A stretch of DNA of 64,000 nucleotides, from positions 558,001 to 622,000 of the forward strand of contig JAQQWL010000001.1 of assembly GCA_038363925.1 (NCBI GenBank), read 5' to 3'. The notes under the pieces were generated by a model. It saw only the letters and a list, made by a program, of their open reading frames with translations, ran no database searches and was not told where the DNA came from. This document shows positions 1 to 64,000 of the stretch, in pieces; position 1 is the first letter of the stretch, and every line of letters begins with the position of its first letter. The translations under genes were made by a program, and so were the position numbers. This DNA is from Apiospora phragmitis (lineage: Eukaryota; Ascomycota; Sordariomycetes; Amphisphaeriales; Apiosporaceae).

Positions 1-15
1 GTCTCAACACCCAGC

Positions 16-1406
16 TCACTCACGACTCGGCTTCTGGACTCGTTCCAATTCAGCTTCATATGCAATAAATTCTTCAAGCTTGCGTTTGATAAACTCCTTG
101 CGAGACGGGTCCTCGTCCATGAAGGCCTTGACGCGTGTGGCCAGATCCTGGTCGCGATAGCATTTGACGTCGAGGTAGCGGAAAGCGAACCATTCGATAT
201 CGGTGCAGTTCTCCAAAGCGTTGGCGACGGAGGAATCCGCTGTTGGGCTTAGCATGGGTCCATTCGTCCGCCAGCATTTCGTTCCCGTACATCCCTCGTT
301 CGAGCCGCTTGACGACGGATAGGAATGGGTCCAACTTCTTCCGGTAAAACTTGTAAAACGCACTGTAGGCGAGCCTTACGGGGTTAGGGTCGTCGAACCA
401 CAAAGGTGGCTTGAAGAACTGTCGTGGAACGACGCGACTCCGTTCCCAATCTAAGAAGCATTCCACCTCCATGCTTTCGTTGGCCAACAAGTTGTCCGGT
501 TCAAAGTCGCCATGAACCAAGACGAAGGGACCTTGGTCCAGGTTGCAGTCGACCCACTTCCCAAAGTGCTGCCGGAAGATTCTAAGGTGATAGAATGCCT
601 CGGGTCCAATATCTTCGTCTGTGACACTGTTCCGACTTTTGGCAAACGCGTTATCAGCGATGTCTAGAAGCATCGACACGTATGCATTGGCCGAGGTCAA
701 ACGGCCGTCGTTCCAGTAAGCAGACTGTATCGCGGAGGGTTTGATTCCTTCGAGCTCCTGCATATTGGTGTCGACTGATGTGGTCATCCGGGACACGTCA
801 TAGCCAAGCGGAGTGTCTTGTAAGCACCCGATGGAACCAAATTCAAGCCTTCTGAGCTGTATGAAGATGCTCGCCAGGGAATTGTGAAAACAGGTTCTCT
901 GTGCGTCCGACATCTTTTTGATGTCCCTATATGAGAGTTGTTTGCCTTAGACGTACTCGAGAATGACGAACGACGATAGCAGGTCGGAAGTCGCGCCAAC
1001 GCGGTGTGCGATGACCCGTGGGACCGGAATGGTCGTACGTTCGGACACGAGACTGCGATGCAAGAAGATCGAGTTAGTCTGGTCAATGGTCTCTGATTTG
1101 TTCCAAGTCCGAAAGGTATACGAACCGCATCGTCGCAACTTCGCTCTCAAGTTTCTTCGCGCCGGCAGCCAAACACGGCGGCAGAGGTATGCGCACTACC
1201 CAGCGCTCTCCATCGTCAAAGGCGACAAAGAAACAAACATTGTAACTACCGCGAGCGAGCGGAGAAAAGTAGCTGCAGCGGTCGCCATGTCGAACAGAAG
1301 AGGCAAGCTCACATATCTGCTATTCTCGTATCGAAGCTATCAGCTCATCGCGTTGTTGGTAGACTTGAGCCTGCACGATTGCATCTCGCAGTTGTGAGGC
1401 CCCCAT
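16..1406 (-). pseudogene. APH-family phosphotransferase, inactivated
   Basis: Aminoglycoside-phosphotransferase/kinase-like fold (PF01636), the large fungal family of small-molecule kinases of unknown substrate. Reading from ATG at 1406, the frame gives the family N-terminus (LARGSYNVCFFV, then WVVRIPLPP). A 73-nt intron (1053-1125, donor GTTCGT) is followed by TTIPVPRVIAH and FVILEYV. The catalytic-loop motif FVLVHGDFEPDNLL and the metal-binding segment CFLDWE are present near 490-560. Three lesions break it: TAG at 1320-1322, TAA at 947-949 and a one-base frame change near 240-260, after which the family C-terminus (ENCTDIEWFAF...) continues in another frame to the stop at 16. Both stops fit CAG->TAG and CAA->TAA. 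Family assignment is firm; that it is dead is likely, unless the assembly is at fault. Confidence 0.8.
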
Positions 1407-1885
1407 ACTGTTTGGGCACAGCAGGAGCTAATTAAAACCCCGAAAGACTTTCTGAGAGAGGGGGCCCGGCTCGTTCCTCCCAAGCAGACCTTTTTGTGCG
1501 CTGCCTAATCTACCCCTACCGCTTCACCGCACTTTCAAAGGGATGGAAAACTGGGAACCAACAGTTGGTTGGTCAAGTGCAGCCAAAGTAACGCATATAA
1601 AGGGGGCTTTAATGCACTGAATGCATAAAAATGGATGCATCAGTGGTAGGTAATTGCACAACTTAATTACTTAGTATGCATTCCATACGCAAAAAGGGGG
1701 TGAGGAGCCGGGGCGTTTCTTTATACTAGGTATATATCCTCGCCGTTATTTCCATAATGGCTATATCGAATACATTAGGCGCAACGGGATTATGAATCGT
1801 GCACATCGGAAATCTTACCGCAGAAAGCTTTGTACTGTAAAGATCATTGCTACATTTGCCCACACGTCTTATTGATAGTATACAC
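1407..1885. other. Intergenic, no gene seen
   Basis: Spacer between two minus-strand genes. Short AT-rich stretches with several TGCAT words lie around 1600-1680. I see no conserved coding frame or RNA gene. Confidence 0.5.
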
Positions 1886-2947
1886 TCAAGACTGGATGAG
1901 CCGGAAATCCAGAGCTCTGCCATCCTTGGCAATCCCCCAGGCTCGATACGCGCTATTCAAGCTTTCGTACAATTCCTTGTCATAATCTCGGCCAGCATCC
2001 AGCCAACCCACCTCTTCTGTGCGCCAGGTGAGCCACGTATCGGCCCTTACCCCTTCAGGAGCATGCAGGATCCCCACCGCGATGCACGAGACAGACTTCG
2101 TGGCTGATACGCCTGGTCTATCGTACGTGAAGCAGACAGTAGCTCCGCATGTACCGCAAAACCCACGACATTTTCCCGGCGAAGACGAATAGATCGTCAG
2201 CTTTGCACTCTCCCGCGGGTCGCATACCATGGTAGGGACATACATCCAAGCACTCACGTGAGTGCCAGAGGCCAAACGGCAGTCGTTACACGTATCCAGG
2301 CAGGCCTTCCACTTCGTCTTGTCGATAGGGGAGACGAACGTCTTCATGTCGCTGTCTGCCAGAACCTCGTTTTTGGGTCGGTCGATCAAGAATGATACGT
2401 TGCGGCAGTGGCACTCAGCCAAGAGTCGATCAACTCCGTCATTCCCTATGACCGCTTTTGGGACAACAGGCCGGGCTGAGTCGTCACTTGGATTCCACAC
2501 CTCCAGTTCTCGAGTGCCGATTTTCGGCAACCATTCATGTAGGCCACAAGGTGCTGACTGGGTGTAGACGTGCTGGCTCAATACGAAGACATCCTCGTCC
2601 TTTGGGAATAGTGCGGTAGATATGTACCACTGGTCTTCGCCCGTATCGAAGACGCCCATATGTGCCCCGCAGGTTTTGCAAAAATGGACGTGGTTGCCAG
2701 TCTCTTGTTTGTACCGAGTTGTGGACTGCTCAAGATCGGAGGGATTAAGAAAGTGAGGATGGATTCCTCGAGGTAGAAGTGCATGGATTCTACACATCGC
2801 GCCATGCATGTAGCGATACTGACTGCAGTGGCAGATATGTGCTTTGAGCGGGAGTGCTGAGGAAGGAAGGGCCAGGCTGTAGTGTAGGGCATTGCAAAAG
2901 CATCTTGCTGTGAAGATCTTGTGGTCAACCTGTTGAATTTCCGTCAT
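1886..2947 (-). CDS. Tandem GFA/CENP-V-domain protein
   Basis: Two Mss4-like zinc folds of the glutathione-dependent formaldehyde-activating enzyme (GFA/CENP-V, PF04828) type in one 353-aa chain. Domain 1 begins with RCFCNALHY, has CHCSQYR and closes with HFCKTCGAHMGVF. Domain 2 has ECHCRNVSFL, CNDCRLASGTHVSAW and FCGTCGATVCF. These Cys pairs are the zinc ligands and the second set is complete. I chose the ATG at 2947 because it lies just before domain 1 (MTEIQQVDHKIFTARCFC); in-frame ATGs at 2971 and 3061 would add 8 or 38 unconserved residues. The frame is intact and intronless. GFA-like proteins in fungi mostly have no proven substrate, so the enzymatic role is an inference from fold only. 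No signal peptide, so probably cytosolic. Confidence 0.85.
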   Translation of the reverse strand: MTEIQQVDHKIFTARCFCNALHYSLALPSSALPLKAHICHCSQYRYMHGAMCRIHALLPRGIHPHFLNPSDLEQSTTRYKQETGNHVHFCKTCGAHMGVFDTGEDQWYISTALFPKDEDVFVLSQHVYTQSAPCGLHEWLPKIGTRELEVWNPSDDSARPVVPKAVIGNDGVDRLLAECHCRNVSFLIDRPKNEVLADSDMKTFVSPIDKTKWKACLDTCNDCRLASGTHVSAWMYVPTMVCDPRESAKLTIYSSSPGKCRGFCGTCGATVCFTYDRPGVSATKSVSCIAVGILHAPEGVRADTWLTWRTEEVGWLDAGRDYDKELYESLNSAYRAWGIAKDGRALDFRLIQS

Positions 2948-3469
2948 CCTCGTTGAGTATTCGTTTATCATTGCCTGGCTGTGAGGTTTTGGCTGCAACA
3001 GGTGGTGTTCCCAGAGAAGGGTTTGTTTGCTGCCTGAAACAGGACCTTTCCTCAAGTACATGTAGCAGAGAGTGGGGGGTTCGGGTTCTGTAGGTGTACT
3101 ACATGATTAGGGGTCGAGCCAATCAGTCGTTGCGATTTTGGAACCCCTCACTTCCTCTTCCACTTCATTGTTGGGATGTGTTGAACCCAGCAATTCCCAG
3201 GGGCCAATATCTGTGGAACACAGCCATAAGAGGATGCGCCTCTTTTCTTTCGCTGGTTCCCTCCTCGCAAGCATTCTCTGGCATTCGCAGTAGACCATGT
3301 CAAATGGACAAATCTTGAGACTTTGGTTACCTACTACTATCTGTACCTCGTTCTTTATGTTACTGAAAAGGAAAGGAAAGGAAAGCTTAATTAAGTTGGA
3401 GTCGATACAAACAAGATACAATATTGACCAGCGCCGCTCCAGCGCCGCATTGATGACGGCTTGCGACAG
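2948..3469. other. Intergenic with GGAAA microsatellite
   Basis: No coding signal is seen. A short perfect run of the pentamer GGAAA lies at about 3366-3385. Confidence 0.5.
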
Positions 3470-4098
3470 CTAGAGGTCCGGAAGATGTCCTCTCTCTCTC
3501 TTACCATCGGCCCCAACGCATGTGTACCACGAATTATGTGTATCGTCGGGCATTTCCTGAAGGAGATGGTCTTTATCGAGACAGTGCGCCCCTCTGGAAA
3601 AGCAGCCACGACAGATATCGAAGTTTGCCGAGAAACATGAAGCGCAATGATAAAATTGCTCGCCCGTGAAACCCCGGCACCTGTCACAATATACCAACCG
3701 CAAACGCCATGCATCAACATCCACTGGGTGGGGAGGGTTTTCTTTTGTCCGAATCCAACCTCGCTCTGTAGCCGAGGGAAACCTCTCCAATAATCTCCAA
3801 GCCGGTTCTCGTGAAGCTGGATTGGCAGATCGACAGATTTCAATGATTTGTGAGATGTACCTGGGAACATCTTGGTCGAGGGACGGTAGATAGGCTGGAT
3901 CCACATGAGGTTAGCTGCATACTTTGTCCGGGCTCGTGTTACACCCGGCTAGCCCACAGAGTGTGTATGAGAGCACCGCTTCCAGGCCGTTGGCGACACG
4001 CCAAATCATGAGTCCTAGTTGGTAGAGGTCGGTAGATGGAGACGCTTGTAGAAAACGCCGGGTAGAGTCGAGTATCGCCATATCGCGGCACTCTGGGG

Positions 4099-4127
4099 GT
4101 AACGTATGTCACCCCATAACCGACACC
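4099..4127 (+). repeat. Left TIR of Fot1-like copy A
   Basis: Begins GTAACGTATGTCACCCCATA and ends ACCGACACC. It pairs with 5888-5916 in inverse orientation, and a related end lies at 19,559-19,582. Confidence 0.85.
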
Positions 4128-5887
4128 CCTGTATAATACTAAAATGGCTCACCGCTACTTTTCTTTATTACTTATTTTCTTAACTAATTTTAAAATAATT
4201 TATCTCATTCTTTTTATATTATATTTATTTAGTATTTATAACACTTTATATATAAAATAATATTATTATCGTAATTTTTAATGTTATAAATAATAAACTA
4301 ATACGTTAAGCCGCTTTAAATTAAAGTATATTAAAAACTACGCTAGGTAAAACTAAATCGAAGCGAGAGGCTAAAAAAAGTTATTAAAGACTCTTTTTAA
4401 TATAAGAAAAGTTTTTAATAGATTAAGTTCTAGTTTAAAAAGCTTTTAACGTGGCACTAATGTATACGTAAATTAAGGAACTAGCTTAACGAGTTTTAAC
4501 CTTTAAAGGGGACTATTAACCACTCGGTAAAAAATAAATAAAAGCTTTTCTTCGACGCTACTTAGCTTTAAAAATAAAAAGTAACGCCGAATCGACTCTT
4601 AGCGCATTAATAAAGTATTAATCGAAATAATTAAGTCTTAGTTTTTAATTAAATTACGTATATTTTAAATTTAAGCTATTAAATTTAAAAATAAGTATAA
4701 TATAAACGAGCATAATATTTCAACAGGCTAAAAAAGTAATAGCTTTATAATTAATAGTTTAAAACTAAGTTTTATTTAATAAAAATAGCTTAGTTTAAAG
4801 TATTAAATAACTATATTAAAATATATATTAGTACTCGACAGGGTTATCTCTTTTTTAATAATTTATAAGGGTAAATCGGTTTAAAAATAATAGTTCCTTT
4901 AAAAATTTAATGAATTTTAAAGATGAAAGTTTAATATAAATAATAAAAACTCGACGAATAACGAGATCGCTATTAAATAGCTCGAAGATATCTTTATATC
5001 GAAAACCACCTCGAACGACTCGAAAAATACTCGTTTACTTATTTTAAATAAGTATAGTAAAAATACGACCGACGATTTTATATCCCTTTATTATTAAAAT
5101 AATATTTACTTTTTATTTTTACCCCTTTATTTATTACACGTTTTTTACCCCTTTAATATTAGGGGTTTTACTTTTATAAAAACTTATTATTAAAAAGAGA
5201 TCGGTTTCTTAACTTTATTAACGGATTTTTTTTTAATAAATAAAACTTCTTTATATATTATATTAAAGCTTATAAAAAAGCTTTATCGATTTATAATATT
5301 AAAGGTAATTAACGTAATAATAGTATTTAGCTTGTATATATTACTAAGCCACTTACTAGCCCTCTTTTATTCGAAAATAATAGTTGAAAGCGATCGAAAG
5401 AAATAACACAAATCTTAGTTAATTAAAATAAAGCCTTTATACTTATTTAAACTCTTTTAATTAATAATATATTATAATTAATATTAAAAAGTGTATTAAT
5501 TTAAAGCATTAAATTCGATACTTTTATTAATTAAGTTAAGATAACTTTATTTTATAACACTAGTTATTTATAAAGATTTAAAAAAGATATTATAAAAAGA
5601 ATTATATATTAATTAATACGGAATTATAAATATAGTCTTTAAAAGAGAAGTTAAAGCTTATAAGGCTTTAAAAGAAGCGAAGGGTATAAATTATCTTGAA
5701 TTCGAAATTCGTATTAATTAAAAATATATAATATATAAGAGAGGGGCTAGGCTAAGTTAAAATTAAAGAATCGAATTCTAAGATATCTATTATATTTATA
5801 ATAAAAAGCGATTACATTATAGTTTAAAATTAAAGAAATAGTAGTTATTTAAAGTTAATAGTCGATTTCCGCGTTCTATTTTAATAA

Positions 5888-5916
5888 GGTGTCGGTTATA
5901 AGGTTATATACGTTAC
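5888..5916 (-). repeat. Right TIR of Fot1-like copy A
   Basis: Reverse complement of the left end with four differences, two of them C->T. Confidence 0.85.
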
Positions 5917-6025
5917 ATTAAATAGTGTGTCCTCGTTATAATAGAAGCGTTCGTTAAACTAGGCATGACACATTAAGTCGTTATTTAAATCGACGCCGAT
6001 AAAATTCCTGATCAGGTCAGCTAGT

Positions 6026-6155
6026 TATTACGATCGGCGGGTTAGTCCCCCGCGGGGTAGCACTTAAGGCGTAGAATTAAATAAAAATAACCCGAAGAGT
6101 TATTTTTAAAGCTTTTATTTTATAACGTAGTAATTAATTTATATATATTATAATA
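6026..6155. repeat. Left terminal direct repeat of TRIM-like element
   Basis: 130 bp, starts TATTACGATCGGCGGGTTAG; heavily C->T changed relative to the right copy. Confidence 0.75.
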
Positions 6156-6390
6156 TAATAACTTTTCGTTTTTATTAAATAAGAGACGTAGGTTCGATTC
6201 TTATATTTATTAAATAAAAGCTCTTTTTAATTACTTAAGTAAGATCGCTAATAAATAAGTAAGGCTTTATACGAACTAGTTACCCGTATAAAAGCCTTAG
6301 AGTTTCTTTATATCGAGCTTAAATAAATTATATAATATTAAGGGTTTATTACCTTAAGCATAAGGGCATACCTTTAAAGAGAAGGCATAG

Positions 6391-6520
6391 TATTACGATC
6401 GGCGGGTTGGTCCCCCGCGGGGTAGTACTTAAGGCGTAGAATTGGACAGAAATAACCCGAAGAGTTATTTCCGGAGCTTTTACTTTGTAACGCAGTGGTT
6501 AGTCTACACATACTGTAACA
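6391..6520. repeat. Right terminal direct repeat of TRIM-like element
   Basis: 130 bp, starts TATTACGATCGGCGGGTTGG, ends CATACTGTAACA. Less mutated than the left copy. A short open frame over it (6442-6624) is not a gene. Confidence 0.75.
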
Positions 6521-6620
6521 CTAGGGTTCCAGCTAAAAATCCCGAGTTATGTAACGAGGCGACTATGGAAACAATCTGCCAGCATTTTTTCTCTCGACGT
6601 TTCCAGGTAATCATGCTTGA

Positions 6621-9600
6621 CTAAGCTTAGGGCGCTCGAGAGTAATACATAAGGTAGAACCCCCTCTCGCTAACCCGCACGGCCTTCCTCTTTATTAACC
6701 CCCCTTTAAAAGTATTAAAACTTAATAATTTTATTAAATTAATTAATTAATTATTAACGTATAATTATATTTTTCATATATAAAAAAGTTAACGTGGTTT
6801 ATTATTAAATTAACTATATTATTAAGTAAAGTTTTTTTATTTTATATAATTAAACTTTAATATATAATATTTTTATAATTATAATATTAAATTAATTAAA
6901 AAATATTGTATTAGTTTAATAATTTAAGAGACGCGAAAGAGTTTAAATTAAATTAATTAAAAAGTTATTATAAAAGTATATAGTATTTTTTAAATTATTT
7001 TAAATAATTAATTTTAAAATATTAAGCTTTAATATAAGATTTAATATTTATAATATAAGTTATATTTAATTAAAAAAGAGGTGCTTTATAATTATATAAT
7101 TAATTTAAATATTTAAAAAATGTTTTTTAATATTAATATTATAAAAAATATAGTTAATTTTGTTTAAAATCGCGGCGGCGAGGACCGCGTTAATAAGTAT
7201 TAAATTAAACGCTTTTTTAATTATAGCCCGGATTTTAAAAACTAAATAAACCGTTAATACGATTATTAAAAGGCTTTTTATAAAGATTTAAGTATTATTT
7301 CCGGCTAATTCGCGTTAATCGCGAATATTAAAACTAAATATAATGTTTTAAATAAAAATATATAAAGTTTTAATAAAACTAGTTTTATAATAAATATAAT
7401 TAAATTAATATTCGTTATAACACGCGTTAATTAATATAAAAAAGGGAAGTTAATTTCATTTAATAATAGAAAATAACTAATACTTATTAAATATATTAAT
7501 TTATAAAATTAATATATTCCCTCGTTTTTAATCGTTTAAAGTTAATATTACTTTATAAATTAATATTATATATATAACTTATTAAGCGATTAAATAATTA
7601 AATTCGATACTTTAATAAGTATTATAAGTGATTAATTAATATAGAAATTTTTAAAAAAGCGAGGGTTTAAAGGCTTAAGTTTTATATTTATTTACCGAGT
7701 TTATTTTATATTATATATATAAGTCTTTAGTATTTAAACGTATATTAACTCTTTTTTATATATACGCTTATTATATAAGATATATAAAGAAACCTTAATA
7801 TACTTTCATCTCGTATTAAAATATATTATAATATATTATTACATTAAATTAATTATTTATACGACTTTTTAACGATATATTATTATATATTTAAATGCTC
7901 TCGTAATTAATAATTAAATCGTAATATTTTATTTTTATACGGCCTTATTAAAGCTACGAAATATATTATTATATTTTTTAAAGGCCTTTTAACGCTTTTA
8001 ATTTATTATTTAATATAATTAATTTAATAAAATCTTTAAATATATTAATCGAGAGCGGCTTTATAAGCTTATTAATTTAATCTTTAATCCATTTTATATA
8101 TTTAATTAATACGTTATTTACTTATATTTTATTTTTAATATAATAATAGCGGTATTTAACGTGCCTTTACTTTTTAAATACTTATATAATTTTAATTAAC
8201 AACTCTATTATTATATTTTTTTTAATATAATAATAAGCTTTTTTAATTATTAACTTAGTTTTATTAATAAGTTTTAAATATAAATAAGTTTTTTTATAAC
8301 TTTATTTACGGCCACGTATTTATTTTTCGTAATTAATAATATTATATAATTTTATGAAGTTAATTTTTAAATAACGAAATACTCGATTATAAAAGTTATA
8401 CAGCTTATAACCGATTGTTTAATATTTTATTTATATTTATAGTTTATATTATATATTATTCTTAAATTAAGCGTAGTAAATTAAATATATAAGTAACTAA
8501 AAAACTATTTAATTACTAATATAATAAGCTTTTATTTTTATCACTTTATAAATAACTATATACTTTAATTATATGCTTTAATTATATTAATATAAAATTA
8601 ATTATATATTATAATTAACTATTTATAACGAATTAAATATTAAACTATATTATATTTATTATAAATAATAATATACGAGTTATTTAAATATAAATATAAT
8701 ATTTTAATTCACTTAATGTATACGTATATTATCTCGTAAATTTCGAGAGCACTTTAAAGTTTATTAAAGTCTTTATCGCCTTACCTCGATTAAACTTTAA
8801 CTTTTTTAAAGCCTTATTAATATATTAGTATTAGTTAAGCTTAATATAGCTTATTATTATTTATTAACAAATTTTAACTTTTAAAAACTAGTCGATATTA
8901 TTTAATGAATTAAGAAATATATTAACCTTAATATTTAATCTAAAGAAAAGTTAATTATTAATATAAATAACTATAATCTCTTTTATTAACGAGTTTAAAT
9001 ATACGATATTATTAGATTTTACGTATATATATTAAGTTTTAATAATACTAAAAAGACTTTTATTATAATGAACTAAAGCTTTATTTTTTTTAAAATCAAG
9101 CGTGAACATTCTTTAAAGTGCTTTTTTAACCGCTTTAAAGGTGTTTTAAAGTTATCTTTTAAGAGATATATTTTAACCGGTTTATTTTAAGCCGGCCACA
9201 TTTTTATTTCTCAGGTACCTTTTAACGCACTTTAATTAGCGAAGTAACTACTCTTGTTAAAAGGCTTATTAATTTACGACCTCTTTTTTTTATAAATAAA
9301 GTATTTTATAGTTTTATTATATATAAAGCGGTAAGCCTATTTTTATTTTTTTATTAAAGAAGGCTTCGAATTACTAGTACTTCTTTAGTATAATTATTAT
9401 AACGTTTAATTTAAACTTTTTAATAATAATATATATTTTAAAAATTTTAAGTTTATTAAGAGGTTATTTTTTAAACCGCTACTTATTAATTAAACCTCTT
9501 TTTAATATATCTTATTAAAGTTAGCTTATTTTCTAATTAATTTTAAAATTATTTACTCGTAATTAGGGTATTTTTAAAATTATATCGTATCTTGCGACGT

Positions 9601-10930
9601 CCGTAATATTATACGTGATTCGTTTATATCGTTTTTTAATATTAACTAAAAAGTTCGCGATTTCTTTCCGTATTTCTTTATCGTTATAGGTTATAAATCC
9701 TTTATCGACGGTTTTAAGTTAATATAAAGCGTTTTTTTCTTATTATTCGAGTTTAAGGTAATTAACGATTTATAATGAAATATAATTTCTTTATACTTTA
9801 TTATCGAGTAGCGATTTAATATAGACTTTTTTTATACTTATTATTAATATAATATACTCGTAAACAGCTCGATTATTTATTATTTAATATAGGGACTTAT
9901 TTTAGTCCGCTTATTATTATTATTTTATAATAAGCGGCATTTATTTTTTAAGCGCTACTCTTATAAGTAATTATCGATTTTTTACGATCGTTTATTATAT
10001 TATTACTATTATTCCCTTTATTCTTTATAAAGCGTTTCTTAGTATATTAGCGGAGCTGTTTTTATACTTTTCTTTATATGAAGTATTATCTTTAGTATTT
10101 AAAATTTAGGTTTTTCGAGTAGTTTAAAGGTTTATTAAGTTCGTTATAATTTATAACGTATCCCATAAACGAATGTCCTATATAAGCGAATATCTCATTT
10201 TTTTTATACCTCTTTCGATAAAATATAAGTTAATTTTACCACAACGTATTTAATATATTAAAATTAATCGGAATCTTTATCTTTAAATACTTCTATATTA
10301 TTCTAATAAGTACGCGTATTATACCCGGGCTCTCCGTAGATTTTATAACGTTATAAACGTATCTTAAACGTCCTCGTATAATTACTCCTCCGACGTAATT
10401 CGTTTTATATCTATTTATTAACGTCCTTTTAAAACTACAAGTCTTTTCTAGCTTATATACGAAGTAATCCTCTATTTTATAGCCGTTTCTTTTTCGTATA
10501 GCGGCGCCGGCTAAGCATCTTATTTACCTTTTAAAATGTCGCGTTCTTACCTTTTAAAAGAGTAACTTAATATATAATATACGTTATAACTTTTACGATC
10601 TAATTAAAACTAATTAAAATAAACGTTAAAAAGTTATTTTAATACTTTATAATACGGGTTTAAACGTATTCGGTTAAAAATTAAGCCTTAATTAAATTAT
10701 TTAAAGTTTTTAATTCTTAAGGAATAAATAAGCTAAAAAACGTTCCCGGAGGTATTAAAATATATAGCTTTATATTTAATTATAAAATAGTATATTCCGG
10801 ATTATACGAAACGAGTCCTATTTTTTAAAAGCTTTATATATTTAAAACGGTAAAAATCTCTTAAAACGCTTTTAAAAACGTTAATAAAAAGTCCTCCTTT
10901 AAAATATAAATAATATATATCCGTATAAAA
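6621..10930. repeat. Unassigned RIP-degraded AT-rich DNA
   Basis: About 4.3 kb of extremely AT-rich sequence with stops in all frames. The first 80 bases are less AT-rich and may hold the lost upstream part of the kinase gene. Islands of slightly higher GC (7170-7200, 9150-9200, 10,300-10,520) suggest old coding sequence, but no motif can be named with confidence. Confidence 0.6.
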
Positions 10931-10976
10931 TAAGCCAGCTGACGGTGCTACGGTCACCTCATGTAACGGCGACCCT
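10931..10976 (+). repeat. Left TIR of the 10.9-kb element
   Basis: 46 nt, pairs inversely with 12,806-12,851; six mismatches, four of them transitions. Confidence 0.8.
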
Positions 10977-12805
10977 TAAATTTAAATAGCTCCCGACAGC
11001 ATTATATATAAATTAGTATATAAACTAGTCAGCTTTTAATTTATAATTAATTAAATAATACTATCTTCTTCCTTTTTTTTCCTCTTTTCGATAGGTTGTA
11101 AACTTAACGAGTTAGTATTATAACGCGCGATTTAAGATGTTATAAATAGCTCGTTAATAAAATAAGCCGCCGAAAAGCATAATATCTTTAAAATAATTCT
11201 AAAGGCTCGGATTTATGGCCGCAAAACTATAAAATAACGGAATAAGTCTTTTTAAACCTTAATAATAGCGGAAGAGTTTTAGATTATAATTTAATACCTT
11301 ACGTAATATAATTTAAACTACTTACCGGCGTACGTTATTTTTTGGATATTTGTTTAACGAATTTTTTAAATTAACGGGATTAATATAATACTCGGTAAAT
11401 ATTAAGTTAAAAGATTTATTACTCGTTATTTATTTATTAGTACTATTTTTTTTAAAAGGATAGATTTCTTAAAGCTTAATGTAACTTTTATATAAAAAAT
11501 TATCGAGTTTTTTAAACGGCTTAATAATCTTATTTTAAAATCGATCCTTCTAAAGTTTCGGTTTAATATCGACGAGATCGGTAATTAGCTCGATTATAAA
11601 ACGAATATAATAATTATTAAACTTATTAAAATAAAGAAAATACTAGTTATAAACTCTTTTAACCGAGAATAGGCTTTTACGGTTAAATATAATAACGCTT
11701 TAGGCCGAGCCTTGCCTCCTTTTATTATATTTAAAGGTTAATAGGTCTAGTAGTAATAGTTTCCGGAGGAGGAGGACTCGCTAACGAATGCTATGGAGGA
11801 TTAAGTTTTTACGGCATCCCTTAAAGGTTAGACCAATAAAGAGCTGGCCTTGGTGTGGTTAAATAAGGTTTTTATCCCTTATATAAAGCTTTAAAACGAA
11901 GATTAGTGGCGGCTTATTATCCTGGATAGCCACGCTAGCCACGTAAGCGAGAACTTTATTATAACGTGCTTAAAGTATAAAATATAGCTTCTCTTCCTTT
12001 TGGCATACTCGTTGCACCTATTATAACCCCCGAGATCTTAATCCCTTTAATATATTAAAGGATACCTACCATTAGAAAATAACCCTATACTATATAGGGT
12101 TTAATAATATAAATATAAGTAAAAGGACTTCTTCCGGTATTACGAACTAATTAAAAGGTTTACCTTTTAGCCGTATATAATAGCTAGCGGCTAGGCCGTA
12201 ATTAATATATTCCCTCGTAATATTAATAAGCCTCTTAATAACCGAAACCGGAGGATAGAAAACCAAGCAGAAGTAGGACTATCTAAGCTTCCCCCCAACG
12301 TTTTCGATAAATAATTCTCCTCTATAGCGTTACTAATATTTATAACTAGCCGCTTAATTAAAAAGTTAGCAGATACGTTTAATAATAATAATATTATTTT
12401 TAATAGCGCGACGCGCCGGGTTTTATTCCGGAAGCTCTAAAAAAGTCTAAATACTTTAAATAACTAGATCGGCTAATTAGAGCACGAGAAATAACTTTTA
12501 AAAAGTAATTTTAAAAAAAAGAAGTAAAAAGAAAAAAAGAGTAATATTTAACCTTAATTAAAAGTTTACGTATATACGAGATACTATAATAATTAAAAGG
12601 GAAATAAATAGCGTTATACCGGAACCCTAGGCTATCACTCGTTTATCGTTAGCGCCGAAAGCCGTTATAATTAAATATAACTCTAAATCTGAGATTAGGA
12701 GTGTTATAAATACGTTTCGAGACTGAAACGGTATTTTTAAGATTTTGTAGTAATTTTTAATTGAATTATTCGTATTATTATTATATAGTATTATTATTAG
12801 TTTTT

Positions 12806-12851
12806 AGGGTCGCCGTTATATTAGGTGACCGAAGCACCGTTAACTAGCTTA
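12806..12851 (-). repeat. Right TIR of the 10.9-kb element
   Basis: Ends ...ACCGTTAACTAGCTTA on the plus strand; inverse partner of 10,931-10,976. Confidence 0.8.
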
Positions 12852-12949
12852 TTTAATTTCTTTTTTATACGCCTTTTTTAATATACGAAAATAGCCGATA
12901 TTAAAAAGTTAAAGCTTATATAATAAATAAAAAAGTATATTAAATATAA

Positions 12950-13370
12950 TAATCGAGTTCTTTTTATAATAAAGCTCGAAAATTATTAAATAATAACTTT
13001 TATAGCCGTTTAAAACTAAAAAATAATAACGACCTTTTATATAATATTTAATATATTAATTAAAATATTAAATCTAGTCTTCGCCTTTTTATTCGTAATT
13101 TAGCTATTTTTAATAACTACGATCACCTAGTCCTTTAATAATAAGCTATTTTCGTACTAGGAAGAGAAGTGCGTTTTCCCGGTAAAAATAATATATAGAG
13201 GGATAGCGTAATCGTGTAATCCGACGCCCTAAATAATTATAACTTATTCCCGGTTCTTTTACTATATTACCTTAAGCTTTCCGCGTTAATCGGAAGTGGT
13301 TACGACTATTTCGAACGAGATTTAGCTTATAAAAAAGCCGGTCTCGTTGAAGTTATAGATATCCTCTTTT
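12950..13370 (-). pseudogene. Fot1-type transposase relic (minus strand)
   Basis: Reading the minus strand from about 13,370: YNFNETGFFIS (family YNFDETGF, first catalytic Asp region), then VVTTSD-RGK, NRE-VIII-GVG and YAIPLYILFLPGK. This is the central core of a Fot1/Tan1-like transposase. Stops are TAA/TAG at Gln-like positions. Element ends could not be found; it lies between the 10.9-kb element and the copy starting near 13,740. Confidence 0.65.
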
Positions 13371-13739
13371 TTAGATCCCGTATTTATAAATTATATTCCG
13401 TACGAAAATAAATTACGCGCGATACGCGTCGAGATCTTTATAAAGAACTCTTTAATAATCGATTTTTCGATTAAAATACGTCTAGAGGTCTAATTATTAT
13501 TATATAAAATTAAAGGCCTAATTAACGCCGACGCGTCCCGCGTCGCGTAAATTAAATAATCGATTCGCTATAGCTTTTTATATACTTAATTTCGAGTTAT
13601 TTTAAAACGCTTAAAACGTTAAATTAAGCCTTTTTCTTTATTTTTTAATTCTATACTTATAAAAAGAAAAACATTAATATAAAATTAATTATAAGAAAAT
13701 TAATTAAAAATACATAGCTCGCTTATAAAGCACGTTACT

Positions 13740-15169
13740 TAATTATTAAAAGGTGTTTTAATAAGCGTTAAAACTAATTCGGCGACGAAATTAAGCGTCG
13801 ATTTTTTATTAACTGTCGAGGGTAACTTTAAACGTAGTTAAGCGACACCTTAATCCTTTAAAATAATATATTTCGATAATAAAGGTTTCAATCGATCCCG
13901 CGGATAAATCCTAGCTATTTTCTAAACATTTTAAATTATTAAAAGAGTTAAAACGTTAATCTTAGCTTAGCGATATACTTTTTATATATTTAATTTAATA
14001 CGCTTAAATTTAAAAACCGCGTTTAAGTATACTTTTAAATAGATTCTTAGCCTTTTCTTTAATAGCTCGAAAACCTTTATATTTAAAACCTATATAATAT
14101 AGCTCGTAAAAAATAAGTTATATTTTATTAATAAAATAAAGCTATAAAAAATCTTTGTTTATATATAAATTATAACCGTTATAAATTAAAACGACTTATT
14201 TATTATTATAGCGAGATCGAATATAAAGAATAAAAATATTTTAAATTAAATCTAATATTATAGGATTATTAGTCCACCCTCTAAGCGATGCTTTAAACCG
14301 CTAGTTATCTTAAAGATGGCCGTCTTAGTCTAGAAACTACTAGCTTTAAACGTCGGCCCCTTAAAAATAACAAGCGGCGAGAGGGCTACGCTATTATAGC
14401 CTATATACTCTATAGTAATAATCTATTCCCCCTTTTTCGACGTATTTTTTAAAAATTAAATAACTAATAGCTTTAATAACTACTTAATGGTTATTATTAA
14501 TGCTTTAATTAATACTTATTTTATTAATATTATAAAAGCGTTTAAAAGAAATATTAATTAGTTTTAAAATATTAAATTTATCAAAAAAGATATTAATATT
14601 AATAATAGTTATTTTATTAACGTAGCTATAATTAATTATTTTAAACTTAATAGTTTTAATAAACTCGTTTTTAATTAAAATTCGAATATATTAACGTTAC
14701 CTTAACGTATAAAACGCCTCGAAAGCGTTTAATATTTATTAAGCTATATATTTAAACTTAATAAGCGTTAGTGCGAAGCTTAATCTAGCTTAGCTAATAA
14801 CTTAATTCGTTAATTAATTCTTTAAAAATAATAACAATACCTGCCGGTCTTTATTCAGCTCTTATCGCGTCGGTATACCGGCTAGGCGCCAGATAACGTA
14901 CGATCGGTCGGCATTTTATCTACGAACGGCTTCGCGAACATTTAGTCTAAGCTTTACGTCACGTATTATAACCTACGCGCGTTTTTAAGTATTAAACGAT
15001 AATATAAAAAAATAATTAAAAAAACCGAATAAAATAATAATAATATATATAATTAAAAGGTAAAATTAATAAAAGAAATCTATATTATTATTTAAAGCTT
15101 TAACGCGTTTATAACGCGAAACACAGTGGTTCGTAAAGGGGGTGGTCTATAGAGGAGTGCCTTAGCTTA
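13740..15169 (-). mobile_element. Inverted partial copy of the 21.4-kb TIR element
   Basis: The minus strand follows the plus strand of 21,423-22,860 over most of its length, including the transposase segment LSPLVIFKG and the block around the second catalytic region. Its outer end (15,125-15,169, ...GTGCCTTAGCTTA) is a RIP-altered version of the perfect 28-nt TIR at 23,300-23,327. The other end could not be located; the part matching 22,860-23,327 is missing or unrecognisable. It is inserted at a TA (15,168-15,169) inside the second Fot1-like copy. Confidence 0.7.
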
Positions 15170-15719
15170 CGAGCTAAAGATTACTACCACGCTAACCACC
15201 CTTAATATTTTAAGTAGATAAAGCCTTTTTATAAGCTCTAATATAGTATATAAAGAAGTTTTATTTCTTAATAAAAATAAGAAACTAATCTCTTTTTAAT
15301 ATTAAACTTTTATAAAAGTAAAAACCTTCACATTAAAAGGTTAAAGAATATATAATAAATAAAGGGGTAAAAATAATAAGTAAATATTATTTTAATAATA
15401 AAATAATATAAAATCGTCGGTTATATAACTATTATACGTATTTAAAATAAGTAAACGAGTATTCTTTAAGTTATTTAAAGTAGTTTTTAATATAAAGATA
15501 TCTTCGAGTTATTTAATAGCGATTTCGTTATTCGTTTAGCCTTTTTTACTTATATCGAACTTTTATTCTTTAAATTTATTTAGTTTTTAAGAGAACTATT
15601 ACTCTTAGACCGATTTACCTTTATAAATTACTAAAAGAAAAATAGCCCTATTAAGTATTAATATATATTTTAATATCGTCGTTTAATACTTTAAACTAAG
15701 CTGTTTTTAATAAATAAAA

Positions 15720-15926
15720 TATTAGAATAGCAGGAATTAAGATTTTCTATATTACTTTAAAAAAAGTGCTACGTACTTACGCGCACGAACCCCTTTCTTA
15801 TTTTATTAAGAGGGGCATACGATACCCCTCGTAGCTCGTATTAAAAATAGATATAAATAATAAAATAAGAACGATTAAACCTCGATTAAAACCGGAATTA
15901 TTATATATACGAGAGCTTATTTAATA
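15720..15926 (+). repeat. 5' LTR of copia element
   Basis: 207 bp; contains GATTTTCTATATTACTTTAA and ATACCCCTCGTAGCTCGTA shared with the 3' LTR. Confidence 0.85.
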
Positions 15927-18697
15927 TTAATTAATAATTACTCGTAACGATTATAAATTAATAAGAATAAAGAAACGGTTTTACGCCTTTATCGATATAA
16001 AAGCGACCGTATTAAAGAGCCCCGAGAATTTCCGCCCGTTAGAGATTCGGAGGAAGAGCCGAATTAAATTAACTGTACGAAGAGGAACCCTTTTTCCCGA
16101 GTATATATTATAAGGAGGAGACTAGGTTTTAAATTATACGCGAAACTAGTTAAGCTATATATAATTATATATTTAAATAATTTTATTATACGATTTATAA
16201 AATAATAACCTTTATTAAATAGAATTAATCGCGGTCGGCGAATTGGGATCGAGCTTAGACGTATCGAACCTAGATAAACCGACGATTTTAAACCCCGAAC
16301 CGTTTATATATGAAAAAGTATTTTAAAATATCGGAATCATTTTAATAGTTTAAAAAAGAAACGTTAACCTCGTTTTTTAAAAACTCGAACCTTTAAACGT
16401 ACTTTTTAAAAAAATAATACCTAAACTATTTATAATATACCTTATACGATACTTTTTAAAATATTATATATTAAAAATAAAAAAAACCTTTTTTAAAAAA
16501 TTGTTTATTATAAAATTTAACGAATAAACCGAATACTAGTTCGGCTAAATTAACCGTATATTTTAAAAAGAGCTTTTTAATTATTTTAAAAAATACGGAG
16601 TTAATATATTAACGAACGGATCTTTTAAAGTTAAGCTTATAAGTCTAGTGTTACCGGCCGATCTTATATATTAATAAAACCGACCGGCAGAACCGATTTC
16701 GGAAACTTAAAAAGAGGATGTTCTATACTCTTCCCGAGAATAAATAATTAAAGAACCGCCGCCTAAGCGAGAGACACCCGGTCTCCGTACGGAGTAATCG
16801 TTCGCGACACTATAGGGCACTCTAAGACTAACGTTTAATCCCGGAATCTTAAATACTTTAGGCCCGACGTCTAACCCTGGATTCTTAAATATCTAAGCGT
16901 CGTAAAACATTATCCTTTTTCTTTCTCCGACTCCAATACCGCCGGACCAGACGGCACGATTATCTAGTCTAGCGTATATTACGAAATACGATATCCCTCT
17001 AAGCCGAGCTATTTATAACGGTAAAATCGATTAAAATAAGATCGTTACTTTTTCGAAGGTATAAAAAAAAAAAGAACTATACCGGCAAGCTTTACGACAT
17101 CTTTTATAATAAAGTATAGATATTTATTAAAATATATTAACGGCTAGATATATTAAAAAACTAATATTATATAGTTTTTTTAAATACTTTTTCTGGCCGT
17201 GCGGAGGTATTCTATTTTAATTATATCGGACTTAAAAAGAGATAGGATAAGATATATTATTTAATAGATTCGTACTTTAATATAATAATAAATTACGTAT
17301 AATATTTTACGGATTAAATAATAACCTCTTTTATACGAGTAAAAAATAAAAACGTTAAAAAATAACTTATTAAAGTTTTAAAAATCTTATTAAATAAACT
17401 CTAGCTTATATAACGAGCCTTCGGAAAAGGATTTAAAAAAAAGATCGCTCTCTATACCTCCGTCGTAAAAGCTTATCGAGGAGTTCCGAAACTTTCACCA
17501 GCCCTTATCCACTAAAAGCTAATATATAAAGCGCTATTCTCGGACCTTCGCGTATCGCTAAATATAGCAGCGGATTAAAAGATCTCGGAACGATACTTAA
17601 CGGAAAAATTATATCGATACCCGGCTAAAAATATATACCTAATTAATAAACGGTTTATAAATAATTATACACGAGAAAACTAATTAATCTATAATAATAA
17701 ATTACTATATAATAACCGACTATTAAGATAAGAAAGTAACTAGCGACCCGTTAACACCTTTTAGCTAAGGTTATCGTATAAAAACCGGCAGTTTAAACAA
17801 AAAACCTACCGAATCTACTATAAATAAAACTATTAATTAATAAATCACTTAGCCGAAAAATAACCCCGTATAATAATCTAATACCTCTAAACGTATAATA
17901 ACGTGGAACAAGATCTCTTTACTTAAAAAAAATACGGGGATTTCGTCCGAAACTAGGAAAGGAAAAAGGAAAAGCTAAAAAACGACGAAAAAAAGTACGA
18001 CTATTTCGATCCGGAAAACGTATAATAAAATATTACTTACCTAACGGACGCCGCGTTTTATTACCGGCTTATTAATAAAAATATTTACTCGATAAATATT
18101 TAATTAAATTAGGAATAACGAACGAGAAAAGACTAATAATCGATATTATATCACTCCGAAAATTATATAAAAAAAAGGAGATCTCGGAAATCTGCTAGGT
18201 CGACGGCCGAAATAACCTTATAAACGCTTTTACTAAAAAATCCTTAAATAAAGCCCTCGAGCAGATAATCTCGATAAATAGCCTTACCGTATATATAAAA
18301 GCATATATCGAGCGGCTAGACTCGCACGGCGAATAAAAAAAAAAAGAGATACGATCTTTAATAAAATATAACGTAATTTAATATATAAAAGCGCGTACCT
18401 ATTACTATTATTATTTTTAAACAGTTCTTTCTAATTTATAATAAGAAAAAAAACGCGTTAATATATAATAATTTTTCTTTAATACCGTTATTATTATTAA
18501 ATAATTAAAATAACTAATTAAAAAGACCTGCTATTTAATAAAAATAATATTAAAAAGGTATAGCATTACTTATACGGCTTAAACAGGTACCGAATACCGG
18601 ATTAACGCAACCCATCCGTACGAGACCTTTACGACGGGAAGACTCGTCTTAATAAGGGGAGCTGGCTAAATCTATCGTTAAAATAAAAAGTTACTAG

Positions 18698-18903
18698 TAT
18701 TAGAACAGTAAGAACTAAGATTTTCTATATTACTTTAAAAAAGTGCCACGTACCTACGCGTACGAACCCCTTTCCTATTTCATTAAAAGGGGTATACGAT
18801 GCCCCTCGTAGCTCGTACTGAAAATAAATATGAATAATAGAATAAGAACGATTAAACCCCGATTAAAACCGGAACCACCGTACGTACGAGAGCCCATTTA
18901 ATA
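18698..18903 (+). repeat. 3' LTR of copia element
   Basis: 206 bp; less C->T altered than the 5' LTR (for example GTGCCACGTACC versus GTGCTACGTACT). Confidence 0.85.
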
Positions 18904-19762
18904 TAAAACGTAATTTTAAACTGCTTATTATAAGGCTATTACCTCTTTAGCTTTTTAAAATACCGTGCTCGTTAATATTATACTTATTTATAAGTTTAAT
19001 AGCTTAAATTTAAAGTATACGTAATTTAATTAAAAATTAAAACTTAATTACTTTAATTAATACTTTATTAATATACTAAGAGTCGATATAACGTTACCTC
19101 TTTATTTATAAGGCTACGTTAAAAAAATAAATATATCTAGTTTTTACCTAATAATATAAGGCTACTATAAAGGGTTAAAACGTGTTAAGCTAGTTCCTTA
19201 ATTTATATATACATTAATATAACGCTAAGGGCTTTTTAAACTAAAATCTAGTCTGCTAGATACTTCTCTTAAACTAGAGAGAGCTTTTAATAAATAGATT
19301 TTAATTCTTAACATAACTATCGGCCGTGAAGTCGATTAATAAAGGTAGACCGTAAAATACCCTAATAAAGGGCAGCCTTATAAATAGATTCGCCGCTTGC
19401 CACATCTTAGATGGCAGCAGAGATGTCGTTTTCGATATATGAACGCACTATTAGTGAATTAGTATATATTTAAAAGAATGAAATAATTCGGATCAGAATT
19501 CGTTAAGAAATCTCTTTTTGAATCGAAATGGCGGTGAATCGTGGTGGAGGTTGACAGGGGTGTCAATTATGAGGTGACGTACATTAATATATTCGAAGAC
19601 CCCCTATAACTAAAAAACAGCCTCAACGAGATTATTATAACACCAAGTGCAGATCTTGCCAAGCAAGACCTCACCACTCTTTCCGTGACTTACATATATA
19701 AACATAGTAGTAGATACTTATTAATCCCACACAAAGTAGCCTTTCGAGCCGCCGCCAACGCC

Positions 19763-21103
19763 CTACCTCGCTCGCGCCTTGATGAGATCAGCCGCCTTCT
19801 CCGCCACCGCATACACGGTCGTCTGCGAGTGTGTGCCCGGGATGAGCGGCATGACGGACGCGTCGACGACGGCGAGCCGCCGGATGCCGTGCACGCGCAG
19901 GTCGGCCCCGACGCAGCCGCCCAGCGCCGTCGGCATCATGGCGCAGGTCCCGCTCGGGTGCGCGTTGGAGGGCCGCACCAGGCCCGCGGACACCAGCGCG
20001 GTCCACATCGCCTCGTCCGTCTGCGCTGCGAGGCCCGGCGCCAGCTCGACGGGGCCGTACCTGGCCAGGAGGGGCGAGGTGGCGTACAGGTCGCGGATCC
20101 AGCGCACTGCGGCTAGGACCACGGCGCGGTCCGCTGGGCTTATGTTACCAAGAGTGTTGTTGATGTTGCTGTTTGTGCTAGATGGGGCCAGAGTAATGGT
20201 GCCGCGTGACAGCGGTTTATTCAATCCGCTGGTCCCGAGCCCGCCGGCCGTCAAGGGATACTCGATGGCAGCGGCGTCTGGGCTCCCCAGGTGCCGCCGC
20301 AGGATCGCACGCTGGGCTCGGTAGCCCGCCAAAGCTTGGGGGAGGTGTGGTAGATGCCGGGCAGACCGATCAACTCCTCATCCTCCTGTCGCCGCTTACT
20401 GCTGCCGGGGTCGGCGACGGCGTCCATGATGGCAGCGTAGGCGGCCGCGCTCGTGAAGTTCCGCAGCGGCAGGAACGCGGCCGTGTTGCTCCACGCCACG
20501 GTATAGGGCCCTGTGCGGTTGCCCTCGTACTCGGCCCACGCGCTGGCGTTGTAGGTCGCGTTGCTCGCCAGCGTGCCCGGGTTCGGGACCGCGAGACCGC
20601 TGGTCAGGTTCCACGACGCCATCATCTGCGGGTGGTCCTGGAAATTGGCCCCGACCACATCAGCCATCTGCACAGTGGTCCTCAGGTTCTGGAGCTTCTC
20701 GAGCGGCGCCGAGGTCACATTCCAAAAGTCGATCCCCAGGTTCGGGAACTTGGCCACAGCGCGGGGAATCATGGTGTTGGGGCTATCATTGATATATCCA
20801 TGTTCAAGCACAAGTAAACTCTCTATGGCTTGTTAGTATCATCCCCTAAGGTGACTGGAGGATATGTATGCCCCTGAGCTGTGTTGAGGTTGAGAAAAGG
20901 GGTTGAGAAACCTAGTCCGTACTTTTCGGGTCCTCAGATAGTCGATTTGCAACAACGAGCCCAGAAGTCCCGCCGCCGATCACTATGTAATCATAGGATT
21001 CCTTGACTGTTCTGCCATCGTATGAGGTGGCTGCCTTGGTGACATCCAGTAGCAACCATGTTATAAGCAAGCCACGCAACCCACCACTGAAGAACAGATC
21101 CAT
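19763..21103 (-). pseudogene. Secreted GMC oxidoreductase, internally deleted
   Basis: FAD-dependent glucose-methanol-choline oxidoreductase, extracellular type. ATG at 21,103 opens a signal peptide (MDLFFSGGLRGLLITWLLLD) followed by YDYIVIGGGTSGLVVANRL, the FAD dinucleotide motif. A 100-nt intron (20,823-20,922) leads to VLEHGYINDSPNTMIPRAV. The next residues, NVTSAPLEKLQNL and VVGANFQDHPQMM, normally lie some 200 residues apart in the family, so a large internal part (including the GMC signature around GGGSVVNGM) is deleted in frame. A frame change near 20,330-20,345 then leads to AGYRAQRAIL and the C-terminal active-site region (HPSGTCAMMP, VVDASVMP, THSQTTVYAVAEKAADL). It sits on a GC-rich island between two RIP blocks. 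Deletion and shift make it non-functional. Confidence 0.85.
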
Positions 21104-21422
21104 GTTGACTGTGTCGATTGCAGAGAGAAAATGGAGAGGAAGAAAAGGCAAAGAGCAGGATACGCGATAAGCCAGATCCAACAGGTCTACAGCGCGGCAG
21201 CTTTCATTGCTTTTTATATAATCTATGCAGCTAACTCTCTGTTTACCACCTTTCTTTCTTTTCTTAGTTTCTTATTGTCTACGCACATTTCTGTCTAGGC
21301 GATGTCGCAAGCTGTTGCCCCAAAATGGTGGCTACACAGTATACAAACATCATCAGCAAAGGGAAAGAAAGGGGACTTTTCCCACGATAGGCCTAATTGC
21401 GTCTTCCGGGCAAGGGATAGAA
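21104..21422. other. Spacer upstream of the GMC relic
   Basis: Presumed promoter side of the GMC gene, running to the TA at which the next transposon is inserted. No gene seen. Confidence 0.4.
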
Positions 21423-21450
21423 TAAGCTAAAGCACCCCCTCACGGGCCAC
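21423..21450 (+). repeat. Left TIR, 28 nt
   Basis: Perfect inverse match to 23,300-23,327. The word CACGGGCCAC recurs once more just inside (21,456-21,465). Confidence 0.9.
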
Positions 21451-23299
21451 CCCGTCACGGGCCACCGCGTTTTACCCCACGAACGCGTCTTTTTACCATG
21501 CATCTCAATTAAAAAACTCTTTAATTTAATTATTACTTTTTATTTTTTAAAATTACTATTACCCTTATTCTTTTCGCTTATTTCTACTCTTTATAACGAT
21601 ATTTTCGTTTAATATTTAAAAGCGTGCACAGGCTACCGTACGCGACATAAAGCTCGGAGCAGCTATTCGCGAATCCGCCCGTAAATAGTTAACCACCCGA
21701 TTATATATTTAACCTCGTCTCGCCGGTATATTTATTAGAAATAAGTTTATTAAAGATTAATAAGTCTTATTATTATTTTTAAAAAATGAATTAATATATT
21801 AAGTTATTAATTAAGTTTAAATTTATAGTTTAACGAATATTAAACGCTTTTAAAGCCTTTTATAATTTAAAATAATAATAATATACTCGTTTTTTAATTA
21901 AAAATAAGTTCGTTAAAACCGTAAAGTCGAAAATAATTAATTATAACCGGGTTAATAAAGTTATAATAATAAATATTAACGTTTTTTTTAATAAACTTAA
22001 TATCTTAAAACTAGTTAATATCTCTTTTAAACGCTTTTATAATATTAATAAAATAAGTATCGGCTAAGGCGTTAATGGTAACTATTAAGTAATTATTAAA
22101 ACTATTAATTATTTAGCCTTTAAAAAAGACGTCGAAAAAAAGGAATAAATTACTACCCTAGAGTGTGTAGGCTATAATAGGGTACCCCTCTCGCCGCTAG
22201 TTATTTTTAAAGGGGCCGACGTTTAAAGCTAGTAGTTTTAAGACTAAGACGGCTATTTTTAAGATAACTAGCTGTTTAAAGCGTTGCTTAAAAAGTGGAT
22301 AAGTAATATTATAGCTTTAGATTAAATTTAAGACATTTTTATCCCTTATATATAATCTCGTTATAATAATAAATAAGTTGTTTTAATTTATAATAACTAT
22401 AAATCGTATATAAATAATAATTTTTTATAGTTTTATTTTTTAAATAAAATATAACTTATTTTTTATAAATTATATTATAATTATATAATATAAGTTTTAA
22501 ATATAAAAGTTTTTAATTTATTAAAGAAAAGGTTAAAGATTATTTTAAAAAAGTACTCGAATACGATTTTTAAATTAAAGCTTATAAAAATAGATATATT
22601 AAAAATATATTATTAAGTTAAAATTAATATATTAATTTCTTTTATAATTAAAAACGTTTAAAAAACGGTTAAGATTTATTCGCGAGATTACTCGAAGTCG
22701 TTATCGTTAAAATACGTTATTTTAAAAGATATAAAAATTACCCGGGTACGTTTAAAATTATCGGAAATAATTAAAAAAGAATTAATATTCGATTTTTTCG
22801 CCGAATTAATTTTAATACTTATTAAAATACCTTTTAATAGTTAAGAATTATAGAATAATAATTAAAAATTAATTACTATAAATTTTACTTTTAAAATACT
22901 TTTTTAATAGTTTTTTATTAAAAAAGTTAATAAAGCTTTAAATTAAAGTGTTAATAAAATTACGTATCTTAAAGCTGAAGTCGATTATTTTTAAACTAAA
23001 CTCGATAAAAAAATTACGGAAATACGTTAAAAAGTAAAAATCGCATTAGGATAACGATTTATTTATATAGTTAATATACGCCGGGCTAAGCGAAGGCTAA
23101 AGGGTAGGGTCGTATACGAGGATAAAGCTAGCGACGTCGAAGTGTTAAGAGGGCCTCGTAACGCTATAAAAACTATAAAAAATAATAGCACGGAGGCGGA
23201 GGACTATATTATTATTAAAAATAACGAAAGATAGTGTATTTACGTCAATTCTAGCCGTAGAAATGGCTTTGATTACAGGGGTAAGGGTAGCTCAGTAAA

Positions 23300-23327
23300 G
23301 TGGCCCGTGAGGGGGTGCTTTAGCTTA
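23300..23327 (-). repeat. Right TIR, 28 nt
   Basis: Reverse complement of 21,423-21,450 with no mismatch. Confidence 0.9.
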
Positions 23328-24014
23328 TGCAGCTGGGCAACTTCTAGATTACATCATCACCACCAACGTGCATGGTCAGATGCGACCTTCGCAGGTGTAT
23401 GCGGCGTGAACCTGGTTCCCACCTGCGAGGGGTGTTCGGGTTGGCTCGGTTGCTTCGGTATTGCCACATCGGGATAAGTATATCTCACTGCCTATATTCA
23501 ATGCAAAACTGCGTTGGACGCTACTTCTCCCCCAATTCGCCCCTATTGGCCCGCAATACGATTCCAGATACACTGGATCTTTACTGCCCACCCTTCGGTT
23601 GGAATTGAGATCAAATTTCCCCCGACCTCAGATCTCCAGAAGGTATATCGATTTGGCGATTTGGTTGTGCTATTAACCCGCCTGGCCATACGATAGATAC
23701 ATCGTGTTATACCAAACGATCTTACAGAGCAATTTGGTTCAACATGATATTATTGCGAACGAAGGGACACAAATATCTGTGGTCATACCATACTATCCAT
23801 CATCAAAAGCTAGTGTAATGAAGAGAAAGAAATAGTCAAGGTGGCATCGGGTTAGCTAAGTAGGTGAGCTAAGTCAGAATTGGGCATATAGCTGGGCTAC
23901 TTAATTTATTCTATGCAGGTGTCGTCGGGTCTCTCATTACTGACACGGTCAATCCTCAACACCGGCCAACGCTCCACCCGAAATGTTGTATCCTACTTCC
24001 CCCTTCTCCCCCCT
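23328..24014. other. Intergenic, no gene seen
   Basis: Normal-composition spacer. Short overlapping open frames at 23,372-23,696 on both strands have no recognisable features. Confidence 0.45.
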
Positions 24015-24505
24015 TCAAAGCACCGCACTCAACATAGTGACGGGCACATTGAACGCCACCGTCCCGGCCTCGATCTCCGCAAATCCCGTGGCATTGGTCC
24101 GCTTCCCACCCTCGTCGGTCCAGATGTGCGCGACGGAGATCTTAATAAGCTCGCTCTCAGACGCGTCGGTCCACATGGACTGGACGCGCGAGTTGGCCTG
24201 CCCAGCACCCACGTTGTCGCAGTCTAGCCAACCCTGCTGGATGTAGATGGGGTGGCAGACGACATCGAAGGCCGGCGCCGCCGCGATGTAGCCCGCGGGG
24301 GCGCTGATGTTGAAGGAGGCGCTGCACCCGCCGGGCGAGCAGCCTCGGCGAAGTCGGTTGCGGGCCACTCGGCGTACGGCGGTGCATCCCGCGACGCGAT
24401 GGGTTTGGAGGGGGAGGAAGAGGACTGGAAGTTCTGGGCGTAGCCTTGGTTGAAGGCGGCGGCGGCCGTAATGGTGGACGCGACTGCGATCATGGAGGCG
24501 ATCAT
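24015..24505 (-). CDS. Small secreted protein of unknown function (frameshifted)
   Basis: ATG at 24,505 begins a signal peptide (MIASMIAVASTITAAAAF). The mature part reads YAEWPATDFAE and, after a one-base shift near 24,342-24,346, GCSPGGCSASFNISAPAGYI, DVVCHPIYIQQGWLDC, then RVQSMWTDASESEL and FAEIEAGTVAFNVPVT to the stop at 24,015. The shift is explained if GAGGC lacks one G. About 162 residues in total. Four cysteines (GCSPGGC, VVC, LDC) could form two disulfides. I know of similar uncharacterised secreted ascomycete proteins but no function. The frameshift is probably an assembly indel, given the same kind of error in many neighbours. Confidence 0.65.
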
Positions 24506-25604
24506 TTTGATGGTATAAGATGGCCTGGGGTTGTCCGATGAGGGATATGATAAAAAGAGTTGGATCTATATAAGAAAGGATTATTCTGTATGTCCGTTAA
24601 AGCTATGGAACTATCTCAGTCTGCACCAGTGGAATTTCCATTCGTTTATATACATTTAATTTCAGCCACCATGTAACGTGACCTGTCTCTAAGACTTTCG
24701 CGAGTCAATGGCAAACTACCATCGGAATGCTGATCGGCGGGTAGGGACTTTGACTGCTTAGCAGTTTCGCTGTGTCATTGTGTTACCGTGTCTCCGTGTC
24801 ACTGTGCTACGTTGCTTACTTTTCCACTCCTCGTATTTGTTGCAGATCGCCACGCTTAGCCCAGCCACGAGTAGCCCGCCCCCTCTTTAGCTCGTTCCGC
24901 ACGTAAGCCCTATTGTACGAGTAACATATGTCCATGGCACTGCTGACATCAAAGCCACTGCATACTAATTAGTGACGTTCACCTCCTAACTACCCTCTCT
25001 CGCAATCCCATTGGCCCCTGTGGTCTCCAGCTGAAAGAGCTGAGTAGATGCCGCCCGTATAATTCGCCGGACAACACCCGCACAAGGATAACAAATTACA
25101 TTGGACCCGATGCGAATACAGCGAGCTTCGCCTCGTCCTTATTAGTTTGTTATTAATGTCGATATCTTGTCCTTAGTCACTATTTCGAAACAGAAGACAG
25201 GGGTAATACCACAAGCCAAGCTTCTGAGCCCTTGGCAAGTGTATAGATGCAACAACGTTGCATTCTCGAGTTAATATATGCGCTTGAGAAGTTACTAATG
25301 GGAACCTAGGCTATGTAGCTGAGTGATCTATATCAACATACGACTTGAATGAAGCTAATATTATGACAAATTGCGTATATTCTCCGCGGTTCACCAGTCT
25401 AGCGCCGTATATACTGAGTTAACTTGGTATCCAGTTTTTAGATGCTCTTTCCGTTTACCATTACACATCTCTAGGGTTCTGCCTGTCACAGACATGTTTA
25501 GGAGAATTCGAAGGGTAAGCGAATGATCCTCCTCCCCCCTCAAGTGGTAGAATGCCATTGCATCCATGGCAGCCACAACAATACACTCATCTCCAATACC
25601 TTCC
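24506..25604. other. Intergenic, no gene seen
   Basis: 1.1-kb spacer between two minus-strand genes. Around 24,770-24,815 there is an imperfect run of GTGTCNCTGTG-like words. No gene or RNA recognised. Confidence 0.45.
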
Positions 25605-27572
25605 TCAAACAGCCTCGATCAAACATCGTTGTTTCTTTGGCGTCATCAGGAAGTACTGACTTGGCTCCATGTCCTCGTCACAGAAGTCGTCGACCGTAAG
25701 AGACGCGTGGGTTACGGAAGGTAAGGAAGAAGCGAGCCGTGGCAAGCCGTAGCTCCATCCGGGCCAAGTGCACACCCATGCATACTGTCACACACTATTG
25801 TCAGTACCGATGAACCATGGAACGATTGGGGGTGTCATAAGTAAACACTCCGGGGTTATGTGTATATATGTCAACTCACCTCGACTTCCGCTACCGAAGG
25901 GGACAAAGCTGTCCTTCATGGCCTGTGTTGGTCTCTCCCACCTCGAAGGGTCAAACTTGAGTGGGTTGGGGAATATGGCTGGATTCCTGTGCATCGTGTA
26001 TGCCTGCGTGCTCACGGTGGTGCCCCCTGGGATCCAGTGACCGCAAAACTCGATGCCCTCGGGAGGTACCTGTAGTAAGAATGAATGTTAGTAACCAGCC
26101 AAACTAGGCAGAGTGTAATCATGGTAGACAATAGTTACTAATGCATTGACGTGCTCAGAGAGAGTAAAGTGGCATCGTCGACTCTTGCTTGAGAAAGGGA
26201 GGGAGACGGGGTGTGCTTACTGCTCTAGGAAGCCCTGCTGGCACAGACGAGTACAGTCGCAAGGTCTCCTCTATGGCTTGGTTCAAGTACGGAAGCTTCT
26301 TGAGGTCACCGTCCTCGAACGAATCGGGCAGCGTATCAAGCTCATCCATCAACCTGCTCCTGACCTTGTCATGCTTGCAGACGAGCCATATGAGGTACGT
26401 CAGGGTATTGGAGGTCGTGTCCGACCCGGCCACGATGTAGGACTGGGCGTTGGCGCGGACCTCGTGGAACTCAAGGCCCTCCTCGCCGGGCTTGGGGTGG
26501 TACAGCTTGGACAGCAGCGACGGCTTTACCTCTTCGCCCTCCTCCTCGACCACGCGGTAGTGTCGCTGGAGTATCTCCGTCGCGAACTTTTGGGTGCGGT
26601 CCAGGACCTCCGTGCCCTTCCGTATAAAGGGGACCGGGAAAGGGAGGTATCGGGAAAGTTTGGTCATAATGGGAAATGAGATGCGGATGCTCTGTGCAGA
26701 CCCAATGGCAGCAAGGTTTCGCATGTATTCATTTTTCTGCTCAAAACATTAGCCATTCATGCATGCAGCGTGCGGTTTCGGTCTCGCACTCACTTCGCCC
26801 ATTTCCAGCTGGTTGAAAGACTGGCCAAAGCTCAACTCTGCGATAATGTCGGTGGCCATACACATGGACCAGAAGAAGACATCCTGGATTTGCTGTCAGT
26901 CTCTTTTAGCTGGTCATAAATCTCGAACGGAAGCTTACAGTTGCACCACGGCGTTGCGTCTCTTCCGCCATGCGCTGGATCGCCATGCGGACTTTGCCGT
27001 CGATGGTCTGCTTGTGTCGTACCAGGCCTGAGTCGGACATAGCCGCCGACATGAGCCTGCGGTATCGACGGTGCAAAGCAATATTGGTGGTGCTGAAGAC
27101 GCTCTCCACATTGACCAGTTGCGTGTACCACGACGTCTTCGGGAACTCGCCCTTGACCGAGTACATCCTTTGCATGGCGGCGACATCCTTGATGCTAACC
27201 TCGTGCGGGCTGGTTCTCACGATAGGGCCTGATTGCTTCTCCTTAGCACGACGATAGTCTTTCCCTCGAGTGCATACACGATCTCAATCAGGGTCTCGTA
27301 CCATATTTCTCGTGGAGTTCATGTATGTAGGTGGGTTTGCGTCCTTTGAGCAAGTGGTACTTTCCGATGGCTTCGGTGAAGTTGGAATACCACGGACCAG
27401 GTAGCTTCGCAAGAGGGCCGTTCACAGCACTGAACAAATACTATTGTAGATTGGTTTAGTTTTGGCCCTGATACAACTTGTCACATGGTGTTGGAACATG
27501 ACTTACCGCAAGAAGTTCCAAAGCAAGCACGGCAAGAGCAATATAGGTCTGGTATGTACTAAAGAGCTGCAT
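25605..27572 (-). CDS. Cytochrome P450 monooxygenase (C-terminal frameshift)
   Basis: Microsomal class-II fungal P450 in seven exons: 27,572-27,507, 27,440-27,302, 27,228-26,939, 26,883-26,794, 26,736-26,221, 26,069-25,880 and 25,784 onward; all introns are GT-AG. Exon 1 is a membrane anchor. Seen in order: proline hinge LPGPWY, C-helix region LHRRYRRLMS, I-helix AGSDTTSNTL, K-helix EETLR, meander PLKFDPSRWERP and the heme loop FGSGSRVCMG, created by joining exons 6 and 7. After NPRVS the frame shifts in TCTTACGG (about 25,694-25,701). As read, translation ends at 25,678 (about 465 aa). Skipping one T gives the expected tail (DEDMEPSQYFLMTPKK) to the stop at 25,605, about 490 aa. Substrate unknown; no biosynthetic cluster is evident next to it. 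Confidence 0.85.
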
Positions 27573-28312
27573 TTCGGACGGGAAAAAAAGTGAGGCCCAA
27601 GGAGCGGGGAAATGCACAGGAATATTGCAAGACTCTTTTCGTTTGAGTATTTATATTTTTTGTCCTCTTGGGCGAAATAGTAGACTGCTGTCGATTGTTT
27701 TGAAATTATATGTGATAGTAAGGTTGGTCAAGCCGAAACTAAATATAATACCACTTCCAGAGACTAGATCATTGTCTTTTATCTCTGTCCTCGTGAGGCG
27801 GGCGCCGTTGAAGCTAGTGTAGGTCGGGTTGGAATCGGCACTTGTGGGATAACGAGGGTAAGTTCGGTGCTATCGGTACCCGCTCGCGCCCCGATGTATC
27901 TTTATGCGGAAAGGGTCGGCTTGCGTTTATGAACCCAACCCCCCTCGGTCAAAACCTCGGCCTTAGGACTTTCAATCATTCTGCGGAGCAACGAGGTCAA
28001 ATGCATTGATTGGTTTCTATTGATGAATTGTCAATCAGGTAACCTACTTAGTGTGGACGTGAATTACGTAGGTACGTACTGGTCGCGACCTAACGGCGTG
28101 GCTTCCCCCCCCCCCTCTTCCTCCACACGATGGCCGGCACTCCCGTTCTTCCCCGCCCCTGCTTCTCCACAGCCAAAAGCTTCACCCGACTTCAAGACGG
28201 TCTAAGGCTTCGGAGATAAAGATAACAAACGCTCTATTCAGTGACTACCATTGGGTTGCGTTATTTGTTGTGTAGGGGTACGCATCTAAAACTATATTAC
28301 TGAAACATGCTA
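27573..28312. other. Intergenic between P450 and Ca2+-ATPase
   Basis: Contains a pure C tract followed by a pyrimidine run (about 28,106-28,130). No coding frame recognised. Confidence 0.45.
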
Positions 28313-31300
28313 TTAAATTCGACTTCTCTCGTCATCGCTGGCAGATCCAATCTGGATAGAAGGGATTGCACCATCCGTCACTACCACCGCTGGCACCTGC
28401 GAGTCCCGAGGCGCCTCAACATCCCCTTCGGTCGTAGTGGCTTTCTCTCTCTTGAACCTGCCGAATATCTGGCCGATTCGTGAAAAGAACGCCCCCAAAG
28501 CATAGTAGACAACCACGACGGGACGTCCGACCACCCCCGCAACCTTTCCGTACCGAATGTCGGGCAGAGTCTCACAACCACCGCCCAAGGCAAAGATATG
28601 AGAGCCAAGACGACGCAAATGGCCCATTGCGTACCGTTGATGCTGGTAATGGAGAATGCCGCGCCACCGACAAAGACGATGGCAATTTGCGCCCCAACCA
28701 TCACGCAGTTGATCCCGATAAAGAACTTGTTGCGATGGACACCCTCGAAGATGTTGAACTTGTTGTCGAGTCTCCTGTTATTGAACTCGTTGAAGATCTG
28801 CATCCACACGAATGTGTTAAAGACCATCGTGTCAAGTTCAAGCTCGGTGTAATCTAAGATTTGACGCCCCGCATAATGCAAGATCAGAGTGGCCGTTAAT
28901 TGGAAGATGGCTTGCCCAACAATCATCTTCCACATGTTGATGGTGATTAGGGGTGCTGACTTGGGCTGGGGCGGGCGATCCAGAATCTTCTCAGTTGGCG
29001 GATCTGTAGCCAAAGCTAGCGCCGCGAACGTGTCCATGATGAGGTTCACCATAGAAGCTGTACCGCAGTAAGGACCGACTTCATCTCCGGATCGGATACC
29101 GCACTGATGAACGCCAGCAGCACAGCCGTGATGTTGACCGTGATTTGAAACTGTGAGTCTTGGTCAGTCAAAGCACATAAGTATAGTGGAAACGGAGCTT
29201 GCTCACCTGAAGAAACTTCTGCACTGCATCGTTCACAGCCCTGCCCCATTTCAAGGCGACGATGATTGACGCAAAGTTGTCATCCATCAATACAATTGAC
29301 GAAGCCTCCTTTGCCACCTCTGTACCCGAAATGCCCATGGAGAAGCCCACATCTGCTGCCTTGAGAGCAGGGGCGTCGTTGGTACCGTCACCGGTCACAG
29401 CAACCGTCTCACCACGTTCTTTCAGGCACATAACCAGAATCCGTTTGTCCTCGGGGGATGATCGAGCAAGTACTTGAAGCCGGGGGATGGTCTTCTCCAT
29501 TTTCCTCGTCGCTGAGCCTCCTGAAGACTGGCCCTTCCATAATGATTCCATTGGTGTAGATGCCACATTCGGTGGCAATAGCCTGCGCAGTAACCACATT
29601 GTCTCCGGTGACCATCCTGACGACGACACCGGCGTACTGAGCCTTCTTAACGGCTTTTGGGACTCCGGATCGAACGGGATCCTGTATCCCAACCAGGCCA
29701 AGAAAAATGAGGTTTCCAAGTACGTCAGACAAGTCCACGTGTCCATCTTCGGTGGAGATCTCAGCTGGAGGCCACTGGCTGAAATCTCGGTACACAAGAC
29801 TGATCGTTCGAAGAGATTTGCGCGCATACGAGTTGATCGTATCGTTGAGTACACCGACATCCGACTCCGACAAAGCGCTAGTAGTCAGTTCGGTAGTCAC
29901 CAGGTTGGTAGTGACTACTTTGCTGGTGCAGCATTCGAGCAAGATCTCCGAGGCACCTTTGATGAGCAGCCGGTAACCTCCTGTGTGGCGCTTGACGACT
30001 GCGCCCATGCACTTTTTGGAAGAATCAAACGGCATCATCTGGACCACCTGCTCATTCGCCCGAGCTTGTGATAGAGACTGCATTCCAAGGTGCTCCTTGG
30101 ACAGTTGCAACAGAGCCGTCTCGGTTTTTGATCCGATGAAAGTAGATTGACCCTCTTCCTCTCCTTCGAACGCGGTGGAGTTGATGGCTACAGACTGGAT
30201 GATAGCTTCCTTTGTAGCAGCTGTGAGGCCGGAGGCCCATTGGGGACACTGTCTGAGTGTTGGCCCCTTTGCCGTCTGGTTTGTCGAAACTTGTTGATCC
30301 AAAGGTCCCTGCGACCACGGTCATCTTATTCGTGGTCAAAGTTCCCGTCTTGTCGGTGCAGATCGTTGTTGCGTTGCCCATCGTTTCGCACGATCGGAGG
30401 ACACGAACGAGATTGTTCTCCTTCAACAAACGTTTCGTTGCAAATGCGAGAGCCAGTGTAACAGCCAGTGGCAGTCCTTCAGGGACAGCAACCACAACAA
30501 TGGTGATGGCCACAATCAATATGTCCAAAAACTCGGACGCCTTCTCCTCTGGGATCTTGTGGTTTGAAGGTAGCCCAGCAAGGAAACGAAAGAGGAGAAT
30601 GAAAAACAGGAGGCCAGCGGCAGCCGTACCAAGCTTGGCGATTGCAACAGCCAGTTTCTCAAGCTTGGCCTGCAAGGGTGTCGATTCGATATCTGTACGT
30701 ACAGAGATCATGATCTTGCCGAAACTGGAATTGACGCCCACAGAGGTACATACGAAGGTCCCGACACCCTCGAGAACCTTAGCCCCTGAGATGATGAAAG
30801 GGTCGAGGTTATTCGCTGATTGGCCACTTTCAAGAATGTCCATCACCTGCTGGCCGCCAGTCTTCCTGATCGAGTCAGACTCGCCAGTGGCCGATGACTC
30901 GTCGCACCTCAGATCGTGACCGCTGATGAAGATTCCATCAACTGGGATGAGGTCGCCAGGCTCCAAGTGCAAGACGTCACCGACCAGAACATCATGAACG
31001 TTGATCATGTACGACTTTCCTGATCTGATGACTTTGATCTCACGATCATCCTTCTTCTCGTTCAATTTGACGAAAGCGCGCTCTTTCTGCCAATCGTTCA
31101 ATGAACCAACAACGGTGACAATAATGATGGCAATGCATATAGCAACTCCTTCCACCCACTACAACATGGCATCGTCAGTACCAAGCCACTATAATGACGT
31201 AGGTGACAAAATATATACGTACGTCAACTGGAGGAGGACTTCCAGGCGGATGAGGCCTTCCAAGAGTTTCATATAAGCCGAGTGATAAGGAGATGACTGC

Positions 31301-32050
31301 CGCTCCGGTCAAAACTAGTATGACTTTGTCGTTGTAGGCATTCCACATTAGCCTCCAGAGCCTGGGATTAGATATGTTAGCTCATACCTAGCAAATCATG
31401 CAATTCGAGGCGGCAAGACTACCACACCTGGAAGGTGAGGGCGAGTCTGAAATCGACGATAATCGGGCGAACAGCTAAGAAACAGTTTTGTTGACTCACG
31501 ATGTCGCCTTTTTGGCTGGTAGAACGTTCTTTCCATACACTCGGATACGGTCAGAGAAGGCTTCAGGGTAGCCGCAATGTTTTCTGTGGACGCCTCATGC
31601 TTAATGTTCTGAGTTGCCTCTTCAAGCGTGATCCGTCGTCGTGCGGATGTCTCGTCGACACTGAGCCCGGCATGGATATCAGTCTGCAGTCCTCTCTCGA
31701 TCCCGCGCAAGCCGCCAAGCGCCTTGAATACCTGAAGCGACTTCGGGTCGATGAGTTTGTTGAGATGCCCTGGGCTGAATGCAAAGGGGTTTTCTTCGAC
31801 TGTGAAGTCACCTTTCAGTTCCTGGGTCTGGACGCAGCGCATCCTCTGGTTTGTGGACTCCCGTTGCAACACTGGAGGCGCGGCTTCGATTACTAGGTGT
31901 AAGGAAAGGATTCGATCTCGTAGGTGTGAGGAAAGGGTTGGAGATGGTTGAAAGGCGAGAAAGCGTTCGCGCATCTCCAACGTCGTTGTCTTGGCCCAGG
32001 TGGGTGTTGACTTGAAGCGTCGGTGGCGTTAAAGTATGTTGGCCGGCCAT
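28313..32050 (-). CDS. PMCA-type Ca2+-transporting P-type ATPase (several frameshifts)
   Basis: P2B calcium pump, probably vacuolar or plasma membrane, exporting or storing Ca2+. ATG at 32,050 ([13 protein letters not shown]) opens a Ser/Pro-rich tail with the repeated word NPFLTP. Introns: 31,362-31,499, 31,159-31,222, 29,151-29,206. Motifs in order: [39 protein letters not shown], the phosphorylation site [21 protein letters not shown] (nucleotide site), [29 protein letters not shown] and [18 protein letters not shown]. Six single-base shifts are needed (about 31,815, 31,585, 30,242, 29,501, 29,050, 28,568) but there is no nonsense codon. At least two are explained by run length (AAAA for AAA, TGG for TGGG). 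That argues for sequence error rather than decay. A C-terminal [18 protein letters not shown] segment and a basic tail end at 28,313. Confidence 0.88.
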
Positions 32051-34122
32051 GATAGCGAATAAGGGGTACTCCACCTGAGTATACTCGATTTGTCTTGTTG
32101 AGTATGCAACGTATAGTAAAGAGTCCTCTCATCAGGTATTCGGTGATGCAAGAATGTGTGCCGTTTATCCGTGTCAACAGCAAAGGCCTCCCAGGGAAAC
32201 GGCAGAAGATGGATGCATTATAAGCGAGGCCTTCTGCACCGCCTTGAGGCTTTTTTTCGGGGGCGGAAAGTGATGACGGTCGAGGCAGATAGCACCCAAT
32301 GAATCGCAAGTCAGGGTAACCTCGATCAAACGATTAACAGTTTTCCCAAGCGACAGGTGCGCTTGGCCGACCCGCTGCCTAGAATACGCCATACATGACT
32401 ACTTGGGTACTCACACGTAGCTTTGTGAGATTAGGGAAGTACCTAGGTAGGCTGTGCAAGAGGGAGGTGTCTTGGACTCGCTCTGAAAGGGTGGTTGCCA
32501 ACGGAGAGCAAACATGAATCGGCCTCATCGGGGCCTTGGCTCTTTCCCAAGTGTCACTGACAACTCCTACCAAACCAGGCCAACAAACGGATGAATCTCA
32601 ATAGCCAGGTATTGAGGCTTTTGGGTGTTGCATCGTACTTTCCGTGGCCACTAGTTGAGGCAGTGTAATGTCAGGTAGGTACGTTGGGATTGTGTGTCGA
32701 CTGAAAAGTGAAAGCACACATGCAGATGACAGAGGTCTGAGCACCCAACAATTTGGGATGTACGGCGGGGTGGATCAGCAACGGCAGGAAACGAGAAGGA
32801 AACGACAGAAACCTGTCGGCTGGGATCATCTCCGCGTCGGAAGAGCCAAGGCGAGGGAATACGAGTCAGTCCAGATCGTCAGCACACCAGAAAGAGGTCT
32901 ACAGCTGCCAGTGCCAAGCACGGGTGCTGCGAGTAGTTGAGGCTGTGCTGTTTTTGCCTCATGGGAGGCCCCAAGCAGCCCAGAGTGGGGCGTATCTTGG
33001 CTAAGCGACTACCTAAACCTTATTCGGTTATCGGCCAATCACGAGGCCGTCATGGCCGATATAAGGAAGTGGGGCCTCTATCAAGTTCCTGCTGAATACA
33101 GCAGGTCGGGACGACTAAGGAGTTACATGAACATGTGGTCGGTCTGCAAGCTCTAGAACCATGCCATGCATAGAGACGGCCGAAATGAAAAAGAGCTCTA
33201 GAGTTTGATATCCCGAGATAATTTCGCTGCAGTCAGTCGAATAGCCAAATGGCTCAACCTCCACCCGACATGGATCGTTTCCACCCGAGTTTCCGTGAAG
33301 CCGGGTGGTATTGTGCTGACTTGGGAATGGATCGAAGTCGAAGAAAGGACAGGGCGGAAAAAAAGAGAAAGCCGTAGGATATGGGATCCGAAGGCATAGA
33401 TTGTGTGTATCGGAAGTTTGATCCTCACGTGTGTTTCCCCCATTCTGGCCTTCGTGATGCAGGGCCAAGAGGTCATGTTGTTCTGGTGCCAATAAGGGGC
33501 GGAGAAGTTCGAAAGAGGGTTTCAAGAGCTGGAGGTTGGAAAACAGTAATGGGCGATGCTGCCTCGCGTTGGAGGCCTCGATGGGCTATGCGTGCTTGGC
33601 ATACGTCCTCCGTATTGTCGTTGTTTCGATCGATTCCGTATCCACTGCACGGGTCGATCCTCCGAGTCCGGGCATGCACCGGCACATACACCGGCAGTGC
33701 AGTATGTACTTTGCAAGTGTCCCTTGTGTAGGGAGTGTGAAAGCAAGCAAAGATAGTTTGAAGCAAGGTAGTTGCTTTTCAACTTTGATGAAACGCCAAG
33801 TCAGCCCAGCCGAGATGAAAACCTTGCAGCCAACAAGCACCAGCAGATTACATTCAAAATCCGTCGATTGTCAAGTATAGTGCTATGAAGCCTCTTTACA
33901 GCTTCCGGGGCAGGGGTCTACATATTTATACACTGGCATCAACATTTACCACGTAAAAGATAATTTGATAGTGGGTTGGTTCTGTTCACCGGTTTCCCCT
34001 GACCGCCTCTTGTGGGTTGAGTAGAGGAAAATGCATTGCTAGAAAAAGGAATCAATAACGCATTAGTTATTATGCCAGATAGGAAGGTAGTGTTGTCTTG
34101 GTAGTCATCCTCGAAACTTTTA
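32051..34122. other. Intergenic, 2.1 kb, no gene recognised
   Basis: Region upstream of the Ca2+-ATPase and downstream of the FSH1-like gene. Several open frames of 60-138 codons overlap on both strands (for example 33,115-33,525 minus), none with family motifs or plausible splice partners. Confidence 0.4.
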
Positions 34123-34994
34123 CTAATGGCGCATCGTATCCTGCCCAGGCCAAGTCCCGCGGATCGCACACCACTGCAGCAGCTGGGCTAGCTCTTCACT
34201 AACCTCCTTGGCCCTTGGTATCTCGTGCCCCCGCCATGATTGTAGACCTTTCGTATGTAGGGATCGCACAGCCCCGCCAGCTGGATCGACGCTGGCAGCC
34301 TGGGGTCCTTCTCGCCGAAGACGTGGACCGTGGGGATCCTGATCTTGAGCTCGGCGGGGATCTTGTTGAGGTTGAGGCCGAAGCAGTCGTCCGAGTCGAA
34401 CTGCGCCCTCCGCACGACCGAGGCGTAGTCCGTGAGCTGCCACCGGTCCCGGGTGACTTCGGCCGTCGTCTTCTCCAGCAGCTGCTTCTTGGTCCGCACG
34501 TCCAGATTCTCGACCTCCTTGGACACTTGCACGCCCAGATCCTTGAGCGCCGTGATGGGAACGCCCCCGCATATGAACATGGCAAACTGAAAAGGGGGCG
34601 GCGAGTCGGGCTTGTACCACTGCTGGTAGAGCATGTAGCTAGAGACCAAGGCGCAGCCCTGGGAGAACATCAAGACTCCATTGTATGGTCCATTTTGCTC
34701 TAAAACTCCCCTCAGCCACTTGTGACCGGCGCAGATGGCTTTTATATCGGTCCCCTCATAGAAGGCATAGTGAGGCGGCTCGTAGAAGAGCGGGGTGTCT
34801 GGTGCCGGCGATGATGGCTGCGGCCCATCTATGAAGTCAAACTCGAACTTCGGCACCGCTGTTTCCAACTTGGAGCGCAAAGAGGCTGTCGCAGTTAGTT
34901 GGTGGCTGTGGAGATTGGAGGCAGTGCAAATACCTGTCTGTGACTTGAAGATCCGGCCGCTTGTCCCTTTACCATGTAAACACAGTATTTTCAT
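34123..34994 (-). CDS. FSH1-family serine hydrolase (C-terminal frameshift)
   Basis: Alpha/beta-hydrolase of the FSH1 type (PF03959). ATG at 34,994: MKILCLHGKGTSGRIFKSQT is the conserved start. A 48-nt intron (34,886-34,933, GTATTT...CTAAC...CAG) joins to ASLRSKLETAVPKFEFDFID; read unspliced the frame stays open, so the intron is easily missed. The nucleophile elbow is degenerate in appearance: GVLMFSQGCALVSSY (family GxSQG). VHVFGEKDP is the region of the acidic residue and HGGGHEIP that of the catalytic His. The His region is reached only by a one-base shift in the G run at 34,228-34,232; unshifted, the protein ends at 34,188 with an unrelated tail. With the shift it continues EVSEELAQLLQW to 34,123, about 273 aa. 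Likely cytosolic; in fungi FSH1 relatives often sit in or near metabolic clusters. Confidence 0.82.
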
Positions 34995-37900
34995 CTTCGT
35001 CTTGGTTATCAACATTTGGCCTCACTTGCCTAATTAGTGTTGTATTAGACAGTATATTGGTGTTTCCGAACGGATATTACTTGGCAAATGATTTCTTTTC
35101 TAGTTGCAACAGTCCCTCCGACCAAAGTAGAAATATTACACCGGACATCCGAAAATGCTTCACGGAGCTCCGGCCGGCTTACCAATATGCACCTCCTTAC
35201 AAATAGGCACTTGGCCCTTGTTCAAACCATTCTTCGTGCGTTCTTGCAAGAATGGGTTTTCATTGTCCTCTATTACTGGTGTCGACCAACTTTGTTGGGG
35301 AATACCCATTTTCCACCAAAGTCCGGAATAATACCTTATGACATCGATTGCGTACAGAGCAGACCTTTGTATACGAATTCAGCATCCTACAACTCGCACT
35401 GTTAATTTCAATTCTCTTTCTGGCCTTTTCCGCTGCAACTACCGAAAAGGGGGCAGAGTTAACCAAACTTGCCTCCCTTTTGGCCGCGGGTTCTGATTGG
35501 TTGAACGCCACTATACACTGCCACCTCTCGCCAAGCATCATGATAGGCTGAGAACCGCAAAACACCTCACGCTATGGAAATTCGAAAAACCTCGACCCGT
35601 CCCTCATCTGATGGTACCGTATTACCAAAGAATCAGATCACGTCAGAGAAGAGGTCGGACTCGGACTCATCAGTGCATTCGATACTAGTTTGGGGCTTGG
35701 ATAATCCGCTAGTGCCCTGGTCTGATACTCAGCCTCCGAGGACGGTGCTGACTCGGCCAAAACTGACACCTGATGATTTGACATGCGCATCAATGTGAAG
35801 TAGGACTTGCGGTGAGATCATTAAATCCGATCACCTGGTGTAAGGCGCCCAGCCCACCGAAGCATCCGCGAAGGGGCCACGCGGGCGTGACTCGTCATCT
35901 AATCCGCGGTGAAGATGACGCCGATATCAACCGCAAGCCCGGAAGACTTGAGAAACACTTCCGAACGATGAACATCTTTTTAGGTCTTCTTCTGAAAGGA
36001 CAATCGCAGGTTGTTCTTGGGAGGTATCGCAGGACGTTCACTGCAACGCGCTCCTCATTCATCTATTTCAACGCCACTCTGTGTCCAGCTATGTAGCATA
36101 GGTAAGATTGCACACTGCATGCAGTTGGACAGCCTAATCGTGCTCGGACAGAGGTCCGATTGAGATTCGGAAGAAAAAAGAAACACCTATTTCTCCGGAT
36201 GCGTCGCTCTGCGCGTCGGATCTTCCAATACGCGGATCGGGTTTGTAAGTTCCGGTCTGCAACATTTAAGAACAACCGAGTCTGCTTAAATCAGGTGCCT
36301 ATTAGGTCAAGATGACTCAAACGAATCAAGCAACTAACACGCTGTCGGTAGCATATCTACGGAAACGCGGCCCCTGAAGCAAAATTGGTTGAGGGCCAAT
36401 CTTGCAACCTTGTCGAGTCAGCCGTATCGCACTTGAGTCTGGCATCCGCATCAACTACTCCAAAGGCATATCATCCTAAACCTGACCGCCAATCGCGGAG
36501 CGACACCGTCCTGGGTTTCGAAGATTCAGACGGAGCAAGGTAATCGGCAGCCAGGCCTGCCTTCAGCCAAGCCCACCTTCAACCAGTCGCTGATGAGACC
36601 TTGCACAAGCTTGGCAGTGATATGTTTTTGTGTCAAAGTGATTGATGGGCACCCGAGTCGGAGGCGCATCTGAGCGTGAGGTAGTTGCAGACCTTGCGCG
36701 ATAAGCAGCGCAAGCAATCGTGATTAACCATAGTTCAGTTCATACATGTTGCCTCTGCCGAGCATTTTCTTAGCTGCGAAAGCATCTCTGGTGCTAACAA
36801 GATGTTGCTTCAAATGACGATCGCGAAGTCGAAAGAAGCCGGTTTGTGATTCGAGGCTCGAGCCGATATGAAATAGCCATCGACTAATCTCACTTTGAGT
36901 GCGGTTGTGCTAGCTGTCTAGGAATCATGAGGGACCGAGCTTGCAAGTGATATTCGAAGGACCAGAGAAGGAGAAATACGGTTCCTGCATGGATCCTGTT
37001 CGAGCTCATCAGACACTGCAGTATGAGGAGAATCCATACATAGCACTGGCAGAGTTAGCCCCCCCAAAATGCAAGTTCAAGTGACATTGGTTGTCAGACT
37101 GGTGATGTGATATCAACAATAGAATCGCTAACGACATGATAATGTGCGACAGAATCAATCGTTATCAAGAAGTCACGTGTGACGGAATAGATGACAGCCG
37201 GATAGCTAGTCATTCTGAGTAAGAGCTGGGTGGCCGGGGATGATCGGGTTTGCATCGCAAATAAACACCTAGAACCTAGGCGACGCTGGCTTATAACCGA
37301 CCGGAGTGTCGGTCATAAAATTTGACATTGTTCACACACCCGAGCAGAAAAGTGAGGGAATATCCGAATTTGTCGCCTGTGTGACGCCAAGACGCCGGAA
37401 AGCGATCTGAACATTGGGCTGACAGCCTGAGATGGGATGGCTTTAGTGGCGCAATTGCATACTTCTTTCCGTCTGCAAGTTGAAGTGCCTGGTCGGTGGA
37501 TGGGCGGGTTGCTGTGCGCGAATTATTCAGAAGAAGTCCACCGGTGCAATCTTACACCAACTGCTGATACGGACTTTTCTTTCAGCAACTTTGACGTCTT
37601 CTCATTCTATAAGGCCTGTTCTGTTGTCTCTAAAGTTGGGTTATCTTCGCTGATTGCGGATCAGAGGAACAGCAGATCCGATCTGGCTTTCGGGCGGGGT
37701 ACCTAAGACGGTGAAGCTGCAGGCACTTTGTCAGGCAAAACGAATCAAACGATTTTCTCAGACACATCCGCTAGGCCGCCCCAGAGAGCCCCAATTCCAG
37801 TCATGGGATGGTCTCAAGCCGTGCAATGCGCTATGCCCCAGGCCCAAGAAAAAAGAAAAATAGCTTGCATCATTTGATCTCTTGGCGTTACCCGTTGCTA

Positions 37901-38048
37901 TTTCCTAATATTTACCACCAGCCCTTTGTTTAGCAAATTACGACTGTGACCTTTTCCTGTTCTTTGGAACCCCCCATGCGAACCAACATACGACCTCGCC
38001 TAATGGATCAGTAGAACCCGCGATATCACCCCCGTTTTTTAGTCGACC
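34995..38048. other. Intergenic, 3 kb, no gene recognised
   Basis: The longest gene-free stretch of normal composition. Several short open frames exist (35,812-36,096; 37,437-37,706) but none shows a known motif, signal peptide or coherent splicing. It may hold a lncRNA or long promoter of the divergent pair, but nothing in the sequence shows that. Confidence 0.4.
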
Positions 38049-40532
38049 ATGGCCTCTGGAAGGCCTCAGCCGACGCGGACCAATTCCCGCCAGGGAGCTG
38101 ATCATGCCCCCTTGACACCGAGCGGTCTACGTCAGAGCCAGACACTCTCCTCCACGTCCTTGCACCGGGAGAACCAAGACGAGACCTATTCTGCCTCTCC
38201 ACCAGACGCGACAGACGTTCAAGACTACGAAGTCTCTCGACCCGGTCCGAGTTCTCCAAAGTCTCCCGACGACTCGACCGAAACGACCTCACTGCTCCAC
38301 GAGCATGCACACTCCGGTCCGTGCAATCATGGCACCTTCTCGCCCGCGCAGAGAGCCCTATGGGCAGCAGCTATAAGACGACGACCGATACCGATACCGG
38401 CTCAATCGCGGGTTCGGAGCAGGACGGCGATCGCGCTGCTAGGATATCTTGGAAGAGAGCCCTGTCGGCCAAGGTTAAGAGCAAAAAGATGACCAGCTCC
38501 GGCGCTCTGGCAGAACAGCACGGATTCAAGGACTCTCCGCTGATGTACCTGTCATACTATGTTCCTTGTCTGATTTGGATGCGACAATACAACTGGACCT
38601 GGCTCAAGGGCGACCTTACGGCGGCCCTTACGATAGCGTCCATGTATCTCCCCATGGCGCTTTCTTACGCCGACAATCTTGCACATGTTCCTCCGATCAA
38701 TGGTCTATACGCTTTCGTATTCAATCCTCTCATCTATGGGTTGTTGGGAAGCTGCCCGCAGATGGTCGTAGGGCCTGAAGCTGCAGGATCGTTGCTGATA
38801 GGTTCCATCGTTAAGGGCAGCATCGACTCGGGAGCTGGCGATGACAATAACGGTGTCTTGCAAGCCAGAATCGCCGGCGTTGCCGTTGGAATTGCGGGTG
38901 CGACTGTCTTCATCATGGGAGCATTCCGTCTGGGCTTCCTGGATAGTGTTCTTAGTCGACCTTTCCTACGCGGTTTTATCTCGGCCATTGGCGTCGTTAT
39001 TTTTATTGACCAACTAGTCCCCGTACTGGGATTGACCAAGGCTGCTGGGCGCGCAAGTGCTGTTAAGCACCCCAGCTCTGTGGATAAGCTGAAGTTCCTA
39101 TTCACCAACCTCGAGATATCCACAAGCTTTCTGCCATTGTGGGTGTTGTGAGTTTTACTGTTATTATGGTGCTTCGGTAAGTAAACCGGCCCAATCTCAA
39201 CCTGCTCGAAGCTCACCATGTCACAGTGAAGTAAAGAAGCATGTTCAGCCACGATACCCTTCTATTGCATATTTCCCTGACCGCCTTATGGTTGTAGTAT
39301 TGTCTGCTCTGTTAGCTTGGCGACTGCAATGGGACAAGCAAGGCGTTGAAGTCCTTGGAAGTGTCGAAGCCGCATCTGGCCAAACCTTCAGATTCCAAAA
39401 CCCATTTCAGCTGCAGCACATGCCACACATCCGTGAAGCCATGGGGACCTCCTTTTTGATCGGCATGCTTGGCTTCTTTGAGTCCTCTGTTGCCGCTAAA
39501 AGTCTTGGCACCGGTGATGCCATCGAAGGTATGCAGCTGAGCCCGAATAGGGAACTCGTCGCTCTCGGTACCGCCAATCTTCTCGGTTCTTGCTTCATGG
39601 CCATTCCCGCTTTCGGTGGCTACGGCAGAAGCAAGGTAAACAAGTCCACGGGTGGCACAAGCCCTATGAGCTCCATCTTCGTTAGCATTATAACTGTTTT
39701 CTGCATCATATTCATTCTGCCTTGGTTCTACTATATCCCGGTAAGGAGGATTCTCCTCGAATTAGAACATCAAAACAACAGACTGACGACTTCTAGAAAC
39801 CTGTGCTTTCCGCCCTGATTATAGTGGTGGCTTATTCCTTAATAGAGGAAGCGCCCCATGATATCTCGTTCTTCCTTCAAATCCGTGGTTGGACCGAGTT
39901 GGCGCTCATGGCCGTCATTCTCCTGGTGACAGTTTTCTTCTCGCTCAACCTTGGTATCGCCATCGGTATTGGATTGTCTCTTTTGCAGGTAATTCGGCAT
40001 GCCACACGCCCGCGCATTCAGATCTTGGGGCGTATTCCTGGAACGGACAAATTCGAGAACGCCGAGGAAAACCCTGAGCACCTAGAGTTCATTGAGGGCT
40101 GCCTTATCGTCAAGATTCCAGAGCCCCTCACTTTCGCCAACACTGGCGAGTTGAAGAATCGGCTTCGGAGACTGGAACTTTACGGCACAGGCAATGCGCA
40201 CCCTGCTTTACCACGCCTTCGTCCCCACAAGAGCAATCGCAATGTCATATTTGACATCCATGGCGTAACGTCACTGGATGGCTCTGGGGGCCCAGGTGTT
40301 GGAGGAAATTGTAAGGGCCTACCGCGAACGTGGCGTCCGGGTCTGGTTCAGTCGCTCGCCCAGCAAGTCCAACAAGATCTGGTCCCTACCACAACGAAGT
40401 GGCATTGTTGAGTTGGTGGGCGGAGAGCGTCATTTCGTGCATGATGTCAAGGATGCTCTGCGGCTGACCGAGTCGGATGACTTCGAGGAACAGAGCGCCT
40501 GCGCAGCGGCAGGCGACACTACCCCACTCTAA
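38049..40532 (+). CDS. SulP/SLC26-type anion transporter with STAS domain (frameshifts)
   Basis: Sulfate-permease-like membrane transporter. A Ser/Thr-rich cytosolic N-terminus is followed by SLC26 core motifs: SYYVPCLIWMRQYNW, IASMYLPMALSYADNLA, GLYAFVFNPLIYGLLGSCPQ, VVGPEAAGSLLIG, RGFISAIGVVIFIDQL. Later, SFLIGMLGFFESSVAAKSLG and GSCFMAIPAFGGYGRSKVN. Introns 39,177-39,226 and 39,741-39,796. The C-terminal STAS domain carries VIFDIHGVTSLDGSGAQVL and GIVELVGGERHFV. Three one-base shifts are required: CCC at 38,343-38,345 (one C short), near 39,112, and GGGGG at 40,286-40,290 (one G extra). No nonsense codons. Topology suggests plasma or vacuolar membrane; the exact anion is not deducible. Confidence 0.87.
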
Positions 40533-40908
40533 GATTGTTCCGACCCTGGTCGCGCATGATTTCACGAGTTACACACCATATCATGCTCAGCATTTTCAGG
40601 CGTAAGGTTCATCATAGCGGCTGTCCATTTGGACTGCCAGTTTACATGCACGTTTAGATATACATACAGTATAGAGTAGCTGAGCATAGCGCTGAGACTT
40701 CTTCAATAGTACCACGAGCGTATCTACGAACACTTACATCTTTGCCTAGTGTGTTACCTTTTTCACAGGGGGTTTATTGATCGCCAGCATGCTTGTGGAT
40801 TTGATTTGAGTTCTTCACCAAAGAGTCCGAGGCTTTAGTCGATCATACAGAAATACAAGATTCAAAATCGTTGTGGCCAGCTAACCAACGCTGGCCATCA
40901 AGGTCTAC
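40533..40908. other. Convergent 3' spacer
   Basis: Shared 3' region of the SulP (+) and SET (-) genes. No gene seen. Confidence 0.45.
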
Positions 40909-42039
40909 CTAATTCGATAGGCCATCTTGGGGCAATTTAAATAGCCACTTTTCGAACTCGTTATCACTCAAACCCTTTGGTATCTTGTCCACACCCTGTT
41001 TCCATTGTAGCTTGCCACTGTACAGCGGATGGGCCTTAGGGTTCTTGACCCAATCCATGGTCTGCGCAGCCTCGGGGCTGTCCTTGCCCTCGCATGCCAC
41101 CGTGGCCTCGTAGTCCCGCTCAGCGAAGACCTTGGCGCGCGCCTGGTCGCCGTTGGCGATGGCGATCTGGAAGGCGTCGTGGTACGCCCGGCTGACCCAG
41201 GCATCGGTGATGCCCTCCTCACGCAGCAGCTGCAGCTTGCGCCAGGCGTCGTGCAGCATCGCCTCGGCATGCTTCACAATGCGCTTGCCGTCGCCCAGCT
41301 TCTCGTCCAGGTCGTTGATGTCCTGGCGCCGCCGGTCGCTCGCGTCGCGCGGCAAGCCCGGCGGGAGCGAGCACGTCGCGCACGCGCACGCGAAGCCGAA
41401 GTGGTCCTTCAGGATCGCCTGCCGCTGCGCCCAGGGGAAGAGCGCGGGCAGGTACGTCAGGGTGATCTCCTCGCCCGGCGGGATGTCGCGCGCCGCGTGC
41501 ACCGTCATGCGGCCCAGGTCGGCGCGCCACTTGTTCTGCGCGTTGGGCACGCAGGCGTGGTTGATGCGGCACGCGGCCAGGAACAGGCCGGCCTCGGTGG
41601 CGCCGCCGCCGCCCATGGGGTGCACGTTGGTGCTGGCGGTGCCGACGAGGGGCCCGTTGGCCTTGTGGGCGTTGTCGAGGGTCAGGAACTCGCGCGCCTG
41701 GCTCTTGGAGGCCTTCTTCAGGCCCAGCGCGATGATCTGCTGCATCGTCTTGACGTCGTTCACCGTCGTCGGCACCACGAACAGGGGCGCGTCCGCCATG
41801 ATCCGCTCGCCCCGCGCGATCTTCCGCAGCGCCACGGCGCCGTATCCGGCCCCCGGGACGGGCTTCACCACCCACATGTCCCCGCCCATATGGTTGGCGG
41901 AGATGTTGGGATCCCCCTTCTCCGGAACCGTCGCCACGGCCGCCGAACCCTCGCGGGGCTTTTCGGGCTCGTCGGAGATTTTGAGGGCTGCGGCGCCCTT
42001 GACGACGTCATCGCTGTTGGGGGCCATGGTTGCTACCAT
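40909..42039 (-). CDS. SET-domain protein (SMYD-like)
   Basis: Single-exon, intact, 376 aa. SET elements in order: GYGAVALRKIARGERI (residues 65-80, N-SET), INHACVPNAQNKW (159-171, SAM/substrate pocket Asn-His pair), GEEITLTYL (189-197, catalytic Tyr region) and a post-SET cysteine cluster FACACATC (216-223). The split between the first and second blocks, with MQQIIALGLKKA in between, is as in SMYD/SET5-type proteins, which methylate histones or other proteins. Target unknown; no other domain seen. ATG at 42,039 and another at 42,027 are both possible starts. The 41,100-41,950 segment is very GC-rich, which also creates long open frames on the other strand. Confidence 0.85.
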   Translation of the reverse strand: MVATMAPNSDDVVKGAAALKISDEPEKPREGSAAVATVPEKGDPNISANHMGGDMWVVKPVPGAGYGAVALRKIARGERIMADAPLFVVPTTVNDVKTMQQIIALGLKKASKSQAREFLTLDNAHKANGPLVGTASTNVHPMGGGGATEAGLFLAACRINHACVPNAQNKWRADLGRMTVHAARDIPPGEEITLTYLPALFPWAQRQAILKDHFGFACACATCSLPPGLPRDASDRRRQDINDLDEKLGDGKRIVKHAEAMLHDAWRKLQLLREEGITDAWVSRAYHDAFQIAIANGDQARAKVFAERDYEATVACEGKDSPEAAQTMDWVKNPKAHPLYSGKLQWKQGVDKIPKGLSDNEFEKWLFKLPQDGLSN

Positions 42040-42998
42040 ACAAATACTATGTACTTCCTGTATGAGATATATACATATATATGTCCGTAGGCCGCTGAAG
42101 CAGGCTATATGAGGCTATAGCGAGCAAAGAGGTACAGGTCTATAGCGGGGTTGCGGTACAATCTCAGCCGCTTCAGTGAATAATTTGCACCTTGCATGTC
42201 TCCACGTGGGGGGAACGACCCCCACCTCGTGGACTACCCCTCTAATTGCATAACGATCCTCCACTGATCGCCTTTATTCAACAAGGCACTCTGCACCAGC
42301 ACTACTTGCAATAAATCGGGATTGAGCCCATGTTCATTTCAATGTTGAGGCCTCCGTCGCAGGCCGATACTCGTTGTGTACGGGGACGGCATTGAATGTC
42401 TCGATGCCTGAGTGAAACGTTCTTGCATCGTTGCTCCATTGAGCCATTTTAGGCAGCACGTTCGTGTCACTCTCATGGATTCCGCGGCCCGCGAAACAAG
42501 CTGCACTTCGAGTGCTTGCGACTGGGAGGTCGCCGAGACGCGTCGAATCTATGACCGTGTTGCTCCATGCGCGTCCCGCCATCCCAGGCCAAGGCCCAGA
42601 CTGTTCAGCCATTTCTGATTCTCAATCAAGTCGCTGTCAGCCCAATTCCGCACAAGTCACATGGTATCGCGCCCGACTCGCGCCCAAGCCCGGACCTGTC
42701 AGGCGATCGGTCAACGCGTCTAGCATCAGATAATCGCACCATGTCTGGAGGCTGAACAGCATTAGCCGCGCCATGTCGCCGGGCCTTGCTGTCACAGTCG
42801 GGCCAGAGATGTGTGTACGCGCCTGTAGCTGTCGACTGCGATCCGACGCGTCCGCCATCAACATACCTCCAATAGTTTAAATACGATGGAATCTCAGTCA
42901 CAATCGAGAAAAACTTCAGTACTACTCTGCGAGCTTTGAGCATACATTGTGACTGCCTTCTACTTGTCCAGTCCACTCATAACCGGTTACTTGCAGTC
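42040..42998. other. Divergent intergenic region SET / NrdD-NrdG
   Basis: Nearly 1 kb between two divergent genes. A TATA-rich run (ATATATACATATATATG) lies near 42,067-42,083, close to the SET start. No open frame with recognisable content. Confidence 0.45.
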
Positions 42999-45479
42999 AT
43001 GTCGCCGAGCGTCGACCTTGTCAATGAGTACCTCGCCAAAGGATCATGGAAAGGAGCGGAGAACGCAAACTCGACCTTCTCCCACCAGGGGCTGATGCAG
43101 TATCTCTCCAATCACATCATCGCACAGTACTGGGTTGAGAAGGTCTATACAGACGAAATACGTCAATACGACCGCGAGAACCGTTTCCATATTCACGATT
43201 TCGGCTTCCTCGGCGCTTAATGTTCAGGGTGGTCAATCGAGGACATCCTCCTTCAAGGATTTGGCGGCGTCGATAACAAGATCCAGCGTCGACCACCCAA
43301 GCATCTCAACACCGCCCTTAACCAGCTCGTCAACTTTCTGTTCACCCTACAGGGCTAACTGGCCGGAGCACAGGCACTTTCTAGCTTCGACGCATACCTT
43401 GCGCCCTTCGTTCGGAAGGATGGCTTGACGTACCCTGAAGTCTTCAAGTACGTGCAGAGCTTCGTCTAATCTCTCAACGTGCCTACTCGAAGCGGATTCC
43501 AGGCCCCATTCACCAACGTGTCGATGGACCTTGTTTGCTCGAAGAAGCTTCGAGATCAGTGCGTCGTCATTGGCGGCCAACTCAAACTAGAATGGGTTTA
43601 TGCGGAATTCCAGGAGGAGATGGACATGCTCAACAGGGCCTTTGCCGAGGTGGTGATCCAGGGAGATGGGGACGGCAATATATTCTCCTTTCCGATTCCG
43701 ACCTATAACCTCTGGGAGGGGATCGACTGGGAATCCCCGCGTTGGAAACCGATCTGGGAAATGACGGCCAAGTACGGGATTCCCTATTTCGGAAACTACT
43801 ACAACAGCAACTTGGACCCCGAGGACTTTCGGTCCATGTGCTGCCGTCTTCGTCTCGACATCAGTAAACTTCACTGCCGAGTGGGTGGCCAGTTTGGCGC
43901 AACCCCTTTGACCGGGTCTTTGGGTGTGGTCACGGTCAATCTTCCGAATATAGCTTATCGCTCTAGCGGTTCCAAGGACAGATTCATATCAGAATTGTCG
44001 GATACCTTGAGGGTGGCGAAGGACTCCCTAGAGATCAAACGCAAGACGGTGGATGAAAACGAGGCTCTGTATCATTATGCTGCACACTACCTTTCTGCAA
44101 CAAAGCATCGCACCGGATCCTGCTGGACGAACCACTTCAGCACCATCGGTGTGGACGGCATGAATGAAGCTCTGGTTGCTCTGCTTGGCGAGGGCATTGA
44201 CAAACAGAAAGAGTTTGCACTTGAGGTCTTGGAGTTTATCAAAACTCGGCTTCAGGACTTCCAGGACGAAACTGGCAACTTGTACAACCTGGAGGCCACC
44301 CCAGCCGAAAGCACGTGTTACAAGTTGGCAAAGAGAGACAAGAAACTGTTTCCGGAGCAGGAAATCCCAACTTTCTACACCAACTCGACCATGCTTCCGG
44401 TGGACAGTACAGATGACCTCTTTGAAGCTCTTGGGCATCAAGAGAATCTTCAATGTGCCTACACTGGTGGTACTGTCTTCCACGCATTCTTGGGCGAGCA
44501 ACTGCATAGTTGGGAGCTGGCCCGGGACCTGGTTAGGATATTGACAGCTCGATTCCGCATCCCCTATGTCACCCTCACGCCGACCTTCAGCATCTGCCAG
44601 ACGCATGGCTATCTGCCTGGTGAGCAACCGCAATGCTCAGTCTGCGGTGATTCGACGCTCGTTTATTCACGCATTGTGGGCTACTTCCGTCCAACCCGGG
44701 ACTGGAACAAGGGCAAGGCGAAGGAATTCGTCGCCCGCAAGACCTACCGATACATTACGAACTCGCCGACGGTGGGCAATGGGAGCGGGCTTCTGGACCT
44801 GGAGCGTCAGATCGCCGATATTGCTGACCTCCCAGTGGCAGGTTACATCAAGAACACGCTCAGCGACTATCCCGGTAAAGTGCAGGCGGCCATAATGTTC
44901 ACATCGCGTTGCAACCTTGCCTGTCCTTGGTGCCACAACGGGCCGTTGGTTCGTGACGAACGCGACGGTATGACAAGCCTCGACGTCTTTAGGCATGTTT
45001 CGTCCACCACGCACAAGTCGTTGGTCATTTCCGGAGGTGAGCCGACCATCCACAAGGGCCTGGTACCTTTCCTGCGAATCCTCAAGAACGCCGGCATCAG
45101 CGTCAAGCTGGACTCGAACGGCACGGCGCCCGACGTGCTGCGGTAGGTGTTTGCGGAGAAGCTCGTCGACTTCGTCGCCATGGACATCAAGTGCGCGCTG
45201 GAGAACTACAAGGCTGTGACGGGCAAGAAGATCGACCCGCGCGTGCTCGAGGACAGCATCGAGCTGATCAAGGCGAGCGGCGTCCCGTACGAGTTCCGGA
45301 TGACGGTGGTCCCGTCGCTGGTGGACGTCGAGGACCTCTTCGAGGCCAAGCGGTTGGCGGGCGGGAAGCTGAAGCTGCAGCAGTTCCGCAAGGGGGAGAC
45401 CAACTTGGCTCGGCGCTACAGGGACCTGGAGCAACACACGGACAAGGAGTTCAATGCGCTGGTCGCCCAGTTGGCGTAG
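42999..45479 (+). pseudogene. Class III anaerobic ribonucleotide reductase fused to its activase (NrdD-NrdG)
   Basis: One continuous frame of 827 codons, no intron, two enzymes. Residues 1 to about 600 are NrdD, the oxygen-sensitive glycyl-radical NTP reductase: NSTFSHQGL, HIHDFGF (64-70), CSGWS (Cys75), FTNVSMDL, SMCCRLRLD (Cys281/282, thiyl-radical region), CWTNHFSTIG, a zinc site (CQTH, CSVCG) and the glycyl-radical loop SRIVGYFRP (Gly561) with WNKGKAKEF. No ATP cone precedes it. Residues about 605-826 are the radical-SAM activase NrdG: CNLACPWC (Cys638/642/645, 4Fe-4S), ISGGEPTIHKG (SAM site), KLDSNGTAPDVL and FVAMDIKC. Four in-frame stops occur: TAA at 43,218, 43,356 and 43,467, TAG at 45,144. 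All lie in otherwise uninterrupted conserved sequence with no frameshift. The family is bacterial/archaeal, so acquisition by transfer is likely. Start chosen at MSPSVDLVNEYL. As read it cannot give full-length protein. Confidence 0.88.
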
Positions 45480-46672
45480 AGAGGGCGGATGGGGACAGCT
45501 CTGTAGCTTTCCTCTTCATTGGCATGTGATTGATTGTAGTTTGGGCTTGGGAAGTGTAAGGTGAGTCTGGTAATTACGGGAATCGGTCACGATTACGATG
45601 GGAAAGGTTGGGTTTCCACATGGGATCGTGCTGGAGATTTCATTGAGAACGCGAGAATAGGGTCATGACTAGATTACGAATAAATTGCAGAGGTTATATC
45701 ATATTCCCATCACACTCTTCGTGCGCTTCCCTCGCATGCGTTGGACAGAAGCAATGCGCTCGTGGGCGCGTGTCTGCAACGTCGAGTAATTACGTGAGTC
45801 TCGCATATGAAATCATGTCATAAGGGCTGGTTACGAAATGGATCATCGATGTAGCATCTTTTATGGTGTACATGTACATCAATAGATATCTTTGGCTTTA
45901 GTGGAAGAACCGTTGAACTGTACATCGTCCTTGACCTTTGGGTGGTTGCCCCCCCAACCCTGGCACCAATTCCCACGCCATCTCCCTTTACACCAGGAAA
46001 GATCTCCTTCTCAAAAACCTTCGAAACTAAAACAGCTTTTGCCGCGATAAATCCAAACAACCTCCTAGTGCTGAGAGTGTCCGTCAGAAAACACCCTTGA
46101 GAGTGGTTGTGGATGTCCTACTGGTGAAACCCCGCTCCTGTTTCTTGAAGGGGTTTTCTTCCAGCGTGAAGCATTGACGGACATCAATCATAAAGCACTT
46201 GCAGCCATGAGCAAACTCAACTAATTAATGATAACCAACTAGTCAATTCATTGCATCCAGCATTGTCGGATGCCAACCACAATTTGACGCCCATCCCAGG
46301 TAAGTGGCGTCGACCAACCCATGGACTTCACGTCGTCAGCTCAGACCGATTGATCAGGAGCATCGACATGAACCTGGGCTATGGTATCAAATCAGGTATC
46401 TCGTGAGAGCACAATGCCTCTATGGGACTGAGCAGCCCGATAAGAGATATTGTTGAGGGGTTTGGACCGCGAAGCTCCCTTCCCTCTTCTGGCACCTCCT
46501 TTGTAGTCCAGAAATCAGGCTGTATGCGATGTCGAGACTACAAAGTTGGTATTTGGCAAACCAGGTTGCTGCTGCTGCTATGGTGCAGCCGGCATACTCT
46601 GGGCTGTCCTCTGACATGTTTTGCCTTTCATTTTTGTACATCTCGCTCAGCGCTTCGACTTCTCGGGAGATA
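45480..46672. other. Intergenic, no gene recognised
   Basis: Downstream of NrdD-NrdG. Small open frames (45,818-46,060 minus; 46,420-46,641 minus) lack features. Confidence 0.4.
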
Positions 46673-47536
46673 CTATACAGTCATTGCCACTGGCTCTGCA
46701 CTATCGCAGGGCCCATTCGGACTTTTGTGGCCGTATGTTTCGATCTCAAGGGCGAGCCTCGTCTCGTTATCTGTCGTGTTGCGCTCACTTTTCGTGGTGC
46801 GAATGCTCCTATGTTGTTGAGACCTAGCTGCCCGTGCTGCTCTGGATTGAGTTGTCTGTGGAGCGTCTTCGGTGCTGGTTGTGGGGACTGCTGCTGCGCC
46901 GCTAGGCGACCCCGACGTTCGGCTTCGGCTAGCATTCCCGCCGCAAGCGAGGCTCGATTGGGCTGTTCGGTTGTTTCTCCGGCGTACCCGAGGAGGTGGG
47001 CTTGCGGTGGATGCCGTCTCTATGCTGGGTAGAGGAGCTGCTGCTAGGCTGGGCGACGCCGGCATTTGGCTTCGCTCAGAATTTCCGCCACGCGAGTGGC
47101 CCGGTAGGGGTGCCCGGTTGCGTCCTCCGTTTGCCCGGGGAGAGGGGCTTATGGTGGATGACGTCTCTCTGCTTTCACGGTGTTGTGGCGTCTGCTGGGG
47201 ACTTGATGCCGGTCCGTGGGCAATTGACCGATGGCCTGCCGTTGATGCTCGCGTGGGCTGTGGGCTGTCGGGTGCGTACAGTTGATCGGGTTTTTCTTCT
47301 TCCAGCCTGGAAACCACACCACTGACGAGCACCAGCATGTTGAACCTGCTGTCCCCCGTTTGACTTTGCGAGATGGTATGAAACCCATTACGTTCATTCT
47401 CATTCATGGCATCGTAAATTCTCTGCTTGTCGAAGGATGGGGGTGGTGGCCTAAGGGGTAGCAACGAGGTTCCCTGGGCTGGGGCTTGGGTTGGTGACCG
47501 AAAGGGTGGCAACGGGGCTTGGGTTTGAAACTCCAT
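46673..47536 (-). CDS. Low-complexity Ser/Pro/Arg protein with about 49-aa tandem repeats
   Basis: Open frame of 287 aa from ATG at 47,536 (MEFQTQAPLPPFRS), no intron. After a Pro-rich start and a short ordered stretch (QRIYDAMNENERNGFHT, MLVLVSGVVSRLEEEK), most of the chain is disordered and built of two and a half degenerate units of about 49 residues. Each contains an S-P-x-AAAP-like block, an ETSST/ETAST word, SPPPR or SPSPR, RNR and GGNxSRS. I recognise no family. The unit structure on the protein level with synonymous drift supports a real gene, but expression is unproven; antisense frames over the same repeats are shadows. Confidence 0.5.
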   Translation of the reverse strand: MEFQTQAPLPPFRSPTQAPAQGTSLLPLRPPPPSFDKQRIYDAMNENERNGFHTISQSQTGDSRFNMLVLVSGVVSRLEEEKPDQLYAPDSPQPTRASTAGHRSIAHGPASSPQQTPQHRESRETSSTISPSPRANGGRNRAPLPGHSRGGNSERSQMPASPSLAAAPLPSIETASTASPPPRVRRRNNRTAQSSLACGGNASRSRTSGSPSGAAAVPTTSTEDAPQTTQSRAARAARSQQHRSIRTTKSERNTTDNETRLALEIETYGHKSPNGPCDSAEPVAMTV

Positions 47537-48392
47537 TTTGATCTTTTGGATGCAAATTGGTGGGCAGGGAATCAATAGTGCTAGAGATTTTTCACGTCAC
47601 GGTATTGAGCTGTGCGATTTGTTGTGTATTCGCAGAGATTCAAGAGGCTTGATGATTCAAGAGTGTGGGTGGTTATCGTCTTGTGTGGTATGAAAGACTT
47701 CGAAGCAAAGTATCTGAGACGAAGGAAAATATTTTCCTTAAGTATGGGAAACCCGATTGAAATAATTTAGAAAAGGGGGTCATCTCCAATAATATAGCAG
47801 CCATTTATGTCTTTCTGCCTGTCCTGTCCCTAACTCAAATAACTCAAATGTGTTATCCTTCCTGGCTTCATGTGAAGTTTAAACCTGGGATTTGATGGTC
47901 ACTCACAGAACACCTGAGTCCACTTTTGGGTTTTCTTTAGCGAATATGACATATAGGGATGCTATATTACTTCCAGAGGATGAGACATCGTGGTGCATGT
48001 GAGCCTGGTTTGGCTCCCTTCGAAGACCGTTTACATACAAGGCCATGGGCTTCCTAGACTCGTGAACTTGAAGGTGGATTAGGCCATATTAGTGGGTCAA
48101 GGTTTTGGGGAAACGGTTAGTTTTACGAGGAACGGGTTCTTTACGGGGTCACAACATCGCGTGTGAGGTCTAATAATTAATCGGGCAGGGCCAAACTCAC
48201 GGAATATAAGCCCTAATGAGCTCTCAAAAGGCGGTTTCAGTATCTATGTGTTTTAATTGTGATGTTATGTGTTCTATTCCTTGACGGAAATATCCAGCCT
48301 TGGTTGGCTTCACGGATGAGGCAACGATGAATATGTCAGCCCCTATAGCTCACAGTAGGAATCTTGAGATTGCACTGTGAAGAATCAGTAAC
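47537..48392. other. Intergenic, no gene recognised
   Basis: Upstream of the repeat protein and downstream of the DUF7580 gene. AT-richer near 47,720-47,790. Nothing recognised. Confidence 0.45.
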
Positions 48393-50326
48393 TCAAGCGA
48401 GTTGTGTGACGAAATCCTCCAGCGGAACCAGGACACCATCCAAGACTTCCTGGAGAAACTTTTTATCACCAAAATCTGCTCGAGGCGTGAAGGCGCAGTC
48501 GATGCATCGTCTAATGGCTTCTGAGATGGGTTCATCGAAGTCCTCATACACCGTCTCCTGCCATCGCTTGGCCGTGCACAGGTCGGAGTAGTCGTTGGGC
48601 TGCCCGTTGCTCAGATATTCGTTGCGGAAGGGCTGTTGCTCCAGGCTCTGCTGATACAGGAGCTCGAGTAAGATGACGCCAAAGGCGAAGAGCGTGGCTT
48701 CTGTCCGCTGCCTCTTGGAAGCAACCGCTGACTTCAGTGTACCCGACAGCGATTCGTGGTGGATGAAAGATTGCGTCCGAGACACTACTGAGCCTCCTGG
48801 GTTCCTCATCACCTGGATATCATCCTTGCCTAGCCCTCCCGGGACCCACTGTGTTACTCCAAGGCTTAGAAATGTTCGAAGGATCCCAAGAGCTGTGACC
48901 ATTCGTTCTTTCAGAACGACTGCTGAAGAGGAAAACTGGTTCAGTGACATGATGCTCGAAGGGCCAGTGCCAATCTGGGAACTTGACTCGATCTTCAGAA
49001 CGATGTGTGCTGGTTCCTCTGTCTCCAGTATTTCCAATAACCCTCCATCTGTGAGAGGGGCTGTCATGAGATAGCATAGCTTGTCGATTACTAGTGGGTC
49101 GGTTTGAACCGGTACGGCAGCATCTGGAGGTTTGGGTTGATTGAGAAATCGAACCTGCCTGGGTGGCATCGAAGTCACGACTTGAGGTGGGCTTGTCGCG
49201 TTCCCAGTGGATGAGCTGGCCGTTAGGGCCGTCACTGGTCTTGGGGTCTTGCGCATGGCAGACTTCAGAGCAGACTTGACGAGTAGCTTTGACTTGTCTT
49301 TCCAAAGCGACTCCGTCATCGTCCCAGAGGGTTTCACAGCGGTCGAGATAGTCGCTGGAACGGCTATGCCTAAACTGTGTTTGTTTGCCTGTCTGATGAG
49401 ACTTTCGTGTTGGGCTTTAGTTTCGATATGGTGGCTGATCTCAGAAAGGTGATCGAGGGCTGTTGGCGCTTGTGGTCCCACCGACGCCTGTAAATCCAAG
49501 CTCCTGAAATCGCGTGTCATGAGTCGAGGCCTTCCAGGTTCACCCAAGACGATCTAGATCTCCCCCTTCATTCTCGACTCTGGGGTTGACACACGTGACC
49601 ACGTTGTCGATATTCCAAACAAGTGTGGCTTGGCGCAGGAACAGTCCTGTATGCTTTGTAGTGACCTCAAAAACCGTACAGAATGGGCTTGCAAAGTTGT
49701 GTAGATCCCTATCTGGTTGTACGGCCTGTTGGTGCTCATGAGACTCGTTTTTTGGAGATGCAGATAGATGACATCGTTTGTCTCCTTGAGCCTCGATAGA
49801 ATCGGTTTGCGCTTCTGGTTAATGCTGAAGAAGATTCGGTCCATCTCATACTGTACCCCTGTTTGCTGGGATAAAGTTACCTACAAACAGATTGTTAGTT
49901 CGCGGTGTCCCAACGGCTGTGTTTTGTGAAAGATACCTACCCTGCCGTCTTTTATGGGTAGCATGCCATACAGCTCGCTTAACGCTTTGCGTATGTGTTG
50001 AAGCCGACTCAAGAACCAGTCAAGGAATTGGTTTCCTATCTGATACTTGAGCGCGGCCTGGAATTCCTCGCTGGCCCAGATCGGCGAGTTCGACTTGAGA
50101 AATGCGGTGCATCTTTCGTCATCGAGATTGCACCGACTCAATAATAGTTGCATGTTCTGGACGAAAGAGTTGGACTCGTTCTCAACCGCCCAGATGAAGT
50201 CCTCGAATTCCGCCTCGTATTCCCACCACGTTTCTAGCGACGCCACATACGATTTTAATATCTTAAGGCCCTCCAGTGCGATAGGAATGCGCCAAGAACC
50301 AGCCCAGCAACTTCGATCCCCGACAT
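48393..50326 (-). CDS. DUF7580/HeLo-like prion-inhibition-type protein (frameshift and stop)
   Basis: Architecture of fungal proteins annotated as prion-inhibition and propagation/DUF7580, a group linked to heterokaryon incompatibility and cell-death signalling. ATG at 50,326: MSGIEVAGLVLGAF, then after a one-base shift at about 50,284 (CC for CCC) PIALEGLKILKSYVASLETWW, helical N-domain, 60-nt intron (49,881-49,940), VTLSQQTGVQYEMDRIFFSI. The C-terminal half is kinase-like without catalytic residues: EATLFAFGVILLELLYQQ, SEAIRRCIDCAFTPRADFGD, FLQEVLDGVLVPLEDFV, as DUF7580 proteins end. One in-frame TAG (49,554-49,556) lies between the halves and fits CAG->TAG. Function is inference from architecture; whether it is active depends on these two lesions being real. 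Confidence 0.72.
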
Positions 50327-50672
50327 GGTTATTATTTATAATAGTGTCGAGAGGTAGCCCAAATGATTCGGCTTTCATGCGGTTTTGAACTTTTGAAACG
50401 CGTTGTCGTAGGTCAGTTCAAAATGAACATCCGCCGGTAGTTCAAACTTCACGACAGGCGAGAGCAATGTCGTTTAGGCCCCAGCCTCATTTGCCCAGGC
50501 TCTACAAAGATCACATGAGGCAATATTCTGGTGAGGGGTCACAACGTATCAGCGTCGAGTATTACTACCTTCCGCATGAGTTGATCCGACGCATGAACGG
50601 GTTTTCGGGAAAGTGACATGACTATTGACTCAACTTCTGCCAGATTCTCTGTTTCATCACCAACTTAGAGTT
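50327..50672. promoter_or_regulatory. Divergent promoter region, DUF7580 / C2H2 genes
   Basis: 346 bp separate two divergently transcribed genes of regulatory or self-recognition type, so the region probably holds both promoters. No specific binding site recognised. Confidence 0.4.
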
Positions 50673-52516
50673 ATGCAATCCCCAATGATTTCTGAAAAGG
50701 TTCTTAGCACCTTTACACAGTTGGATCGGCTCTGCTCCTCAGTCCCCCCTGTTACCGATACTGCCCTCAGTTCCCCTGATCAGCTGAGGGCTCGATTTCG
50801 AGTATGCCGGGAAAACGTAGGTGCAAGTCGGCCCCTAACATCAAAAGCCTCGTTGGACTATCGTATCAACGATGCTCCTCCAATGAGAGAAGTAGCTGTA
50901 GGGAATTTGGAGAGGCTTCACGGCTTAACTGTACGAGGTGAGAACTGCTGACGATGCTTGAGCAAAGTGCCTGTCGTTAATCTGACCCAATTTAGCAACA
51001 AAAATTGCTCTAGTAGAGCTACCTAGCAGGACTCGGCACATTCATGGCTCTTCAAAGGTCATCGTAACGGAGTTGGAAACTCTACTATCCAACAGCAGCT
51101 CGGCAATCAGACAACTGATGCGGCTGTCTATGCTCCTCCGGCGCCAACGTCCGAGGGGGCGACTCCCGAGCTTTCGATTTCAAACATTGATCCAAGCCTC
51201 GATATCAGGCATTTGAGGGATAATTTTCCCAAGGCTAGGGACTCTGGATGGCTTGTCACTCGACTAGGGACCTGCAACACACAGAGACGAGATGCCATCA
51301 AGTACCGCCAGCTTCACCGATCAAAACTAGCGAACCAACGAGACGAACAAAGCTTTAGAGAAGTGGTTGGCGATGATCCGTCCACCATCGCAACGACTCT
51401 TGAGGCCGGCGATCCGAGCGCTGCAATGGAAGAGATGATGCCGGATAGACACACATTAAGGACAGTGGCAACATCCTTCGCCAGCATCATTCCAGATGAC
51501 AACTCTGGAGAACTTAGCGTGCCTCAACTCACCAACCTGATCCTCGATGGGATCGAGCTCCAATACGATGATGAGATAGAATGTCCTTTTTGTCGTACCA
51601 TTCAGTTATTCACTAAGCCCTCAGAATGGAAGTAAGCAAGCATCGTGCCTGACATAAAATGATTTCTGAGATGCTGACTGGAAGCTAGGCGTCATGTCTT
51701 CTCTGAGCTTCGTCCCTATGTATGTACATTCGAAGATTGCGATCACGAGCCCTTCTCGACGCGGCACGATTGGTTTAGCCACGAGACGCATTGCCATCGC
51801 AAGCGATGGGTGTGTGATCGATGCTACGAAGGAGTCTGTGTCTCTAGAGATGGCCTGGCGAGCCATCTGAGTCACCATCATCCAGGAGCTGTCACAGAAG
51901 CTCAATTGCCGTTCGTTATTGAATCCTGTGAGAAACACCAGGATGACTATGGCGAAGGTGCCTGCCCTCTTTGCAATGCATGGGCTCCCAGCATGAATAA
52001 GGAAGAAAGCAAGTCGAAATATTGCCGACATCTTGGCCGCCATCTTCAACAGCTTTCTCTTTCAGCCATCCCAACTTGGATTGATGGACTCGAAGCCCGA
52101 AACTCAACCCTTAATCTGACAGAAATCCCCCGCGATTTGCAGCTGCCAGGTACAAGACCAACTCGTATTTTGGTGGGCTTTTGGAGTAGATCTTCTGCTG
52201 CAGGTAAATCTGAGATAAGCATGCTGTCATGGGTGTACTCGGTGCAAATGAGAATTTTCGTGTGAAATTGGTCCGAGAGACAATGGACGGTCGATTTATT
52301 GACGGCAACTTCCCTACTAAAGCAGGAGCAGTGTGGATTCCCTACGAAGACGTTACTTTGCTTCCTGGTCTTCGAGATTTGAACCGCTATGAAGTACAGG
52401 AGTACTGCCGGGTCAGACAGTACCAAATCGACTTTGGGGAGAATGATGAGAACCGGGTAGCAAATGAAGATCAGGCAGTGTATGAGGCTCAGCGAAGATT
52501 CCGTGTTTCATCATGA
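50673..52516 (+). CDS. C2H2 zinc-finger protein of the fungal oxidoreductase/NLR-associated type (frameshifts)
   Basis: Begins at ATG 50,673 (MQSPMISEKVLSTFTQLDRLC), with an intron near 50,939-50,995, then a helical linker (ETLLSNSSSAIRQLMRLSMLLRR) and IRHLRDNFPKARDSGWLVTRLG with HRSKLANQR. After intron 51,632-51,688 come paired zinc fingers: IECPFCRTIQLF (split), RHVFSELRPYVCTFEDCDHEP, HDWFSHETHCHRKRWVCDRCY, GLASHLSHHHPGA, ACPLCNAW, CRHLGRHLQQLSLSAIP. This layout (RPYVCTFEDC ... RHVGRHLEQLALFALP) is a large ascomycete family, often with NACHT or ankyrin genes. A C-terminal exon (FRVKLVRETMDGRFIDGNF, GAVWIPYEDV) lies in another frame from about 52,229. Shifts near 51,155-51,190 (G5 run) and 52,200-52,260, or an unrecognised intron, are needed. 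DNA or RNA binding not proven. Confidence 0.68.
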
Positions 52517-52725
52517 GGGAAGTGGTATTGACCAGTGATCATCTGGGTTGGCTAAATGAGAATAACACAGGAAAGACAGTCTGTAGCGAAGCACCCATAA
52601 TGAAAACAAGTCACATCATATCTCGTGTTCACTGATGGATATAGGGATGTAGATAGGGACTTGCGGTACCATTCAAGACAACTCAAACACAGAAAACACT
52701 GCGAAATCTGCACGCAGTGACGTTT

Positions 52726-53506
52726 TCATCCACGCGGATGTGATTTGTAGACGCAGACTAGCTTGGCTGGTTTGATCAAGAATTAGGCAGTAGATACAAA
52801 GAGCCCAGCAAATAGTAAGCGGGTCGCTCTTACCACCCTTGATTCCGCGTCCGTACCCTTTGTTGCCGGAGCCCTCGAGGAACCAGCCGGCGCCATTTCC
52901 GTTGCAGTTTTGGTCAATGGTGCCCCTCATGCGATTGTCCCACGCATCGTAACTACAAGCCTGCACACCGGCCCAGTTGCAGATGTAGGCCTGTTCCTCC
53001 TCCGTTTGCCACCAGTAGATTTTGTTCGCTGGCATCTGGTTATTGTCGCACCAGCGACCCAGCTTTTGGCCCGCATCGTGCCAGAAGCCGTAATCCCCAA
53101 ATTCGTTCGCGACGCACTGTGTCAGGAAAAAGATGTATTGGTCAGCGAATCATGGACGTAGCAAACATGAGGGGGCTCGAAGCTTAAAGGAAGAAGAGAG
53201 AAGCCAAAGCTGGGGGTTCATGGTGTATGGGTTGGGCCAGAGACGCAAACTTACACCCCAAGCATCCTTAGTCCGGATCGGATCATCATGAATTACGGGA
53301 GCGGAGGTGGAGATTGTGTCGAGAACGAATGGTGATCCTTGAACCGGGTTTCCATCGAGATCCGTGATGTTCAGAAGTCCATGGTGGATGTCTTCCATGT
53401 CAGCCATGTAAGCACAATCAGGGAGACTGCCAGTGATGTCGTTAAAGGTGGCCGCATTGGCACCGAGACCGAGGAGGAAGAAAACAAGGGCGAAGATGAA
53501 CTGCAT
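52726..53506 (-). CDS. Cysteine-rich secreted protein, 188 aa
   Basis: Intact three-exon gene: 53,506-53,255, 53,116-52,834, 52,757-52,726, introns 138 and 76 nt, GT-AG. The signal peptide is MQFIFALVFFLLGLGANA. The mature chain has seven cysteines: LPDCAYM, CVANEFGDYGFWHDAGQ, LGRWCDNNQ, AYICNWAGVQAC, QNCNGNGAGW and, via the small last exon, VCVYKSHPRG. It is Gly/Trp-rich towards the end (GWFLEGSGNKGYGRG). Typical of small secreted or effector-like fungal proteins; I recognise no named family. The last exon choice (acceptor CTAG at 52,758) is my inference; reading on without it gives an unlikely hydrophobic tail. Confidence 0.7.
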
Positions 53507-55395
53507 TTTGTCGATGATGCAGCGAACAGGAGAAGATGAGTGTATTTTACTTGACGAGTGTTGTATGATGGTTTCTCCTCCGTGAAAGCTTGACTCGTTG
53601 ATGTTGGTCGTGTCGGAAGTGGTTGGTGTGACTGGAGGTTGAGGAGGAGAGATTATTGTGAGGAAGGAAAGAAGGAGTGGTTGAAATAATCGTCGGCAGT
53701 TGAGATAATTACCTTTAAACCGATGATGGAGCAGTGAATGCAAAGGAGCATTGAATGCAAAGGTCAGTAACCAACATGTCGAGTCTCACTTGGTACTTCT
53801 TGTAACGGAGAACTTACATTTCTTCCACCATTTTCCTATACATTGCGCAAACACTATAATGGCCAGTCCCTTACTTACTACTCACGCTCTGGTAGGTCGA
53901 TAATCAGCTGGATCTTCACCTGGGGAACACACGGATATGGTCTCAAGCTACCTTGTCCTTCCGGGCAATCCAACACGGGTCGTATCTCTATAACCGTATT
54001 CAGAAAATACGAATATTCTACGAGTCACAGGGAGATGGAATTCACCGCAGGGTATAGTATAGGGATTGCTAAAAGGGGTAGTAGAAGTATACAGATGTTC
54101 GAGTTTATGGTAAATACTATCTCGTGGTGATTTCGTAGGACTATTTGCAACTGTAACTAACCGACCCAAATGGTTGATAATGTTCATAAATAGTATGCTT
54201 CTCATGTAAAATCAATCGTTCATTGGTTGCAAAGATGGCGAAAACACAGGCACGGCTATCTCGTCTCTCAAGACTCAGCGACCTGGTCTTACCCCTCCTC
54301 AGAAAAGGATGGGCCGTGCATGAGTATCATGATCCGGAACAAACAAAGAGATAAGTAATCAAGCTACGAATGCCACGGGCAGGGAGAAAGTATCCAAGGG
54401 GGAAAGGGGCAAGACGGTCAACAACATGACCTTTTCAACTATCTGCCTTTAACTGAAATGATATTGTCACTTTTTCTCTCATTTTCCAAGTTCCCAGGGC
54501 CGACTGTTAACACAATCTTCTAGCCTCTTTATAGGAGACCCAGAGATATCCACTTTGTATGACTGTAATCTACTTAGATAGCAATGGAACGAATTTGTGG
54601 CGTCTGCTCGTCGTTATGCGTCAGTTACTGCGAGGAAACCGATTGCGACGCGTTCCAAACTGGGATTTAAATTAAGGGCAATGTACAGATATGTTCGGAT
54701 AGGTCTGCTGAGCCTTGTTAGCGGTGCTAGGATCTCCTTTTCTAGACTACTCCTCTTCGAATTTCCTTTGAAGTAAAGGGGTGAAGTAACAGAACAGGTA
54801 GCGCAACCGCTAGCGAGTGAGGCGGGCCCTCCCCGAGTTTATCGTACGCCAAGTAGGTATGCGCTTGGTCTGACTCAAAACATCCGTCCCAACTTCCAAG
54901 TGCTTATTCCATGTCATGGTGGCTTCCCGGTTCGGCAGCCACTAGCCCGCGGCGCTTGTAAAATAAAATCGAGGAAAATGAAATTCCACGACTAAGCCCT
55001 GCCCGGCGTCGGCGTCGGCATCGGATGAGACTGGACCACGTTTCGGCCATACCACGTCCACGTCTCATCTGGCTGTCGGACATGCCAGCCGATGAGACAG
55101 ACCACGGCGGTCTAGCCTGCTCGCTTGGCTGCTTACCACGCCCATCGCGGGCCGGAACAATACCAAGATCGAGCTCCTACGTTGCCCAGCCTGATGCAAC
55201 GAATACTCATGAGGTGTAACTGGCGACCCGGTCGGATAGAGAGCAGGCCAAGAAAACGGTTTACGGTATTTGATTTAAGCATGGAGCGTTTCAATCTGGC
55301 TGCGGTATAAAGCCAAATGCAGTCTTCGCCCGATTCCAAGTCCCTTTTTTGGTTGTCAGACGGATTATCAAGATAAGTGGTCATTAATCGCGAAA
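53507..55395. other. Intergenic, 1.9 kb
   Basis: No gene recognised. A short GGCGTC repeat lies near 55,005-55,022. Presumed promoter region for the MFS gene at its right end. Confidence 0.4.
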
Positions 55396-57401
55396 ATGGC
55401 TGGAGGTCCAAAGAAATCCGTCAATATCTTCAAGCTGAAGAACCTGGGTGAGCCCAAAAACGTCTGTAAGTCTTTCAAGCGGTGAATGAATCTCCTCCGT
55501 CTCCAAATTCGGGGCCATCGCCCTTCCCTCGTCTCAACATCGTTGCGCACAGAAGACCGGGGGAAATAAAACCATGAAACTGACAAGATTCATCCAATAG
55601 TCAATTGGCGCCTATGGTTCGCCGTTATCTCCTTCGGTCTACTGGGGCTTCTCGTGGCGTAGATGAGGGCCTGATTGCAGGAGCCTTTGGCTCAGCCGAC
55701 TTCCAGAAAACAATCCGGCTCAGCTCTTACAGCCTGGTCGAGCAAACAAACATCAAGGGCAATGTCGCTGCCATGGTGCAGCTCGGGTCAATTGGCGGTG
55801 CCCTCATGTTAGTCGCTTCCTGCTCTGCCTGCCCGCCTCCAGAACTGCTTGGCTGATGAGAATCCATCAGTGCTTTCGTTATCTGCGACCGCATCGGTCG
55901 GATCTGGGCTACGCGCCAGCTATGCTTTCTGTGGATCTTGGGTATTGCAATATTCATGGGAAGCAATGGTAGCCTTGCCGCCATCTATGCTGGCCGGTTC
56001 ATTGCTGGCCTAGGTGTTGGGCAGACTGCCGTAGTCGGTCCCATCTACATCGCCGAGATTACACCTGCGTCCATTCGAGGGCTATGCACTTGCATCTTCA
56101 CGGGTTTCGTCTACTTAGGCATCGTGTTGGCTTACCTTGCCAATTACGGTGCTCAGGTGGGCCTGGGTGATTCAACACACGCTCGCTGGGTTCGTCGGCT
56201 TTCTGACTAAAGGGGCTAAAGAAACTCGCTAATACTATGTGGCAGCTCGCCCCAACCAGTATCCATATCGTTTTCGCTACAGTCATCTTGGTAATGACAG
56301 TTTTTCAGTATGAATCTCCCCGTAGGTTCCTAGCGCTTTCCATGTCAGCTTAGCGGGATAAATGCTTACAGGTTTCATAGGCTACCTTATCAAGGTTGGT
56401 AAGCCGGAAGCGGCACTGATAAACATGTCTCGTCTCCGGAACCTCGATACTACAGACCCATATCTCGTTCAGGAGATGAAATCCATTCAGGCTGCTCATC
56501 AAGAGGAGCTCCTAGAAACGAGTGGCATGGGATTCTTTGGTGTCTTGAAAGAGATGTTCTGCATACCCAGCAATCTGTACCGAGTATACCTCGCCACCGT
56601 CGCCCAGTTGATGGCGCAATGGTCTGGATCCGGTTCAATTACTATCTATGCTACGGACCTCTTCATGCTTCTCGGTTTCAACGGCGAAAACGAGTCATTG
56701 CTGATCGCCGTCATCTTTGGCGTCGTCAAACTACTGTCGGCCGTTTGTTGCGCCCTCTTCTTGGTCGACGTGATTGGGCGCAAGCGGTCCTTGATGGCCG
56801 GCATCACACTCCAAGCCATTGCCATGATCTACGTCGCCAGCTTCCTATCGGCAGTGCCTCAGCTCGGCGTGGCCGCGGACTTCGTATTGCCCGAGGCTCT
56901 GGTCCCAGCGAGCTACGGCGCGATCGCGATGATCTTCCTCTCCGGCATTGGCTGGGCGCTGGGCTGGAACTCCATGCAGTACCTCCTGACCGCCGAGCTC
57001 TTCCCGCTCCGCATACGCGCCGTCTCGACCTCGCTCGCCATGACGGTGCACTTCGCCAACAGCTACGGCAATTCCCGCACCCTGCCCCATATGCTTCTAC
57101 CCACGGAGCACGGTGGGCTGGGACCTGCCGGCACGTTCTGGTTCTTCGCCGCCGTCACCATCGTCGGCGGAGTCTGGTGTGGGTCTCCATCCCCGAGACG
57201 GCCGGCCGCAATCTGGAAAGCATGAACAGGCTGTTCGAACTCCCCTGGTACAAGATCGGTCTTTATGGCAATGCGGATGCGGACCGGGTAGAAGTCTTGG
57301 ATCGCGATCGGACCCCTGACACTGACACCGCTACCCTCAAGAGAGTACATGCTAACTTTGCCGTTGAAGAGAAGCCGGGAAATGGCCGCAGTATAGTCTA
57401 G
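55396..57401 (+). CDS. MFS sugar/quinate-type transporter (two frameshifts)
   Basis: Sugar-porter branch of the major facilitator superfamily, 12 TM, plasma membrane. ATG 55,396 (MAGGPKKSVN). Introns: 55,466-55,600, 55,808-55,870, 56,190-56,245 (donor GTTCGT), 56,322-56,371. Motifs: SRGVDEGLIAGAFG (TM1), CDRIGRIWATRQ (loop 2-3), YAGRFIAGLGVGQTAVVGPI (TM4 PESTG region), FLVDVIGRKRSLM (loop 8-9), TAELFPLRIRAVSTSLA and FANSYGN, then SIPETAGRNLESMNRLF (PETKG equivalent). Frame breaks at GGGG 55,644-55,647 (one G short) and TGG at 57,176 (one G short) are typical run-length errors; the rest is conserved. Substrate probably a hexose or related polyol/acid. Confidence 0.87.
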
Positions 57402-58165
57402 GCGCGTATGTTTGAAAGAGAATGCGACGCACTTGTTTGAACACATGATCTTCAGGATCCCACCTCCTCTAAATGCACCAATGACGCTTGGTGTTCTTCC
57501 ATTATGTGATACAAGCTCCGATGCATCAGCAACTTCAGGATTTCCTCATATTGTTGACCGGAAAGCTTGCTCTGGCGAAGCAGGCATCTTTCCTCGCCCT
57601 CGAGGGGTGGAACCACCTGCCTCTAAGGGACCTCCCGGACCACATACAGCAAATGCGGTGTAATGCCTTAATCGTGGGCACGTGAAATCGAACCAGTGAG
57701 AGCCGTCTTCCTCGGTTCATCAAACAAAAGAAATGGAAGGTTCATATTGATTTCCTTGGGGAGTCTGTCTGTCTGTTGTTGTGTGTGTGGGCTTTGCATT
57801 GAAGATAAGAAAGCTTGGCGTACTACGTCGGAGGACCAAGGCGTCTTGGCATCGGGGATCCTCCTCTGCAGGGTAGTTGGCTTCGGCACACTACGCCGCA
57901 TCTAGAAGGACAGAAAAGGTACGAGCTGCAGCTACGGCAGTTTGCTCGCCTTGGCGAATGAGCGCTCCGCATTGGGTAGTAATGAAGACAATATCGTGCT
58001 CGGGGAGTTCGACATGCTGGAGAGACAGAGATATATAACGTTATGGTTTCCTCCAGTGTCGACTTCTGAGATGATGGTCTGCGCCAGGCCATTGCACTTC
58101 CCCTCCATCCCTTCCAAGATCGTCCTACCAGTCTCGTCTTCAACTTCAACCCTCGCTCGCTCATC
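57402..58165. other. Intergenic between MFS and peptidase genes
   Basis: No gene recognised. A TGTCTGTCTGTTGTTGTGTGTGTG stretch lies near 57,764-57,788, split here only for description. Presumed peptidase promoter at the right end. Confidence 0.4.
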
Positions 58166-59893
58166 ATGGTTAGATTCGCTCTTCTTGGCGCGGCCGCGCT
58201 TCATGCCACCGTCGCATTGGGTGCCCTGACAGCTCAGTCGCTGCCGGCCCGAGATGAAGATCTGCGGCTCGTCAAGACCTCTGAGGATGACGCCGGCACA
58301 TGGATGACTGAGGAGCAAAAGTTCGAACGACTCATCTCCAAGGGGATCCACTTTGCCGATATCACCAACACCATGGCAAGTCTCCCTTTTCGCACCTGAA
58401 AGCACACACAGGAATAGGGGCCATCGACGGAAACCCCCAGGCTAACACCGGAACCAGGAGCTCGAGACGCTCCGCGCCGACCGCGTGGCAGCCGCCGTGG
58501 CGAAGCGGGCCACGTTCCCGAGCGGCGCGGGCCACCAGTCGGAGGCGAGCCCGCTGATCGCGCGGCTGTCGCAGAGCAACCTGCAGACGTGGACCAACGC
58601 GATGGCCGACTTCTACAACCGGTACTACCGGGGCAGCTACGCCGCGACCAGCGCGCGGTGGATGTACGATACGGTGCGGTCCGCGGCCTCGGCCAACGCC
58701 GCCATCACCGTCAAGCAGTTCGCCCACTCGTACAACCAGCCCAGCGTCATCGCCGCCATCCCGGGCACTTCGGGCGAGGTCGTCGTCGTGTCGGCCCACT
58801 ACGACAGTATCGGCACGTCGACGAGCGGGCGCGCGCGGGGGCGGATGATAATGCTTCGGGTGAGTAATGTTCTGACCCAGCCAAATGAGAAGAGAAGGAC
58901 AGTCCATGGGCCTTCCCCTAGTCGGTCGCTTTGTGCCTGGTAAGCTCTGTCTGGAATGCATGCTGATGCTAATATTCTTGGCGAACTAGGGTGTAGTCGT
59001 AATCCTTGAGGCTCTCCGTGTGCTGGCTGAGGCCAAGTTCAAGCCTGCCAACACTTTGGAGTTCCACTTCTACTCCGGTATGCTTACCAGTTGAATCACT
59101 ACCTAGTCCCCTACTTCTCCAGGGGTCTCGCACCTCTTCCGCAGACATATTTTACTGACTCCGGCTCTGATAGGCGAGGAGGGTGGACTTCAAGGGTCGC
59201 GCGGCGTGATGCAATCATACGTTCGATCTGGCGTCAAGGTCCTGGCCGTCATGAACCAAGACGTAAGTGGATCAATCGCCTTCCCCCTTCTCCGTTCGTT
59301 GTAGGCAGAACTCCATGACTGGCCGGGTCGTAGCTGACTTCGTTGGATGAAACCTCTTCAGATGACCGGCTACTCTCCAACAACGTGATTGCTGTCTACA
59401 CCGACTACGTCGACGCCGGCCTCACGTCGTACATGCAGAAGCTCGTACCGGTCTACACCCAGCTCAAGCTCGCGACGGATCGCTGCGGCTACGCTTGTTC
59501 CGACCAGTGAGTTATGACCCTTGACCTCTAGCCTGCAGTTTTATCCCGCTTCAGTCCCATGTGTATGTAATACGGTACTGACCATGGCGGTTTTTTATAT
59601 GGCCAGTGGCTCCGCCAGAGACGCCGGATACCCCGCCGCCTACGTCTGCGACGAGGTCATGTCCGACTCGAGCCCTTACATTCACTCGGCCAGCGACGCC
59701 GTGTCGACGCTTAGCTTCCCGCACATGCTGCAGCACGCCAAGGTAAGCTCTCTCTATCTCTCCTATCTCTCCTATCTCTATCTGTCTCTCTCTATTCGTT
59801 CTACGTGGGCTTGCTTATGAAGACTGGCTGACGCTGGCACTACCCCATTTCTAGCTTACTGTCGGTTTCTTGGTCGAGGCTAGCTATTTCTAA
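58166..59893 (+). CDS. Secreted M28 leucine aminopeptidase (frameshifts)
   Basis: Zinc exopeptidase of family M28E, secreted. Signal peptide MVRFALLGAAALHATVALGA, propeptide with ERLISKGIHFADITNTM. Intron 1 (58,376-58,457) is GC-AG with donor ATG|GCAAGT. All five dizinc ligands are visible: SAHYDS (His), ADDNASG (Asp), YSGEEGG (Glu pair), VMNQDM (Asp), YIHSASD (His). Paired cysteines DRCGYACSDHG and YVCDE fit the disulfide of this family. Further introns: about 58,863-58,989, 59,078-59,173, 59,263-59,361, 59,507-59,606, 59,743-59,854 (with a CTATCTCTC microsatellite). Ends LTVGFLVEASYF. Shifts near 58,837-58,841 (GGGGG), at the exon junction near 58,989 (GGG) and 59,377 (CC) are needed; all in runs. 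It trims N-terminal residues from extracellular peptides. Confidence 0.85.
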
Positions 59894-60484
59894 ACCCAGC
59901 GTTTCGGAGCTGCTAGTAGTTGACCCTACATGGGGTGGGAATTGGGTTATAACCTGATCCGAAATCGCCGTATTAATAGATCACATTTACGACGAGGTTA
60001 TGTTCAGCGCTCCCTGGAATCCGGTTGGGAATTCGTATCATTATTGGACATAAATGGAATTGATACCGTCAAAGCAAGCGTAGATGAGGAAGTTGGTGGT
60101 GGCTCAGCGTATACTAACAAATGAAATAGGGGTCTCTCGGAGAATGGGTCATGCAAACGTCCAATAAGCCCTACAGCTAGCACCCTGAGCCCGGAGAAGC
60201 ATGGGTCGTCTGGCATGACTCGAGCGGGCCAAGTAGCAATCTACGAGGCCGGTAAATTGATTTCAACATCATAAGCACCCTCTCAGTCTGCGGCAGTAGA
60301 GATGTGAAGCTCGTGGGGTTGCCATCTTTCCTGAATCATGAAGTACGGGTCGTCATCATCACTGTAAAGGGGGTTTTCAGAAGATACTTCATTTGCAATG
60401 AGAGCGCCTTGAGTCGCGGCTTTGGCCCCATGATGGGCATGCGCGGGAGCTGCGGATCTGTCTGGGGTACAAACCGGAGGCAGC
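59894..60484. other. Intergenic
   Basis: 3' region of the peptidase gene and spacer; no gene recognised. Confidence 0.4.
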
Positions 60485-60850
60485 TTGCTTGAAGGCATCA
60501 TCGCCCGGGGACACCTTCTACACCTTCGAGTCGGTACGACGGGAAGCTACGCCCTTTTCTCCCAGCTCGCTAGTAACACCACCAACAACAGAACCAGATT
60601 CATCGGCGCGGACAGCGCCTACAGCTTCGAGGAGCTCGGTCATGTTCTCCCGCGCGACGAGGCCTCGCTCCAGTTCGTCAACACTTGGTTGCACGTGGTT
60701 CAGGGGAGCGGTGAATGGACTCGACCTTATAGCGCTGGATGGATTGCCCTTGGGCAACTTGATACGAGCCAGGCCGCTACATGTCACGTAAAATATGAAG
60801 AGACACTAGTGTTGAATAGCCGTATCCATGGGTTGGTACGACATTGGTGA
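60485..60850 (+). pseudogene. Solute-binding / cyclohexadienyl-dehydratase-like remnant
   Basis: A frame without ATG keeps both ends of a family-3 periplasmic-binding fold (SBP_bac_3, PheC-like). The N-terminal EGIIARGHLLHLRVGTTGSY (family IIARGTLRVGTTGDY) is followed by FIGADSAYSFEELGHVLPRD and ASLQFVNTWLHVVQGSGEW, which belong to the C-terminal lobe. Roughly the middle 130 residues are missing, so the piece is a deletion relic. The fold is bacterial in origin but occurs in some ascomycetes as secreted or cytosolic dehydratase-like proteins. Assignment rests on two short motifs, so moderate. Confidence 0.5.
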
Positions 60851-61434
60851 CATAAGAAGTCAAACAGGATGATATTAAGATATTCAAATATATGGCTCAA
60901 GAGGCTTCATATCAATATTATTGTCATCTCACATCTTACGACTTTGACCATCACAAGAAACCAACACGCAAACGCCTTCGCTGTGTTCAAAACGATAGTC
61001 CCTGCCCATAATACCCCATTGGCTTCCATTCCGTCGATGGTTGAGGAAGCCCCTTTCTGCAATCTCCCCCGTTGGTGCCGATTAAACCGAGCTTGTTAAT
61101 GGGCAGCTCCAACGAGCTGGCCTAGTGGCGAAGGGATTATAGGCTCCGAGTCCGTCTGTAGGAATTTTGGCCTTGCCCAACCAGTTCGCGCCATTTCCCC
61201 CTGTATTCCAGCGGCCTCTGGGCCACTTCCTGGCCTCTTTGCCGCATCTTCCTGATCACAGAACGGCAGGCGCAGATATGCGGTGCCACCTCTGCTTCCT
61301 CGCCGCATTCGTTTGCTTCCGACTGTCCATCATCTCCTTCGTCGCCGCCGAGCTTTTGTTTCCTGTGTCGACCAAGGAAGAGGCGCCTCCGCTTGGGCGT
61401 TGCGGTTGCTCCCCAAGCGTTGACATACACTGTT
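60851..61434. other. Intergenic, no gene recognised
   Basis: Short open frames on both strands at 61,137-61,520 have no recognisable content. Confidence 0.4.
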
Positions 61435-62082
61435 CTACTTCTTCCCTCGGATCCGTCGCCCCTTCATCTCAAAATACAGGTCTACTACAGCATCTGAGTA
61501 GACCAGTGCGAATGCCCTGAAAAGGCCGCAAGTTAGCTGCGACGCGCGGGCTAGGCCTCTCTTCCGGTAGAGGAAACCCTGCTCCAGAGCCTCGGCGACC
61601 CTGCCGTAGCAGGTCTCTGGCTCGTCGTCTGAGCTTTCGCGGGCGGTGCTCGAATAGCATCGTTCGATGGCATATTTCAAGACTGCTAGCATCATAGTCA
61701 TGTGGTCGTCGGCAAGGTCTTTTGGCCAATCCTTTGGCTCGGAGTACTTAGATCTGACTTTTCCAAGCACAACCCCAAAGATGTTCGCATCGTATGGACT
61801 CCTGGCCTTGAGACCGTCGATGGCAGATTGAATGGCACATAGTTGCGCGCCTAAAGTCTCTTTAAGACCCGGATTCCAACATTCGTCGGGGATGATAACG
61901 TCACTCAAACGGGAAATATCAGCGCTGGCAATGTCAATGGCTCTGCGTCGCCTCATATTTCCCGTATTATCCCTCCAGGCCTCGACTCTGTCACAGAGCG
62001 TATCCTTATTCATTTTGCGTGTGCAAGTTGTGACCTCGCAGAGTATGTTGCTGGTGGCCGTCGCCCTCATAGGTGAAGCCAT
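61435..62082 (-). CDS. Hypothetical protein, 215 aa
   Basis: Intact single-exon frame from ATG 62,082 (MASPMRATATSNILCEV). Predominantly helical and charged: RRRRAIDIASADISRL, KETLGAQLCAIQSAIDGLK, WPKDLADDHMTMMLAVLKYA, then SSDDEPETCYGRVAEALEQ and FLYRKRGLARASQ, FRAFALVYSDAVVDLYFEM, and a basic end RRIRGKK. No signal peptide or transmembrane segment. I do not recognise the family. The length, intact frame and amino acid composition make a real gene plausible. Confidence 0.5.
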   Translation of the reverse strand: MASPMRATATSNILCEVTTCTRKMNKDTLCDRVEAWRDNTGNMRRRRAIDIASADISRLSDVIIPDECWNPGLKETLGAQLCAIQSAIDGLKARSPYDANIFGVVLGKVRSKYSEPKDWPKDLADDHMTMMLAVLKYAIERCYSSTARESSDDEPETCYGRVAEALEQGFLYRKRGLARASQLTCGLFRAFALVYSDAVVDLYFEMKGRRIRGKK

Positions 62083-63196
62083 CTTCGGGTGATGTGGATT
62101 GTGGCTGTACAGAGCCAACGATCTCTAGAACTTCGATGAAGGAGAAAAAGAAGACTCTTGGTATGGAAATGTGACCAACACGATGGTTCTTGAATGAATG
62201 GTGGGTAGTGTATGGAAAGAGGAATGAGATTAAGAACGAAGAGTGACTGCTGTTACATACTTAGATAGACTCGGGTTTGTCCATTTCTCCAATATTCTCA
62301 GAGTGAAATGATATTCTTCAGAGTTGGACTCATCTCCGGTACCTGTTTTGGCTTGTCTTCCCACTCTCGGGACTCTGATAGAGTTACAGCGTTCTGCGGT
62401 AAAAGAAAAGCATCGACGCCAAACTGAAGACCCACTGGTCAAAGGATGTTCATGTGTGTTCCATCAAGCACGAACGAAAGAACCAAATTCAAGTTGGGAG
62501 ATCAAGCATCACCGTAAATCCTGCCGGTCTGCTGTAGGTTCTGAGTAAAGCTATCCAAACAACAATAGTCACAGGATGCGAGGACAGCATGAGAAACCCA
62601 CCGTTTACGGTTGGCATAGACCCTCATTGAGAAGGTATCAACTTCTCCGTAACTGATTCTCGGGAGTCAGTTGGCTGCATGGGCTTTGGCTTACCGAGTG
62701 GCCAATTAGCCATCGTGCCCATCAAGCTCAAGAGCGAGATCGTGGCCACATATTCCATGTCTTTCATCTACCGTACTATTTGTTGGCAGCTGGGAAGCAA
62801 ATGCATATCAACCTGCAATGAAGCATGATCTTTATACACCATTCAATCAAGGCACCGCCTGCTCGCCTGGTATCACAATCTTTTTGGACGTGGATTAGCA
62901 CGAGATCACACCGTCGTTGTGGTTGAATTGGGGACGCATCGTGGTTGCGTGGTAAGCCCGTAGGTACGATCTCAGTTAATTGACACTAGGCCTAATCCAG
63001 AAGCACTTTACACGACCCGCCCGCGTCGTGGTCCAAAAACGCGTCGCGTTCTTTTGTGAAAGTCCTGACCCTTTTTGCAACTTTATGCGCTTTCGCCTAT
63101 CCCGCACACGAAGCGACATCACCGACATTCACCACCCAATTCTCACAACGCCCACCCTCAACAGACCCTAGGTAGTGACAGAGGAATTGAGGCACC
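62083..63196. other. Divergent intergenic region upstream of MCM3
   Basis: No gene recognised. The right end is the MCM3 promoter/leader, with a MluI-type cell-cycle box and a pyrimidine-rich stretch just before the start codon. Confidence 0.45.
63039..63044. promoter_or_regulatory. MluI cell-cycle box (ACGCGT)
   Basis: Palindromic ACGCGT followed at once by CGCGTT, about 155 bp before the MCM3 ATG. In yeasts ACGCGT is bound by MBF (Mbp1-Swi6) and drives G1/S transcription of replication genes, so the position is meaningful. Single-site evidence only. Confidence 0.45.
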
Positions 63197-64000
63197 ATGG
63201 ACGCTTTAATGCTTCGTGATGAAGCGACCAAGGAGCGCATTCGCTTGGCCGAAGAGTTCCTGGATCCCAGTGAGTTTACCCCCCTCTTTCAAGCCGTCGT
63301 AGGCCCAGTAGACAGGATAGATTCTGACTGTGCCGACCAACACAGACGATCAACATGCTAGAAGCTACCGATCCGACATCATTACGATGCTCCAGAAGAA
63401 CCAAAGGCGATTGGTCGTCGACATCGACCTTGTCCGCGATCACAACCCAGAAATGGCCGAGGGTTTATTAAACGACCCCTTTGATTACACCCTCGCCTTC
63501 AACCATGCCCTCAAGGAGATTGTCAAAACTTTGCCACAAGCTCGACCCGACCAGACAGATGCAGATGTTTTATACTATTGCGCCTTTGCTGGCAGCTTTG
63601 GCTTGCATGCCTGCAACCCGCGCACGCTGTCGTCATTTCATCTCAACAACATGGTCACTATCGAGGGTATCGTCACCAGAACGTCCCTGATCCGGCCCAA
63701 GGTTGTCAAGAGTGTACATTTCAACGAGGCAAAGAATATCTTCCATTTCCGAGAGTATCGAGACCAGACTATGACCACTGGTGTCACGACATCCAGCGTC
63801 TATCCCCAACAAGACGATGAAGGCAACCCGCTTCTTACCGAATATGGATTTTGTACCTATAGAGATCACCAGACCATCTCTATCCAAGAGATGCCCGAGA
63901 GGGCTCCCGCTGGTCAGCTGCCTCGTGGTGTCGATGTCATCCTCGACGATGATCTCGTCGATAAGGTGAAGCCCGGCGATCGAATCCAGCTGGTCGGTAT
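63197..64000 (+). CDS. MCM3: DNA replication licensing factor MCM3, 5' part
   Basis: Subunit of the MCM2-7 replicative helicase. ATG 63,197 (MDALMLRDEATKERIRLAEEF), intron 63,270-63,345, then DIITMLQKNQRRLVVDIDLV, NHALKEIVKTL and the N-terminal OB-fold signature LNNMVTIEGIVTRTSLIRPK with VVKSVHFNEA. PERAPAGQLPRGVDVILDDD and VKPGDRIQLVG follow, all collinear with MCM3. The strong match of the VTIEGIVT-LIRPKVVKSVH segment separates it from MCM2 and MCM4-7. No frameshift or stop. The gene runs off the window before the AAA+ ATPase domain. Confidence 0.92.

Follow-up and report, generated by a model that had tools for sequence, protein, structure and literature searches.

Four nonsense codons in a fused class III ribonucleotide reductase gene of Apiospora phragmitis, a putative pseudogene

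The activase of class III ribonucleotide reductases (RNRs) is a radical-SAM protein that uses a 4Fe-4S cluster and S-adenosylmethionine to generate a 5'-deoxyadenosyl radical. This radical sets a glycyl radical in NrdD, and once the radical has moved from there to an active-site Cys, ribonucleotide reduction can proceed in the absence of oxygen. A fused NrdDG of bacterial origin was described in fungi and Phytophthora by Lundin et al. (2010, PMC3019208), where class III RNRs are listed for S. japonicus (which has a singleton nrdD as well), F. oxysporum, G. moniliformis, G. zeae, Nectria haematococca and three Phytophthora. A patchy distribution of NrdDG among eukaryotes is reported there, and one transfer from bacteria followed by spread among eukaryotes is argued for. 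A first-pass annotation of the DNA studied here had put forward, as its headline, a class III RNR fused to its activase in a fungal chromosome. Because fused fungal NrdDG was published in 2010 (PMC3019208), this headline is not new: the fusion and its bacterial origin are already known as a kind, and the feature of the present copy is its putatively disabled state.

The window, that is the whole stretch of 64,000 nucleotides analysed (G000:C1:558001-622000), belongs to a 2.9 Mb contig of a 52.7 Mb genome assembled in 19 contigs. All six motifs on which the first-pass annotation relied, HIHDFGF, CSGWS, SMCCRL, RIVGYFRP, CNLACPWC and SGGEP, are carried by a single reading frame at the coordinates and on the strand given for the fusion frame in Table 1. 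For profile searches this frame was translated with X placed at the stops. The match to PF13597 (NRDD) covers positions 1-562 of 562 (564.5 bits, E 3.5e-169), and radical-SAM PF04055 (56.9 bits) follows downstream of NrdD in the same frame. TIGR02495 (NrdG2) scores 144.7 bits (cut-off 131.15, E 2.1e-42), and the predicted NrdD and NrdG2 assignments are far beyond chance. Between the end of the NrdD match (residue 583) and the start of the NrdG2 match (residue 613) there is no stop, and the two domains share a frame, bearing out the annotated order of NrdD followed by an NrdG-type radical-SAM domain.

CSGWS, SMCCRL and the C..C preceding RIVGYF all occur and line up with the solved NrdD structure 4coi. 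The Cys of CSGWS, aligned with a Cys of 4coi, is presumably the active-site Cys, and we take these motifs together to provide the active-site and zinc cysteines and the glycyl-radical loop. In the NrdG2 half, the radical-SAM CxxxCxxC motif is present as CNLACPWC.

Table 1. Features of the fusion gene and its neighbourhood (positions in the window)
Feature	Position	Strand	Basis
NrdD-NrdG fusion frame, four internal stops, putative pseudogene	42999..45479	+	motif reading and profile matches
NrdD domain (PF13597, residues 21-583)	43059..44747	+	Pfam profile match
NrdG2 domain (TIGR02495 residues 613-786; PF04055 residues 633-776)	44835..45356	+	profile matches
Internal stop TAA, codon 74	43218..43220	+	frame reading
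Internal stop TAA, codon 120	43356..43358	+	frame reading
Internal stop TAA, codon 157	43467..43469	+	frame reading
Internal stop TAG, codon 716	45144..45146	+	frame reading
Last 133 codons, GC3 0.96 vs 0.66 before	45078..45476	+	composition scan
Neighbour sulfate permease (PF00916 in two frames, STAS)	38603..40288	+	Pfam
Neighbour SET-domain ORF, 376 aa, open	40909..42039	-	Pfam and ORF list
Neighbour DUF7580 match	48414..48938	-	Pfam

The frame had been annotated as one of 827 codons, which is wrong, as four in-frame stops precede the terminal TAG at 45477. They fall within both domains, three TAA in the NrdD part and one TAG in the NrdG2 part; in a whole-genome profile search, likewise, the NRDD match contains 3 TAA and the NrdG2 match 1 TAG. 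The stop at codon 74 sits immediately before the Cys of CSGWS. With three TAA in the NrdD part there is no open frame able to give a class III enzyme, and the longest ORF of the fusion frame among those listed comprises 555 aa (43479-45146). Despite the four nonsense codons, no frameshift was found in the fusion gene. The best explanation, to which we assign a probability of roughly 0.78, is a putative pseudogene: a prokaryotic-type NrdDG, of the kind published for Fusarium and a small number of further eukaryotes, which the four nonsense codons would have disabled. This reading is supported by the stops themselves, by the failure to find a second copy and by a class I RNR elsewhere in the genome, while the lack of any frameshift among four nonsense changes and the conserved core weigh against it.

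Relatives were collected as 59 prokaryote loci from a scan of genome contigs, with both halves found in 48. After partial, near-identical and interrupted loci were dropped, 39 of the 59 entered the NrdD alignment and 38 of the 48 with NrdG entered the NrdG alignment. The stop columns were read in a set of 59 relatives made up of those 39 and 20 more (L068-L087), the latter being ORFs picked by motifs that include CxGW and exclude column 74. Columns 74 and 120 are invariant in all 59 relatives, one of these invariant columns being non-aromatic, and column 157 is aromatic in every one of the same 59. The residue kinds at the three TAA columns are chemically unlike one another. Column 716 varies among the 38 relatives aligned there, so the fourth stop, taken alone, might be mild.

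Outside these positions, 12 of 161 conserved NrdD columns are changed in the fusion gene. The two rows that come next in divergence, each with an open frame, have 19 of 168 and 10 of 166 such columns changed. The fusion gene thus falls between these two, with a well-kept core, and the counts do not speak for relaxed constraint. Neutral drift to four nonsense changes corresponds to about 101-118 substitutions, and the probability of no frameshift over 100 substitutions is 0.09, 0.018 or 0.0003 at assumed indel/substitution ratios of 0.03, 0.05 and 0.1. The lack of frameshifts together with the conserved core therefore leads to a recent loss, to erroneous stops or to rescue of the message.

That the stops are removed by splicing, or read as sense codons under an altered genetic code, we regard as scarcely credible. 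The row for the class I RNR large subunit (RNR1) of the same genome, which among solved structures matches class I large subunits best, has 0 stops in 524 codons. The 17 CCT chaperonin rows (partly overlapping, about 4,590 codons in all) contain 0 TAA; 15 of them are stop-free and the other two have one stop each (TAG, TGA) at exon-edge row overlaps. A changed genetic code was rejected on the lack of in-frame TAA in the RNR1 and CCT genes and, by these sequence comparisons, is an unlikely source of the stops. Moreover, no single reassigned codon meaning fits, because the three TAA columns differ in chemical kind.

Splicing has in its favour two in-frame intron-like stretches, of 45 and 135 bases, that span stops 157 and 716. 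Both hold conserved sequence, however, and no candidate of 40-150 bases with the required donor and branch consensus spans stop 74 or stop 120. Over stop 157 there are seven candidates with one shared donor, of which only that of 45 bases is in frame, and all were rejected for loss of conserved sequence or a shifted frame; over stop 716 the 135-base stretch is the one candidate and would remove conserved sequence. In the alignments to relatives, no gap asks for an intron at the stop positions. The gene had been called intronless, which holds only insofar as these alignments ask for no intron; the frame itself is not open.

Repeat-induced point mutation (RIP) was also considered as the origin of the stops and rejected. 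RIP-like indices are found in two AT-rich blocks of the window, at 4-19 kb and at 21-23.5 kb, with TpA/ApT of 1.35 and 1.31 and (CpA+TpG)/(ApC+GpT) of 0.23 and 0.59, whereas the fusion gene (0.59 and 1.13, respectively) is without this signature. Most 1 kb steps of these blocks (4001-19000 and 21000-23500) have 14-33% GC, and we infer that they fit a filamentous ascomycete host.

It is also conceivable, although we consider it unlikely, that the stops arose as mistakes in sequencing or assembly, in which case the gene would be intact and functional, like the NrdDG reported from Fusarium. The absence of a frameshift and the well-kept core would agree with this, as would the GC3 before codon 693 (0.66), which is near that of the host RNR1 (0.69). 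Against it, the RNR1 and CCT rows from the same assembly are without stops beyond those that exon edges explain, and, if long reads were used, four nonsense substitutions free of indels would be an uncommon kind of error. A gene under selection, with its message rescued, would likewise fit four stops, no frameshift and a conserved core: editing or read-through of the stops, confined to a particular tissue or condition, would allow the full protein to be made there and not otherwise. Filamentous ascomycetes are known to correct premature stops by A-to-I editing (PMC7306014). The editing named in that account is UAG to UGG, however, while three of the four stops here are TAA and would take two edits each, and tryptophan at the invariant non-aromatic stop column would be a strong change. 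We therefore see little chance of such rescue, and give just as little to its corollary that the stops act as a switch, leaving NrdDG unreadable in ordinary growth so that an oxygen-independent RNR would be made only in some tissue or condition.

If the gene is a disabled NrdDG, the radical-SAM half of its intact ancestor would have made a 5'-deoxyadenosyl radical and so placed a glycyl radical on the RIVGYF loop of NrdD, from where it would have passed on to the active-site Cys for oxygen-free ribonucleotide reduction, as in the class III family. In the present copy, translation would stop after 73 residues, just ahead of the CSGWS Cys, giving no class III enzyme, and dNTPs would be supplied by the class I RNR. 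The proposal that this gene provides DNA precursors under anoxia is thus not supported, because the product would end after residue 73. Since the core is well-kept, the disablement was probably recent.

In profile searches of the 52.7 Mb genome, a second NrdD or NrdG copy was not found; two other NrdG2 matches are both below cut-off. The class I RNR row present elsewhere is without stops. Two diverged matches to 5.8S rRNA were also seen (L063:1501-1594 and L064:1501-1608; 39 of 1413 candidates scored), away from recognisable rDNA; with this share of candidates scored, the main rDNA array may have been missed. Neighbouring genes were identified by a six-frame Pfam search of the 36-56 kb region. 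Contamination, which had been named as a possible objection, is unlikely, because the fusion gene lies within a 2.9 Mb contig and is adjoined by the two-frame sulfate permease, the SET-domain ORF and the DUF7580 match.

The closest prokaryotic counterpart is the class III RNR described by the NCBIfam model PRK08270 (NF006126), with an adjacent NrdG2. The fusion gene scores 800 bits against this model (cut-off 548), and NrdD identities run up to 54%. An ATP-cone is found in 7 of 10 scanned relatives, whereas a Pfam scan detected none in the fusion gene. Moreover, NrdD and NrdG, fused here, are separate reading frames in all 48 prokaryote loci with both halves, in agreement with the first-pass annotation that the two are normally separate in prokaryotes. 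The halves are in phase at 15 of the 48, and at 5 nothing but the stop codon of NrdD separates them, so the step to a fusion is short. A wider search covered 398 and 395 genomes (those of L003 and L010 included) at E up to 1e-60, with no more than two candidates from each genome scored, and gave a match in 135 and 112 of them, respectively. No bacterial NrdD-NrdG fusion was seen in these genomes, as all 23 rows that run past residue 700 hold at least one internal stop. A fusion inherited ready-made from bacteria was accordingly rejected for the loci and genomes covered (0 of 48 two-half loci, none in the wider search), though a bacterial fusion may exist elsewhere.

Compared with published eukaryotic NrdDG (PMC3019208), the locus shares the order of NrdD then NrdG in one frame, a fungal genome and the prokaryotic type, a likeness drawn from the published description rather than from alignment, and differs in its four internal stops. 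Horizontal acquisition, as first proposed, is plausible for a prokaryotic-type fusion in a fungal contig. It gains no supported placement from a quick tree of 60 rows without eukaryotic homologues, in which the window row has a long branch of 1.81, is held by no supported set and meets another long row. For the transfer event we rely on the published tree (PMC3019208), since eukaryotic homologues are absent from ours.

Codon composition changes abruptly within the fusion gene. The step in GC3 at codon 693 (position 45078) has a log-likelihood ratio of 32.9, versus a maximum of 9.8 in 300 permutations, and GC is 0.456 just downstream of the terminal stop. Mean identity to prokaryotes is 0.36 before the step and 0.34 after it (38 rows). 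In windows of 133 codons, GC3 is 0.79-1.00 in the SET ORF and 0.48-0.77 in RNR1, the permease ORFs and the DUF7580 ORF. A mosaic origin of the fusion gene is possible. The SET-domain ORF, about 1 kb upstream of the fusion gene, has an overall GC3 of 0.90. An antisense ORF of 256 codons (44667-45437, minus strand) overlaps the NrdG half; it has no Pfam match in a minus-strand scan and is perhaps a by-product of the high GC3.

Fused NrdDG is a published case of bacterial genes in eukaryotes and could permit oxygen-free synthesis of DNA precursors in fungi. Were the stops a switch, this would explain four of them without a frameshift and with a conserved core, while the three TAA would need more than the UAG-to-UGG editing named in PMC7306014. 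The putative pseudogene illustrates that a dead gene can escape notice when motifs alone are read. If confirmed, a broken NrdDG copy would mean that the trait can be lost, and would go some way towards accounting for the patchiness described in 2010.
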